Shown: piece by piece, positions 1-64,000 of the stretch
How the letters are laid out: the number at the start of each line of letters is the position of its first letter
Position numbering within the stretch: the stretch's first letter is position 1
The notes under the pieces: model-generated
Told to the model about the DNA's origin: nothing
Databases searched by the model: none
The model's input: the letters and a program-made list of their open reading frames with translations, nothing else
Translations under genes and position numbers: made by a program
Assembly: GCA_963457665.1 (NCBI GenBank)
Contig: OY735211.1
Coordinates: 65,877,485-65,941,484, forward strand
Source: Thysanoteuthis rhombus
Taxonomy: Eukaryota; Mollusca; Cephalopoda; Oegopsida; Thysanoteuthidae
Direction: 5' to 3'
DNA length: 64,000 nucleotides

Positions 1-3000
1 TAAGTGAGCCGTCAAAATGGTCTTTTGTATGTGATTTTTACCGATCGATTTTATGGCTTTTTCTGGCGTAGTTTGACGTGCTGATTGCAACGGTACCATT
101 GGATCGGGTGGATTTGATGTATTTTTCGATTCAGCCCAATTTGATGGAAATAGCCACTATTGGTCGAGAAGTCACTTCCAGCACATACATAAATGAGCCG
201 TCAAAAATGGTCTTCTGAATGTCATTTTTACCTATCGATTTTATGGCTTTTTCTGGCGTAGTTTGACGTGCTGATTGCAACGGTACCATTGGATCGGGTG
301 GATTTGATGTATTCTTCGATTCAGCCCAATTTGATAAAAATAGCCGCTATTGGTCGAGAAGGCACTTCCAGCACATACATAAGTGAGCCGTCAAAAATGG
401 TATTTTGAATGTCATTTTGACCTATCGATTTTATGGCTTTTTCTGGTGTAGTTTTACGTGCTGATTGCAACGGTACCATTGGATCGGGTGGATTTGATGA
501 ATTTTTTGATTCAGCCCAATTTGATGAAAATAGCCGCGATTGGTCGAGGAGGCACTTCCAGCACATACATAAGTGAGCCATCAAAAATGGTCTTTTGAAT
601 GTCATTTGGACCTATCGATTTTATGGCTTTTTCTGGCGTAGTTTGACGTGCTGATTGCAACGGTACCATTGGATCAGCTGGATTTTATGTATTCTTCGAT
701 TCAGCCCAATTTGATGAAAATAGCCGCTATTGGTCGAGAAGGCACTTCCAGCAGATACATAAGTGAGCCGTCAAAAATGGTCTTTTGAATGTCATTTTTA
801 CCTATCGATTTTATGGCTTTGTCTGGCGTAGTTTGACGTGCTGATTGCAACGGTACCATTGGATCGGGTGGATTTGATGTATTCTTTGATTCAGCCTAAT
901 TTGATGGAAACAGCCAATATTGACCGAAAATGCATTTTTAGCGCATACATAAGTGAGCCGTCAAAAATGGTCTTTTGAATGTCATTTTTACCTATCGATT
1001 TTATGGCTTTTTCTGGCGTAGGTTGACGTGCTGATTGCAACAGTACCATTGGATCGGGTGGATTTGATGTATTTTCGATTCAGCCCAATTTGATGGAAAT
1101 AGCCAATATTGACCAAAAATGCATTTTTACCTGCATACATAAGTGAGCCGTCAAAAATGGTCTTATGAATGTCATTTTTACCTATCGATTTTATGGCTTT
1201 TTCTGGCGTAGTTTGAAGTGCTGATTGCAACGGTACCATTGGATCGGGTGGATTTGATGTATATTTTGATTCAGCCAAATTTGATGGAAAAAGCCAATAT
1301 TGACCGAAAATGCATTTTTATCGCATACATAAGTGAGCCGTCACAAATGGTCTTTTCTATGTGATTTTTACCTATCGATTTTATGGCTTTTTCTGGCGTA
1401 GTTTGACGTGCTGATTGCAACGGTACCATTGGATCGGGTGGATTTGATGTATTTTTCGATTCAGCCCAATTTGATGGAAATAGCCACTATTGGTCGAGAA
1501 GTCACTTCCAGCACATACATAAATGAGCCGTCAAAAATGGTCTTTTGAATGTCATTTTTACCGATCGATTTTATTGCTTTTTCTGGCGTAGTTTGACGTG
1601 CTGATTGCAACGGTACCATTGGATCGGGTGGATTTGATGTATTCTTCGATTCAGCCCAATTTGATAAAAATAGCCGCTATTGGTCGAGAAGGCACTTCCA
1701 GCACATACATAAGTGAGCCGTCAAAAATGGTATTTTGAATGTCATTTTGACCTATCGATTTTATGGCTTTTTCTGGTGTAGTTTTACGTGCTCATTGCAA
1801 CGGTACCATTGGATCGGGTGGATTTGATGAATTTTTTGATTCAGCCCAATTTGATGAAAATAGCCGCGATTGGTCGAGGAGGCACTTCTAGCACATACAT
1901 AAGTGAGCCGTCAAAAATGGTCTTTTGAATGTCATTTTTACCTATCGATTTTATGGCATTTTCTGGTGTAGTTTGACGTGCTGATTGCAACGGTACCATT
2001 GGATCGGGTGGATTTGATGTATTTTTTGATTCAGTCCAATTTGATGATAATAGCTTCTATTGATCAAAAATGCATTTTTGCCACATACATAAGTGAACTG
2101 TCAAAAATGGTCATCTGAATGTCATTTTTACCTATCGATTTTATGGCTTTTTCTAGTGTTGTTTGACGTGCTGATTGCAACGGTACCATTGGATCGGCTT
2201 GATTTGATGTATTTTTCGATTCAGCCCAATTTGATGGAAATATCCAATATTGACCGAAAATGCATTTTTACTGCATACATAAGTGAGCCGTCAAAAATGG
2301 TCTTTTGAATGTCATTTTTACCTATCGATTTTATGGCTTTTTCTGGCGTAGTTTGACGTGCTGATTGCAACAGTACCATTGGATCGGGTGGATTTGATGT
2401 ATTTTTTGATTCAGCCCAATTTGATGAAAATAGCCGCTATTGGTCGAGAAGGCACATCCAGCACATACATAAGTAAGACGTCAAAAATGGTCTTTTGAAT
2501 GTCTCTTTGACCTATCGATTTTATGGCTTTTTCTGGCGTAGTTTGACGTGCTGATTGTAACAGTACCATTGGATCGGGTGGATTTGATGTATTTTTTGAT
2601 TCAGCCCAATTTGATGGAAATAGCCGCTATTGGTCGAGAAGGCACTTCCAGCATATACATAAGTGAGCCGTCAAAAATGGTCATCTGAATGTCATTCTTA
2701 CCTATCGATTTTATGGCTTTTTCTGGTGTTGTTTGACGTGCTGATTGCAACGGTACCATTGGATCGGCTTGATTTGATGTATTTTTCGATTCAGCCCAAT
2801 TTGATGGAAATATCCAATATTGACCGAAAATGCATTTTTACTGCATACATAAGTGAGCCGTCAAAAATGGTCTTTTGAATGTCATTTTTACCTATCGATT
2901 TTATGGCTTTTTCTGGCGTAGTTTGACGTGCTGATTGCAACGGTACCATTGGATCGGGTGGATTTGATGTATTTTTTGATTCAGCCCAATTTGATGAAAA

Positions 3001-6000
3001 TAGCCGCTATTGGTCGAGAAAGCACTTCCAGCACACACATAAGTGAGCCGTCACAAATGGTCTTTTGAATGTCATTTTTACCTATCGATTTTATGGCTTT
3101 TTCTGGCGTAGTTTGACGTGTTGATTGCAACGGTACCATTGGATCGGGTGGATTTGATGTATTTTTCGATTCAGCCCAATTTGATGGAAATAGCCGCTAT
3201 TGGTCGAGAAGGCACATCCAGCACATACATAAGTAAGACGTCAAAAATGGTCTTTTGAATGTTATTTTGACCTATCGATTTTATGGCTTTTTCTGGCGTA
3301 GTTTGACTTGCTGATTGCAACAGTACCATTGGATCGGGTGGATTTAATGTATTTTTCGATTCAGCCCAATTTGATGAAAATAGCCGCTATTGGTCGAGGA
3401 GGCACTTCCAGCACATACATAAGTGAGCCGTCAAAAATGGTCTTTTGAATGTCTCTTTGACCTATCGATTTTATGGCTTTTTCTGGCGTAGTTTGACGTG
3501 CTGATTGTAACGGTACCATTGGATCGGGTGGATTTGATGTATTTTTTGATTCAGCCCAATTTGATGGAAATAGCCGCTATTGGTCGAGAAGTCACTTCCA
3601 GCACATACATAAGTGAGCCGTCAAAAATGTTCTTTTGAATGTCATTTTTACCTATCGATTTTATGGCTTTTTCTGGCGTAGTTTGACGTGCTGATTGCAA
3701 CGGTACCATTGGATCGGGTGGATTTGATGTATTTTTCGATTCAGCCCAATTTGATGGAAATAGCCGCTATTGGTCGAGAAGGCATTTCCATCACATACAT
3801 AAGTGAGTTGTCAAAAATGGTCTTTTGAATGTCATTTTTACCAGTCAATTTTATGGCTTTTTCTGGAGTAGTTTGACGTGCTGATTGCAACGGTACCATT
3901 GGATCGGGTGGATTTGATGTATTTTTCGATTCAGCACAATTTGATAAAAATAGCCGCTATTGGTCGAGAAGGCACTTCCAGCACATACATAAGTGACCCG
4001 TCAAAAATGGTCTTTTGAAAGTCATTTTTACCTATCGATTTTATAGCTTTTTCTGGCTTAGTTTTACGTGCTGATTGCAACAGTACCATTGGATCGGGTG
4101 GATTTGATGTATTATTCGATTCAGCCCAATTTGATAAAAATAGCCGCTATTGGTCGAGAAGGCACTTCCAGCACATATATAAGTGAGCCGTCAAAAATGG
4201 TGTTTTGAATGTCATTTTTACCTATCGATTTTCTGGCTTTTTCTGGCGTAGTTTGACGTGCTGATCTTAACGGTACCATTGGATAGGGTGGATTTGATGT
4301 ATTTTTCGATTCAGCCCAATTTGATGGAAATGACCAATATTGACCGAAAATGCATTTTTACCGCATACATAAGTGAGCCGTCAAAAATGGTCTTTTGAAT
4401 GTCATTTTTACCAATCGATTTTAGGGCTTTTTCTGGCGTAGGTTGACGTGCTGATTGCAACGGTACCATTGGATCGGGTTGATTTGATGTATTTTTCGAT
4501 TCAGCCCAATTTGATGGAAATAGCCAATATTGACCGAAAATGCCTTTTTACAGCATACATAAGTGAGCTGTCAAAAATGGTCTTCTGAATGTCATTTTTA
4601 CCTATCGATTTTATGACTTTTTCTGGCGTAGTTTGACGTGCTGATTGCAACGGTACCATTGGATCGGGTGGATTTGATGTATTTTTCGATTCAGCCCAAT
4701 TTGATGGAAATAGCCAATATTGACCGAAAATGCATTTTTACAGCATACATAAGTTAGCTGTCAAAAATGGTCTTCTGAATGTCATTTTTACCTATCGATT
4801 TTATGGCTTTTTCTGGTGTAGTTTGACGTGCTGATTGCAACGGTACCATTGGATCGGGTGGATTTGATGTATTTTTCGATTCAGCCCAATTTGATAAAAA
4901 TAGCCGCTATTGGTCGAGAAGGCACTTCCAGCACATACATAAGTGAGCCGTCAAAAATGGTCTTTTGAATGTCATTTTTACCTTACCTTTTTATCGCTTT
5001 TTCTGGCATAGTTTGACGTGCTGATTGCAACGGTACCATTGGATTGGGTGGATTTGATGTATTTTTCGATTCAGCCCAATTTGATGGAAATGACCAATAT
5101 TGACCGAAAATGCATTTTTACAGCATACATAAGTGAGCCGTCAAAAATGGTCTTCTGAATGTAATTTTCACCTATCGATTTTATGACTTTTTCTGGCGTA
5201 GTTTGACGTGCTGATTGCAAGGGTACCATTGGATCCGGTGGATTTGATGTATTTTTCGATTCAGCCCAATTTGATGGAAATAGCCAATATTCACCAAAAA
5301 TGCATTTTTACCGCATACATAAGTGAGCCGTCAAAAATTGTCTTTTGTATTTTATTTTGACCTATCGATTTTATGGCTTTTTCTGGTGTAGTTTTACGTG
5401 CTGATTGCAACGGTACCATTGGATCGGATGGATTTGATGTATTTTTCGATTCAGCCCAATTTGATGGAAATAGCCGCTATTGGTCGAGAAGGCACTTCCA
5501 GCACATACATAAGTGAGCCGTCAAAAATGGTCTTTTGAATGTCATTTTTACCTATCGATTTTATGGCTTTTTATGGCGTAGTTTGACGTGCTGATTGCAA
5601 GGGTACCATTGGATCGGGTGGATTTGATGTATTTTTCGATTCAGCCCAATTTGATAAAAATAGCCGCTATTGGTCGAGAAGGCACTTCCAGCACATACAT
5701 AAGTGAGCCGTCAAAAATGGTCTTTTAAATGTCATTTTTACCTATCGATTTTATGGCTTTTTCTGGCGTAGTTTGACGTGCTGATTGCAACGGTACCATT
5801 GGATCGGGTGGATTTGATGTATTTTTCAATTCAGCCCAATTTGATGGAAATGACCAATATTGACCGAAAATGCATTTTTACCGCATACATAAGTGAGCCG
5901 TCAAAAATGGTCTTTTGAATGCCATTTTTACCAATCGATTTTAGGGCTTTTTCTGGCGTAGTTGGACGTGCTGATTGCAACGGTACCATTGGATCGGGTT

Positions 6001-9000
6001 GATTTGATGTATTTTTCGATTCAGCCCAATTTGATGGAAATAGCCAATATTGACCAAAAATGCATTTTTACAGCATACATAAGTGAACTGTCAAAAATGG
6101 TCTTCTGAATGTCATTTTTACCTATCGATTTTATGACTTTTTATGGCGTAGTTTGACGTGTTGATTGCAACGGTACCATTGGATCGGGTGGATTTGATGT
6201 ATTTTTCGATTCAGCCCAATTTGATGGAAATGACCAATATTGACCGAAAATGCATTTTTACCGCATACATAAGTGAGCCGTCAAAAATGGTCTTTTGAAT
6301 GTCATTTTTACCAATCGATTTTAGGGCTTTTTCTGGCGTAGGTTGACGTGCTGATTGCAACGGTACCATTGGATCGGGTTGATTTGATGTATTTTCTGAT
6401 TCAGCCCAATTTGATGAAAATAGCCGCTATTGGTCAAGAAGGCACTTCCAGCACATACATAAGTGAGCCGTCAAAAATGGTCTTTTAAATGTCATTTTTA
6501 CCTATCGATTTTATGGCTTTTTCTGGCGTAGTTTGACGTGCTGATTGCAACGGTACCATTGGATCGGGTGGATTTGATGTATTTTTCGATTCAGCCCAAT
6601 TTGATAAAAATAGCCGCTATTGGTCGAGAAGGCACTTCCAGCACATACATAAGTGAGCCGTCAAAAATGGTCTTTTGAATGTCATTTTTACCTTACCTTT
6701 TTATCGCTTTTTCTGGCATAGTTTGACGTGCTGATTGCAACGGTACCATTGGATCGGGTGGATTTGATGTATTTTTCGATTCAGCCCAATTTGATGGAAA
6801 TGACCAATATTGACCGAAAATGCATTTTTACAGCATACATAAGTGAGCCGTCAAAAATGGTCTTCTGAATGTCATTTTCACCTATCGATTTTATGACTTT
6901 TTCTGGCGTAGTTTGACGTGCTGATTGCAAGGGTACCATTGGATCGGGTGGATTTGATGTATTTTTCGATTAGGCCCAATTTGATGGAAATAGCCAATAT
7001 TGACCAAAAATGCATTTTTACTGCATACATAAGTGAGCCGTCAAAAATGGTCTTTTGTATGTCATTTTGACCTATCGATTTTATGGCTTTTTCTGGCGTA
7101 GTTTGACGTGCTGATTGCAACGGTACCATTGGATCGGATGGATTTGATGTTTTTTTCGATTCAGTCCAATTTGATGGAAATAGCCGCTATTGGTCGAGAA
7201 GGCACTTCCAGCACATACATAAGTGAGCCGTCAAAAATGGTCTTTTGAATGTCATTTATTACCTATCGATTTTATGGCTTTTTATGGCGTAGTTTGACGT
7301 GCTGATTGCAACGGTACCATTGAATCGGGTGGATTTGATGTATTCTTCGATTCAGCCCAATTTGATAAAAATAGCAGCTATTGGTCGAGAAGGCACTTCC
7401 AGCACATACATAAGTGTGCCTTCAAAAATGGTCTTTTTAATGTCATTTTTACCTATTGATTTTATGGCTTTTTATGGCGTAGTTTGACGTGCTGATTGCA
7501 ACGGTACCATTGGATCGGGTGGATTTGATGTATTTTTTGATTCAGCCCAATTTGATGGAAATAGCCGCTATTGGTCGAGAAGGCACTACCAGCACATACA
7601 TAAGTAAGCCGTCAAAAATGGTCTTTTGAATGTCATTTTTACCTATCGATTTTATGGCTTTTTCTTGCGTAGTTTGACGTGCTGATTGCAACGGTACCAT
7701 TGGATCGGGTGGATTTGATGTATTTTTCGATCCAGCCCAATTTGATTAAAATAGCCGCTATTGTTCGAGAAGGCACATCCAGCACATACGTAAGTAAGCC
7801 GTCAAAAATGGTCTTTTGAATGTTATTTTTACCTATCGATTTTATGGCTTTTTCTGGTGTAGTTTGACGTGCTGATTGCAACGGTACCATTGGATCGGGT
7901 GGATTTGATGTATTTTTTGATTCAGCCCAATTTGATGAATATAGCCGCTATTGGTCGAGAAAGCACTTCCAGCACACACATAAGTGAGCCGTCAAAAATG
8001 GTCTTTTGAATGTCATTTTTGACCTATAGATTTTATGGCTTTTTCTGGCGTAGTTGGACGTGCTGATTGCAACGGTACCATTGGATCAGCTGGATTTGAT
8101 GTATTCTTCGATTCAGCCCAATTTGATGAAAATATCCGCTATTGGTCGAGAAGGCACTTCCAGCAGATACATAAGTGAGCCGTCAAAAATGGTCTTTTGA
8201 ATGTCATTTTTACCTATCGATTTTATGGCTTTTTCTGGCGTAGTTTGACGTGTTGATTGCAACGGTACCATTGGATCGGATGGATTTGATGTATTTTTCG
8301 ATTCAGCCCAATTTGATGGAAATAGCTGCTATTGGTCGAGAAGGCACTTCCAGCGCATACATAAGTGAGCCGTCAAAAATGGTCTTTTGAATGTCATTTT
8401 TACCTATCGATTTTATGGCCTTTTCTGGTGTAGTTTGACGTGCTGATTGCAACGGTACCATTGGATCGGATGGATTTGATGTATTTTTTGATTCAGCCCA
8501 ATTTGATGAAAATAGCCCATATTGGTCGAGAGGGAGCTTCCAGCACATACATAAGTGAGCCGTCAAAAATGGTCTTTTGAATGTCATTTTTACCTATCGA
8601 TTTTATGGCTTTTTATGGCGTAGTTTGACGTGCTGATTGCAACGGTACCATTGGATCGGGTGGATTTGATTTATTTTTCGATTCAGCCCAATTTGATGAA
8701 ATTAGCCAATATTGGTCGAGAAGGCACTTCCAGCATATACATAAGTGAGCCGTCAAAAATGGTCTTTTGAATGTCTCTTTGACCTATCGATTTTATGGCT
8801 TTTTCTGGCGTAGTTTGACGTGCTGATTGCAAGGGTACCATTGAATCGGGTGGATTTGATGTATTTTTCGATTCAGCCCAATTTGATGGAAATAGCCGCT
8901 ATTGGTCGAGAAGGCACATCCAGCACATACATAAGTAAGACGTCAAAAATGGTCTTTTGAATGTTTTTTTGACCTATCGATTTTATGGCTTTTTCTGGCG

Positions 9001-12000
9001 TAGTTTGACTTGCTGATTGCAACAGTACCATTGGATCGGGTGGATTTAATGTATTTTTCGATTCAGCCCAATTTGATGAAAATAGCCGCTATTGGTCGAG
9101 GAGGCACTTCCAGCACATACATAAGTGAGCCGTCAAAAATGGTCTTTTGAATGTCTCTTTGACCTATCGATTTTATGGCTTTTTCTGGCGTAGTTTGACG
9201 TGCTGATTGTAACGGTACCATTGGATCGGGTGGATTTGATGTATTTTTTGATTCAGCCCAATTTGATGGAAATAGCCGCTATTGGTCGAGAAGTCACTTC
9301 CAGCACATACATAAGTGAGCCGTCAAAAATGTTCTTTTGAATGTCATTTTTACCTATCGATTTTATGGCTTTTTCTGGCGTAGTTTGACGTGCTGATTGC
9401 AACGGTACCATTGGATCGGGTGGATTTGATGTATTTTCCGATTCAGCCCAATTTGATGGAAATAGCCGCTATTGGTCGAGAAGGCATTTCCATCACATAC
9501 ATAAGTGAGTTGTCAAAAATGGTCTTTTGAATGTCATTTTTACCAATCAATTTTATGGCTTTTTCTGGAGTAGTTTGACGTGCTGATTGCAACGGTACCA
9601 TTGGATCGGGTGGATTTGATGTATTTTTCGATTCAGCACAATTTGATAAAAATAGCCGCTATTGGTCGAGAAGGCACTTCCAGCACATACATAAGTGACC
9701 CGTCAAAAATGGTCTTTTGAAAGTCATTTTACCTATCGATTTTATAGCTTTTTCTGGCGTAGTTTGACGTGCTGATTGCAACAGTACCATTGGATCGGGT
9801 GGATTTGATGTATTATTCGATTCAGCCCAATTTGATAAAAATAGCCGCTATTGGTCGAGAAGGCACTTCCAGCACATATATAAGTGAGCCGTCAAAAATG
9901 GTGTTTTGAATGTCATTTTTACCTATCGATTTTCTGGCTTTTTCTGGCGTAGTTTGACGTGCTGATCTTAACGGTACCATTGGATAGGGTGGATTTGATG
10001 TATTTTTCGATTCAGCCCAATTTGATGGAAATGACCAATATTGACCGAAAATGCATTTTTACCGCATACATAAGTGAGCCGTCAAAAATGGTCTTTTGAA
10101 TGTCATTTTTACCAATCGATTTTAGGGCTTTTTCTGGCGTAGGTTGACGTGCTGATTGCAACGGTACCAATGGATCGGGTTGATTTGATGTATTTTTCGA
10201 TTCAGCCCAATTTGATGGAAATAGCCAATATTGACCGAAAATGCCTTTTTACAGCATACATAAGTGAGCTGTCAAAAATGGTCTTCTGAATGTCATTTTT
10301 ACCTATCGATTTTATGACTTTTTCTGGCGTAGTTTGACGTGCTGATTGCAACGGTACCATTGGATCGGGTGGATTTGATGTATTTTTCAATTCAGCCCAA
10401 TTTGATGGAAATAGCCAATATTGACCGAAAATGCATTTTTACAGCATACATAAGTTAGCTGTCAAAAATGGTCTTCTGAATGTCATTTTTACCTATCGAT
10501 TTTATGGCTTTTTCTGGTGTAGTTTGACGTGCTGATTGCAACGGTACCATTGGATCGGGTGGATTTGATGTATTTTTCGATTCAGCCCAATTTGATAAAA
10601 ATAGCCGCTATTGGTCGAGAAGGCACTTCCAGCAAATACATAAGTGAGCAGTCAAAAATGGTCTTTTGAATGTCATTTTTACCTTACCTTTTTATCGCTT
10701 TTTCTGGCATAGTTTGACGTGCTGATTGCAACGGTACCATTGGATTGGGTGGATTTGATGTATTTTTCGATTCAGCCCAATTTGATGGAAATGACCAATA
10801 TTGACCGAAAATGCATTTTTACAGCATACATAAGTGAGCCGTCAAAAATGGTCTTCTGAATGTCATTTTCACCTATCGATTTTATGACTTTTTCTGGCGT
10901 AGTTTGACGTGCTGATTGCAAGGGTACCATTGGATCGGGTGGATTTGATGTATTTTTCGATTCAGCCCAATTTGATGGAAATAGCCAATATTCACCAAAA
11001 ATGCATTTTTACCGCATACATAAGTGAGCCGTCAAAAATTGTCTTTTGTATTTTATTTTGACCTATCGATTTTATGGCTTTTTCTGGTGTAGTTTTACGT
11101 GCTGATTGCAACGGTACCATTGGATCGGATGGATTTGATGTATTTTTCGATTCAGCCCAATTTGATGGAAATAGCCGCTATTGGTCGAGAAGGCACTTCC
11201 AGCACATACATAAGTGAGCCGTCAAAAATGGTCTTTTGAATGTCATTTTTACCTATCGATTTTATGGCTTTTTATGGCGTAGTTTGACGTGCTGATTGCA
11301 AGGGTATCATTGGATCGGGTGGATTTGATGTATTTTTCGATTCAGCCCAATTTGATAAAAATAGCCGCTATTGGTCGAGAAGGCACTTCCAGCACATACA
11401 TAAGTGAGCCGTCAAAAATGGTCTTTTAAATGTCATTTTTACCTATCGATTTTATGGCTTTTTCTGGCGTAGTTTGACGTGCTGATTGCAACGGTACCAT
11501 TGGATCGGGTGGATTTGATGTATTTTTCAATTCAGCCCAATTTGATGGAAATGACCAATATTGACCGAAAATGCATTTTTACCGCATACATAAGTGAGCC
11601 GTCAAAAATGGTCTTTTGAATGTCATTTTTACCAATCGATTTTAGGGCTTTTTCTGGCGTAGGTTGACGTGCTGATTGCAACGGTACCATTGGATCGGGT
11701 TGATTTGATGTATTTTTCGATTCAGCCCAATTTGATGGAAATAGCCAATATTGACCAAAAATGCATTTTTACAGCATACATAAGTGAGCTGTCAAAAATG
11801 GTCTTCTGAATGTCATTTTTACCTATCGATTTTATGACTTTTTATGGCGTAGTTTGACGTGTTGATTGCAACGGTACCATTGGATCGGGTGGATTTGATG
11901 TATTTTTCGATTCAGCCCAATTTGATGGAAATGACCAATATTGACCGAAAATGCATTTTTACCGCATACATAAGTGAGCCGTCAAAAATGGTCTTTTGAA

Positions 12001-14652
12001 TGTCATTTTTACCAATCGATTTTAGGGCTTTTTCTGGCGTAGGTTGACGTGCTGATTGCAACGGTACCATTGGATCGGGTTGATTTGATGTATTTTCTGA
12101 TTCAGCCCAATTTGATGAAAATAGCCGCTATTGGTCAAGAAGGCACTTCCAGCACATACATAAGTGAGCCGTCAAAAATGGTCTTTTAAATGTCATTTTT
12201 ACCTATCGATTTTATGGCTTTTTCTGGCGTAGTTTGACGTGCTGATTGCAACGGTACCATTGGATCGGGTGGATTTGATGTATTTTTCGATTCAGCCCAA
12301 TTTGATAAAAATAGCCGCTATTGGTCGAGAAGGCACTTCCAGCACATACATAAGTGAGCCGTCAAAAATGGTCTTTTGAATGTCATTTTTACCTTACCTT
12401 TTTATCGCTTTTTCTGGCATAGTTTGACGTGCTGATTGCAACGGTACCATTGGATCGGGTGGATTTGATGTATTTTTCGATTCAGCCCAATTTGATGGAA
12501 ATGACCAATATTGACCGAAAATGCATTTTTACAGCATACATAAGTGAGCCGTCAAAAATGGTCTTCTGAATGTCATTTTCACCTATCGATTTTATGACTT
12601 TTTCTGGCGTAGTTTGACGTGCTGATTGCAAGGGTACCATTGGATCGGGTGGATTTGATGTATTTTTCGATTAGGCCCAATTTGATGGAAATAGCCAATA
12701 TTGACCAAAAATGCATTTTTACTGCATACATAAGTGAGCCGTCAAAAATGGTCTTTTGTATGTCATTTTGACCTATCGATTTTATGGCTTTTTCTGGCGT
12801 AGTTTGACGTGCTGATTGCAACGGTACCATTGGATCGGATGGATTTGATGTATTTTTCGATTCAGCCCAATTTGATGGAAATAGCCGCTATTGGTCGAGA
12901 AGGCACTTCCAGCACATACATAAGTGAGCCGTCAAAAATGGTTTTTTGAATGTCATTTATTACCTATCGATTTTATGGCTTTTTATGGCGTAGTTTGACG
13001 TGCTGATTGCAACGGTACCATTGAATCGGGTGGATTTGATGTATTCTTCGATTCAGCCCAATTTGATAAAAATAGCAGCTATTGGTCGAGAAGGCACTTC
13101 CAGCACATACATAAGTGTGCCTTCAAAAATGGTCTTTTTAATGTCATTTTTACCTATTGATTTTATGGCTTTTTATGGCGTAGTTTGACGTGCTGATTGC
13201 AACGGTACCATTGGATCGGGTGGATTTGATGTATTTTTTGATTCAGCCCAATTTGATGGAAATAGCCGCTATTGGTCGAGAAGGCACTACCAGCACATAC
13301 ATAAGTAAGCCGTCAAAAATGGTCTTTTGAATGTCATTTTTACCTATCGATTTTATGGCTTTTTCTTGCGTAGTTTGACGTGCTGATTGCAACGGTACCA
13401 TTGGATCGGGTGGATTTGATGTATTTTTCGATCCAGCCCAATTTGATTAAAATAGCCGCTATTGTTCGAGAAGGCACATCCAGCACATACGTAAGTAAGC
13501 CGTCAAAAATGGTCTTTTGAATGTTATTTTTACCTATCGATTTTATGGCTTTTTCTGGTGTAGTTTGACGTGCTGATTGCAACGGTACCATTGGATCGGG
13601 TGGATTTGATGTATTTTTTGATTCAGCCCAATTTGATGAATATAGCCGCTATTGGTCGAGAAAGCACTTCCAGCACACACATAAGTGAGCCGTCAAAAAT
13701 GGTCTTTTGAATGTCATTTTGACCTATAGATTTTATGGCTTTTTCTGGCGTAGTTTGACGTGCTGATTGCAACGGTACCATTGGATCAGCTGGATTTGAT
13801 GTATTCTTCGATTCAGCCCAATTTGATGAAAATATCCGCTATTGGTCGAGAAGGCACTTCCAGCAGATACATAAGTGAGCCGTCAAAAATGGTCTTTTGA
13901 ATGTCATTTTTACCTATCGATTTTATGGCTTTTTCTGGCGTAGTTTGACGTGTTGATTGCAACGGTACCATTGGATCGGATGGATTTGATGTATTTTTCG
14001 ATTCAGCCCAATTTGATGGAAATAGCTGCTATTGGTCGAGAAGGCACTTCCAGCGCATACATAAGTGAGCCGTCAAAAATGGTCTTTTGAATGTCATTTT
14101 TACCTATCGATTTTATGGCCTTTTCTGGTGTAGTTTGACGTGCTGATTGCAACGGTACCATTGGATCGGATGGATTTGATGTATTTTTTGATTCAGCCCA
14201 ATTTGATGAAAATAGCCCATATTGGTCGAGAGGGAGCTTCCAGCACATACATAAGTGAGCCGTCAAAAATGGTCTTTTGAATGTCATTTTTACCTATCGA
14301 TTTTATGGCTTTTTATGGCGTAGTTTGACGTGCTGATTGCAACGGTACCATTGGATCGGGTGGATTTGATTTATTTTTCGATTCAGCCCAATTTGATGAA
14401 ATTAGCCAATATTGGTCGAGAAGGCACTTCCAGCATATACATAAGTGAGCCGTCAAAAATGGTCTTTTGAATGTAATTTTGACCTATCGATTTTATGGCT
14501 TTTTCTGGCGTAGTTTGACGTGCTGATTGCAACGGTACCATTGGATCGGGTGGATTTGATGTATTTTTCGATTCAGCCCAATTTGATGGAAATAAAAATA
14601 TTGACTGAAAATGCATTTATACCGCATATATATAACTGAGCCGTCAAAAATG
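1..14652 (+). repeat. Satellite array 1, 190-bp monomer, forward orientation
   Basis: About 77 head-to-tail monomers of 190 bp, beginning before the window. Each monomer starts near TAAGTGAGCCGTCAAAAATG and carries ATCGAT, GTAGTTTGACGTGCTGATTG and a GGTACC site. Monomers differ from one another at a few to about ten percent of positions. The last ~34 bp exist in two alternative versions (see findings). Local higher-order structure is visible: monomers from position 1 recur 1,330 bp (7 units) later, those at 2,093 recur 570 bp (3 units) later, and a 30-unit block is duplicated. Open frames here are by-products: 190 is not a multiple of 3, so the frame rotates from unit to unit. Confidence 0.97.
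3150..14460 (+). repeat. Tandem duplication of a 30-monomer (5.7-kb) higher-order block
   Basis: The segment from about 3,150 to 8,760 recurs from about 8,850 to 14,460 with a constant offset of 5,700-5,701 bp, exactly 30 monomers. Private variants are shared in order, for example the TTACCTTTTTATCGC variant at 4,984/10,683 and 6,693/12,393, CTGATCTTAACGG at 4,261/9,960 and TTGAATCGGG at 7,320/13,021. Upstream of about 3,150 and downstream of about 14,460 the shared variants stop. Only scattered single-base differences separate the copies, so the duplication is recent relative to monomer divergence. Confidence 0.92.
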
Positions 14653-14657
14653 GCTCA
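14637..14657. repeat. Satellite orientation-switch junction (foldback)
   Basis: Forward monomers end in TGAGCCGTCAAAAATGG and the reverse-oriented array begins at once with CTCACTTATG. The junction therefore reads TGAGCC, nine bases, GGCTCA. The stem extends imperfectly outward because the monomer start meets its own reverse complement. The last forward monomer is slightly degraded (TATATATAACTGAGCC). There is no unrelated DNA between the arrays. Confidence 0.93.
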
Positions 14658-17600
14658 CTTATGTATGCTGTAAAAATGCATTTTCGGTCAAAATTGGCTA
14701 TTTCCATCAAATTGGGCTGAATCGAAAAATACATCAAATCCACCCGATCTAATGGTACCGTTGCAATCAGAACGTCAACCTACGCCAGAAAAAGCCATAA
14801 AATCGATAGGTAAAAATGACATTCAAAAGACCATTTTTGACGGCTCACTTATGTATGCAGTAAAAATGCATTTTCGGTCAATATTGGTCATTTCCATCAA
14901 ATTGGGCTGAATCGAAAAATACTTCAAATCAAGCCGATCCAATGGTACCGTTGCAATCAGCACGTCAAACTACACCAGAAAAAGCCATAAAATCGATAGG
15001 TAAAAATGACATTCAAAAGACCATTTTTGACGGCTCACTTATGTATATGCTGGAAGTGCCTTCTCGACCAATAGCGGCTATTTCCATCAAATTGGGCTGA
15101 ATCGAAAAATACATCAAATCAACCCAATCCAATGGTACCGTTGCAATCAGCACGTCAAACTACGCCAGAAAAAGCCATAAAATCGATAGGTAAAAATGAC
15201 ATTCAAAAGACCATTATTGACGGCTCACTTATGTATGTGCTGGAAGCTCCCTCTCGACCAATAGCGGCTATTTTCATCAAATTGGGCTGAATCCAAAAAT
15301 ACATCAAATCCATCCGATCCAATGGAACCGTTGCAATCAGCACGTCAAACTACGCCAGAAGAAGCCATAAAATCGATAGGTCAAAATGACATTCAAAAGA
15401 CTATTTTTGACGGCTCACTTATGTATGCGGTAGAAATGCATTTTTGGTCAATATTGGCTATTTTCATCAAATTGGGCTGAATCGAAAAATACATCAAATC
15501 CACCCGATCCAATGGTACCGTTGCAATCAGCACGTCAAACTACGCCAGAAAAAGCCATAAAATCGAGAGGTAAAAATGACATTCAAAAGACCATTTTTGA
15601 CGGCTCACTTATGTATGTGCTGGAAGTGCCTTCTCGACCAATATTGGCTAATTTCATCAAATTGGGCTTAATCGAAGAATACATAATATCCACCCGATCC
15701 AATGGTACTGTTGCAATCAGCACGTCAAATTACGCCAGAAAAAGCCATAAAATCGATAGGTAAAAATGACATTCAAAAGACCATTTTTGACAGCTCACTT
15801 ATGTATGCAGTAAAAATGCATTTTCGGTCAATATTGGCTATTTCCATCAAATTGGGCTGAATCAAAAAATACATCAAATCCACCCGATCCAATGGTACCG
15901 TTGCAATCAGCACGTCAAACTACGCAAGAAAAAGCCATAAAATCGATAGGTAAAAATGACATTCAAAAGACCATTTTTGACGGCTCACTTATGTATGTGC
16001 TGGAAGTGCCTTCTCGACCAATATTGGCTAATTTCATCAAATTGGGCTGAATCGAAGAATACATCAAATCCAGCCGATCCAATGGTTCTGTTGCAATCAG
16101 CACGTCAAACTACGCCAGAAAAAGCCATAAAATCGATAGGTAAAAATGACATTCAAAAGACCATTTTTGACGGCTCACTTATGTATGTGCTGGAAGTGCC
16201 TTCTCGACCAATAGCGGCTATTTCAATCAAATTGGGCTGAAACGAAAAATACATGAAATCCACCCGATCCAATGGTACCGTTGCAATCAGCACGTCAAAC
16301 TACACCAGAAAAAGCCATAAAATCGATAGGTAAAAATGACATTCAAAAGACCATTTGTGACGGCTCACTTATGTGTGTGCTGGAAGTGCCTTCTCGACCA
16401 ATAGCGGCTATATTCATCAAATTGGGCTGAATCAAAAAATACATCAAATCCACCCGATCCAATAGTACCGTTGCAATCAGCACGTCAAACTACGCCAGAA
16501 GAAGCCATAAAATCGATAGGTAAAAATAACATTCAAAAGACCGCTTTTGACGGCTTACTTATGTATGTGCTGGAAGTGCCTTCTCGACCAATAGCGGCTA
16601 TTTATATCAAATTGGGCTGAATCGAAAAATACATCAAATCCACCCGATCCAATGGTACCGTTGCAATCAGCACGTCAAACTACGCCATAATAAGCCATAA
16701 AATCGATAGGTAAAAATGACATTCAAAAGACCATTTTTGATGGCTCACTTATGTATGTCCTGGAAGTGCCTTTTCGACCAATAGCGGCTATTTTTATCAA
16801 ATTGGGCTGAATCGAAGAATACATCAAATCCACCCGATCCAATGGTACCGTTGCAATCAGCATGTCAAACTACGCCAGAAAAAGCCATAAAATCGATAGG
16901 TAAAAATGACATTCAAAAGACCATTTTTGACGGCTCACTTATGTATGTGCTGGAAGTGCCTTCTCGACCAATATTGGCTAATTTCATCAAATTGGGCTGA
17001 ATCGAAGAATACATCAAATCAAGCCGATCCAATGGTTCTGTTGCAATCAGCACGTCAAACTACGCCAGAAAAAGCCATAAAATCGATAGGTAAAAATGAC
17101 ATTCAAAAGACCATTTTTGACGGCTCACTTATGTATGTGCTGGAAGTGCCTTCTCGACCAATAGCGGCTATTTCCATCAAATTGGGCTGAATCGAAAATA
17201 CATCAAATCCACCCGATCCAATGGTACCGTTGCAATCAGCACGACAAACTACGCCAGAAAATGCCATAAAATCGATAGGTAAAAATGACATTCATGAGAC
17301 CATTTTTGACGGTTCACTTATGTATGTGCTGGAAGTGCCTTCTCGACCAATAGCGGCTATTTCCATCAAATTGGGCTGAATCGAAAAATACATGAAATCC
17401 ACCCGATCCAATGGTACCGTTGCAATCAGCACGTCAAACTACACCAGAAAAAGCCATAAAATCGATAGGTAAAAATAACATTCAAAAGACCATTTGTGAC
17501 GGCTCACTTATGTGTGTGCTGGAAGTGCCTTCTCGACCAATAGTGGCTATATTCATCAAATTGGGCTGAATCAAAAAATACATCAAATACACCCGATCCA

Positions 17601-20600
17601 ATGGTACTGTTGCAATCAGCACGTCAAACTACGCCAGAAAAAGCCATAAAATCGATAGGAAAAAAATGACATACAAAAGACCATTTTTGACGGCTCACTT
17701 ATGTATGCGGTAAAAATGCATTTTCGGTCAATATTGGCTATTTCCATCAAATTGGGCTGAATCGAAAAATACATCAAATCCACCCGATCCAATGGCACCG
17801 TTGCAATCAGCACGTCAAACTACGCCAGAAAAAGCCATAAAATCGATAGGTAAAAATGACATTCAAAAGACCATTTTTGACAGCTCACTTATGTATGCTT
17901 TAAAAATGCATTTTCGGTCAATATTGTCTATTTCGATCAAATTGGACATAACCGAAAAATACATCAAATCCACCCGATCCAATGGTACCGTTGCAATCAG
18001 CACGTCAAACTACGCCAGAAAAAGCCATAAAATCGATAGGTAAAAATAACATTCAAAAGACCATTTTTGATGGCTCACTTATGTATGCGGTAAAAATGCA
18101 TTTTCGGTCAATATTGGCTATTTTCATCAAATTGGTTATAATTGAAAAATACATCAAATCAACCCGATCCAATGGTACTGTTGCAATCAGAACGTCAAAC
18201 TACGCCAGAAAAAGCCATAAAATCGATAGGTAAAAATAACATGCAAAAGACCATTTTTAACGGCTCAATTATGTATGCAGTAAAAATTCATTTTCGGTCA
18301 ATATTGGCTATTTCCATCAAATTGGGCTGAATCAAAAAATACTTCAAATACACCCGATCCAATGGTACCGTTGCAATCAGCACGTCAAACTACGCCAGAA
18401 AAAGCCATAAAATCGATAGGTAAAAATGACATTCAAAAGACCATTTTTGACGGCTCACTTATGTATGTGCTGGAAGTGCCTTCTCGACCAATAGCGGCTA
18501 TTTTTATCAAATTGGGCTGAATCGAAGAATACATCAAATTCACCTGATCCAATGGTACCGTTGCAATCAGCACGTCAAACTACGCCAGAAAAAGCCATAA
18601 AATCGATAGGTAAAAATGACATTCAAAAGACCATTTTTGATGGCTCACTTATGTATGTCCTGGAAGTGCCTTTTCGACCAATAGCGGCTATTTTTATCAA
18701 ATTGGGCTGAATCGAAGAATACATCAAATCCACCCGATCCAATGGTACCGTTGCAATCAGCACGTCAAACTACGCCAGAAAAAGCCATAAAATCGATAGG
18801 TAAAAATGACATTCAAAAGACCATTTTTGACAGCTCACCTATGTATGCGGTAAAAATGCATTTTTGGTCAATATTGGCTATTTTCATCAAATTTGGCATA
18901 ATGGAAAAATACATCAAATCCACCCGTTCTAATGGTACCGTTGCAATCAGCACGTCAAACTACGCCAGAAAAAGCCACAAAATCGATAGGTAAAAATGAT
19001 ATTCAAAAGACCATTTTTCAGTGCTCACTTATGTATGTGCTGGAAGTGCCTTCTCGACCAATAGCGGCTATTTTCATCAAATTGGGCTGAATTGAAAAAC
19101 ACATCAAATCCACCCGATCCAATGGTACCGTTGCAATCAACACGTCAAACTACGCCAGAAAAAGCCATAAAATCGATAGGTAAAAATGACATTCAAAAGA
19201 CCATTTTTGACGGCTTACTTATGTATGTGCTGGAAGTGCCTTCTCGTCCAATAGTGGCTATTTTCATCAAATTGGGCTGAATCGAAAAATACATCAAATC
19301 CACCCGATCCAATGGTACCGTAGCAATCAGCACGTCAAACTCCGCCAGAAAAAGCCATAAAATCGATAGGTAAAAATGACATTCAAAAGACCATTTTTGA
19401 CGACTCACTTATGTATGTGCTGGAAGTGCGTTCACGACCAATAGCGGCTATTTTCATGAAATTGGGCTGAATCAAAATTACATCAAATCTACCCGATCCA
19501 ATGGTACTGTTGCAATCAGCACATGAAACTACGCCAGAAAAAAGCCATAAAATCGATAGGTAAAAATGACATTCAAAAGACCATTTTTGACGGCTCACTT
19601 ATGTATGTGCTGGAAGTGCCTTCTCGACCAATAGCGGCTATTTTTATCAAATTGGGCTGAATCGAAAAATACATGAAATCCACCCGATCCAATGGTACCG
19701 TTGCAATCAGCACGTCAAACTACGCCAGAAAAAGCCAAAAAATCGATAGGTAAAAATGACATTAAAAGGACCATTTTTGACGGCTCACCTATGGATGCAG
19801 TAAAAATGCATATCGGTCAATATTGGCTATTTCCATCAAATTTGACTGAATCGAAAAATACATCAAATCCACCCAATCCAATGGTACTGTTGCAATCAGC
19901 AAGTCAAACTACGCCAGAAAAAGCCATAAAATCGATAGGTAAAAATGACATTCAAAAGACCATTTTTGACGGCTCACTTATACATGTGCTGGTAGTGCCT
20001 TCTCGACCAATAGCGGCTATTTCCATCAAATTGGGCTGAATCAAAAAATACATCAAATCCACCCGATCCAATGGTACCGTTGCAATCAGCACGTCAAACT
20101 ACGCCATAAAAAGCCATAAAATCGATAGGTAAAAATGACATTCAAAAGACCATTTTTGAAGGCTTACTGATGTGTGCAGTAAAAATGCATTTTCAGTCAA
20201 TATTGGCTATTTCCATCAAATTGGGCTGAATTGAAAAATACATCAAATCCACCGAATCAAATGGTACTGTTGCAATCAGCACGTCAAACTACGCCAGAAA
20301 AAGCCATAAAATCGATGGGTAAAAATGACATTCAAAAGACCTTTTTTGATGGCTTAATGATGTGTGCGTTAAAAATGCATTTTTGATCAATATTGGCTAT
20401 TTTCATTTAATTGGGCTGAATTGCAAAATACATCAAATCCACACGATCCAATGGTACCGTTGCAATCAGCACGTAAAACTACGCCAGAAAAAGCCATAAA
20501 ATCGATAGGTGAAAAAGACATTCAAAAGACCATTTTTGACAGCTTACTGATGAGTGCGGTAAAAATGCATTTTTGGTCAATATTGGTTATTTTCATCAAA

Positions 20601-23235
20601 TCGGTCTGAATCGAAAAATACATCAAATCCACCCGATCCAATGGTACCGTTGCAATCAGCACGTCAAACTAGGCCAGAAAAAGCCATAAAATCGATAGGT
20701 AAAAAAGACATTCAAAAGACCATTTTTTACGGATTACTGATGTGTGCAGTAAAGATGCATTTTTGGTCAATATTGGCTACTTCCATCAAATTGGGTTAAA
20801 TCAAAAATACAACAAATCCACCCGATCCAATGGTACCGTTAAGATCAGCACGTCAAACTACGCCAGAAAAAGCCATAAAATCGATAGGTAAAAATGACAT
20901 TCAAACGACCATTTTTGACAGCTTACTGATGTGTGCTGTAAAAATGCATTTTTGGTCAATATTGGCTATTTTGATCAAATCGGTCTGAATCAAAAAATAC
21001 ATCAAATCCACCCGATCCAATGGTACCGTTGCAATCAGCACGTCAAACTACGCCAGAAAAAGCCATAAAATCGATAGGTAAAAATGACATTCAAAAGACC
21101 ATTTTTGACAGCTTACTTATGTATGTGCTGGAAGTGCCTTTTCGACCAATAGTGGCTATTTTCATCAAATTGGGCTGAATCGAAAAATACATCAAATCCA
21201 CCCTATCCAATGGTACCGTTAAGATCAGCAAGTCAAACTACGCCAGAAAAAGCCATAAAATCGATGGGTAAAAATGACATTCAAAAGACCTTTTTTGATG
21301 GCTTAATGATGTGTGCGTTAAAAATGCATTTTTGATCAATATTGGCTATTTTCATTTAATTGGGCTGAATTGCAAAATACATCAAATCCACACGATCCAA
21401 TGGTACCGTTGCAATCAGCACGTAAAACTACGCCAGAAAAAGCCATAAAATCGATAGGTGAAAAAGACATTCAAAAGACCATTTTTGACAGCTTACTGAT
21501 GAGTGCGGTAAAAATGCATTTTTGGTCAATATTGGTTATTTTCATCAAATCGGTCTGAATCGAAAAATACATCAAATCCACCCGATCCAATGGTACCGTT
21601 GCAATCAGCACGTCAAACTAGGCCAGAAAAAGCCATAAAATCGATAGGTAAAAAAGACATTCAAAAGACCATTTTTTACGGATTACTGATGTGTGCAGTA
21701 AAGATGCATTTTTGGTCAATATTGGCTACTTCCATCAAATTGGGTTAAATCAAAAATACAACAAATCCACCCGATCCAATGGTACCGTTAAGATCAGCAC
21801 GTCAAACTACGCCAGAAAAAGCCATAAAATCGATAGGTAAAAATGACATTCAAACGACCATTTTTGACAGCTTACTGATGTGTGCTGTAAAAATGCATTT
21901 TTGGTCAATATTGGCTATTTTGATCAAATCGGTCTGAATCAAAAAATACATCAAATCCACCCGATCCAATGGTACCGTTGCAATCAGCACGTCAAACTAC
22001 GCCAGAAAAAGCCATAAAATCGATAGGTAAAAATGACATTCAAAAGACCATTTTTGACAGCTTACTTATGTATGTGCTGGAAGTGCCTTTTCGACCAATA
22101 GTGGCTATTTTCATCAAATTGGGCTGAATCGAAAAATACATCAAATCCACCCTATCCAATGGTACCGTTAAGATCAGCACGTCAAACTACGCCAGAAAAA
22201 GCCATAAAATCGATAGGTAAAAATGACATTCAAAAGACCATTTTTGACGGCTCACTTATATATGTGCTGGAAGTGCCTTCTCGACCAATAGCGGCTATTT
22301 TTATCAAATTGGGCTGAATCGAATAATACATCAAATCCACCCGATCCAATGGTACTGTTGCAATCAGCACGTAAAACTACGCCAGAAAAAGCTATAAAAT
22401 CGATAGGTAAAAATGACTTTCAAAAGACCATTTTTGACGGCTCACTTATGTATGCGCTGGAAGTGCCTTCTCGACCAATAGCAGCTATTTCCATCAAATT
22501 GGGCTGAATCGAAAAATACATCAAATCCACCCAATCCAATGGTACCGATGCAATTAGCACGTCAGGCTACGTCAGGAATAGCCATAAAATCGATAGGTAA
22601 AAATGACATTCAAAAGACCATTTTTGATGGCTTACTGATATGTGACGTAAAAATGCATTTTTGGTCAATATTGGCTATTTCCATCAAATTGGGCTGAATC
22701 GAAAAATACATCAAATCCACCTGATCCAATGGTACCGTTGCAATCAGCACGTCAAACTACGCCAGAAAAAGCCAAAAAATCGATAGGTAAAAATGACATT
22801 CAAAAGACCATTTTTGACAGCTTACTGATGTGTGCTGTAAAAATGCATTTTTGGTCAATATTGGCTATTTCCATCAAATTGGGCTGAATTGATAAATACA
22901 TCAGATCCACCCGATCCAATTGTACCGTTCCAATCAGCATGTCAAACTACGCCAGAAAAAGCCATAAAATCGATAGGTAAAAATGACATTCAAAAGACCA
23001 TTTTTGACGGCTCACTTATGTATGTGCTGGAAGTGCCTTCTCGACCAATAGGGGCTATTTTCATCAAATTGAGCTAAATCGAAAAATACATCGAATCCAT
23101 CAGATCCAATGGTACAGTTGCAATCAGCACGTCAAACTACGCCAGAAAAAGCCATAAAATCGATAGGTAAAAATGACATTCAAAAGACCATTTTTGACGG
23201 CCTACTGATGTGTGCGGTAAAAATGCATTTTGCTC
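14653..23235 (-). repeat. Satellite array 2, same 190-bp family, reverse orientation
   Basis: About 45 monomers of the array 1 family read as reverse complements (CCAATGGTACCGTTGCAATC, TAAAATCGATAGG). Both tail versions occur. Five-monomer duplications are clear: 15,956-16,240 recurs at 16,906, and 20,280-21,230 recurs as 21,230-22,180 with offset 949. Divergence rises slightly toward the right end (variants such as GACAGCTTACTGATG). The array stops at 23,235 inside an H4 pseudogene. Confidence 0.96.
20280..22180 (-). repeat. Five-monomer tandem duplication (949 bp x 2)
   Basis: Two adjacent near-identical copies share rare variants in the same order: CTTTTTTGATGGCTTAATG at 20,341/21,290, ATTGCAAAATACATC at 20,420/21,369 and AACTAGGCCAG at 20,668/21,617. 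The period is 949 bp, i.e. five monomers with one deleted base. This is a young higher-order repeat in the otherwise more diverged right part of array 2. Confidence 0.9.
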
Positions 23236-23450
23236 AGTCTCTTCATTGCACAGGCCACATCCATTAGGGTAACATTGTTTCTTTTCGTCGGTACAGCTTA
23301 GGTGATTGCAACTCGTGGTTTAGACAAGAGACACGCCTGGTAGCAGCCCTGCTAGCCGGATGGTGGGTAGCAATCTTGGTAATACCCTGACTATGTGACT
23401 TGGGGTGACGCTTGTTGCCTCATTTTCCCAATTGTTTTGCACTCGGAGAC
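23236..23450 (-). pseudogene. Histone H4 pseudogene truncated by satellite
   Basis: On the minus strand an ATG at 23,450, in the context CAAGCATTCATCATGTCT that also starts the intact H4-like genes at 39,897 and 44,489, opens a frame whose translation follows histone H4. It has MS, a K/G tail with an in-frame TGA, GNKRHPK (H4 AKRHRK), QGITK, and an R-rich stretch leading to RRVS (KRIS). Much of helix 2 is deleted. After a frame change it resumes as NNVTLMDVACAMKRLSK, matching H4 KTVTAMDVVYALKRQGR. It stops within that motif where satellite array 2 begins, so the C-terminus and stem-loop are missing. Clearly nonfunctional. Confidence 0.85.
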
Positions 23451-25200
23451 ATGATGAATGCTTGTAGCTGAAGTGTCTGAATAGATGGATGATATCACTT
23501 AATTCAGCTTCGATATTTGAATATGCAGACGTAGTAGGGAACACCTCACTTAATAGAAAAGGCGATTCAATGACCGATGGAAATTGTCATCGTCATTAGG
23601 ACCAACGGAACAAGCACCAAACACAATAGTTTTATTTTCAAAGCTATATTCTGACATTTGTTTAATTGCAATTATATTTTATGATATTTGATTATATAAA
23701 ATACGTTGTTTCAACGATAGAAGTGTTAGAATAATCATAAAATCATTATATATTTCATTATTGATCATTTTGGGGGTATGGTGTCATTGAGAGGTTGCTC
23801 ATTAAATAGTTTGTTGGGAAGATTTTCTCTCATGAAGTAAAATTTCAAAAAGACACAATGAAAAGTGGTGAGAAGGCTTCCAAGATTTCCCTAATATTTT
23901 AGATTATTTTCAAGACTTTTCCAGTTAGAATATTCATTTAAATCTTACATAATAATCCAAAATATATATCATGTATTGGTTCAAAGAACTGGTCGAAATT
24001 AGCCTTCTTCTGAATTATGAATGGAAACGAATTTCACAATATTTCCGACATTGAATGATAATTCAATGTAATCTAAAAATATAAGTGAAATAAAATCAAA
24101 ACAAAAAGTAGTTTTGGGAAGGGACGTGATTGCTTTTTTTTTAAATTTTTAACTTCTTGAAATCAGAATTCGGGACTCAGCTTACCCCAAATAAGTAACG
24201 TTGTAGACTTTTGTTGAATTAATTAATAAATAAACTTATAATTGCAGTATTTTAAAACTAAACCCTACCAGTCAACAACTTTGCAGTTTTCCAATGTTTT
24301 TTTTTTCCCCAAAGAAAGCAAAACAAAATGATTCCATTCCAAACTGCCTCGAAATTATTATAAAAGCCACGATTACCACTTTATCAGGTTAACTGTTTTT
24401 TTCATGAAAGCAAGGAAAACTTCGCTGACCTCCAATGACTGAGCAAGAAGAAAACGCCTAAGACATTGTATAATTTGTAATATTGAAATTTTGAAAAAAT
24501 AAAAATAGAGACACACAGAAAATTATTTTTATATTTCAATTTGATAATCTGTTTTGCAGGGTAAAATTAAAAACATATGTATTGGAAAATGCTCATATTA
24601 TACCGAAATTATATTCGATGAATAAATATTATAAAATGTACTTGCATTTTTAAGGTCAGAATATAATTTTTTAAAACATGTAATTTCTGTGCTGATTTAG
24701 TAGACTCTAATTATGATGAGACATTTACAAATACTCTTAAAAATTACAACAAGAATTAGGCACAACTGAGAATTTATTCCCATCATTAATGCTTGAATTT
24801 GTCTGGCGAAATAATCACAACAACAAATATTCTCTCATTTATTTGATTTCAGTTGTTAATAATCAATATGTATATTAGATAATATCTTGAAACTATTTTA
24901 ATAAATTATTCATAATTCCTGATAGATAGTTTTCATATTTGCTTATTTGTTTTTTCTTACTTTGTTATTATTTACACTTTTTTTTTACATCGTTAAACTG
25001 TCGGATTACCTTTATATATGTACTATAGTATCATTGCTCTGAAAATGAAAGATAGTGAAAAAAAAGTTAATGAAAGCTATTTTTAGAATCTGATAGATTT
25101 CCAAAAATAGATAAAAATCTCAAAATAACATTACTATATTAACAATGTTTTAGGGTTTCATACGCATGGTTGGTATTTTTTCTAATGTATAAACCAGTTG
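23451..25200. other. AT-rich non-coding stretch
   Basis: Apart from the leader remnant next to the H4 pseudogene, I see only AT-rich sequence with short homopolymers. No coding frame, RNA gene or clear repeat was recognised. Confidence 0.6.
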
Positions 25201-25290
25201 GTTTACAAAAAGCGTGCTCAATTGTCCAGTGTATATTCATGGGTCATTAGATCACCCTTCCTACCACGTGACATGCTTACTACTACGTCC

Positions 25291-25364
25291 GCACAAAGCT
25301 GTATAAATAGATATACTTCATCCATTCGAACACCCCAGATGACTAGAAGCTTGACTCCCTCATC
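25291..25364 (+). promoter_or_regulatory. Promoter and leader of the 91-aa H4-like ORF
   Basis: A TATAAATA box lies at 25,302-25,309, 56 bases before the ATG at 25,365. This is close to the TATA-to-ATG spacing of the H4-like genes at 39,897 and 44,489 (about 50-60 bases). A CGTCCGC stretch sits just upstream of the TATA box. A transcription start around 25,335 would give a short leader typical of replication-dependent histone mRNAs. Confidence 0.55.
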
Positions 25365-25640
25365 ATGTCTAAACGTGGAGAAGGAAGCGTAAATGGTGAT
25401 CGTCAGTTTGACAATAATGACAGCAAGCCTGCTACCAACCGTTTGGCTTGTAGATGTGGTGATCAGTGTAAATTTGATCCAGAATACGAGGTGACCCATC
25501 AGGTCGAGATTTACATTATAATGGTTGTCCATGATATCATCTCTCACGCTGTGCTGACCAACAAGGAAACTATCACCATAATTGATGTTGACTATGCACT
25601 CAAGAAAAATGGAAGAGTTTTCTTCGGATTGGGAGGTTAG
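25365..25640 (+). CDS. Divergent histone H4-like protein (91 aa), possible pseudogene
   Basis: The ORF begins MSKRGEG (H4 MSGRGKG) and ends DVDYALKKNGRVFFGLGG (H4 DVVYALKRQGRTLYGFGG). In between, KPATNRLACRCG matches KPAIRRLARRGG, YEVT matches YEET, and KETITIID matches KTVTAMD. From KPA to the end I count roughly 25 identities in 71 residues with a one-residue gap. About a dozen tail residues between MSKRG and KPA are missing compared with the usual 102-residue H4, including the KRHRK region. Four extra cysteines and aspartates replace conserved DNA-contacting arginines. A TATA box and a perfect histone stem-loop flank it, so the layout is that of an intronless replication-dependent histone gene. 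The frame is uninterrupted, unlike neighbouring relics. H4 normally tolerates almost no change, so this is either a decaying copy or a radically altered variant. Confidence 0.7.
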   Translation: MSKRGEGSVNGDRQFDNNDSKPATNRLACRCGDQCKFDPEYEVTHQVEIYIIMVVHDIISHAVLTNKETITIIDVDYALKKNGRVFFGLGG

Positions 25641-25663
25641 ATATTGAAATATTGTCACTAAAC

Positions 25664-25679
25664 GGCCCTTTTTAGGGCC
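25664..25679 (+). terminator. Histone mRNA 3' stem-loop
   Basis: GGCCCTTTTTAGGGCC followed by ACCCA is a six-base-pair stem with a four-base loop, matching the metazoan histone 3'-processing stem-loop. It starts 23 bases after the TAG of the 91-aa H4-like ORF. The downstream ACTTTCTAGGAAAAG may correspond to the purine-rich downstream element region, but this is not certain. Confidence 0.9.
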
Positions 25680-25792
25680 ACCCACTTTCTAGGAAAAGTT
25701 TATTCACTTCTTACAAGAAATGCAGTAGAATGTTTATCTAATATGGCTACATATTAGATTGTGACTTCAAACTGGAGTAGTTTTACTTCATC

Positions 25793-25879
25793 TTATTTTC
25801 TTTTCATCCCATCAATGCCACCTTTAGATTTTGTCTTGTCGGCCTTCTTAGCACCTTTCAAAATAATTCAAGGGGTCAT
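25793..25879 (-). pseudogene. Histone H2B N-terminal relic
   Basis: From an ATG at 25,879 the minus strand reads M-T-P, a TGA at codon 4, then IILKGAKKADKTKSKGG, and ends at a stop at 25,793. KGAKKADK and the position after MxP match the lysine-rich tail of animal H2B. Nothing of the H2B histone fold is visible beyond it. The upstream DNA (25,890-26,010) is the same promoter module found before the H2B relic at 27,510, and the two relics share the TGA at codon 4. Confidence 0.65.
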
Positions 25880-25889
25880 CGTAGTTTGT

Positions 25890-26010
25890 GTGATAGGAAT
25901 AATGTTGATAATGTAGAAGTCGGCTCTCACGGCAGCTCTGTAGATTTTTGACTTTGGTCTGAAAATAACACAAAAGGCAAGTTTTGAAAAACGATTTTAA
26001 AAAAATTAAC
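25890..26010 (-). promoter_or_regulatory. Histone promoter module relic
   Basis: Contains CGGCTCTCACGGCAGCTCTG, GTCTGAAAATAACAC and AAGGCAAGTTTTGAAAA. The same order of blocks occurs at 27,380-27,480 (inverted) and 28,945-29,020. The CCAAT motif of the other copies is degraded here (GGTCTG in place of GATTGG). It would have driven the H2B relic to its left. Confidence 0.55.
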
Positions 26011-26050
26011 TTATTCCACTGCATATCTTGTAGATATTGATTAGATAGTT

Positions 26051-26104
26051 CGTAGAAAGTGGCTGACCCTAAAAAGGGCCATTCTGAGACAATATTTAAA
26101 TACA
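26051..26104 (-). terminator. Inverted histone 3' end with stem-loop
   Basis: On the minus strand 26,065-26,080 reads GGCCCTTTTTAGGGTC, a stem-loop with one changed base pair. It is preceded by an AAATATTGTCTC block and followed by CAGCCACTTTCTACG. This is the 3' flank of an H4 gene in reverse orientation, with no H4 body attached on its own strand. It is fused head-on to the truncated plus-strand H4 copy that follows. Confidence 0.8.
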
Positions 26105-26314
26105 AGTTCAACTGCAAGCCTCTTACACGCCGTCATTCTCGCAAAGTTCGTGTCCAGCGTACATCTATTGTCGAATACGAAGGAAATCGACTGTTTAGAA
26201 TTTACCGAGAAAAAGTTATCCGTGATGCCGTCTCCATTGCCGTACGTCAGCTTCGTGGATTTGTTCGATGCACGCAAGAAAAATATCAGAATTCTGTGTG
26301 GCCTGGGCGGTTAA
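26105..26314 (+). pseudogene. 5'-truncated, frameshifted histone H4 pseudogene
   Basis: The plus strand encodes KPLTRRHSRKVRVQR (H4 KPAIRRLARRGGVKR), EYEGNR (IYEETR) and EKVIRDAVSIA (ENVIRDAVTYT). The frame then shifts and continues as VDLFDARKKNIRILCGLGG and a TAA at 26,312, which aligns with H4 MDVVYALKRQGRTLYGFGG. About six residues between the blocks are lost. The whole N-terminal tail is missing; instead the frame runs back into the inverted 3' flank at 26,051-26,104. A 99-aa reading frame beginning at 26,059 is therefore a chimera of antisense 3' UTR and H4. Confidence 0.85.
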
Positions 26315-26330
26315 ATATTGAAATATTGTC

Positions 26331-26376
26331 TCTAAACGGCCCTTTTTATTTTCTCTAAACGGCCCTTTTCAGGGCC
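26331..26376 (+). terminator. Histone 3' stem-loop with partial duplication
   Basis: A perfect GGCCCTTTTCAGGGCC followed by ACCA lies at 26,361-26,376. Just upstream the left half, CTCTAAACGGCCCTTTT, is repeated (26,329-26,346) and runs into TATTT. It belongs to the frameshifted H4 pseudogene, whose stop is 46 bases upstream. Confidence 0.88.
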
Positions 26377-26590
26377 ACCAAATTTCTATGAAGTCTTTTT
26401 CCAATCTTTACAAGATAAGCAGTAAAATGTTTATCTGATATATAGACCTATCCAAACACTCATTTTTCGACGCTTTATTTCATAAACATTTTTTTTTTCA
26501 ATTTTTTCTTTCCAAAATTTTAGCTTGAAAGAAAAATGTCTAAGTTTTTTCGTCTATAGAAAATGAAATCATTATAAATCTTAACTTAGA
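26377..26590 (+). repeat. Histone 3' flank, copy 1
   Basis: Sequence downstream of the stem-loop, from AATTTCTATGAAGTC to AACTTAGAAT, recurs at 30,612-30,836 with scattered differences. The second copy is fused to satellite array 3. Confidence 0.8.
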
Positions 26591-27117
26591 ATTGAATTGC
26601 TTCAAGTCAATATTTACATTTTATCGACGACACGTCAAACATTATGCACTAATGAGGTGTAGTTAATCTACCATACAGTTTGTCAACACTCCGTCGACTA
26701 CTGTAATACGGTGGCAAAAGGAAACATTATTTTCTATGATTCGAGTTGAAAATCTTTACTTATGTTAACAATAATAAATCTCGAAAGATATTATTTTGGA
26801 TGTATCAAGAATGCGTCTAAAAAAACTCTCAATCAGTTCAGTATTAAACAAAGAGTATTTCATTTGGCTTCTGTAATTCCATATTTGTAAAATAGCTTCC
26901 AATGAAACACAAACAAAGAAATAAGTAGACATAAGATATTGTAAATTGATATTTTTCTTCTTATTATAATTATTTGAAGTATTTTTGTAATCTCTATGTA
27001 TAAAAAAATATAATGTTAGTATTGTTTTTCATTTTACGGGGAATAGCCCCCAAATATCAGTTGGCAACACTTTGTTTTACTTTCAAGTTTTTAAAATAGA
27101 ATGTCAAAGGGAAACTT

Positions 27118-27276
27118 TTACTCCGATACACCGGGGTTTTCTTTCTCTAAAATGTAGTAGCTGGGGACGTATTTGCCTTTGCGAAGAAAACGGTTGATTA
27201 CAACAGACAAGGTCGCATGGGATCAGTGAGTCTTACTTTTCCACGTTAATTTCCCTCCCTTATCACGCCATGACAT
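27118..27276 (-). pseudogene. Histone H2A N-terminal pseudogene
   Basis: From an ATG at 27,276 the minus strand reads MSWRDKGGKLTWKSKTH, one in-frame TGA, then VVINRFLRKGKYVPS. This aligns without gaps to H2A MSGRGKGGK...KSKTR and VGRIHRLLRKGNYAER. It runs to a TAA at 27,118, about 53 codons. The acidic-patch region and C-terminal half are absent. It faces away from the H2B relic at 27,510 across a shared promoter, the usual animal H2A-H2B arrangement. An inverted copy lies at 29,621-29,774. Confidence 0.8.
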
Positions 27277-27509
27277 CTTTTTGTAGGTATAATGTACAAT
27301 GAGATGATAAGTGGGAGCATCCTGACACCAGGTATGAATAGGCTCAACAGTAGGCTCCTGACACCAGCTGACATTTTAGCGCTCACATTTTCAAAACTTG
27401 TCTTTTGTGTTATTTTCTGACCAATCAAAAGTCAGCAAAATGCTGAGCTGCCGTGGGAGCCAACTTTTACATTATCAATGTATCATTTATTTCTCTTATA
27501 TAAACAACG
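27277..27509. promoter_or_regulatory. Divergent H2A-H2B promoter relic
   Basis: The 233 bp between the H2A and H2B relics contain GTAGGCTCCTGACACC, TTTTAGCGCTCACATTTTC (a degraded form of the TTTCGCGC E2F-like site seen in other copies), CCAAT at 27,421-27,425 and GAGCTGCCGTGGGAGCC. The same blocks appear in order at 28,945-29,095 and, more degraded, at 25,890-26,010 and 30,110-30,290. TATATAAA at 27,497 is only 13 bases from the ATG, too close to be a normal TATA box for it. Confidence 0.65.
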
Positions 27510-27575
27510 ATGGCCCCTTGAATAAGTTTGAAAGGTACTGACAAGCCAAAATCTAAAGGTAGATTTTGTATTAAG
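27510..27575 (+). pseudogene. Histone H2B N-terminal relic
   Basis: ATG GCC CCT TGA at 27,510 is followed in frame by ISLKGTDKPKSKGR, matching the relic at 25,879 (MTP-stop-IILKGAKKADKTKSKGG) and the lysine-rich H2B tail. After about codon 22 the similarity to H2B ends, although the frame stays open to 27,737. The shared TGA at codon 4 indicates that both copies descend from an already interrupted or altered gene. Confidence 0.6.
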
Positions 27576-27802
27576 TGTCTGAATTGTGAATTTGAAATTG
27601 TGACACCGTTAATGTCACGTTTTAATTATTCAAAGTCGGACTGTACATTTGTAAAAAGAAAAAAAAAAAGTTTAATTTCTGAAAGTATTGCTTTGGAGAT
27701 TTCATATTCAGAAATTTACTTAACGAATTATAACTGATTCAAAATTATTCAAATGAATTATGACTAAACAGTAAGGGGCCATTTAGTTAATTGGGTAAAT
27801 AT

Positions 27803-27890
<88 letters not shown>

Positions 27891-27913
27891 TATGTACATA
27901 TATATATATATAT

Positions 27914-27980
<67 letters not shown>
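27803..27980. repeat. TA microsatellite
   Basis: About 180 bases of (TA)n with a few TG/CA interruptions. It is flanked on both sides by near-copies of GTTAATTGGGTAAATATTATAT (27,786 and 27,994), which suggests slippage or insertion inside a short duplication. The long YI/IY open frames here are artefacts of the repeat. Confidence 0.98.
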
Positions 27981-27984
<4 letters not shown>

Positions 27985-28089
27985 TATATCATTTTGTTAA
28001 TTGGGTGAACATTTTATATCTACATCAAATTACAGAGAGAATTTTTGTTTTTGTGATAATTTCGCCGGACAAATTCATGTATTACTAGA

Positions 28090-28940
28090 TGGAATAGGGC
28101 CTCAGATGTTCCAATCAAAAAATGTCCAACGGTATTTGTGTAAATTCTATCATCATTAAAGACAACTAAATTAACATGGAAATATAAACTATGAAAAAAT
28201 TATATTCAAATTATTTCAAAACGGAAATATATTTGATGATACTTATGAATATGTTATTGTTTTGTCGATAAAATTGTTAGAATAATATTTTTTTAAATTC
28301 TATACTGCTAGACTGTAGGATTCAAAATATTGAACATTCCATCTTTTTTTTTTTTTTTTTTACTATCATGCATTTTTTTTATTGGTTCCTTCATTAAAAT
28401 TAAAGTAAATTTAAAAGAAAATATAAAGACCGTGTAGCGGATGTCTTTCCTAGGTTTCTTTATAGCTTTTCTTTGTGATTTTATATTCATTTTCTTATTC
28501 CAAGTTGATTATATGATTCGTAACGCGCTTACAAAATCAGTTGAACTACATTTATACACAAAATAGTTGATTTATTTTCGTTTCTATTATATTTCCCGTA
28601 AAAAAATATGGCGATTCTCAGGGGAAGATGCTAAATCAGACGAACATCGTTTTTCCTTCTTTCAGAAATTGAATGATTTAATAGATTTTCAACACTAAGA
28701 TGATGAAACCAGAAGATAATCATAAAAAACAAATGAAAGCCATGGAGTCATGTTTAAAGGGAGATAAGTCATTATAACTTAACACTACAACAAAAACATT
28801 GATAAACCCAGACTCGTTATTAAATATAATTACATGTATATCTTTATTAGTGCGGTTAATTAGTCTGTGTACTATTCAAAATCTATCTGTTCGAAGCCTT
28901 TTTATTAATTGATATTTTTGCGGTATAACATATGTTGATA
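28090..28940. other. AT-rich stretch without recognised features
   Basis: Contains poly-T runs (28,345-28,360) but no coding frame or family-level repeat that I recognise. It separates the H2B relic from the next promoter module. Confidence 0.55.
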
Positions 28941-28944
28941 AAGG

Positions 28945-29100
28945 AAAAGTCGGCTCCCACGGCAGATTGTTGACTTCTGATTGGTTAGAAAATAACATAA
29001 TAGGCAAGTTTTGAAAATGTGAGCGCGAAAACATCAGCTGGTGTCGGGAGCCTACTGTTGAGCCTATTCCTACCGGGTGTCAGGGGGCTCCTTCTTATCA
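28945..29100. promoter_or_regulatory. Divergent histone promoter module cut by a microsatellite
   Basis: Inverted relative to 27,277-27,509. It contains CGGCTCCCACGGCAG, ATTGG (CCAAT on minus) at 28,980-28,984, GCGCGAAA at 29,023-29,030 (an intact E2F-like TTTCGCGC on the minus strand) and GGAGCCTACTGTTGAGCC. Where an H2A start would be expected to the right, a CA/TA microsatellite begins at about 29,104. No H2B relic could be read on the left side. Confidence 0.65.
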
Positions 29101-29103
29101 TTA

Positions 29104-29104
29104 T

Positions 29105-29172
<68 letters not shown>
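29104..29172. repeat. CA/TA microsatellite
   Basis: ACACACAC passing into (AT)n of about 60 bases. It interrupts a histone promoter module. Confidence 0.98.
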
Positions 29173-29174
<2 letters not shown>

Positions 29175-29494
29175 AGTTCTATTAGATTTACTCAAATGAT
29201 TTATGGCAGACTTTCCATTCCAATAATCGAACGAATAATTCGACAATAAAATGAACTATTAAATTAGTTTGACGCTTTATTTTTGTGGGGTACCGATTTC
29301 TTGTGGGAATGTCTTTGCTTTTCTCCAATTTTTGCATGATTCCCAAATCTCCAAAAATCAAAGATAAAAACGCGTGCCAATTTCATCTATTCAAAAAATA
29401 AAAAAATAAAAACAAACCTACCACTAACACATTTTAAATTGCCTTACACTTATAGATATATGCTGACTAATATTTTTGAAGGAGTAATTTTTCA

Positions 29495-29620
29495 GACAAA
29501 AAACAAGTTTTGAAAAACGTGAGCTCTAAAATGTCAGCAGGTGTCAGGAGCCTACTGTTGAGCCTATTCAAACCTGGTGTCTTATCATTTCATTGTACAT
29601 GATAGCTACAGCAAGATGTA
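29495..29620 (+). promoter_or_regulatory. Partial histone promoter module before H2A relic
   Basis: Contains AACAAGTTTTGAAAAACG, GTGAGCTCTAAAATGTCAGC and GGAGCCTACTGTTGAGCC, the H2A side of the divergent module. The CCAAT/H2B side is missing. It lies directly upstream of the plus-strand H2A relic. Confidence 0.6.
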
Positions 29621-29774
29621 ATGTCGTGGCAAGGGAGGAAAAGTAACTGCATAAAGTAAGACTCGTTCACCTCACGTGACCCTGTCCGTTGTAATCAACC
29701 GTCTTCTTTGCAAAGGCAACTATGTCCCCAGCTACTACATTTTAGAGGAAGAAAACCCCGGTGTATCGGAGTAA
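29621..29774 (+). pseudogene. Histone H2A N-terminal pseudogene, inverted copy
   Basis: Inverted homologue of the relic at 27,118-27,276. It starts ATG TCG TGG, has lost bases early and gained stops. It can then be read as INRLLCKGNYVPSYYI followed by a TAA at 29,772-29,774. RLLCKGNY matches H2A RLLRKGNY. The shared post-homology tail (YVPSYYILE, NPGVSE) shows that both copies descend from one H2A gene already broken after the KGNY motif. Confidence 0.75.
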
Positions 29775-30042
29775 AAGCTTCATTAATATCAATCCAATAT
29801 ATTAAAACATTTCTGTTTGAGGAAATAGTTTAAATTTTCAATTTGTTATATTGTGAATAAAAAACGAATTATAAACTTTCCTCCAGAATGAATAATATTC
29901 ACAGAATAGAAAATACCAATAACACGAAATAAACATCTGAAGAAAGTCTAGGAAGTGACTTGATTGGTTTTATTCATTTCATTCTTTATCACTTTGAAAG
30001 AGAGTTCAGGATCTGTTTTATGATATTAAAATGATAAGGTTA

Positions 30043-30109
30043 TCAATAGTGATGAGCAGGTCTTGCCCTTTCAATTTACTTTACCTCCTTGAGCACACCT
30101 TTTCAGCAT
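30043..30109 (-). pseudogene. Histone H2A N-terminal relic (third copy)
   Basis: From an ATG at 30,109 the minus strand reads MLKRCAQGGKVN, a TGA, then KGKTCSS. This fits the H2A tail (GKGGK, KGKTRSSRAG). Similarity ends soon after. It lacks the altered MSW start of the other two relics, so it is a separate decay lineage. The promoter module at 30,110-30,290 lies directly upstream. Confidence 0.6.
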
Positions 30110-30290
30110 ACTGAAAGTAGGTTCTACACAGGGAGTCCCCGACTCGAGGTTTAAATAGGCTCTACAGTAGGCTCCTGACGGCTTATAATATTTCAGCACT
30201 CGCATTCTCAGAAATTTACTTGTGTCTTATTTTTTGACCGATGAAAATTCAATTAATTACAGAGCTGCCATGGAAGTCAATTTGGCTCAT
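30110..30290. promoter_or_regulatory. Degraded divergent histone promoter module
   Basis: Contains GTAGGCTCCTGACGGC, ATTTCAGCACTCGCATTCTC (in place of the E2F-like block), GACCGATGAAAA (in place of GACCAATCAAAA) and GAGCTGCCATGGAAGTC. Orientation is as at 27,277-27,509, with H2A to the left. No H2B relic is readable on the right. Confidence 0.55.
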
Positions 30291-30294
30291 GTAT

Positions 30295-30540
30295 ATTTAG
30301 AGTATAAATTTAAAGTATGATTTTAATTAAAAGGTATATTCAAAGAACATATTCATCAGATATTGACGTATATTAATGTATATTTAGAGAATAAATTTGA
30401 AGTATGATTTGAATTAAAAGGTATATTCAAAGAACATATTCATCAGATATTAACGTATATTAATGTATATTTTGAGTATAAATTTAAATTATGATTTTAA
30501 CTAAAAGGTATATTTAAAGAACATATTCAACAGATATTAA
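30295..30540. repeat. Short tandem duplication, ~87-bp unit
   Basis: A block of about 87-90 bp (TATATTTAGAGTATAAATTTAAAG ... AACATATTCATCAGATATT) is present nearly three times at 30,291, 30,378 and 30,467, with small differences. Confidence 0.85.
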
Positions 30541-30604
30541 CGTAATAATAGAAATTAAACCTTTTTCATTCAGAATTAGAAAAAGAATTCTGCAATTTCG
30601 TGTC

Positions 30605-30836
30605 GATTTTCAGGGCCACCAACTTTCTATGAAGTCTTTTCGAATCTTTACAAGATAAGCAGCAAAATGTTAATCAGATATATAGACCTATCCAAACACT
30701 CATTATCCGACACTTTATTCTATAAGCATTATTTTTTTCCAAGTTTTTTCTTTCCGAAATTTTGGCTTGGAAGAAAAATGTCCGAGTTGTTTCATGTATA
30801 GAAAAAGAAAACACTATAAATCCTAACTTAGAATGT
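30605..30836 (+). repeat. Histone 3' flank, copy 2, with half stem-loop
   Basis: Begins TTTTCAGGGCCACCAAC, i.e. loop and right half of a histone stem-loop, and continues with the flank seen at 26,377-26,590 to AACTTAGAAT. The upstream H4 body and the left half of the stem are missing. It joins satellite array 3 without any spacer at 30,837. Confidence 0.82.
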
Positions 30837-33800
30837 ATGTGCTAGAAATGCCTTCTCGACCAATAGAAACAATTTTCATCGAATTGGACTAAATCAAAAA
30901 ATATATCAAATCCATCAGATCCAATCATACCGTTGCAATCAGCACGTCAAACTACGCCAGAAAAAGCCATATAATCGATAGGTAAAAAAGACATTCAAAA
31001 GGCCATTTTTGACAGCTCACTTATGTATGTGCTAGAAGTGCCTTTTCGACCAACAGCAGCTATTTTCATCAAATTGGGCTGAATCGAAAAATACATCAAA
31101 TTTACCCGATCCAAAGGTACCGTTGCAATCAGCACGTCAAACTACGCCAGAAAACGCCATATAATCGATAGGTAAAAATGACATTCAAAAGACCATTTTT
31201 GACGGCTCACTCATGTATGTGCTAGAAGTGCCTTTTCGACCAACAGCAGCTATTTCAATCTTATTGGGCTAAATCAAAAAATACATCAAATCCACCCAAT
31301 CCAATGGTACCGATGCAATTAGCACGTCAGGCTACGTCAGGAATAGCCATAAAATCGATAGGTAAAAATGACATTCAAAAGACATTTTCTTACAGCTTAC
31401 TTATGTATGTACCAAAAATTCATTTTCTGTAAATTGTGACTATTTCCATCAAATTGGGCTAAATCGAGAAATACATTAAATCGACCTGATCCAATGGTAC
31501 CGTTGCAATCAGAACGTCAAACTACGCCAAAAAAAGTCATAAAATCAAGAGGTAAAAATGACATTCAAAACACTATTTTTGTCTGCTCACTTATGGATGT
31601 GCTGGAAGTGCCTTCTCGACCAATAGTGGCTATTTCCATCAAATTGGGCTAAATTGAAAAATACATCAAATCCACCCGATCCAATGGTACTGTTGCAATC
31701 TGCAGGTCAAATTACGCCAGAAATAGTCATAAATCGATGGGTAAAAATGACATTCAAAAGACCATTTTTGACAGCTTACTTATGTATGCACTTGAAGTGC
31801 CTTTTCGAAGAACAGCGAAAACTTCCATCAAATTGGAATACATCAAAAAATACATCAAATCTGCCTGACCCAATGGTACTGTTGCAATCAGCACGTCAAA
31901 CTACGCCTAGAAAGCCATGAAATTGATAGGTAAGAATGACATTCAAAAGACTATTTTCGACGGCCAGCTTATATATGTGCTAGAAGTGCCATCTCGACCA
32001 ATAGCTACTATTTCAATCAAATTGGACTGAATCGAAAAATACATCAAATCCACTCAATCAAATGGTACCGTTGCAATCAGCACGTCAAACTACGCAAGAA
32101 AAAGCCATAAAATCGATAGGTAAAAATGACATTAAAAACACCATTTTTGATTGCTCACTAATATATTTGTAGAAGTGCCTTCTCGACCAATAGCGGCTAT
32201 TTCCATCAAATTCTTTCGATTAAATGGGGCTAAATCGATAATTACAACAAATGCAGCCAATTCAATGGTACCATTTTTGACGGCTTACTGATGTATGTGC
32301 TAGGAATGCATTTTCATTCGATTGAAATTATTCCCATCAAATTAGGTTAAATCTAAAAATACATCAAATCCACCCCATCCAATGGTACTGTTGCAATCAG
32401 CACGTCAAACTACGCCAGAAAAAGCCATAAAATCGATAGGCAAAAATGACATTCAAAACACCATTTTTGATTGCTCACTAATGTATTTGTAGAAGTGCCT
32501 TCTCGACCAATAGCGGCTATTTCCATCAAATTCTTTCGATTAAATGGGGCTAAATCGATAATTACATCAAATGCAGCCAATTCAATGGTACCATTGCAAT
32601 CAGCACGTCAAACTACGCCAGAAAAAGCCATAAAATCGATAGGTAGAAATGACAATCAAAACACCATTTTTGATTGCTCACTTATGTGTTCACTTGAAGT
32701 GCCTTTTCGAAGAACAGCTGAAACTTCCATCGAATTGGAAAACATCAAAAAATTCATCAAATCTGCCTGACACATTGGTACTGTTGCAAACAGCACGTCA
32801 AACTATGCCATGAAATGTCATAAAATCAGTAGGTAAAAATGACATTCGAAATACCATTTTTGATGGCTTACTTATCTATGTGCTAGAAGTGCCAACAACA
32901 GATATTTCCATCAAATTGGTTTAAATTGAAAAATACATCAAATCCACCCGATCCAATGGTACCGTTGCATTCAGCACGTCAAACTACGCCATTTATAGCT
33001 ATAAAATCAATAGGTAAAAAAGACATTAAAAAGACCATTTTTGACAGCTTACTTATGTATGTGCTAGGAATGCTTTTTTTGTCGATTGAGGCTATTCCCA
33101 TCAAATTGGGCTAAATTGAAATATAAATCAAATCCACCCGATCCAATGGTACCATTCCAATTAGCACGTCAAACTACGCCAGGCAAAGCAATAAAATCGA
33201 TAGGTAAAAATGACATTCAAAAGACCATTTTTGATGGCTTACTTATGTATGGGATACAACTGCCTTCTCGCCAAAAGCGGTTATTTCCATCAAATTGGTT
33301 TTAAAATGAAGAATACATCAAATCCACCTGATCCAATAGTACCATGGCAATCAGCATGTCAAACTACGCCAGAAAAGCCATGAAATTGAGGGGTAAAAAT
33401 GACATTCAAAAGACCATTTTTGACGGCTCACTTAGATACTTACTAAAAATGCATTTTTGGTCAATTATGGCTATTTCAATCAAATTGGGATCAATCAAAA
33501 AATACATCAAATCCATCCAATCGAATAGTACCATTACTATCAGCACATCAAACTACACCAGAAAAAGCCATAAAATCGACCGGTAAGAATAACATTCAAA
33601 AGACCATTTTTGATGGCTCACTTATTTATGTGCTAGAAGTGCCTTTTCGACCAACAGCGGTTATTTCCATTAAATTGGGCTAAATCAAAAAATATATCAA
33701 ATCGACCCGATCCAATGATACTGTTGCTTTTAGCACGTCAAACAACGCAAGAGGATGCCATGAAATCGATAGGTAAAAATGACATTTAAAAGACCATTTT

Positions 33801-35757
33801 TGACGGCTCACTCATGTATGTGCTAGAAGTGCCTTGACGACCGATAGCAGCTATTTCCATCTGGTTGGGTTTAATCAAAAATACATCAAATGCAGCCGAT
33901 TGAATGGTACCGTTGCAATCAGCATGTCAAACTACCCCAGAAAAGGCCATAAAATCGATGGGTAAGAATAACACTCAAAAGATCATTTTTGACAGCTAAC
34001 TTATATATGTGCTAGAAGTGCCTTCTCGACCAAGAGCAGCTATTTCCATAAAATTGGACTAAATCGAAAAATATATCGAATCCACCCGTTCCAATGGTAC
34101 TGTTGCTATCAGCACATCAAACTATGCAAGTGAATGCCATGAAATCGATTGGTAAAAATAACATTCAAAATACCATTTTTGATGGCTCACTTATGTATGT
34201 GCTAGAAGTGCCTTCTCGACCAATAGCAGTTATTCCCATCAAATTGGGCTAAATCGAAAAATACATCAAATGCAGCCGATTCAACCTAACCTTTACAATC
34301 GGCATGTCAAACTACGCCAGAAAAAGCCATAAAATTGGTGGATAAAAATGACATTCAAAAGACCATTTTTGACGGCTCACTTATGTATGTGCTGGAAGTG
34401 CTTTCTCGAGCAATAGCACCTATTTCCATATAATTGGGCTGAATCAAAAAATACATCAAATCCACCCGATCCAATGGTACTGTTGCAATCAGCACGTCAA
34501 ACTACGCCAGAAAAGCCGTAAAATTGATTGATAAAAATGACATTCAAGAGACCATTTTTGAAGTCTTACTTATGTATTTGCTAGAATTGCCTTTTCGACG
34601 AACAGCAGCTATTCCCATCAAATTGGGCTAAATGGAAAAATACATCAAATACACCCGATACAATGGTACTCATGCAATCAGCACGTCGAACTACGCCAGA
34701 AATAGCCATAAAATCGATAGTTTAAAATGACATTCAAAAGACCCCATTTGACGGCATACTTATGTATGTGCTAGAATTGCCTTGTCCACCAACGGCAGCT
34801 ATTTCCATCAAATTGGGTTAATGGAAAAATCAATGAATCTACCCGACCCAATGGTACTGTTGCAATCAGCACGTCAAACTATGCAAGAAAAAGCCATAAA
34901 ATTGTTGGGAAAAATAAAAATCAAAATACCATTTTTGACAGCTTACTTAAATATGTGTTGGAAGTGCCTTTTCGACCAACAGCAGCTATTCCCATCAAAT
35001 TGGGCTAAATCAAAAATACTTCAAATCCACCCAACCCAATTGTACTGTTGCAATCAGCTCGTCAAACTACGCCAGAAAAGGCCATGAAATTGATTGGTAA
35101 AAATGACATTCAAAACACCATTTTTGATGGCTAACTTATGTATATGCTGGAAGTGCCTTCTCGACCAATAGCGACTATTTCCATTAAATTGAGCTAAATC
35201 GAAAAATACATCAAATGCAGCTGATCCAATGATACCATTGCAATCAGCACGTCAACCTACGCCAGAAAAAAGCCATAAAATTGATAGGTAAAAATGACAT
35301 CCAAAAGTCCATTTTCAACAGCTTATTCATGTATGTGCTAGAAATGCATTTTCGGTCAATAGTGGCTATTTACATCAAAATGGACTAAATTGAAAGATAC
35401 ATCAAATCCACCCGATTCAATGGTATCGTTGCAATCAGCACGTCAAACTACGCCTGAAAAAGCCATGAAATTGATCGGTAAAAATGACATTCAAAAGACC
35501 ATTTTTGACGGCTTACTTATGTATGTGTCAGAAGTTCCTTTTCGACCAACAGCAGCTATTTCCATCAAATTGGGCTGAATTGTAAAATACATCAAATTCA
35601 CCCGATCCAATTGTACCGTTGCGATCAGCATGTCAAACTACGCTAGAAAAAGCCATAAAATTGATAGGTAAAAATGACATTAAAAAGACCATTTTTGACG
35701 GCTCACTTATGTATAAGCTAGGAGTGCCTTCTCGACCAATAGCAGCTATTTCCATCA
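30837..35757 (-). repeat. Satellite array 3, older diverged copy of the 190-bp family
   Basis: About 26 monomers in the orientation of array 2 but with much higher divergence between units, small indels and truncated units (for example near 32,250 and 32,880). One segment is duplicated (32,150-32,270 and 32,460-32,590, sharing TTGTAGAAGTGCC and CTTTCGATTAAATGGGG). No long higher-order repeat is evident. This fits an inactive array no longer homogenised. Confidence 0.93.
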
Positions 35758-37300
35758 AATATCTGTTTGAAAAAAGTTGATATCCAAATGCTTTCCGGAG
35801 AGGCAAGTTTTCTTTTGCCTTCGAAGAGAGCACAATGACCCCAAACGCCTTAAATCGGTCGAATAGACCAACTAAACAGTCAAGTATCTAGATTATTATC
35901 TATGATCCCCCAACAAGCGATAATTCTCAACAGTTCGTTTACCGTTTTTCCGTGTATTCTTTGAGTATTTGTTTCAAATTTTGTCCACACGAAGATCTAC
36001 ACTACACCTTCTGTCATTTTGGTTTTCAATCACACAGCAATTATGTTGTTAATCAAAAAGATAGTTATTTCATTAAACTACTCTTTAAAAGTACCTCAAT
36101 AATTATCTACTAGGATCCTCGAACAAACAATACTTCGGCCACACACCCGGAGAAGAGTCACTCTGTGTAAAAATAAAAATGATAATTGTATATAAACAAT
36201 TGCAATAATGCAACAAAAATGAGAACTTATTGACTATCATTATATGCAACTAAGAGAAACAATTACTAAACCTCAAATACATTTTGCCGAAAAGAAAGTT
36301 GATAGCTAAATGCTTTTCAGAAAGGCAAGATTTCCCCAAGTTTGGCTACAATATGCAACCAAATTAGCAACCATGTCTTTACCCTCACGAAACACAGAGA
36401 CCTTACAGAACACAATGACCTCAGCAATCTTAGTCAGTTGAATAGATAAGGGAATGTCATGCTCATGACGCTGTGTAATGTCTATTTGAATAATCAGTGG
36501 CCTCTTCTTCTTAACTTCATACCTCTACTCAACCTGATAGCATCTTGCTTACTTATTTTGACCATTGTTGGGACCCATACAAACAATTTATCTTTTAGAT
36601 ATATTTCAATCATTAGGAGTTTTTAAGATGTACATAAATATCAACTTTGCTTTTAACCCTCTTCCCTCGCATGAACTGGTAATTATAGGGTTAGACTTTA
36701 GAAGAGAACACTATGACCCCAACCCCAAGTCGGTCGAGTGGATAAGAGATTGTCACTACCCGACGCTGTGTCATGTCTATTTGAATATCAGGGGGATGAA
36801 ATTCACTTCCAGGTGCCGTGACACGACATTTGAAATATCAAGTCACGCTTCCTCTTCCCTTCATAGCATCACATCACCTGATCAATGATAACTGGGTAAA
36901 AATATAATATATATATTTTAATTAGGCTATTGGGAAAATATCACTACCATATGACAACTGGTGTTCTTGAGGGCACAAGTTCATCTTTCCCGGATCATCA
37001 ATTATCCTTTTGATTTGTTTTGATTTAGCTACGCTTTAAAAGACTCTTTCACGGAAAATTTTTCCTCTCATCACAACGATATTAGACCTGATGTCGCTAA
37101 GGGCACTCAAGTTCATCTTGCCTGGCTCACCAAGTATCCTTGGGCCTACCTATGGCGCCAGTTTCTTCTTCTCTTCTTAAATTTGTATTTACTCTCATGT
37201 ATGTCAGTGGTGGCACTAGGTCCGACTTGGCCCCCGCCTATAATTCGTCCAATTTTCACCCCTCATAAGAATGAATGTTTTAACGGTTATTTTTTGGCTT
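35758..37300 (+). repeat. Dispersed element R1, copy 1
   Basis: Starts ATCTGTTTG at the end of satellite array 3 and ends at TATTTTTTGGCTT. It shares long stretches in order with 50,217-51,445, for example GAGAGCACAATGACCCCAAA, CTACTCTTTAAAAGTACCTC, CTTCATAGCATC and AATTCGTCCAATTTTCA. No conserved long ORF is shared (a 107-aa frame at 36,565-36,888 is not preserved in copy 2). Probably a non-autonomous mobile element; class unknown. Confidence 0.8.
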
Positions 37301-38213
37301 CCATCTTGTGCATAGTTTTGACAAAAGATTGAAGAAAAAAAAATTGAAAATTGAAAACGCAGGAAAATAGTAAGCAAAATGTAATGATGTGCATTTTATT
37401 TTCTTGATCATTTGTAGCCTTCATTTTAGAATTATTTTTTCTTTTCTTTATAAAATTTTGGGCTAAAAAAAACATGATTAATTGGATGAAATTTATTTGA
37501 TCTGGTTAATCATCACTATCTCTTACCTTAATTTATATTTTTTGTAAATCCATCTCAACAATGACAACACAATTATGATTAACATTCTTTCTTTTAAATA
37601 AAATTTAATGCCAAAAAAAAAGAAAAAAAAACAACGAATTAATGCGAGAGTAACGGATAATATTTTCAAGTTTTAGTATGATGTAGGGAAGATCATCTGA
37701 ATTGTAAAGTACCAGACATTTGCTTAATTAATGTTTAAAAATTTTACCGTGTAAGATACTTTTTAAAAAATGGATGTATTTATCTACTTACTTAAAAGTC
37801 AGGGAGAATGTAAGCATGATAAATTTAATAAATGACAACAGGTGACATTTCTTATTTACATACAGAAATATAATTTTATTCACTTCAATTTTAAATTGTA
37901 AACAATAAAAAAAAAGTAAATGTAATTTTTGTTTTGAAAGATTCAAATAATGCCAAATGAATGTATCCATTGACTTATTTAGGAGTTTATCAGTTTCAAA
38001 TTGATAAACCAAGTAATATTAGATCCAAGATGGAATTGGTATTTTGAAAGATACAATTGACCCGTGATAACTTATCTAAAAATGTACGTAGCAAAATATG
38101 GGATTTGAAAAATTTGCTTTCATTCTAATTTCAAAATGAGAGACTGTAATAACAGAGTAACATTGTATAACATATTTTGGAATAGAGTGAGAAAATGTTC
38201 GTGGAACGTGGCT

Positions 38214-38229
38214 TGCCCTGAAAGGGGCC
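38214..38229 (-). terminator. Orphan histone stem-loop relic (left arm)
   Basis: On the minus strand this reads GGCCCCTTTCAGGGC, a degraded histone stem-loop in the context ATAACGG...GCCACGTTCC, comparable with the intact one at 39,528-39,543. No H4 frame lies upstream of it. It is about 1.3 kb from the intact stem-loop, the spacing of the tandem duplication in the arm. Confidence 0.7.
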
Positions 38230-39527
38230 GTTATGAAAAAAATATTTTAAAATTTGACCTCTGAAATCTTACATTTCGTGCAAAAGTCCTAGAGCAATGT
38301 ATACGATGGTTAAAGTTTTATCACAGTTTTGACTCGGGAGAAAAAACAAAACAATTAAACACTAAATTTTCAACTTCATCTTATTCTTTAATTTTTTAAA
38401 TCACACTCAAATACTTTGATTGACAAATATTCATTTGGTTAATTACTGCCACTTGTGTTTTTCTTAAGGAATTCATCTATACTTAGCTAGATAACAACTC
38501 CACAATGATGATTTACGTCCGTTTCTGATGTAAAATAATGTCAGAGAAATCAATTAATAACAGTGTTACGAATCATATTTTTCAGTTTTAGTTCAATGCA
38601 GCTTGGCCATCTGAATTGTAAAGTAACACATATCAGCCAAATGTATTCTATCTTTTTAATTAATACTCGCCTTTTCCTCACGCTTCATCATGAATTTTTT
38701 TTCACACTTTTGACACGGTAGAAATTTAGAAAAAAACAATTGAAGATGCAGGTAAATATTATGGAAAATGTAATGATATTAATTCAATTTCCCTAATAAG
38801 TGCTAGTATCTACCTTCATCATACTTTTCAATTTTTTAATCACATTTAGGACTTTTGATTAATTTTTCTCGACAATGAATTTTGCTAAAAAAACAACGAT
38901 ATGGTAATGATTTATGCCCTCTTCGATATAATGTGATGTCAGAGAAATCAATTAATACCAGAGTAATAATCATATTTCCAAGTTTTAGCCCTAAGTAGCG
39001 AAAGCCATCTGAATTGTAAAGTAACACATATTTACCAAATCGTTGTTTCAAAATTTCACAGTCAAATACTTTTTAATAGATCAATGTATTCGTCTACTGA
39101 CTTACTGATCATCGGGTATGTAAGATTGTCGAATTTCATCATTAGCAACAGGAGATATCTTCAACTTACATAGACAAAAAATGATTTTCTTCACTTGAAT
39201 AATAAATTGTAAATAATCAAAAAATGCATGCGTACTTTTGCCTCGGAAATATTCGAATATTGCCAAATAATGTATCCATTTACTTATTGTGTAGTTTATC
39301 AGTTTAATATTAGTGAAGAAAAATATTATTATATCGAAGAAGGAAATTATATTAAAAAAAAAAAACACTTCTGACCTGTAATGGTTTCATTAAAAAGTGT
39401 ACATAGCAAAATATACGATTTAAACGTTTTTTTTTTTTTAGATTTCAAAATTATAGAGCGACTTCTTTGAGTAAGAGTGTACTATACATGTTGTAACTAT
39501 GAGAAAAAGTTTTCGGAGAAAGTGGGT

Positions 39528-39543
39528 GGCCCTGAAAAGGGCC
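39528..39543 (-). terminator. Histone mRNA 3' stem-loop of H4-like gene, left copy
   Basis: The minus strand reads GGCCCTTTTCAGGGCC followed by ACCCAC, an exact match to the metazoan replication-dependent histone stem-loop. It lies 48 bases after the TGA of the H4-like ORF, within the usual range. Confidence 0.95.
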
Positions 39544-39591
39544 GTTATGAGTAAATATGTTTTATATTTACTCGCTGATACTTTACAGAGA

Positions 39592-39897
39592 TCAGCGTTG
39601 TGTCTTGATGGCATGGATTATGTCCAACGCACACACGGGATCTTTGACGATGTTTTTGCCATCACGAATAATTAAAGACTTGTAAGCATACATTGCATTT
39701 GCAGCATTACGGGCTAGAATTTTAGAGCAACGTTCACGTCGTTCCTCATCAGATTTAAGCGCTGAAAGTGATTTGAGATCACCTTCTCCCTTGATCAGTG
39801 AGGGGTTGGAACCCTGAACATAATCTCTGAGTATCTCTCGATGACTCTTGCCACGTTCATTTTGAAACTGCTCTCCTGTTCCTTCGTCTCCAGACAT
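39592..39897 (-). CDS. Divergent acidic-tailed histone H4-like protein (left copy)
   Basis: An intact 101-codon ORF. MSG opens the protein as in H4. KSHREILRDYVQG at residues 17-29 aligns without gaps with H4 KRHRKVLRDNIQG, and VCALDIIHAIKTQ near the end aligns with VTAMDVVYALKRQ. The tail MSGDEGTGEQFQNERGK is acidic or neutral where H4 has its acetylated lysines: positions equivalent to K5, K8 and K12 and to K20 are replaced, and only the K16 equivalent remains. The centre (ILARNAANAMYAY) fits helix 2 loosely, and the terminal RTLYGFGG is absent. TATA box, CCAAT, E2F-like motif and stem-loop are all in place. It is identical at protein level to the copy at 44,489. It may be a novel H4 variant or an open relic kept identical by gene conversion. 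Confidence 0.75.
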   Translation of the reverse strand: MSGDEGTGEQFQNERGKSHREILRDYVQGSNPSLIKGEGDLKSLSALKSDEERRERCSKILARNAANAMYAYKSLIIRDGKNIVKDPVCALDIIHAIKTQR

Positions 39898-40140
39898 GAT
39901 GAATGCTTGGTAGTGAAAATCTTGTGAGCTGGCTGACTGATAGCTTTCCTTTTTATACCGGTCCCATATTAGTTTAACAGGCAGCAGTCAGCGCAGAACG
40001 TAGGCTCCTAGTTCAGGTGTGTGCTTAGTTGAATTTTCATTGGTTACAAATTACACACATTTTTGTTTTTGAAAATTTGAGCGCGAAAATATCAGCAGTT
40101 TGAGCGCAAAATATCAATAGTTTGCAAGCCGCATGTCTCT
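39898..40140 (-). promoter_or_regulatory. Promoter of H4-like gene, left copy
   Basis: Mirror of 44,250-44,488. TATAAAAAGG (minus) lies at 39,948-39,957, about 50 bases before the ATG, with GGGACCGG adjacent. An ATTGG (CCAAT) and a GAGCGCGAAAA block (E2F-like TTTCGCGC) follow farther upstream, with GTAGGCTCC between as in the H2A-H2B modules. Confidence 0.75.
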
Positions 40141-40302
40141 GATTCCAACGTATCAGTAAGCACATTCCATTACACGCCAATAACAATGAAAGTGGAGATA
40201 AGTGAGAATTAAAGAAGCTTCCTTTTAGTCGATTATTTATTACAACTTTTTGAATTCATTTAAACTTTTTACTTGTTTCATTGCAGCGTTGACCTGGGAT
40301 AG

Positions 40303-41640
40303 AGAACGACTAAAGAAAAAGACAGAAATATACAGTAATAAAAATGTGATGTGATGTTTTTTACCATTTAGCAGTGATTTTTCTTACCATTTCTTTTATT
40401 TTTTGACCCCATCCAAATTCTAATTTCGGTTAAGAAAACAACGTAAAAACACGATAGAATAAAATAGTAGTCGTGATTTAATGATATTCACTCCATCTTT
40501 TCTTAACAAAAATTATTTTTCAAAAACGTTATCTCAATCTTTTTGTTTTCAATCTGAGTTTGAGAGAGAGATGGAAGTAAATAGTAGTGAAAATGTAATG
40601 TGATCTCTACCACTAGTGATGTGTGCTATTATTTTCACAACTTTTTACCATAAATTCAATATTGAATGTGTCTCATCGAAAATTTGATTTAGTCTAAAAA
40701 TAAAACAAAATAAACATTAAAAAAGGACTATGGGAATACATAGTGACGAAATGTAATGTGATTTTTACGAATATTTTTACAAGTTTTTACCTTTGATTCG
40801 GTATAATATGGGTCTTAATAGTGATTTGAATTTGTCTGAAAATAAGACAAAAAAATTACAATGGAAATAAATAGTTGTTTAACTTCTATGCTGTTAACAT
40901 GTTTTTGTTGAAAATTTCTCTTCTTCAAACTTCTATCCTGAATTTTTAGGTTTAATCAGAATTTTAGAAAAAGATGGACATAAATGATAGTTAAATCATA
41001 ATGTTATTTCTACCATTAGTGATTTCTCTTACTATTTTTACTACTTCTTACCTTAGAGTCTATATTACGTCTAATCACAAATTTTATTTACTTTGAGAAA
41101 GCAACATAAAATTACGATGAATTTGAAAAGTAATTGTAATTTATTGATATCCACATTTTTTTCTGAAAAAAAAAATTAATCTCAAACTTTTAGTTTTTTA
41201 TCAAAATTTACAAAAAGGACAGACATAAATAGAAGTGAAAATGTAATTTGATTCAGACTGAGAAAACAATATAAATTTAAATACTAGTTGCAATTAAATG
41301 ATATTCAAATTAGTTTTCCTTTCAAAAATCTTGAAAAAGTAATTAATCTCAAACATTAAGTTTTCTATCATAATTAAAAAAAAAAAGATAGACATAGAAA
41401 GTAGCAAAAATGTAATGAAATTTATACCACTAGTGACTATTTTTACTATTTTATACCTCGTATTCGATATTGAAAGCGTCGTATTATTAATTTGATTTGG
41501 TCTAAGTATTAAACAACCAAATTTCGTTGGAATTAAATAGTTGCTAAAATTGTATGATATTCACATTTTTTTCTTAGTTTTCAATCCCAGATTAAATTTG
41601 TAAAGTAATTAAATACTAGTAAATAAAGGGATAAATTTAA
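40303..41640. repeat. Diverged AT-rich tandem repeat in the spacer
   Basis: Loosely repeated units of roughly 160-250 bp, each with a GACATAAATAG-TAGTGAAAATGTAATGTGAT block, a TTTTTACCATTAGTGATTT block and a TTAATCTCAAAC block. Unit starts fall near 40,320, 40,572, 40,735, 40,975, 41,220 and 41,390. Its left end overlaps the end of the inverted-repeat arm. Confidence 0.6.
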
Positions 41641-43984
41641 TGAGATGTATTTTATTTTATTGATCGTTACTATGATTTACGTTCAACTTTTTACTTGATT
41701 CATTTCAAATGGACTCAGGCTTCAAAACAACTTCACAATTACGATGTGTGTCATCTTTGTTATAATTTAGAAGAATTTCATAATTTTTTCATAAAAGTTT
41801 ATCAAACTGAATCTTCACCAAAATATCTTCGCTTATTCTGCAAAATCGAAATTTAGAGGCATGCACACCCCCAAAATATCATATGGGACGCCCCCCTGAT
41901 GCAACATATAATCTATAGTAATATTTGTTTGTCCATGCCTCTTCCACGCTAAATTTATTTTGCCTATTGACCTAATATTTGACATAGAATCAAAATTAAT
42001 CAATTTCCCATATCAGCTAAGTTTGGAAATCATTTGAAGTCACCAGAAGTCATTCTATAGCCAACCTTCGGGTCAGAACAAATCTAAAATATTTCTCATT
42101 GCAAATGGAAAAAAAAGATGTCTCACAATAAGATGAATTCTTATGAAGTTTCAGGCATTTTTCTTTTTAAAGAGACACGATCACATTTACGCATCAACCA
42201 GTTATCTTTTAGGTTGTAGCAGTCACAACGCTCGTGCACATACATATCTTTTTAAGACTATTCCCAACAAACATCTATCATTGCATTTTTTATTGAGTTT
42301 GATTGAAAAAGTATTGATTCACAATTAAAAGTGTGTACATATTTTGTCCCTGGAAAAGAATATATTGACTACTAAAAAAGGAAATACAACAAGGAATGAT
42401 AGCTCTTTCACTAATCCTAAAATGTACAATCAAAAGTTTACACTTCATTTTATAAGAGCCTTCCCTTGTGCTGTAATGAAGATTCAGAAAAACAAGGGAG
42501 AAAACTTAGAATATATAAAAAAAATTTCAACTCTTTCTTTACCACGTAGTATTTTTTTGCAACAGAACAATTAAAAAAAATATCTTCCAATTGAAAACAA
42601 ATCATCCCCCGAATCTGGTCAACTCTTCCAAAGCCCATCCATAAAGTTTCATTAAAATTCATTGAAATCATTTAGATATAGTGAGTGGACATACGGACAA
42701 GCCAAAATACATATACCTCTTCTAACTTTGTTGGAATGATATATACAAAATGAAAAACTTAACGAATCAGCTGAATACCTGTCATAATGGGCAATATGAA
42801 ATTATTGTAAAAAAAATGTAATCCTGTAAATAAGCAACACAAAATCGCAATCAATATTTGAACAACATAAATTTTATTTGATATATCTTATCATCAAGAA
42901 GTTTGATATATTTACTTTTTGTTTACAGTTTTAGAAATAATCAACCTTCTCGATTGTAAAGTTCTCCACCATATTCTCTGCCATTACGTATTTCATTTCA
43001 CGATTGCATATCAGTGGCAGCAATAGAAGGAACAAGAGGCACAAGACTGGATTCAAATAGAACTCCTTTATTTTAATAATTTAGTTGAGCGAAAATACAT
43101 CGCGTAGTCTTCGCTTGAAGACAAACGAAACAAAATCCTCACTCACATCTATGCAAGTTACAATCGTTTATGGACAAAAATCATCGGTCAGAAGAAATAT
43201 TTGGAGCTACTGTTAACTTTTCAACTGATTTTTTCTGTCAAAATTAAGATACCATATGAAATTCCATATATGATTAATACAAACATAGTTGGAACATTCG
43301 AAATTAATGTTATCCTTTATACTGATGTTTTTTGTCAAAATTAAGATACTATATGAAAGTACGTATTTAACTAATACAAATACATGTATTGTGTCCAACA
43401 CTTTTAAATTCATTCCAACCATTTAAAGACTGAACACTTGTACATCTGAAGAGTTTTGGACGAATTTGCCTTCTCAGAAGTGTCAGTCGAAAAGCTTTCA
43501 AGATTTGTTTCAACAACTAAAACTTCAAACTTTAACTTTTTACTGATTTTGCTATGCACTTGCTAAGTAGTATACTATTTAGATTCTGTACAATTAAAAG
43601 ATTTTTCAAAATTTGTCCTCATTTTTGTTAGTGAAATTGATCAGGAACAATTAATCCATTGCGATCTTTCTTCGTACTATTCAGGCAAAGAAGGCAATGA
43701 AATGAACGTGGTAAATATTTGGAAGTTTTCTTCCTTGCTAGCTTAAATTAGCTATTTTTTTTTCTCGGTCTTTCTTTTCCTGCTGTGTGAAAATTGTCAC
43801 TTTTTAGCGAGAACCACAATTCGGGAGCCTTATTGGATATGATTTGAAATAAATTTGAAATAAATGTCCAAAGAATCTACCTTACTTCCCACATCAAATA
43901 TTCCTCTCGAGATGAATTCCTTTGACCAAAAGTATCAGTTGAAAGGATAATAGTAGTTCAAATGTAAATTGGGATGAGGTAAAA
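41641..43984. other. Central spacer of inverted repeat, no recognised gene
   Basis: AT-rich single-copy-looking sequence around the axis. Short frames (42,143-42,574 plus; 43,213-43,422 minus) show no recognisable domain. GGGACGCCCCCC near 41,882 is unusually GC-rich for the region. A direct repeat TTTCTGTCAAAATTAAGATA / TTTTGTCAAAATTAAGATAC occurs at 43,231 and 43,329. Confidence 0.5.
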
Positions 43985-44249
43985 AAAAAATAGAAATGGT
44001 AAGAAAAATCACTGCTAAATGGTAAAAAACATCACATCACATTTTTATTACTGTATATTTCTGTCTTTTTCTTTAGTCGTTCTCTATCCCAGGTCAACGC
44101 TGCAATGAAACAAGTAAAAAGTTTAAATGAATTCAAAAAGTTGTAATAAATAATCGACTAAAAGGAAGCTTCTTTAATTCTCACTTATCTCCACTTTCAT
44201 TGTTATTGGCGTGTAATGGAATGTGCTTACTGATACGTTGGAATCAGAG

Positions 44250-44488
44250 ACATGCGGCTTGCAAACTATTGATATTTTGCGCTCAAACTGCTGATATTTT
44301 CGCGCTCAAATTTTCAAAAACAAAAATGTGTGTAATTTGTAACCAATGAAAATTCAACTAAGCACACACCTGAACTAGGAGCCTACGTTCTGCGCTGACT
44401 GCTGCCTGTTAAACTAATATGGGACCGGTATAAAAAGGAAAGCTATCAGTCAGCCAGCTCACAAGATTTTCACTACCAAGCATTCATC
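44250..44488 (+). promoter_or_regulatory. Promoter of H4-like gene, right copy
   Basis: TATAAAAAGG at 44,429-44,438 (about 50 bases before the ATG), GGGACCGG adjacent to it, CCAAT at 44,343-44,347 and TTTCGCGC at 44,298-44,305, an E2F-like site fitting S-phase histone transcription. A second GCGCTCAAA block lies at 44,279. TAGGAGCCTACG is shared with the H2A-H2B promoter modules at 27-30 kb. Confidence 0.78.
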
Positions 44489-44794
44489 ATGTCTGGAGAC
44501 GAAGGAACAGGAGAGCAGTTTCAAAATGAACGTGGCAAGAGTCATCGAGAGATACTCAGAGATTATGTTCAGGGTTCCAACCCCTCACTGATCAAGGGAG
44601 AAGGTGATCTCAAATCACTTTCAGCGCTTAAATCAGATGAGGAACGACGTGAACGTTGCTCTAAAATTCTAGCCCGTAATGCTGCAAATGCAATGTATGC
44701 TTACAAGTCTTTAATTATTCGTGATGGCAAAAACATCGTCAAAGATCCCGTGTGTGCGTTGGACATAATCCATGCCATCAAGACACAACGCTGA
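44489..44794 (+). CDS. Divergent acidic-tailed histone H4-like protein (right copy)
   Basis: Second copy of the 101-codon gene, with protein identical to the minus-strand copy at 39,592-39,897. The start is fixed by alignment to H4 (MSG at residues 1-3, HR at 19-20, LRD at 23-25, QG at 28-29) and by the TATA box. The DEE-RRERC segment aligns with H4 YEETRGV at the start of helix 2, and LDIIHAIK with the start of helix 3. H4 is basic throughout; this protein has many D/E residues in the tail and loop 1, so DNA contact would be altered. The gene is intronless and ends in a histone stem-loop, so it should behave as a replication-dependent histone gene if transcribed. Confidence 0.75.
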   Translation: MSGDEGTGEQFQNERGKSHREILRDYVQGSNPSLIKGEGDLKSLSALKSDEERRERCSKILARNAANAMYAYKSLIIRDGKNIVKDPVCALDIIHAIKTQR

Positions 44795-44842
44795 TCTCTG
44801 TAAAGTATCAGCGAGTAAATATAAAACATATTTACTCATAAC

Positions 44843-44858
44843 GGCCCTTTTCAGGGCC
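44843..44858 (+). terminator. Histone mRNA 3' stem-loop of H4-like gene, right copy
   Basis: GGCCCTTTTCAGGGCC followed by ACCCAC: six-base-pair stem, TTTC loop, 48 bases after the stop codon. Identical to the left copy. Confidence 0.95.
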
Positions 44859-46159
44859 ACCCACTTTCTCCGAAAACTTTTTCACATAGTTACAACATGT
44901 ATAGTACACTCTTACTCAAAGAAGTCGCTCTATAATTTTGAAATCTGAGAAAAACAAAACGTTTAAATCGTATATTTTGCTATGTACACTTTTTAATGAA
45001 ACCATTACAGGTCAGAAGTGTTTTTTTTTTTAAATATAATTTCCTTCTTCGATATAATAATATTTTTCTTCACAAATGTTAAACTGATAAACTACACAAT
45101 AAGTAAATGGATACATTATTTGGCAATATTCGAATATTTCCGAGGCAAAAGTACGCATGCATTTTTTGATTATTTACAATTTATTATTCAAGTGAAGAAA
45201 ATCAGTTTTTTGTCTATGTAAGTGAAAGATATCACCTGTTGCTAATGATTAAATTCTACAATCTTACATACCCGATGATCAGTAAGTCAGTAGACGAATA
45301 CATTGATCTGTTAAAAAGTATTTGACTGTGAAATTTTGAAACAACGATTTGGTAAATATGTGTTACTTTACAATTCAGATGGCTTTCACTACTTAGGGCT
45401 AAAACTTGGAAATATGATTATTACTCTGGTATTAATTGATTTCTCTGACATCAGATTATATTTGAAAGGGCATAAATCATAACCATAGCTTTGTTTTTTT
45501 CAGCAAAATTCAATGTCGAGATAAATGAATCAAAAGTCCTAAATGTGATTAAAAAATTAAAAAGTAAGTTGAAGGTAGATACTAGCACTTATTAGGGAAA
45601 TTGAATTAATATCATTACATTTTCTGTAATATTTACCTGCATCTTCAATTGTTTTTTTCTAAATTTCTACCGTGTCAAAAGTGTGAAAAGAAATTTCAAG
45701 ATGAAGCGTGAGGAAAAGACGAGTACTAATTATAAAGATAAAATACATTTCACTGATATGTGTTACTTTACAATTCAGATGGCCAAGCTGCATTGAACTA
45801 AAACTGAAAAATATGATTCATTACACTGGTATTAATTGATTTCTCTGACATTATTTTACATTAGAAACGGACGTAAATCATCATTGTGGAGTTGTTATCT
45901 AGCTAAGTATAGATGAATTCCTAAAGAAAAACACAAGTGGCAGTAATGAACCAAATGAATATTTGTCAATCAAAGTATTTGAGTGTGATTTAAAAAATTA
46001 AAGAATAAGATGAAGTTGAAAATTTAGTGTTTAATTGTTTTGTTTTTTCTCCTGAGTCAAAACAGTGATAAAACTTTAACCATCGTATACATTGCTCTAG
46101 GACTTTTGCACGAAATGTAAGATTTCAGAGGTCAAATTTTAAAATATTTTTTTCATAAC

Positions 46160-46175
46160 GGCCCCTTTCAGGGCC
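46160..46175 (+). terminator. Orphan histone stem-loop relic (right arm)
   Basis: GGCCCCTTTCAGGGCC, flanked by ATAACG upstream and AGCCACGTTCC downstream, mirrors the relic at 38,214-38,229. It lies 1.3 kb downstream of the intact stem-loop with no H4 frame before it. Confidence 0.7.
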
Positions 46176-46959
46176 AGCCACGTTCCACGATCATTTTCTC
46201 ACTCTATTCCAAAATATGTTATACAATGTTACTCTGTTATTACAGTCTCTCATTTTGAAATTAGAATGAAAGGAAATTTTTCAAATCCCATATTTTGCTA
46301 CGTACATTTTTAGATAAGTTATTACAGGTCAATTGTATCTTTCAAAATATTAATTCCATCTTGGATCTAATATTACTTTGTTTATCAATTTGAAACTGAT
46401 AAACTCCTCAATAAGTAAATGGATACATTCATTTGGCATTATTTGAATCTTTCAAAACAAAAATTACATTTACTTTTTTTTATTGTTTACAATTTAAAAT
46501 TGAAGTGAATAAAATTATATTTCTGTATGTAAATAAGAAATGTCACCTGTTGTCATTTATTAAATTTATCATGCTTACATTCTCCCTGACTTTTAACTAA
46601 GTAGATAAATACATCTATTTATTAAAAAAGTATCTTACACAGTGAAATTTTTAAACATTAATTAAGCAAATGTCTGGTACTTTACAATTCAGATGATCTT
46701 CCCTACATCGTACTAAAACTTGAAAATATTATCCGTTACTCTCGTATTAATTCGTTGTTTTTTAGGGGGGGGGCGTTAAATTATATTTGAAAAAAGAAAG
46801 CTAATCATAATTGTGTTGTCATTGTTGAGATGGATTTACAAAAAATATAAATTAAGGTAAGCGGGAGTGATTATTAACCAGATCAGATAAATTTCATCCA
46901 ATTTATCATGTTTTTTTTTAGCCCAAAATGTTATAAAGAAAAGAAAAAAATAATTCTAA

Positions 46960-48420
46960 AATGAAGGCTACAAATGATCAAGTAAATAAAACGTACATCA
47001 TTACATTTTGCTTACTATTTTCCTGCATCTTCAATTTTTAATTTTTTTTTCTTCAATCTTTTGTCAAAACTGCAATAAAACCATAAGTTTGAAGCTTGAG
47101 GTGAAAAGGAATATTATATAATACAATCAAATTAATTTTATTGAATTTTACCTCTTTTTCACCTGCACCTTGATTTTTTCATGATTTTTTCATCCAGAAT
47201 CAGAATTGTGATAAAAAAAAGCCTTCAAAACTGAGATAAGGTTGAGAAGTACTAATACATAAATGAATCAAATAATCTCATTAAACTTTGTTAACTATTG
47301 TTTTTATTTAGCCCAAGTCCAGAATGTGATAAAAAATCATAGAATATGATGAAGGTAGAATGTAACAACGATTAAGAAATGAAACGTAACTTATTGCATT
47401 CCATGTTTAGCTGCATCTTCAGCTCTTAGTTGTTTTTTTATCCTGTGTCAAAACCTCGAAGTTGGTGTTGAAAGTAAAATGGATTTCTAATTATAAAATA
47501 AAATACAATTTGTTTTTTTTGCCTACTATTTACCGACATTGTAATTGTTCTATTTCATTTTTTTTTTCATCGTCGGTAGGAATTGTGATTAAGAAAAAGG
47601 GGTTATGTTCAGGGTTCCATAATTCCCTTTATTAAGCATCTTGATTTTCTGGTTCCTTTTATTTATTTTTTTTTTTCATCCCAAGAATAATTTGTGATTC
47701 AAACTAATAAATAGGATGAATGTAAAAATTAGTAACAATTGACAAAAAAAAGTGAATATCATTATATTTTAAGTATTATTTAATTCTACCATAATTTCAA
47801 AGTTAGAGTTATAAGACCACAAAACATTCAAAGGAAGTTAATGATTAATACTCAAAAATCTCATTACAAGTTCACTATGTTTTATTTCCATCCTTCTCTC
47901 CAGTTGTTTTTGAACCGAGTCAAAATAAGAACAACAAATTTTGAGTAAAAATGAAGGTAAAATTTAGTAATAATTAATAGATTATGATGAATCTGATTCA
48001 CTTTTTACTTCTTTTCATGATTAATGCATGTTCTGATAAGTGATATATCAAAAACCATTTTAGCAAATTCTGTCGGCAATTTACATGCATTTTATTTTTC
48101 AAATTTCCTTTTCAAACCTTTTGAAAAAAAAACTTCATATCAATTTCAATCTAAAATATCATATTATTTGATAAAATATATGAATTTTATTAAATGTTGT
48201 TTACTTATTACCTGCATGTTGATTTCTCTATTGGTTTTTTTTTTCATCCCAATTGTTAATTTTGATAAAAACTTCAAAAATTCAGATGAATGTGAAATTA
48301 TCAAGAATTGAACTTTGTCCTAGCTTTTTCATCCCAAATTAATATAGATATATAAAACCTGAAAATTTCAATAAATTGAAAAGTTAACAATAATTGATAT
48401 ATCATAGTAATCCCCAATTA
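46960..48420. repeat. Diverged ~140-bp AT-rich tandem repeat, block 1
   Basis: Loosely repeated units with the order AAGATGAAGGTAAAA, ATTAATGAAATAAAAT, CTCATTACATTTT, ACTATTTACCTGCATCTTGA, TTTTTTTCATCC, TCAAAATTGTGATAAAA. The same unit continues into the inverted-repeat arm on the left and recurs at 56,600-58,600. Confidence 0.65.
47595..47640 (+). pseudogene. Possible fragment of the divergent H4-like gene
   Basis: GGTTATGTTCAGGGTTCC here matches GATTATGTTCAGGGTTCC of the H4-like genes (44,560-44,580), followed by a looser match through TTTATTAAG against CTGATCAAG. This covers residues DYVQGSNPSLIK. The run of 17 identical bases is unlikely by chance, but the fragment is only about 40 bases and lies inside an AT-rich repeat. 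Confidence 0.4.
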
Positions 48421-48430
48421 TTTTGTCTTT
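48060..48430 (+). repeat. Dispersed repeat R2, copy 1
   Basis: About 370 bp, from CAATTTACATGCATT to ATTTTGTCTTTT, matching 56,594-56,960 in the same orientation with small differences (for example CATCCCAATTGTTAATTTTG against CATCCCAATTCCTAATTTTG). Confidence 0.88.
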
Positions 48431-48738
48431 TAAAATCCTGTCTAGGATATGCTCTGCTTACGTAACATGAATTAAATTCGAACTCTCGAAGGCAGTTGTT
48501 GTTGGGGTGTTCGATAAATCCTGTGGTTTATTGAACTTTTGAGATCAAACTTTGGCATCCGTTGAGAAAATTTTAAAATGCATAAAATACAACTCACTGA
48601 TTTTTAATTTACATATAATTACGTGATTTTGCCTGAAATTGATCCCCTTATCAAGTGACATTATTTTGTCCTCAAATACCTCAACATCATTAAATCGATT
48701 CCCACGCTGATTAAAGCTGCACTCACCATTGAATGTAT

Positions 48739-48740
<2 letters not shown>

Positions 48741-48828
<88 letters not shown>
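48741..48828. repeat. TA microsatellite
   Basis: Uninterrupted (AT)n of about 88 bases. Confidence 0.99.
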
Positions 48829-48829
<1 letters not shown>

Positions 48830-48831
<2 letters not shown>

Positions 48832-50216
48832 ATTTAGATGTTTTAAGAAGTTTTTTATCGGATTTTAAATGTAAGCCTACAATTGAATTTGTCAAAATAT
48901 CCCTGTATGTACCTGGTGAATCTAGATGTTTTTAGATTTTTTTCCTTTTTACTGAATTTCAGATATGAACTTGCAAATGAATTTGGCAATACTGGCTTTG
49001 AATAATTGGCTTCTCTTTTTACTCTGTTTTTTTGTATCTTTCTTTCTGTGCTTATTTGTGTCATTTTACTTACTTGTGTTTTCTTTGAAAGAAAAAGGAA
49101 ATATATTTTTTCTCTTTCTCTCTGCGTATTTATTGTCGATAAGAGAATAAGTTTTACCGGCTGTTTTTCTCTGCAGTGGGAAAAATGCGGAAATAACAAC
49201 AACAAACTAAAATTTGCATAAAAATAGTTTTATCTCTATAAACTGGCATCAATGTTGCGTCGAAGTATGTATATCCATAAGTATGTATACCCACCAACCG
49301 ACACACTGCACACGCACACAAACCCAAACGTACTGTTTTACATGCACGCACACAAACACGCACACAATCACACACATGCACAAGCAGACATAACATGTAC
49401 AACAGCAGTAATTATTTCAAATATTTCAAGATTGCTTCGTTAAAATGACATAAATATCAATTTTTGACGCAAACCGTCATTGAAACAATGAAACATTAAA
49501 AATGAATTTAACTAATATAAATAATCAGAAAATGTTTTTAATATATTATAATATTTCTTCTCTTTTTACGGAAAATAGCCGTAAATATGAGTTAGTTAAT
49601 ATAGATAAAAAATTGGCAAGATGATCAATATTTTATTTTATTTTTCAGTTTTCGAAACTCGTTAATTATGCTTAGGTGAAGCTGCATTTTCAAAAAGGTG
49701 AACAGAATTTATTCTGCCCTTGATCCAACTTGTTATATCTATAAAACTCAATATCTAACAGCAATCATAATTCCTTTTTAAACGTCAGATGAATCAAGAA
49801 GTGGGGGGTCATCACATTGAAAAAATATCATTTTCCGCAATTTCAAATGGAAATCTTTTAATAATATGCTATTCTTTATTACATGGAAAATTTGATCAAA
49901 ATCCAATGAATATTCGATTTTTTGTGAAAGTTTCAAATCTATGTCTTTTGTTCGTGACATTTTCAAATGCAAATCATTGTTGGAATCCCTTTTTATTTAC
50001 ACTGCGACAGCTTTTTGCCACTTTTTGCTTTCAGAATCTCCGTTTCCACAATTTGTTTCTCTATCTTTCTTCTAATAAGGTACTACTTATCATAAACTTA
50101 CTTCGAAGTTCTCGGTTAAATGACTCAAATGTATTAGATTCTTACGTTTGGAATGTTTTTTGAATTGTAAGATGAATAATGATAAGCAACAAATATTAAA
50201 CATCTGACTTATTCCT
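48830..50216. other. AT-rich stretch with CA-rich patch, no recognised gene
   Basis: Contains an interrupted CA/CG-rich patch at 49,298-49,390. The longest frame is 124 codons (49,789-50,163), with no recognisable domain and no promoter or polyadenylation context to support it. Confidence 0.5.
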
Positions 50217-51445
50217 AAATATCTGTTTGGAAAAAATTGATAGCCAAATCCTCTTCAGGAAGCTAAGTTTTCTGTTACCCTCGAAGAGAGCACAATGACC
50301 CCAAACGCCTTAAATCAGTCGAATAGACAAACTAAACCGTCAAGTACCTAGATGATTATCTATGATCCCCCCACAAGCGATATTTCTAAACATTTCGTTT
50401 ACCGTTGTTCTGTGTATTCTTTGAATATTTGTTTCAAGTTTCGTCCACACGAAGGTTTATACTGCACCTTCTGTCATTTTGGTTTTCAATCACACAATGA
50501 TAATATAATAAATCAAAAAGATAGTTATTTCATTAAACTACTCTTTAAAAGTACCTCAATGATTATCTACAATGATCTTCAAACAAACAAAATTTCCGCC
50601 ACATACCCGGACAAAAAGTCACACCGTATAAAAGTAAGAAATAATAATTGCTTATAAACCATTGCAATAATCCGACGAAAATAAGAATTTATCAACAATC
50701 ATTATATGCAACTAAGTGGAGCAATTACTAAACTTTAAATACATATTACTGGAAAAGAAAATTGAGAGCCAAATGCTTTTCAGAAAGGCAAGTTTTCTCA
50801 AGTTTGGCTACAATATGCAACCAAAATATTGCAAAATAGCAACAATATCTTTACCCTCACAAAACACGGAGCCCAGCCAAGAGCATTAAAGAGATCATAA
50901 AGGACCCCGAGCATCTTATGTCGGTCGAATAGAAAAAAAAATTGTCAAGCCCTGACGCGTGTCTAATGAAAATCAGGGCGAAGAAATTCACTCCGGGGTG
51001 CCGTGAAATCACATTTGAAATATCAGGTCACTCCTCCTCTTCCCTTCATAGCATCGTAGCACCTGATCAATGATAACTGGGTATATTGAAACACTCTTTT
51101 TTAATTAAGCTACGCTTTGGAAAAATATCACTATAATATGGCAACTGGTGTTGATGAGGGCACAAGTTCATCTTGCCCGGCTCATCAATTATCCCTATGA
51201 TTATCCTAACGCTTTAAGGAGACACCTCCACGGAAGACCTGGTGTCGCTAAGGGCACTCAAGTTCATCTTGCCTAGTATACTTGGGCCGGTCTACGTTGC
51301 CAGTTTCTTCTCCCCTTCTTAAATTTGTATTTACTATCATGTATATCAGTGGCGGCACTAGGTCTGACTTGGCCCCTTCCCACAATTCGTCCAATTTTCA
51401 ACCCTCATAAAAATGAATGTTTTATCGATTATTTTTTGGCTTGAA
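50217..51445 (+). repeat. Dispersed element R1, copy 2
   Basis: Direct copy of 35,758-37,300, from ATCTGTTTGG to ATTATTTTTTGGCTT, shorter because of internal deletions. Copies differ at perhaps a tenth of positions. A further partial, rearranged relative lies at 54,480-55,240. Confidence 0.8.
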
Positions 51446-51554
51446 ACTTCTATTCTAGTTATAAGTTTCAAAAATAGAATTAAATGCTGTTACTCAAATT
51501 TGTTCTTTTGATTGTATTCTAGATAAAATATGAAAGAGTTTCAAGAATAAATAT

Positions 51555-51983
51555 TTTTGTCAATTTTATACAATTTTTTACATTTTTTAAGAAACAACAT
51601 CTGAGAAACAAAAATATCTCATTGAAAGAGTACTTTAAAAGTACAAGGTTTTTATAAGATAAAACATTTTTTTACATTTCTAATCTCAATGTGATCCTTA
51701 TACTCTATAGTAGGCCAACACCTTCTTGACAAAATGTCATCTGAATTCATTGATACCAGTCGGAGATAGTAATATAGATCGTAATTCTTCTTTCTCTAAA
51801 ATTGTTCATGCCTAGTATATAAGTGCACAAAAATATATATCGAATACAGAATTTTGTCGTACATAAATAGAACATATGATTTTAATTTTATAATAGATGA
51901 ATTGCATTGTGAAATTAATCGTAAAATTAAGACCCAGTTGAAATAACCTTGTTGCATCAGTTATAAGAAACAAGAATTCAACC
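51555..51983 (+). repeat. Left flanking direct repeat of satellite array 4
   Basis: Shares in order with 53,230-53,835: AAGAAACAACATCTGAGAAACAAAAA, CTCTATAGTAGGCCAACACC, GACAAAATGTC, GTCGTACATAAATAGAACATA, AATAGATGAAT and GGAAACAAGAATTCAACCA. It runs straight into the satellite-like units. Confidence 0.85.
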
Positions 51984-53225
51984 ACTAGTTTGATGCACTG
52001 ATTCCAATGAGGTTTTGCCATATTCGATTTGCTTTTTGAGTTAGCTCATAGTTTTGGAAAATGCAATTCTTGCAAATAGCTGATATTTGCTGGAAATGCA
52101 GTTTTATGACATAGCTTATACATGCCAAAAATGTGATTTTGAATGTCAATCATACATATCGATTTTATCGTCGTTTCTGATGTAGTTTTGTGCACTGATT
52201 CCAATGATGTCATTGGTTTTGCTATATTCTATGTATTTGTCGAGATAGCTCATATTCACAGATTATAGCCAATATTGGATTCGAATGCAGTTGTATGACA
52301 CAGCCTATACATGCCAAAAATGTGATTTTGGATGTCATTTTTACATCTCAATTTTATGGTCGTTTCTTATGTAGTTTGAACCACTGATTCGATTGAAGTT
52401 ATTGGTTTTGCTATATTCAATGTATTTTTTGAGTTAGCTCATATTTTCGGAAAATGCAATTCTTGCAAATAGCCGATATTTGCTTCAAATGAACTTTTGC
52501 CACATGCCAGAATGTGATTATGAATGTCATTTTTGCATATCGATTTTATGGTTGTTTCTGATGTAGTTTGATGCCCTGATTCCAATGATGTCCTTAGTTT
52601 TGCTATATTCGATGTATTTTTCGAGAAAGCTCATAATCACAGAAATTGCCAATATTGGCCAGAAATGCAGTTCTACGACATGGCCTATACATACCAAAAA
52701 TGTGATTTCGGACGTCATTCTTACATATTGATTTTATGGGCGTTTTTGATGAAATTTGATGCATTGATTCCGATGATGTCATTGGTTTTGCTATATTCAA
52801 TGTAGTTTTTTAGATTGGTCATATTTTTTGAAAATGCAATTCTTGCAAATAGCCGATATTTGCTTCAAATGCACTTCTACAGCATAGCCTATACATGCTT
52901 TAAATGTGATTTTGAGTGTTTTCTCTACATATCGATTTTATGGACATCCCTGATGTAGTTTGATGCACTGATTCCAATGATATCATTGGTTTTCTTATAT
53001 TCAATATATTCTTCGATATAGCTCATATGCATGGAAAGAGCTGATATTTGCTGGGATTGCAGGTCTACGAGATAGCCTATATATGCCAAAAATGTGATTT
53101 TGAATGTCATTTTTTTCATATTGATTTTATGGTCGTTTCTGATGTAGTTTGATGAGATGATTCCAATGATATCATTGGTTTTCCTATATTCAATATATTT
53201 TCCAAGATAGCTCATATTCACGGAA
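51984..53225 (+). repeat. Satellite array 4, distant relative of the 190-bp family
   Basis: About 6.5 units spaced 187-192 bp. Each has TCATTTTTACATATCGATTT, TATGGTCGTTTCTGATGTAG, TTTGATGCACTGATTCCAATG and a TATATTCAATGTATTTTTCG block. These align in order with the 190-bp satellite (ATCGATTTTATGG, GTAGTTTGACGTGCTGATTG, GATGTATTTTTCGATT), so this is an old subfamily in the same orientation as array 1. Confidence 0.85.
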
Positions 53226-53229
53226 ATAT

Positions 53230-53835
53230 TTTTGTCCATTTTCTCCAATTTCTTTACCTTCATCTAAGAAACTACAACCAAAAAACAAAAATATCTCAGT
53301 GATAGTTAAAATAATACCTTTTTTTACATTTTTATCTGAATGTGATTTTCACGCTCTATAGTAGGCTAACCCCTTCCTGACAAAATGTCTTTGGAATTAT
53401 TTGATAACTTTCGGAGATAGTGGATGGCCAAAAGTGTGGGAATACATAAATGTATGGAGGATACGAAAAGGTATCTCTCAATCAAAAAAATTCAAGAACT
53501 TTTGGATGTATATACGTTCGTATGTGTATAGACACATTATATATGATTTAGCTGTTGGCTGAAAATCTTGAAGTGATGTAGTTATAATAAAATGTTGTAT
53601 TAATTATTTGTACTTGTGTTATAATAAAGATTGCAATCCTTCTTTTGTTCAAAATTGTTCTACGTAGTGTATAAGTTGAAACATATAAGTATTAGATACA
53701 TAATTTTGTCGTACATAAATAGAACATACATTTTTAATTTTACAATAGATGAATTTTATTATGAAATGGATTCTAAAATTAAGGCCCTGTTCAAATAACC
53801 TGGTTGCATCAGTTACAGGAAACAAGAATTCAACC
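53230..53835 (+). repeat. Right flanking direct repeat of satellite array 4
   Basis: Second copy of the 51,555-51,983 flank, containing about 170 bp of extra sequence near 53,425-53,625. Flank, satellite, flank is the arrangement expected of an element carrying central tandem repeats or of a flank-plus-satellite duplication. Confidence 0.85.
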
Positions 53836-54480
53836 AGTGTTTTTGGAAATACAATATTTCATCAAAACATTTGAGATAAAAAGTCTTGGTGCTTTCTTTA
53901 AAGTTAGTAAAAAAAGGAAAATTCATCATAAATTGATTTGTCACTTCAAGAATTTTTTCCAACTTGCTAAACCACATTGATGAATTCTCTTTTCTCTCTA
54001 CATTTGATTTTACTTACGATCATATGTGTAAAGACACATTATGAACAAAGACAATGAAATTTAGTTTATGAATTGTATTGTACTGCTTCAATTACATTTT
54101 CGCTTACATTCAACAAACGATCGAAGGCATATTTCTTACTTCATAAATCTTATATACGATATTTCAAATACTAAATCTTATTGTACAAATTTTACAGTGG
54201 ATAAATCATGGAAAAAAAACAACGGTATAATATGGTCATGTAAAAATGACCATATCGCTGTAATTAGAGATGAAAAGTCAACTGGTGTTTTTTGAAATTT
54301 AATGGAACATTAAAGAGAGCTTATTGACTATTGTTTGGGATTAATTTGCTACACGGTAAGGTGATGATGAATGTAAGTGATCTTTCATGTCTGCAGTCAA
54401 AAGAGAATCAGGGAAAATCAAATGGATCCACTCTATTTACGATAATAAATCATATAATTAATTGATCACCCCTGATGATA
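53836..54480. other. AT-rich stretch without recognised features
   Basis: No gene or repeat family recognised. A 75-codon frame at 54,068-54,295 has no recognisable domain. Confidence 0.5.
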
Positions 54481-55240
54481 ACACGATCGGGATTTATACA
54501 ATCAAAGTAGCAAGCGTGACTCTAGCCTCGAAAAACACTGCTGAAACCCTAGAAGAGAGTTCAATCACCCCGAAAATCTTTGGGGTTTAATTGGTCTATT
54601 CGACCAACCTAAGCCGTTCGGGGTCATTGTGTTCTCTGTTCTTGCCGCCACTGATATTTATGAATGTATAGAGCCTTTTTTGTACAATGCCCCAGGGAAG
54701 GGAACTAGCGCTTAGGGCCGGTCCTAGGATGATTGTTGAGCCAGGCAAGATGAACTTGGGTGCACCTAAGCGACACCAAGGCAATTATCTCCTCGAAATC
54801 CACACGTGGGCTAAACTTTAAAAAGATATTCACAGGAGCAGCGAGAATGGTCGAGAAATATTGCGGGGATCACAGATCTTAGTGTGCTTGGCGGTTTATT
54901 TTGTTCATTTGACCGATTTAAGGCGTTCTGGGTCATATACTCGCTTGTAAGGTCGCAGCTGGGCTCTCTGAATTTTTTAGGTCAGTGACCCTAACCACCT
55001 CGAATCCACTAAGGACACAAGTTCATCTTGCTGAGTTAACCAATTATCTTATGGCTGTCCTTGAGTGTTTCTTTCCATTTATTCACTTCGATGATTATCT
55101 ATGATCTCCTAATATATCCGCCGCACTACCGGTCAAAAAAGTCTTTTTAAGGCGCCGTGTCATGACTATTGAAATATCTGGTCATGCCTCCTCTTACCTT
55201 CATGGCGTCACAACACCTGATGGCGTTTCGTTTACCTATT
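54480..55240. repeat. Rearranged R1-related sequence
   Basis: Carries R1 motifs in mixed orientation. AAGTTCATCTTGC occurs at 55,019 (plus) and as its complement GCAAGATGAACTT at 54,745. GGCGCCGTGTCATGAC, GAAATATCTGGTCATGCC and CCTTCATGGCGTC at 55,151-55,207 match the R1 end near 36,815. This looks like two partial R1 copies joined in opposite orientation. Confidence 0.6.
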
Positions 55241-56590
55241 CATATAGAGGCAGGGCCAGAGAGCCACAGAGGGGGCATTGGCCCCTTCCCCCCCCGAAAC
55301 ATAATTAAGGTGAAATATATATCTGAATTAACAAATGCATTTATAGGACCTGTGACGTCGGAGGGTCCGAGCAGACACAGGCCCTCCCACGTTTTTAGCA
55401 AAACTAACATTCTCTTTCATGAAAAACTCTATAATTAACTTTGTCCGTCTTTATGATCCAATCTGTAAAGAAGAGGAAGAAAAAGATATAGTTGTATTTT
55501 GAAAACATTATATCTTCTTTCTTTAATTAATCAAAAATACTGCATGAGTTCAGGAATCTGATTGCTAAGTTGTACCTTATTTGAGCATTGTTCGAAAATT
55601 CACCATATATTCGCTCACTTACCCAGGTGCTGTAACATGTACAAAAGACAGTTTTAAAAGTATGAATAAAATTAAAAAACCTTGATAAAGATGAAACGTC
55701 AAAGAAGTATAACAATATGGTTGCCTTATTGCTTTTATTAAGCGTAGATAATAAAGAAAAACTTGAACCAATGAACTTGATCAATAAGCTTAACAGGAAG
55801 GTTACCGAGAATCGTGATATTTTATCCAAGATAATTGACTACATCACATTTTGTGGAAACTTTATGATTTCTTGTCGTAGACAAAATGAAAAGGAGGATT
55901 CAGGAAATCCAGGTGTATTTAAAGGGTTGATAAAGTTTGAATCGAAATGAGACCCAGATTTCAAAGAACTATCAAGAAACCAGTCTTTAAAAAGCTATTT
56001 CAGATTATTCAGAATGAAGTACACGACATCTTGGTCTATTTGCAGCCGCCATGGCCGGTGTGCCAGGCAAATAATAAAAGCATTTTACAGTAATGCATAC
56101 TCAATTTGCTGTTTGAGCGATATTATTTCGAACAATTCGTAGCCGCCAAGTGATCCAACGAGAACATCCTTGGAGGTTAAAAATCATAGATACATATTTC
56201 AATTCAGAATGTGTATTGTAGCCGGATTTTAAAACGATATAGAAAACCAGTACCGTCTTGAAAAAAGGCTATTTCTAAACTACTCAGATGCTCGATATAT
56301 TTGGTAGTTGTTCTGCAATATGCACCAAATGGATAAATGAGCACTTTTTTAAATTCTTTATTCCAGAATAAAAAAAACTGCAGGTAGCGTATCAAAATGT
56401 ATTTCATGACAGTTGATCTTTCAAGGAAAGAGATAAAGATAAAGAGCTCCAAAATTTGAAGGTGCAAATGTCATGAAAGTAAATGAATGTAGCATGGATA
56501 GAGAAATGAGAAGTTTACCCAAATTTCAAACATTACTGAATATAACAGGCTGAAGAAGGCTGCGGAAAATAACATCCAAATCATTAAATG
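55240..56590. other. Unannotated stretch
   Basis: AT-rich except for a GC-rich patch with CCCCTTCCCCCCCCG near 55,280. Frames of 77-100 codons at 55,527-55,950 and 56,204-56,467 show no recognisable domain. No RNA gene is seen. Confidence 0.5.
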
Positions 56591-56593
56591 AAA

Positions 56594-56960
56594 AATTCTT
56601 CTGCAATTTACATGCATTCTGTTTTTTTGATTCCTTTTCAAACCTATTGAAAAAAAAACTTGATATCATTTTCAATCTAAAATATATTATTCAATAAAGT
56701 ATATTAACTTTATTAAATGTTGTGTACTTATTACCTGCATATTGATTCCTTCATTCGTTTTTTTTTCATCCCAATTCCTAATTTTGATAAAAACTTCAAG
56801 AATTCAGATGAATGCGAAATTATCAAGAATTGAACTTTGTCCTAGTTTTTTCATCCCAAATCAAAATAGATAAAAAAAACCCTGAAAATTTAAACGAATT
56901 GAAAAGTTAACAATAATTGATATATCATAGTAATCCCCAATAATTTTGTCTTTTATTTCA
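56594..56960 (+). repeat. Dispersed repeat R2, copy 2
   Basis: Direct copy of 48,060-48,430. Both copies sit at an edge of the ~140-bp AT-rich tandem repeat, so R2 may be a recently copied segment of that repeat domain. Confidence 0.88.
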
Positions 56961-58610
56961 TAGTGTATCAATTTTTCGGTTTCATCCTGAGTCAAAATAG
57001 TTATTAAAATTTCTAGATTTTGTTGAAACAAAAAGTTGTGATCGATTGAACCCAATTAGCATTTCCCAAATTTTTACCTGCATCTAAATTTTTAATGTAT
57101 TTTTCTATCAAAGTTATGATGATAAATTATATGACTATATGACTAAGATGAGGGTAAATCTATAATAATCAATAAAATCAAGTTGAATTAATTAGATTCT
57201 ATCTATGATATAACTCTGACTTAATAGTTGAGTTGTTTTTTCAGCCTGAATCAAAGCAGTGATTAGACAAGTAAAAATTTTGAAGAAAGTTTCAAAACTG
57301 TTGTAATTACTCATGATACAAAAGAAACATTATGAAATATAGTCTACTATTCACTTGCATCCAAATTTTTTCATATATTTCTTTCATATGGTGTCAAAAT
57401 CAGGACAAAAAAACTTAAAATCAAGATGAAAGTAAAATGTGATAACAATTAATGAAATGAAAGAATCCCATTAAATTTTATCTACTATAAACCTGCGTCT
57501 TAATTTTTATTTGCCCTAAATAAGAGAATCAGTAATTGTGGAGCTTAAAATTGATAAAAATCAATGAAACAAAATAAATTTTTATCAAGTTTCAACTTCT
57601 ATTTAGATCCACCTCAGGTATAAACATTAAAACGTAGGAATAAAGTAGTCATAATTAAAAGAATAAAATAAATCTTATAGTCTAATATCAACTTGCATCT
57701 TGTTTTTCATTATCCATGATCAAAATTAAGATAAAATCTCTAAAATTAAGAAGTTAAAAATAGAAATATCTGATAGAATAAAATAAAGCGCGTTAAAATT
57801 GATCTATTCTTATTTAGTTTTATCTTATTGATTGTATCTTTTTGCTTGTATCTTTTCCATTCTGGGTCAAATTTGTGTTAAGAACTTGAAAATTAAGATG
57901 GAGGTAAAAATAGTAATAATTAATGAAATAAAATAATCTCATTACACTTTGTCCACTATTTGCCTGCAGACTGATATTTTAGTATCAATATTGTGATAAA
58001 AGATTAAATTTAAATCAAGATACAGGGAAAAGGTTGATTATCAAAATGGAGATAAAAGTAAAAATTGATGATAAATAGAATTATTCTCATTATATTTTAA
58101 CTATTAGTTAAAATTAAGATGAATGATTATAATGAATAGAGTAATAATGGAAAATAATGTAAATCTCATTACATTTTACCAATATCTGCTTCCACTTCAT
58201 TATTTAATTCTTAAAGTCAATGTAGTGGTGAGACAAGTAAAATATTATAACAAAGTCAAAAGGTAGTCATGATTAATATAATCAAATAACTTTCATTAAA
58301 TTTTCTCTACTCTCTAGCAGCATCTAAAAAATTTAGTTATTTTTTGTCATCTGGAGTCAAAGGTGTGAAAAAAAATCTTACACATCAAGAAGCTTGTATT
58401 AAAGCAGTGATAAGTCAATGAAAACATCACAAGGAAGGTAGTAAAAAAGGAATTGTAATTAATTTAGATGGAATGATTTTCATTGAAATCCCTCCACTAT
58501 CTATTTGAACGTTAATTTTTTCCTCATCTCTTTTATGGATTAATTAAATAGCATTACATTATAACTATTCTTTATCTCCTCCTTGATTTTCAAGTTGATT
58601 TTTTTTTTTG
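56600..58610. repeat. Diverged ~140-bp AT-rich tandem repeat, block 2
   Basis: Same unit as 46,960-48,420 (AAGATGAAAGTAAAATG, ACAATTAATGAAATGAAA, TCATTACATTTTAC, CACTATTTACCTGCATC, TGTCAAAATCAGGAC). Roughly a dozen diverged units; no coding content. Confidence 0.65.
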
Positions 58611-58629
58611 CTGTGTTAAATCCAATGAA

Positions 58630-59310
58630 TTTGTCTCAGGATATCTATATGACTTTATAGTGCTCAAGAGTTGTGATCGGAGAGTAGATTAGATGTTTTC
58701 CTGCCCCTTGTGGCTTTGGGTTTAGCTGCTATAAATCACAGTGTCAAATTTTGGGAGATCATATGTGGTTTGAGGTCTTTGCATTAATTGATAGTGCACA
58801 GGAAAGTGTGGGTGGATTATGAGATTAATCTAGTTTCGAGTTTTCAGCCTTTTATTCTAAATATTGATACCCAGAATCAAATAAATTGGTTTATTTTTAG
58901 GATATTCTATTAAGTTGTTTTCAGGATATCTGTTCGATTCGTTTCAGGTATATTCAGATAATTTGACGATGCACATGAGCATTGGCCTGGAATCGCAGTA
59001 AGTTTTCATGTGCATTTTGAGTATTTGGGCTTTTCTACCATAAATCAATGTGAAAAATCCAATGATGATAATGATGATAAGTGTATTGTCCAGAGGTGTC
59101 ATGAAGTGTCCTTTTCTTTTTTTTTTTCTTTTTTTTTTTAGTTTTCAACCATTTTAGGCATAAATTGATATGTAGAACCTAACTGATTCATTTCCTTCCA
59201 GATATTTGTATAATTTGATACTGCACAAATATATTGACTGCAAGATTAATCAAGACTGCTTTGTGCTTGTTGAGTTCTCAGAATTTTCTGACATAAATTT
59301 TAACCTATTC
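58630..59310. repeat. Diverged ~280-bp tandem repeat
   Basis: About 2.5 units sharing CAGGATATCTxTxTGA, a GCACATGAGCATTG/GCACAGGAAAGTG block, TTTTCAGCCTTTTATTCTAAAT and TACCATAAATCAATGTG. Unit starts fall near 58,637, 58,922 and 59,199. Confidence 0.6.
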
Positions 59311-59319
59311 CAAACCCCT

Positions 59320-60115
59320 AACATTCAACACTAACTTCAACCCTTTCCATAACCCTTTATACTAACCCTAATCCAATTGTAATAGTAACCCCTAAACTTG
59401 ACTCGACTCTTAGCTTTTACCTTTTACCCTAACCATTCAGCTGTAACTACTTATTGTAAGCCTAAACCAAGCGCCTAATCCTAACCCTAATTCCGATCCC
59501 CCCAACCATAACTCTAAACCTAACCCAAAAACCTTGACTCTAATTTCTTCACTTACATTATTTGTTCAAGTCGAGATAACTCTCACATAATATTGATATC
59601 ATTATTTCCCCTACATCATATAATGAAGGGAAACAACTCTAGCCCTAATTCTAATATCAACCCTGATTATTTCCCCTACTTTATTCGATCAAAGGGATTT
59701 AATTCACAACGTTACTGATATTAAGTGTATCCTTTTCGTATTCTGTAATCAAAATAAAAACATTCTAATAACTTAGGAATTATCTCCCGTAGAGAAACGA
59801 GGATGTCTCTAACAAGAAACCGACCCTAATAGTGATTCCTTCACATTAAGTGATGTGAAGTAAGAAGCCTTACACTAATGTCATTTCATCCATGTTATTT
59901 AATGTAAGTCACGTAATTACAACAGCTTATCCCTAACCCTAACTCTAACCATACCAACCTAACTTCAGAACCAAAAACTTAATCATAAACTAGCCCTAAA
60001 CTCTTAATCCTAATCCTAATTCTAACCTTGACCACTAATCCTTACCCAAATTCTAAGTCCCAATCCTATCCACAAACACCAATCTATGACCCTAACCATA
60101 AAACTTAGCCCTAAT
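59320..60115. repeat. Degenerate CCCTAA-rich (telomere-like) sequence
   Basis: Many dispersed CCCTAA and AACCCTAAC words (59,386, 59,480, 59,934, 59,970, 60,010, 60,090), interrupted by unrelated sequence and by AAGGGAAACAACTC and GGAATTATCTCCC motifs. It resembles the vertebrate-type/lophotrochozoan telomere word but is too degenerate to be a functional telomere. It could be an old interstitial telomeric tract or simply a biased low-complexity region. Confidence 0.6.
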
Positions 60116-60189
60116 GTTATTTGTTTTATATTATACTATGTTAGAGACATAACGATAATATCTTACTAACAATAAGATTATCTTCTTAA

Positions 60190-61021
60190 ATCTGGCGAAG
60201 TGATCACCAGGAAACTAGCTATTCTATTCAACTTATATCTTGGTCAAAGTGTAATCCCAGAAGGTAGGAATACAGCAATCGTAATGCTATAACAAGAAAG
60301 GGGACGCAGATATCTAAACAGCTACAAGCCAACAAACTTAATCAACTGCATATGCAAACGTTTCAGCAAAGTGAAAACCAACCAAATCACCAAAACGATA
60401 GATGAAAACCGAGCACAGAAATGGGCTGGAGTCAGAAAAAGTTACACAATCATTGACTATCTCCTTTCGGTAAATCAACCAAAAGAAAACAACGGAACAG
60501 AAGATAAAATGCCTCTTGCTGTAACATTTGTTAGTGCTATTATACAACAAGGTGTAGACGCTGTATATGAGAAAGTCTTGCATTGGCTAAACTCACTAAC
60601 CTTGAACACTCAGTCAGGAAACTAGCTATTCTATTCAACTTATATCTTGGTCAAAGTGTAATCCCAGAAGGTAGGAATACAGCAATCGTAATGCTATAAC
60701 AAGAAAGGGGACGCAGATATCTAAACAGCTACAAGCCAACAAACTTAATCAACTGCATATGCAAACGTTTCAGCAAAGTGAAAACCAACCAAATCACCAA
60801 AACGATAGATGAAAACCGAGCACAGAAATGGGCTGGAGTCAGAAAAAGTTACACAATCATTGACTATCTCCTTTCGGTAAATCAACCAAAAGAAAACAAC
60901 GGAACAGAAGATAAAATGCCTCTTGCTGTAACATTTGTTAGTGCTATTATACAACAAGGTGTAGACGCTGTATATGAGAAAGTCTTGCATTGGCTAAACT
61001 CACTAACCTTGAACACTCAGT
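60190..61021 (+). mobile_element. LINE reverse-transcriptase fragment, tandemly duplicated
   Basis: A 407-bp segment (60,208-60,614) is repeated immediately (60,615-61,021) with no differences that I can see. Its translation, with stops, resembles the early RT domain of RTE-like non-LTR retrotransposons: IPEGRNTAIV (IPExWKxAxV), RRYLNSYKPTNLIN (ISNYRPISLLS), FSKVKTNQITKTIDEN (KxxxNRIxxxLDEN), KWAGVRKSYTIIDYL (QAGFRxGYSTxDHI) and a worn PLAVTFVSAIIQQGVDAV (FVDYEKAFDSV). The catalytic aspartate region is altered, so it is dead. Confidence 0.8.
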
Positions 61022-61059
61022 CGTTCATAAAAGTCGAATGCAGTATAGTACAATAGAAT

Positions 61060-61110
61060 CACTGAAATGGAATTGACAGCTTGCGAGTCGTGGGTTCAAA
61101 TCCAGCAACC
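61060..61110 (+). repeat. Possible tRNA-derived SINE B-box trace
   Basis: GTGGGTTCAAATCCAGC matches a pol III B box (GGTTCAAATCC). The upstream A-box region is not convincing. No tRNA cloverleaf could be drawn. Confidence 0.35.
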
Positions 61111-61662
61111 TAATAGCTGTATCACTTAGATGAAGGTTAAAGTTTCCAGCAGTCATCCCCATGTCAAATTGATCTGAAACTTGATAGAGAAGACGGTCCA
61201 GGTAGTGATTCATTCTGTCATTGTGATATAAAATGAACTTGAACTACGATAAAAGCAATCTTGAAATAAGAGCTTCCATCATTTCGTTTTGATAATTGAA
61301 AAGGGCACCAAATATTTTGGCGAATTTCAGACATGTAATTTTACCAGGATTTATTCCTGTACTTCATATCATGAGCAGGTGTTTTTTTTCTTTCTTTCTT
61401 TCCTTCAGTGCAAATATGCAGGTTATGATTTTTTATACGAGTACAAATTTTCTCATTAAATGGATAAAAAACTTTCAAATTTGTTAAAAGAAACTTATGA
61501 TAGTATTTACATTTGCATTTGTTAATTATTTTTATTTTTTCTTTGTTTATATTTTCATGTCTGAAGGACCACGCCGTGTATATCGTCATGTAGCTCTTAA
61601 TTTAAGATGTGAAACAAAGACACGAGTTATTTTGGTGAATCAGATACTTATTAACCTACCTA

Positions 61663-61664
61663 CG

Positions 61665-61690
<26 letters not shown>
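61663..61690. repeat. Short TA microsatellite
   Basis: About 28 bases of (TA)n followed by CACATGTATA. Confidence 0.95.
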
Positions 61691-61695
<5 letters not shown>

Positions 61696-61704
61696 GTATA
61701 TAAT

Positions 61705-61870
61705 TATTGTCATCCACAGACAGCTGTTTCGTTGTATCACAACTCTTCAGCGTGGCTATAGAAAATACATTATCCCATCCGGTACGACGAGGCAGGATTC
61801 AAGCCTTCGCTTCAGACCCGGAGGCCGGTATACTACCGCTCAGGCAAGGAACTGGACGGTCAGTAAGGCT
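61705..61870 (-). repeat. tRNA-like SINE
   Basis: On the minus strand CCTGAGCGGTAGTATACCGG (A-box-like) is followed by GGCTTGAATCC (B-box-like) about 30 bases later, as in a tRNA head. Then come CACGCTGAAGAGTTGTGATA and ACGAAACAGCTGTCTG. A tRNA-related head with an unrelated body beside a microsatellite is the usual SINE layout. Family not identified. Confidence 0.55.
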
Positions 61871-62182
61871 GAATTTAAGCGATATATTTATCTAGCTTCT
61901 TGAATTCCCCATCCACTAGGGTGCTCTATTCCTATGGAAGTTCCTTAATCTCATCAACCCTCCATTTACACAATCCCTAACATACCAACACAATCTAACA
62001 CCACATCACTTCCTTCCTACCCTGACATCTTCTGTCATCTCCCAGGCCCACTGCTAAACCAGAGACTTCATCACTGGCTAGCTTTCTCTCACACAACAGG
62101 ATGCCTCCAGCTGATGAGGTATCATTTTTTGCTCACAAAGCAAAGCTCCTGGTGGTAGACTCATGTTCTTATACCTCTAAAA

Positions 62183-62202
62183 GTACACACACACACACAC
62201 AC
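62183..62202. repeat. CA microsatellite
   Basis: About 20 bases of (CA)n. Confidence 0.95.
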
Positions 62203-62328
62203 TTCTCGCACTACCGAAATTGGAATACATCTCAAAACATGTCCAGACCATTAATAGAACCATTTACAGATGAATAAACCTAACTTCCATACACTTTACT
62301 CCCGATTATGTCTCACTCTCTACAGTTC

Positions 62329-62331
<3 letters not shown>

Positions 62332-62408
<77 letters not shown>
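62332..62408. repeat. Compound TA/TG microsatellite
   Basis: (TA)n of about 40 bases followed by (TG)n of about 33 bases. Confidence 0.98.
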
Positions 62409-62410
<2 letters not shown>

Positions 62411-62469
62411 ATAAATGAAATTGGTTCTCATATAATAATTGTCTTTTTTGAGATCACCTATATGTCCCT

Positions 62470-63900
62470 ATAATTTAGTTGTACGATATAGCCTATAATT
62501 GCCAAAAATCTGGTTTTTGATATTCATTTTTACAGGTCAATTTCATGGTTGTTTCTGATGTAGTTTGATGCACTGAACTCGATAAAACCATCGTTTTTCC
62601 TACATTCAATGTATTTTTCGAGATAACCTATATTTCCCTAAAAGCCAGTTTTACAAAATTGCCAAAAATGAGTTTTTTGAAAGTCAATTTTACATTTTGA
62701 TTTTATAATCATTTTCGATGTAGTTTGATGCCCTTGATTGAATGAATTCATTGGTTTTCGTATAATAATTGTACTTCTCAAGATCACCTATATTTCCTTT
62801 TACTTTAGTTTTATGAGATATCCCATAATTGCAAAATATGAGGGTTTTGAAAGTCATTTTTACATTTCAATTTTATGGTCATTTCTGATGTAGTTTGATG
62901 TGCCGGATTCAATGAAATCTTTGGTTTTCCTATATCCAATGAACTTTTAGACATGACTTTTTTTCATGACGTATTCGATGATATCAAAAAATTAGGTTTT
63001 AGAAAGTCATTTTTACATTTCAATTTTATGGTCATTTCTGTATTTTATGCACTGAAATCAATAAAAACTTTGGTTTTCCTATCTTCAATATACAATTTTC
63101 CAAGAAAGCCTATAATTGCCAAAAATGAGGTTTTTGAAAGTCATTTTTACATCTCGATTTTATGGTTGTTTCTGATGTAGTTTGATGTGTTGAATTCGAT
63201 GACATCATATTCTTTCCAATATTCAATGTACTTTCCGAGATAACCCATATTTCCCTCTAATCCAATTTTCTAAGAAAGCCTATAATTGCCAAAAATGAGG
63301 TATTTGAAAGTCATTTTTACATTTCAATATCATGTTCCTTTCTGATGTAGTTTGATGCACTAAAATCAGTGAAACCATTGGTTTTTCTATATTCAATTGA
63401 CTTTCTATGATCATCTATATTTCCCTATAATTTAGTTTTATGACATTACCTATAAATGCCAAAAATGAGGTTTTTGAAAGTCATTTTTACATTTCAATTT
63501 CATGGTTGTTCCTAATGTAGTTTGATGTACTGAAATCAATGAGACCATTGGTTTTCCTATGTTCAATATACTTTTTTGTATAATCTAGTTTCATAAAATA
63601 GCATATAATTGCCAAAAAACAGGTCATTTTTACATTTCGATTTTTGAAATCAATGAAACCATTAGTTCTCATATATTCAATGTACTTTTTGAGAAAACCT
63701 GAGTTTCATTATAGGCTGGTTTTACGAGATAGCCTATAATGGCCAAAAATGAGGTTTTTGATAGTCATTTTTACATTTCAATTGTTTGGTCGTTTCTGAT
63801 GTAGTTTTATTTGCTGAATGTGATGAAATCATTGGTTTTCCTATATTTGATGTACTTTCCGAGATAACCTATATTTTCCAATAATTTGGTTTTCCGAGGT
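62470..63900 (+). repeat. Satellite array 5, third subfamily
   Basis: About 8-9 diverged units spaced roughly 150-175 bp. Each has GAAAGTCATTTTTACATTTC, AATTTTATGGTCATTTCTGA, TGTAGTTTGATG, ATTGGTTTTCCTATATTCAA and GCCTATAATTGCCAAAAATG. These line up with array 4 (TCATTTTTACATATCGATTT, GCCTATACATGCCAAAAATG) and more distantly with arrays 1-3. Units are shorter than 190 bp through loss between the TATATTTCCC and GCCTATAATTG blocks. Confidence 0.8.
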
Positions 63901-64000
63901 ACAAAGTTATTTTCTTTCCACTCGCTGATTTTTCAAATAAACCTTTCATTGCCATAGTGTCACAAATTTAAGAAAAAAAGCATAAGTGTGGCCTAATATG

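Follow-up and report, generated by a model that had tools for sequence, protein, structure and literature searches.

A multi-copy family of strongly divergent, histone H4-derived genes near chromosome ends of the cephalopod Thysanoteuthis rhombus

Histone H4 is the textbook case of an unchangeable protein and is among the least changeable proteins of animals. We searched the literature, mostly papers available without a subscription, for accounts of divergent H4 families in molluscs, cephalopods included, and none appeared among the titles listed; the five histone terms sought in an article on cephalopod epigenetics (PMC9476566) did not occur there either. An animal H4 variant is known from Oikopleura dioica, whose testis H4 (H4t) differs in three residues and is encoded by one gene, as far as the account in PMC3156773 goes. 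The short H2A variants of placental mammals are expressed mainly in testis, and nucleosome destabilisation has been reported for them (PMC7817690 and PMC7226823, for the parts concerned with these variants). Here we describe genes for an H4-like protein, P0001, from a stretch of 64,000 nucleotides of the T. rhombus genome (assembly GCA_963457665.1, contig OY735211.1, positions 65,877,485 to 65,941,484; hereafter the window), together with their relatives elsewhere in the genome.

Paired P0001 genes in the window

Each arm of an inverted repeat in the window carries one P0001 gene (table 1), as the initial annotation had proposed, and both 101-codon frames are free of stops and frameshifts in the list of open reading frames. 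The two genes had also been called identical, which is correct for the protein encoded by both but not quite for the DNA, given that comparison of the arms reveals a single, synonymous difference between the coding sequences (44635 versus 39751). The 489 bases of 5' flank preceding the right copy (44000-44488) contain no arm difference at all, and between 45200 and 46900 the differences amount to 1 to 14 sites per 100-base bin. Since the non-coding 5' flank is just as identical as the genes, the identity of the arms is no evidence of selection, and an inference of selection from it was ruled out.

The TATAAA, CCAAT and E2F-like TTTCGCGC motifs and the 3' stem-loop noted earlier are all present at the P0001 genes. 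The stem-loop of the right copy begins after 48 bases 3' of the stop codon, and the complete Rfam matches (44838-44882 on the plus strand, 39504-39548 on the minus strand) exceed the gathering cut-off with an E-value of 2.1e-7. An uninterrupted frame followed shortly by a stem-loop is the arrangement by which replication-dependent histone genes are recognised; on gene structure, the P0001 family would accordingly bear this label.

Table 1. Coordinates of H4-like genes and associated elements in the window.
Feature	Position	Strand	Remarks
H4 relic	23238..23437	-	stops and frameshift
P0002 gene	25365..25640	+	open H4-like ORF, 91 aa; TATA box and stem-loop
Histone stem-loop of P0002	25659..25704	+	Rfam
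Relic of third H4-like type	26105..26312	+	frameshifted; resembles L055 from contig C45
Histone stem-loop of third-type relic	26356..26400	+	Rfam
Inverted repeat, left arm	37314..40419	-	
Histone 3' stem-loop, left copy	39528..39543	-	Rfam match
P0001 CDS, left arm	39592..39897	-	ORF, 101 aa
TATA box, left copy	39950..39957	-	
CCAAT box, left copy	40039..40043	-	
E2F-like site, left copy	40081..40088	-	
Inverted repeat, right arm	43967..47071	+	
E2F-like site, right copy	44298..44305	+	TTTCGCGC, at -191
CCAAT box, right copy	44343..44347	+	at -146
TATA box, right copy	44429..44436	+	TATAAAAA, at -60
P0001 CDS, right arm	44489..44794	+	ORF, 101 aa plus stop
Histone 3' stem-loop, right copy	44843..44858	+	Rfam RF00032, 37.6 bits

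Relationship of P0001 to histone H4

The H4 likeness suggested by the initial annotation is borne out by three kinds of search, all of which point to H4. With phmmer, the top PDB match of P0001 is histone H4 (E 7e-4) and the best 60 of 62 matches are all named H4; a profile of the family, likewise run against the PDB, reaches a top E-value of 2.5e-9, again with H4 throughout the best 60 of 91 matches; and hhalign of the family against H4 gives 96.8% (E 2.2e-10). By sequence comparison, the P0001 family is evidently derived from H4. The likeness is greatest in helix 3 and in the segment that runs from the base of the tail to helix 1, with MSG...KxHR..LRD..QG and the helix-3 motif ALDIIHAIKTQ being retained, and length differences among 13 aligned family members correspond to whole codons.

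The near-invariant sequence and the acetylatable tail lysines that characterise canonical H4 are not found in P0001, which is only 27-30% identical to it. As initially noted, four tail lysines are replaced (K5 by G, K8 by E, K12 by N and K20 by E), K16 being retained; R3, R17 and R45 are replaced as well. Residues have been added before helix 3, the protein stops at KTQR, the C-terminal strand that docks H2A in H4 is absent from the family, and the DNA-contact residues of L1 and L2 are altered. AlphaFold modelling of P0001 as a single sequence, without an alignment, yielded a poor model (pLDDT 47.6, pTM 0.39), and the same holds for P0002 modelled without an alignment. Pfam returned no histone match for P0001, P0002, the 13 family members or L055; this says little, because a control run with canonical H4 gave no better than E 1.1e-4 with the Histone model, which is likewise below its cut-off.

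Distribution of the family and selection on its coding sequence

The initial count of two P0001-type genes holds for the window, but the whole genome (2.73 Gb) contains dozens: we retrieved 57 rows, 42 of them full-length and 15 partial or broken, in addition to at least 28 separate copies of canonical H4. The frame is open in 39 of the 42 full-length copies and carries stops in three. Seven head-to-head pairs, spaced 3.7-4.9 kb apart, were counted by hand. Copies sit near many chromosome ends within a module of about 3.3 kb that spans approximately positions -528 to +2800 relative to the start codon, most of which is contained in the right arm of the inverted repeat; copies on other chromosomes often share only pieces of it. 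The occurrence of near-identical copies on separate chromosomes points to recent exchange. TTAGGG repeats were observed at the start of contig C1, and 149 of 150 S-crystallin-like rows (the 150 scored out of 1152 candidates) lie on a single contig; arrays of this sort are associated with coleoids, and both observations fit a cephalopod genome.

Among the full-length copies, 36 of 42 have the TATA box, 35 of 42 the CCAAT box and 39 of 42 a stem-loop matching the full consensus (the exceptions being L029, L035 and L045). Both promoter boxes are missing in six (L013, L014, L020, L025, L033 and L034), five of which are open. Over 20 open copies, TATAAA is invariant, both changes in the eight TATA-box sites affecting the last two; the five CCAAT sites are unchanged, and the E2F-like site shows two changes at eight sites. 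Special conservation of the stem-loop was not seen, its core having 4 changes at 16 sites compared with 47 at 123 in the surroundings.

A dN/dS ratio near 1 had been named beforehand as the result that would speak against a functional gene. Of the 30 distinct coding sequences our test covered 29 (the one excluded, L047, has a frameshifted end) and was run without the partial or frameshifted copies L023b, L040, L041 and L048-L054. Once the terminal branches of four stop-bearing copies are set aside, the remaining branches together carry 61 synonymous and 59 non-synonymous changes; with 24-29% synonymous changes expected under neutrality, this gives an omega of 0.30-0.40 (p <= 6e-7). The mutation spectrum of the 5' flank itself predicts 24-25% (p 4e-10 to 7e-10; copies without a 5' flank, L036 and L023 left out). 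In 20 open copies, changes per site are 0.61 in the distal 5' flank, 0.65 at synonymous sites, 0.39 in the proximal 200 bases and 0.23 at non-synonymous sites, and the two root branches separating subfamily A from the rest carry 3 synonymous and 9 non-synonymous changes. The P0001-family protein is kept by purifying selection, and the constraint on its coding sequence is moderate and uneven. Signs of H4 pseudogenes, i.e. stops or frameshifts or an omega near 1, are not those of the family overall and mark a minority, namely the three full-length rows with stops and the 15 partial or broken ones.

These results make it rather improbable that we are dealing with dead H4 copies whose frames are open by accident and whose likeness stems from gene conversion among subtelomeric repeats, a possibility that the initial annotation had raised as a neutral frame kept identical by conversion. 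The entire module is indeed a subtelomeric repeat, the arm identity extends through non-coding DNA, and damaged copies exist. Conversion does occur, but it cannot explain the omega obtained, because it neither lowers omega nor favours synonymous changes. The stop-bearing copies, serving as an internal neutral control, have 12 synonymous, 36 non-synonymous and 4 stop changes on their terminal branches, which matches neutrality (p 0.87-1.0, flank-spectrum test) and differs from the other branches (Fisher p 0.003, L023 not included). Moreover, when a canonical H4 gene of the genome was drifted neutrally to 30-45% identity in simulations without indels, the frame remained open in just 2-5% of runs, in contrast to the proportion open among the full-length copies.

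A selected gene whose product has ceased to act as a histone in chromatin and serves, for example, as a regulator or decoy binding H3 or a histone chaperone, is also unlikely, if less so. It would accord with the moderate constraint, the altered L1 and L2 residues and the absence of the docking strand and of most lysines in the tail; however, the two conserved H4 motifs and a promoter and stem-loop of histone type have been retained. Very improbable, finally, is a selfish subtelomeric element or a virus as the carrier of the gene. A common module does occur on many chromosomes, and the bracovirus H4 is a known precedent (as treated in PMC10878826), but the family profile found no relative in viral_contigs, the one viral collection scanned, and a viral origin was rejected on that ground. 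No element gene was noticed among 31 ATG-started ORFs of at least 80 aa, a list that broken elements would escape, and the histone promoter and 3' end are maintained in the copies.

Proposed role, related genes and comparison with known H4 variants

In our view, P0001 is probably encoded by a functional family of intronless histone-type genes that arose from H4 and exists in many copies. The earlier suggestion of a new H4 variant with replication-type gene parts is supported by the low omega and by the TATA box, CCAAT box and stem-loop across most copies. The transcript would end at the stem-loop and be produced during S phase, with dividing germ cells as the probable site, and the protein may pair with H3 via the remaining histone fold. 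Because most acetylatable tail lysines are gone, the L1 and L2 contacts changed, residues added before helix 3 and the H2A-docking strand absent, loose or partial nucleosomes, or H3 held back, might result in place of ordinary nucleosomes. Both the number of the copies and their likeness would be maintained by subtelomeric and palindromic exchange. A selected H4 family at about 30% identity would allow us to ask directly which parts of H4 are dispensable, what role such a protein plays in the presence of normal H4 and for what reason a single animal lineage multiplied it at chromosome ends.

The two P0001 genes are intact, as initially described, but not unique in this respect in the window, for P0002 is a further open H4-like gene; two of the broken H4 relics reported nearby are confirmed (table 1). 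P0002 retains the GLGG C-terminus, and all 41 full-length P0002-type rows in the genome are open (one comparison of this type took in 9 of the 41). Searches with canonical H3, H2A and H2B gave no matches next to the subtelomeric copies, nor at C45:12.5-13.2 Mb or C13:67.0-67.4 Mb, among the best 150 of 187 candidates each for H3 and H2A and all 113 for H2B, searches that very divergent partners would escape. On balance we lean, with slightly less confidence than for P0001 itself, towards a second H4 repertoire made up of three or more families, all strongly divergent (the P0001 type, the P0002 type and the L055-related types of contigs C45 and C13). Their open copies, well over 100 in all, would be located for the most part at chromosome ends and within a single array of some 0.65 Mb. 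If so, H4 would be diversifying rapidly here, with conflict or a specialisation of germline chromatin as a possible cause.

The P0001 genes share with canonical replication-dependent H4 genes the lack of introns, the MSG start, the KxHR..LRD..QG region, the helix-3 motif and the 3' stem-loop, and differ from them in the low identity, the replaced lysines and arginines, the extra residues before helix 3 and the end at KTQR. The likeness to short H2A variants lies in the proposed working and is a lead only, those being H2A rather than H4 (PMC7817690 and PMC7226823, within the parts cited above). Going by the relevant passages of PMC10878826, human H4G likewise lacks the C-terminal tail, but its remainder shows 85% identity to H4, compared with about 30% for P0001, and ascomycete H4E also has few modifiable tail lysines and coexists with a retained canonical H4, but possesses introns and longer tails. 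Like H4t of O. dioica, as portrayed in the pertinent part of PMC3156773, P0001 would be an animal H4 variant existing alongside canonical H4; in contrast to H4t, divergence in its family extends over most of the protein, and the copies number dozens.

Descent of the P0001 family from H4

P0001, the 101-residue protein encoded on both arms of the inverted repeat, belongs to a family descended from histone H4. A phmmer search with P0001 against the PDB returned 62 sequences at E ≤ 1 (top E 7e-4), the best 60 of which are all named H4, and a profile of 13 family members reached a top E of 2.5e-9, with the best 60 of 91 matches all being H4 and 30% identity to H4 across 94 columns. These matches bear out the alignment from the MSG start through the helix-3 motif that the initial annotation had read. 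Sequence alignments, from which the residues were compared, show that the family keeps the MSG N-terminus, K16, H18, R19 and the LRD..QG region, and that R3, K5, K8, K12 and K20 of H4 correspond to D, G, E, N and E in P0001. The first 16 residues of P0001 include one basic and four acidic ones, as against four and none in H4, so the loss of tail lysines and the acidic gain stand as described, although P0001 as a whole remains basic (pI 9.0 versus 11.4 for H4). In helix 1, the family copy L035 has RRLAR (IRRLARKGG) and the window copies are shortened (IKGEGD); the R45 position is P or S, an insertion precedes the helix-3 motif (PVCALDIIHAIKTQR versus TVTAMDVVYALKRQG), and the C-terminal GRTLYGFGG is missing. 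An AlphaFold model of P0001 computed without an alignment was uninformative.

The regulatory parts attributed to the gene were all found: a TATA box at -60, CCAAT at -146, the E2F-like TTTCGCGC at -191 and a histone stem-loop 48 bases past the stop codon. Both frames are open and encode one protein, but the genes are not identical as had been stated, their coding DNA differing at one synonymous site. They do lie on opposite arms, separated by a spacer of about 3.5 kb, and are placed head to head with their promoters pointing to the repeat centre. The arms show zero differences over 44000-44488 and several differing sites in most 100-base bins farther out on the 3' side. This gradient, extending through non-coding DNA, is the trace of gene conversion, and arm identity alone therefore carries no force for selection.

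A decayed histone stem-loop is present 1.3 kb past the stem-loop of the right P0001 gene. An old tandem duplication (73%) also occurs here; no H4-like frame was found directly upstream of its second unit.

Features of the window
Feature	Position	Strand	Remark
P0001 CDS	39592-39897	-	intact, 101 codons
P0001 CDS	44489-44794	+	intact, 101 codons
Inverted-repeat arm	37314-40419		carries the 39592-39897 CDS
Inverted-repeat arm	43967-47071		carries the 44489-44794 CDS
Decayed stem-loop	46160-46175	+	
Old tandem duplication	44822-45437 / 46140-46752		
P0002 CDS	25365-25640	+	
H2A-like relic	29623-29740	+	
H2A-like relic	27169-27276	-	
H2A-like relic	30050-30091	-	
H2B-like N-terminal relic	25820-25990	-	by eye; also repeat pair
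H2B-like N-terminal relic	~27511	+	by eye; also repeat pair
190-bp satellite	1-23201		~122 copies, two orientations
190-bp satellite	30833-35760		~25 copies
Perfect tandem duplication	60208-61022		407-408 bases

Genomic copies and their subtelomeric setting

The window occupies positions 65877485-65941484 of the 66.38-Mb contig C14, in an assembly of 2.73 Gb and 514 contigs. Its left part consists of a 190-bp satellite that also occurs near the ends of C7, C22, C24, C29 and C37, as well as on C21 (40 of 1857 candidates scored), and TTAGGG-type repeats open C1; the DNA is therefore subtelomeric. By hand count, P0001 matches 57 places in the genome, 42 full length and 15 partial or broken. Stops are absent from 39 of the full-length copies and present in three. 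Most of the 42 (37, by hand count) lie within 1.2 Mb of the end of a chromosome-sized contig, the others being on the short contigs C463 and C64 (two) or internal to C26 and C39 (three). Seven head-to-head pairs are arranged like that of the window. Copies of all subfamilies share a module, often fragmented, that extends, relative to the start codon, from about -528 to about +2800, and distant copies are nearly identical. Among the 42, a TATA box is found in 36, CCAAT in 35 and exact TTTCGCGC within 300 bases in 32; the stem-loop follows the full consensus in 39 and has at most two mismatches in the remaining three. Canonical H4 identical to the query accounts for 28 rows among the matches listed, chiefly on C27 and C19. 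The perfect tandem duplication near the right end of the window reflects either a very recent event or an assembly error.

Selection on the coding sequence

Thirty distinct family coding sequences were extracted, and the 29 of them that were analysed comprise subfamilies A (the window type, 101 residues), B (104 residues, L035-L038) and C (101 residues, L039 and L042-L044), with the stop-bearing L045 and L046 outside all three. Changes were counted by parsimony on a FastTree tree of these 29. The coding sequence is under selection: outside the terminal branches of four stop-bearing copies there are 61 synonymous, 59 non-synonymous and no stop changes. Under neutrality the expected synonymous share is 24-29% (transition bias 1-4; p 1.6e-10 to 5.2e-7), or 24-25% when the mutation spectrum of the flank is applied (p 4e-10 to 7e-10), these p-values assuming independent changes and the counts being subject to parsimony and inter-copy exchange. 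A dN/dS near 1, as expected of a neutral frame, is thus not what the family shows. The stop-bearing terminals (L034, L038, L045 and L046) have 12 synonymous, 36 non-synonymous and four stop changes, agree with neutrality (p 0.87-1.0, flank spectrum) and differ from the remaining branches (Fisher p 0.003). In 20 open copies, synonymous sites carry 0.65 changes per site and the distal 5' flank 0.61; the figure is 0.39 for the proximal 200 bases, 0.38 for the 123 bases counted from the stop codon, and 0.23 for non-synonymous sites. Synonymous sites thus change at about the rate of the flank, and there is moderate constraint on the amino acids.

Some observations complicate this picture. The two root branches that separate A from all other copies carry three synonymous and nine non-synonymous changes. 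Codon positions 1 and 2 differ by about 10% across subfamilies (window versus L035, L039 or L042), compared with 12-13% in the 5' flank, and omega is near 1 in pairs with L046 and in a few close pairs inside C. When a canonical H4 gene taken from the same assembly was left to drift in simulation (flank spectrum, 800 runs, substitutions without indels), 5.3, 3.4, 3.4 and 2.0% of runs were stop-free at 45, 40, 35 and 30% identity.

Other divergent histones and a possible role

P0002, the 91-residue product of a second open gene in the window, is likewise H4-derived (PDB search, top E 4e-10), slightly acidic (pI 5.8) and equipped with its own stem-loop and TATA box. At 82% identity or more, all 41 full-length genome rows are open (hand count), lying near the ends of C14, C15, C29, C30 and C13 and at C45:12.5-13.2 Mb; three further places are incomplete, one with a stop. 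Nine of the 41, including L064 without a normal stop, gave 23 synonymous and 37 non-synonymous changes (omega 0.50, p 0.008). A third set, retrieved with H4 and with L055 (which reads as an H4 bearing a new arginine-rich tail and a GLGG end), occurs on C45 and C13 and in part on C14, C29, C30 and C463, and numbers at least 102 non-canonical rows (hand count; 150 of 323 candidates scored), some partial and 17 with stops. Of eight small H4-like slices that were read, seven are non-canonical and one is canonical. The C45 region and C13:67.0-67.4 Mb, which between them include L055-L059, are large arrays in which several divergent H4-like types are interleaved with P0002-type genes.

Diversification looks confined to H4 at the sensitivity used, because canonical H3, H2A and H2B queries gave no rows at the divergent-H4 places among the matches listed. 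As a counterpoint, the window retains short H2A-like and H2B-like relics; the first two H2A-like relics in the table have departures from canonical H2A in common, suggesting that they derive from an H2A copy that had already diverged. Six H2B-like rows at G000:C16:1520400-1568408 (63-64% identity, five without stops) are possibly another variant cluster.

In the nucleosome, the H4 tail is acetylated, loops L1 and L2 contact DNA and the C-terminus docks with H2A. The P0001 genes would be transcribed in S phase, with transcripts ending at the stem-loop, and the protein may pair with H3 and make loose or partial nucleosomes, since it lacks the C-terminal docking strand and has altered DNA-contact residues. 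Analogy with other variant histones suggests that the setting may be the germline. The main competing functional interpretation is that the protein binds H3 or a chaperone and stays out of chromatin. No report of an H4 family with such divergence and copy number was among the titles listed by our literature search. The H4 variants covered in PMC10878826 include human H4G, trypanosome H4V, ascomycete H4E and bracovirus H4, and, as they are described there, none of these joins the divergence of the P0001 family with its copy number.
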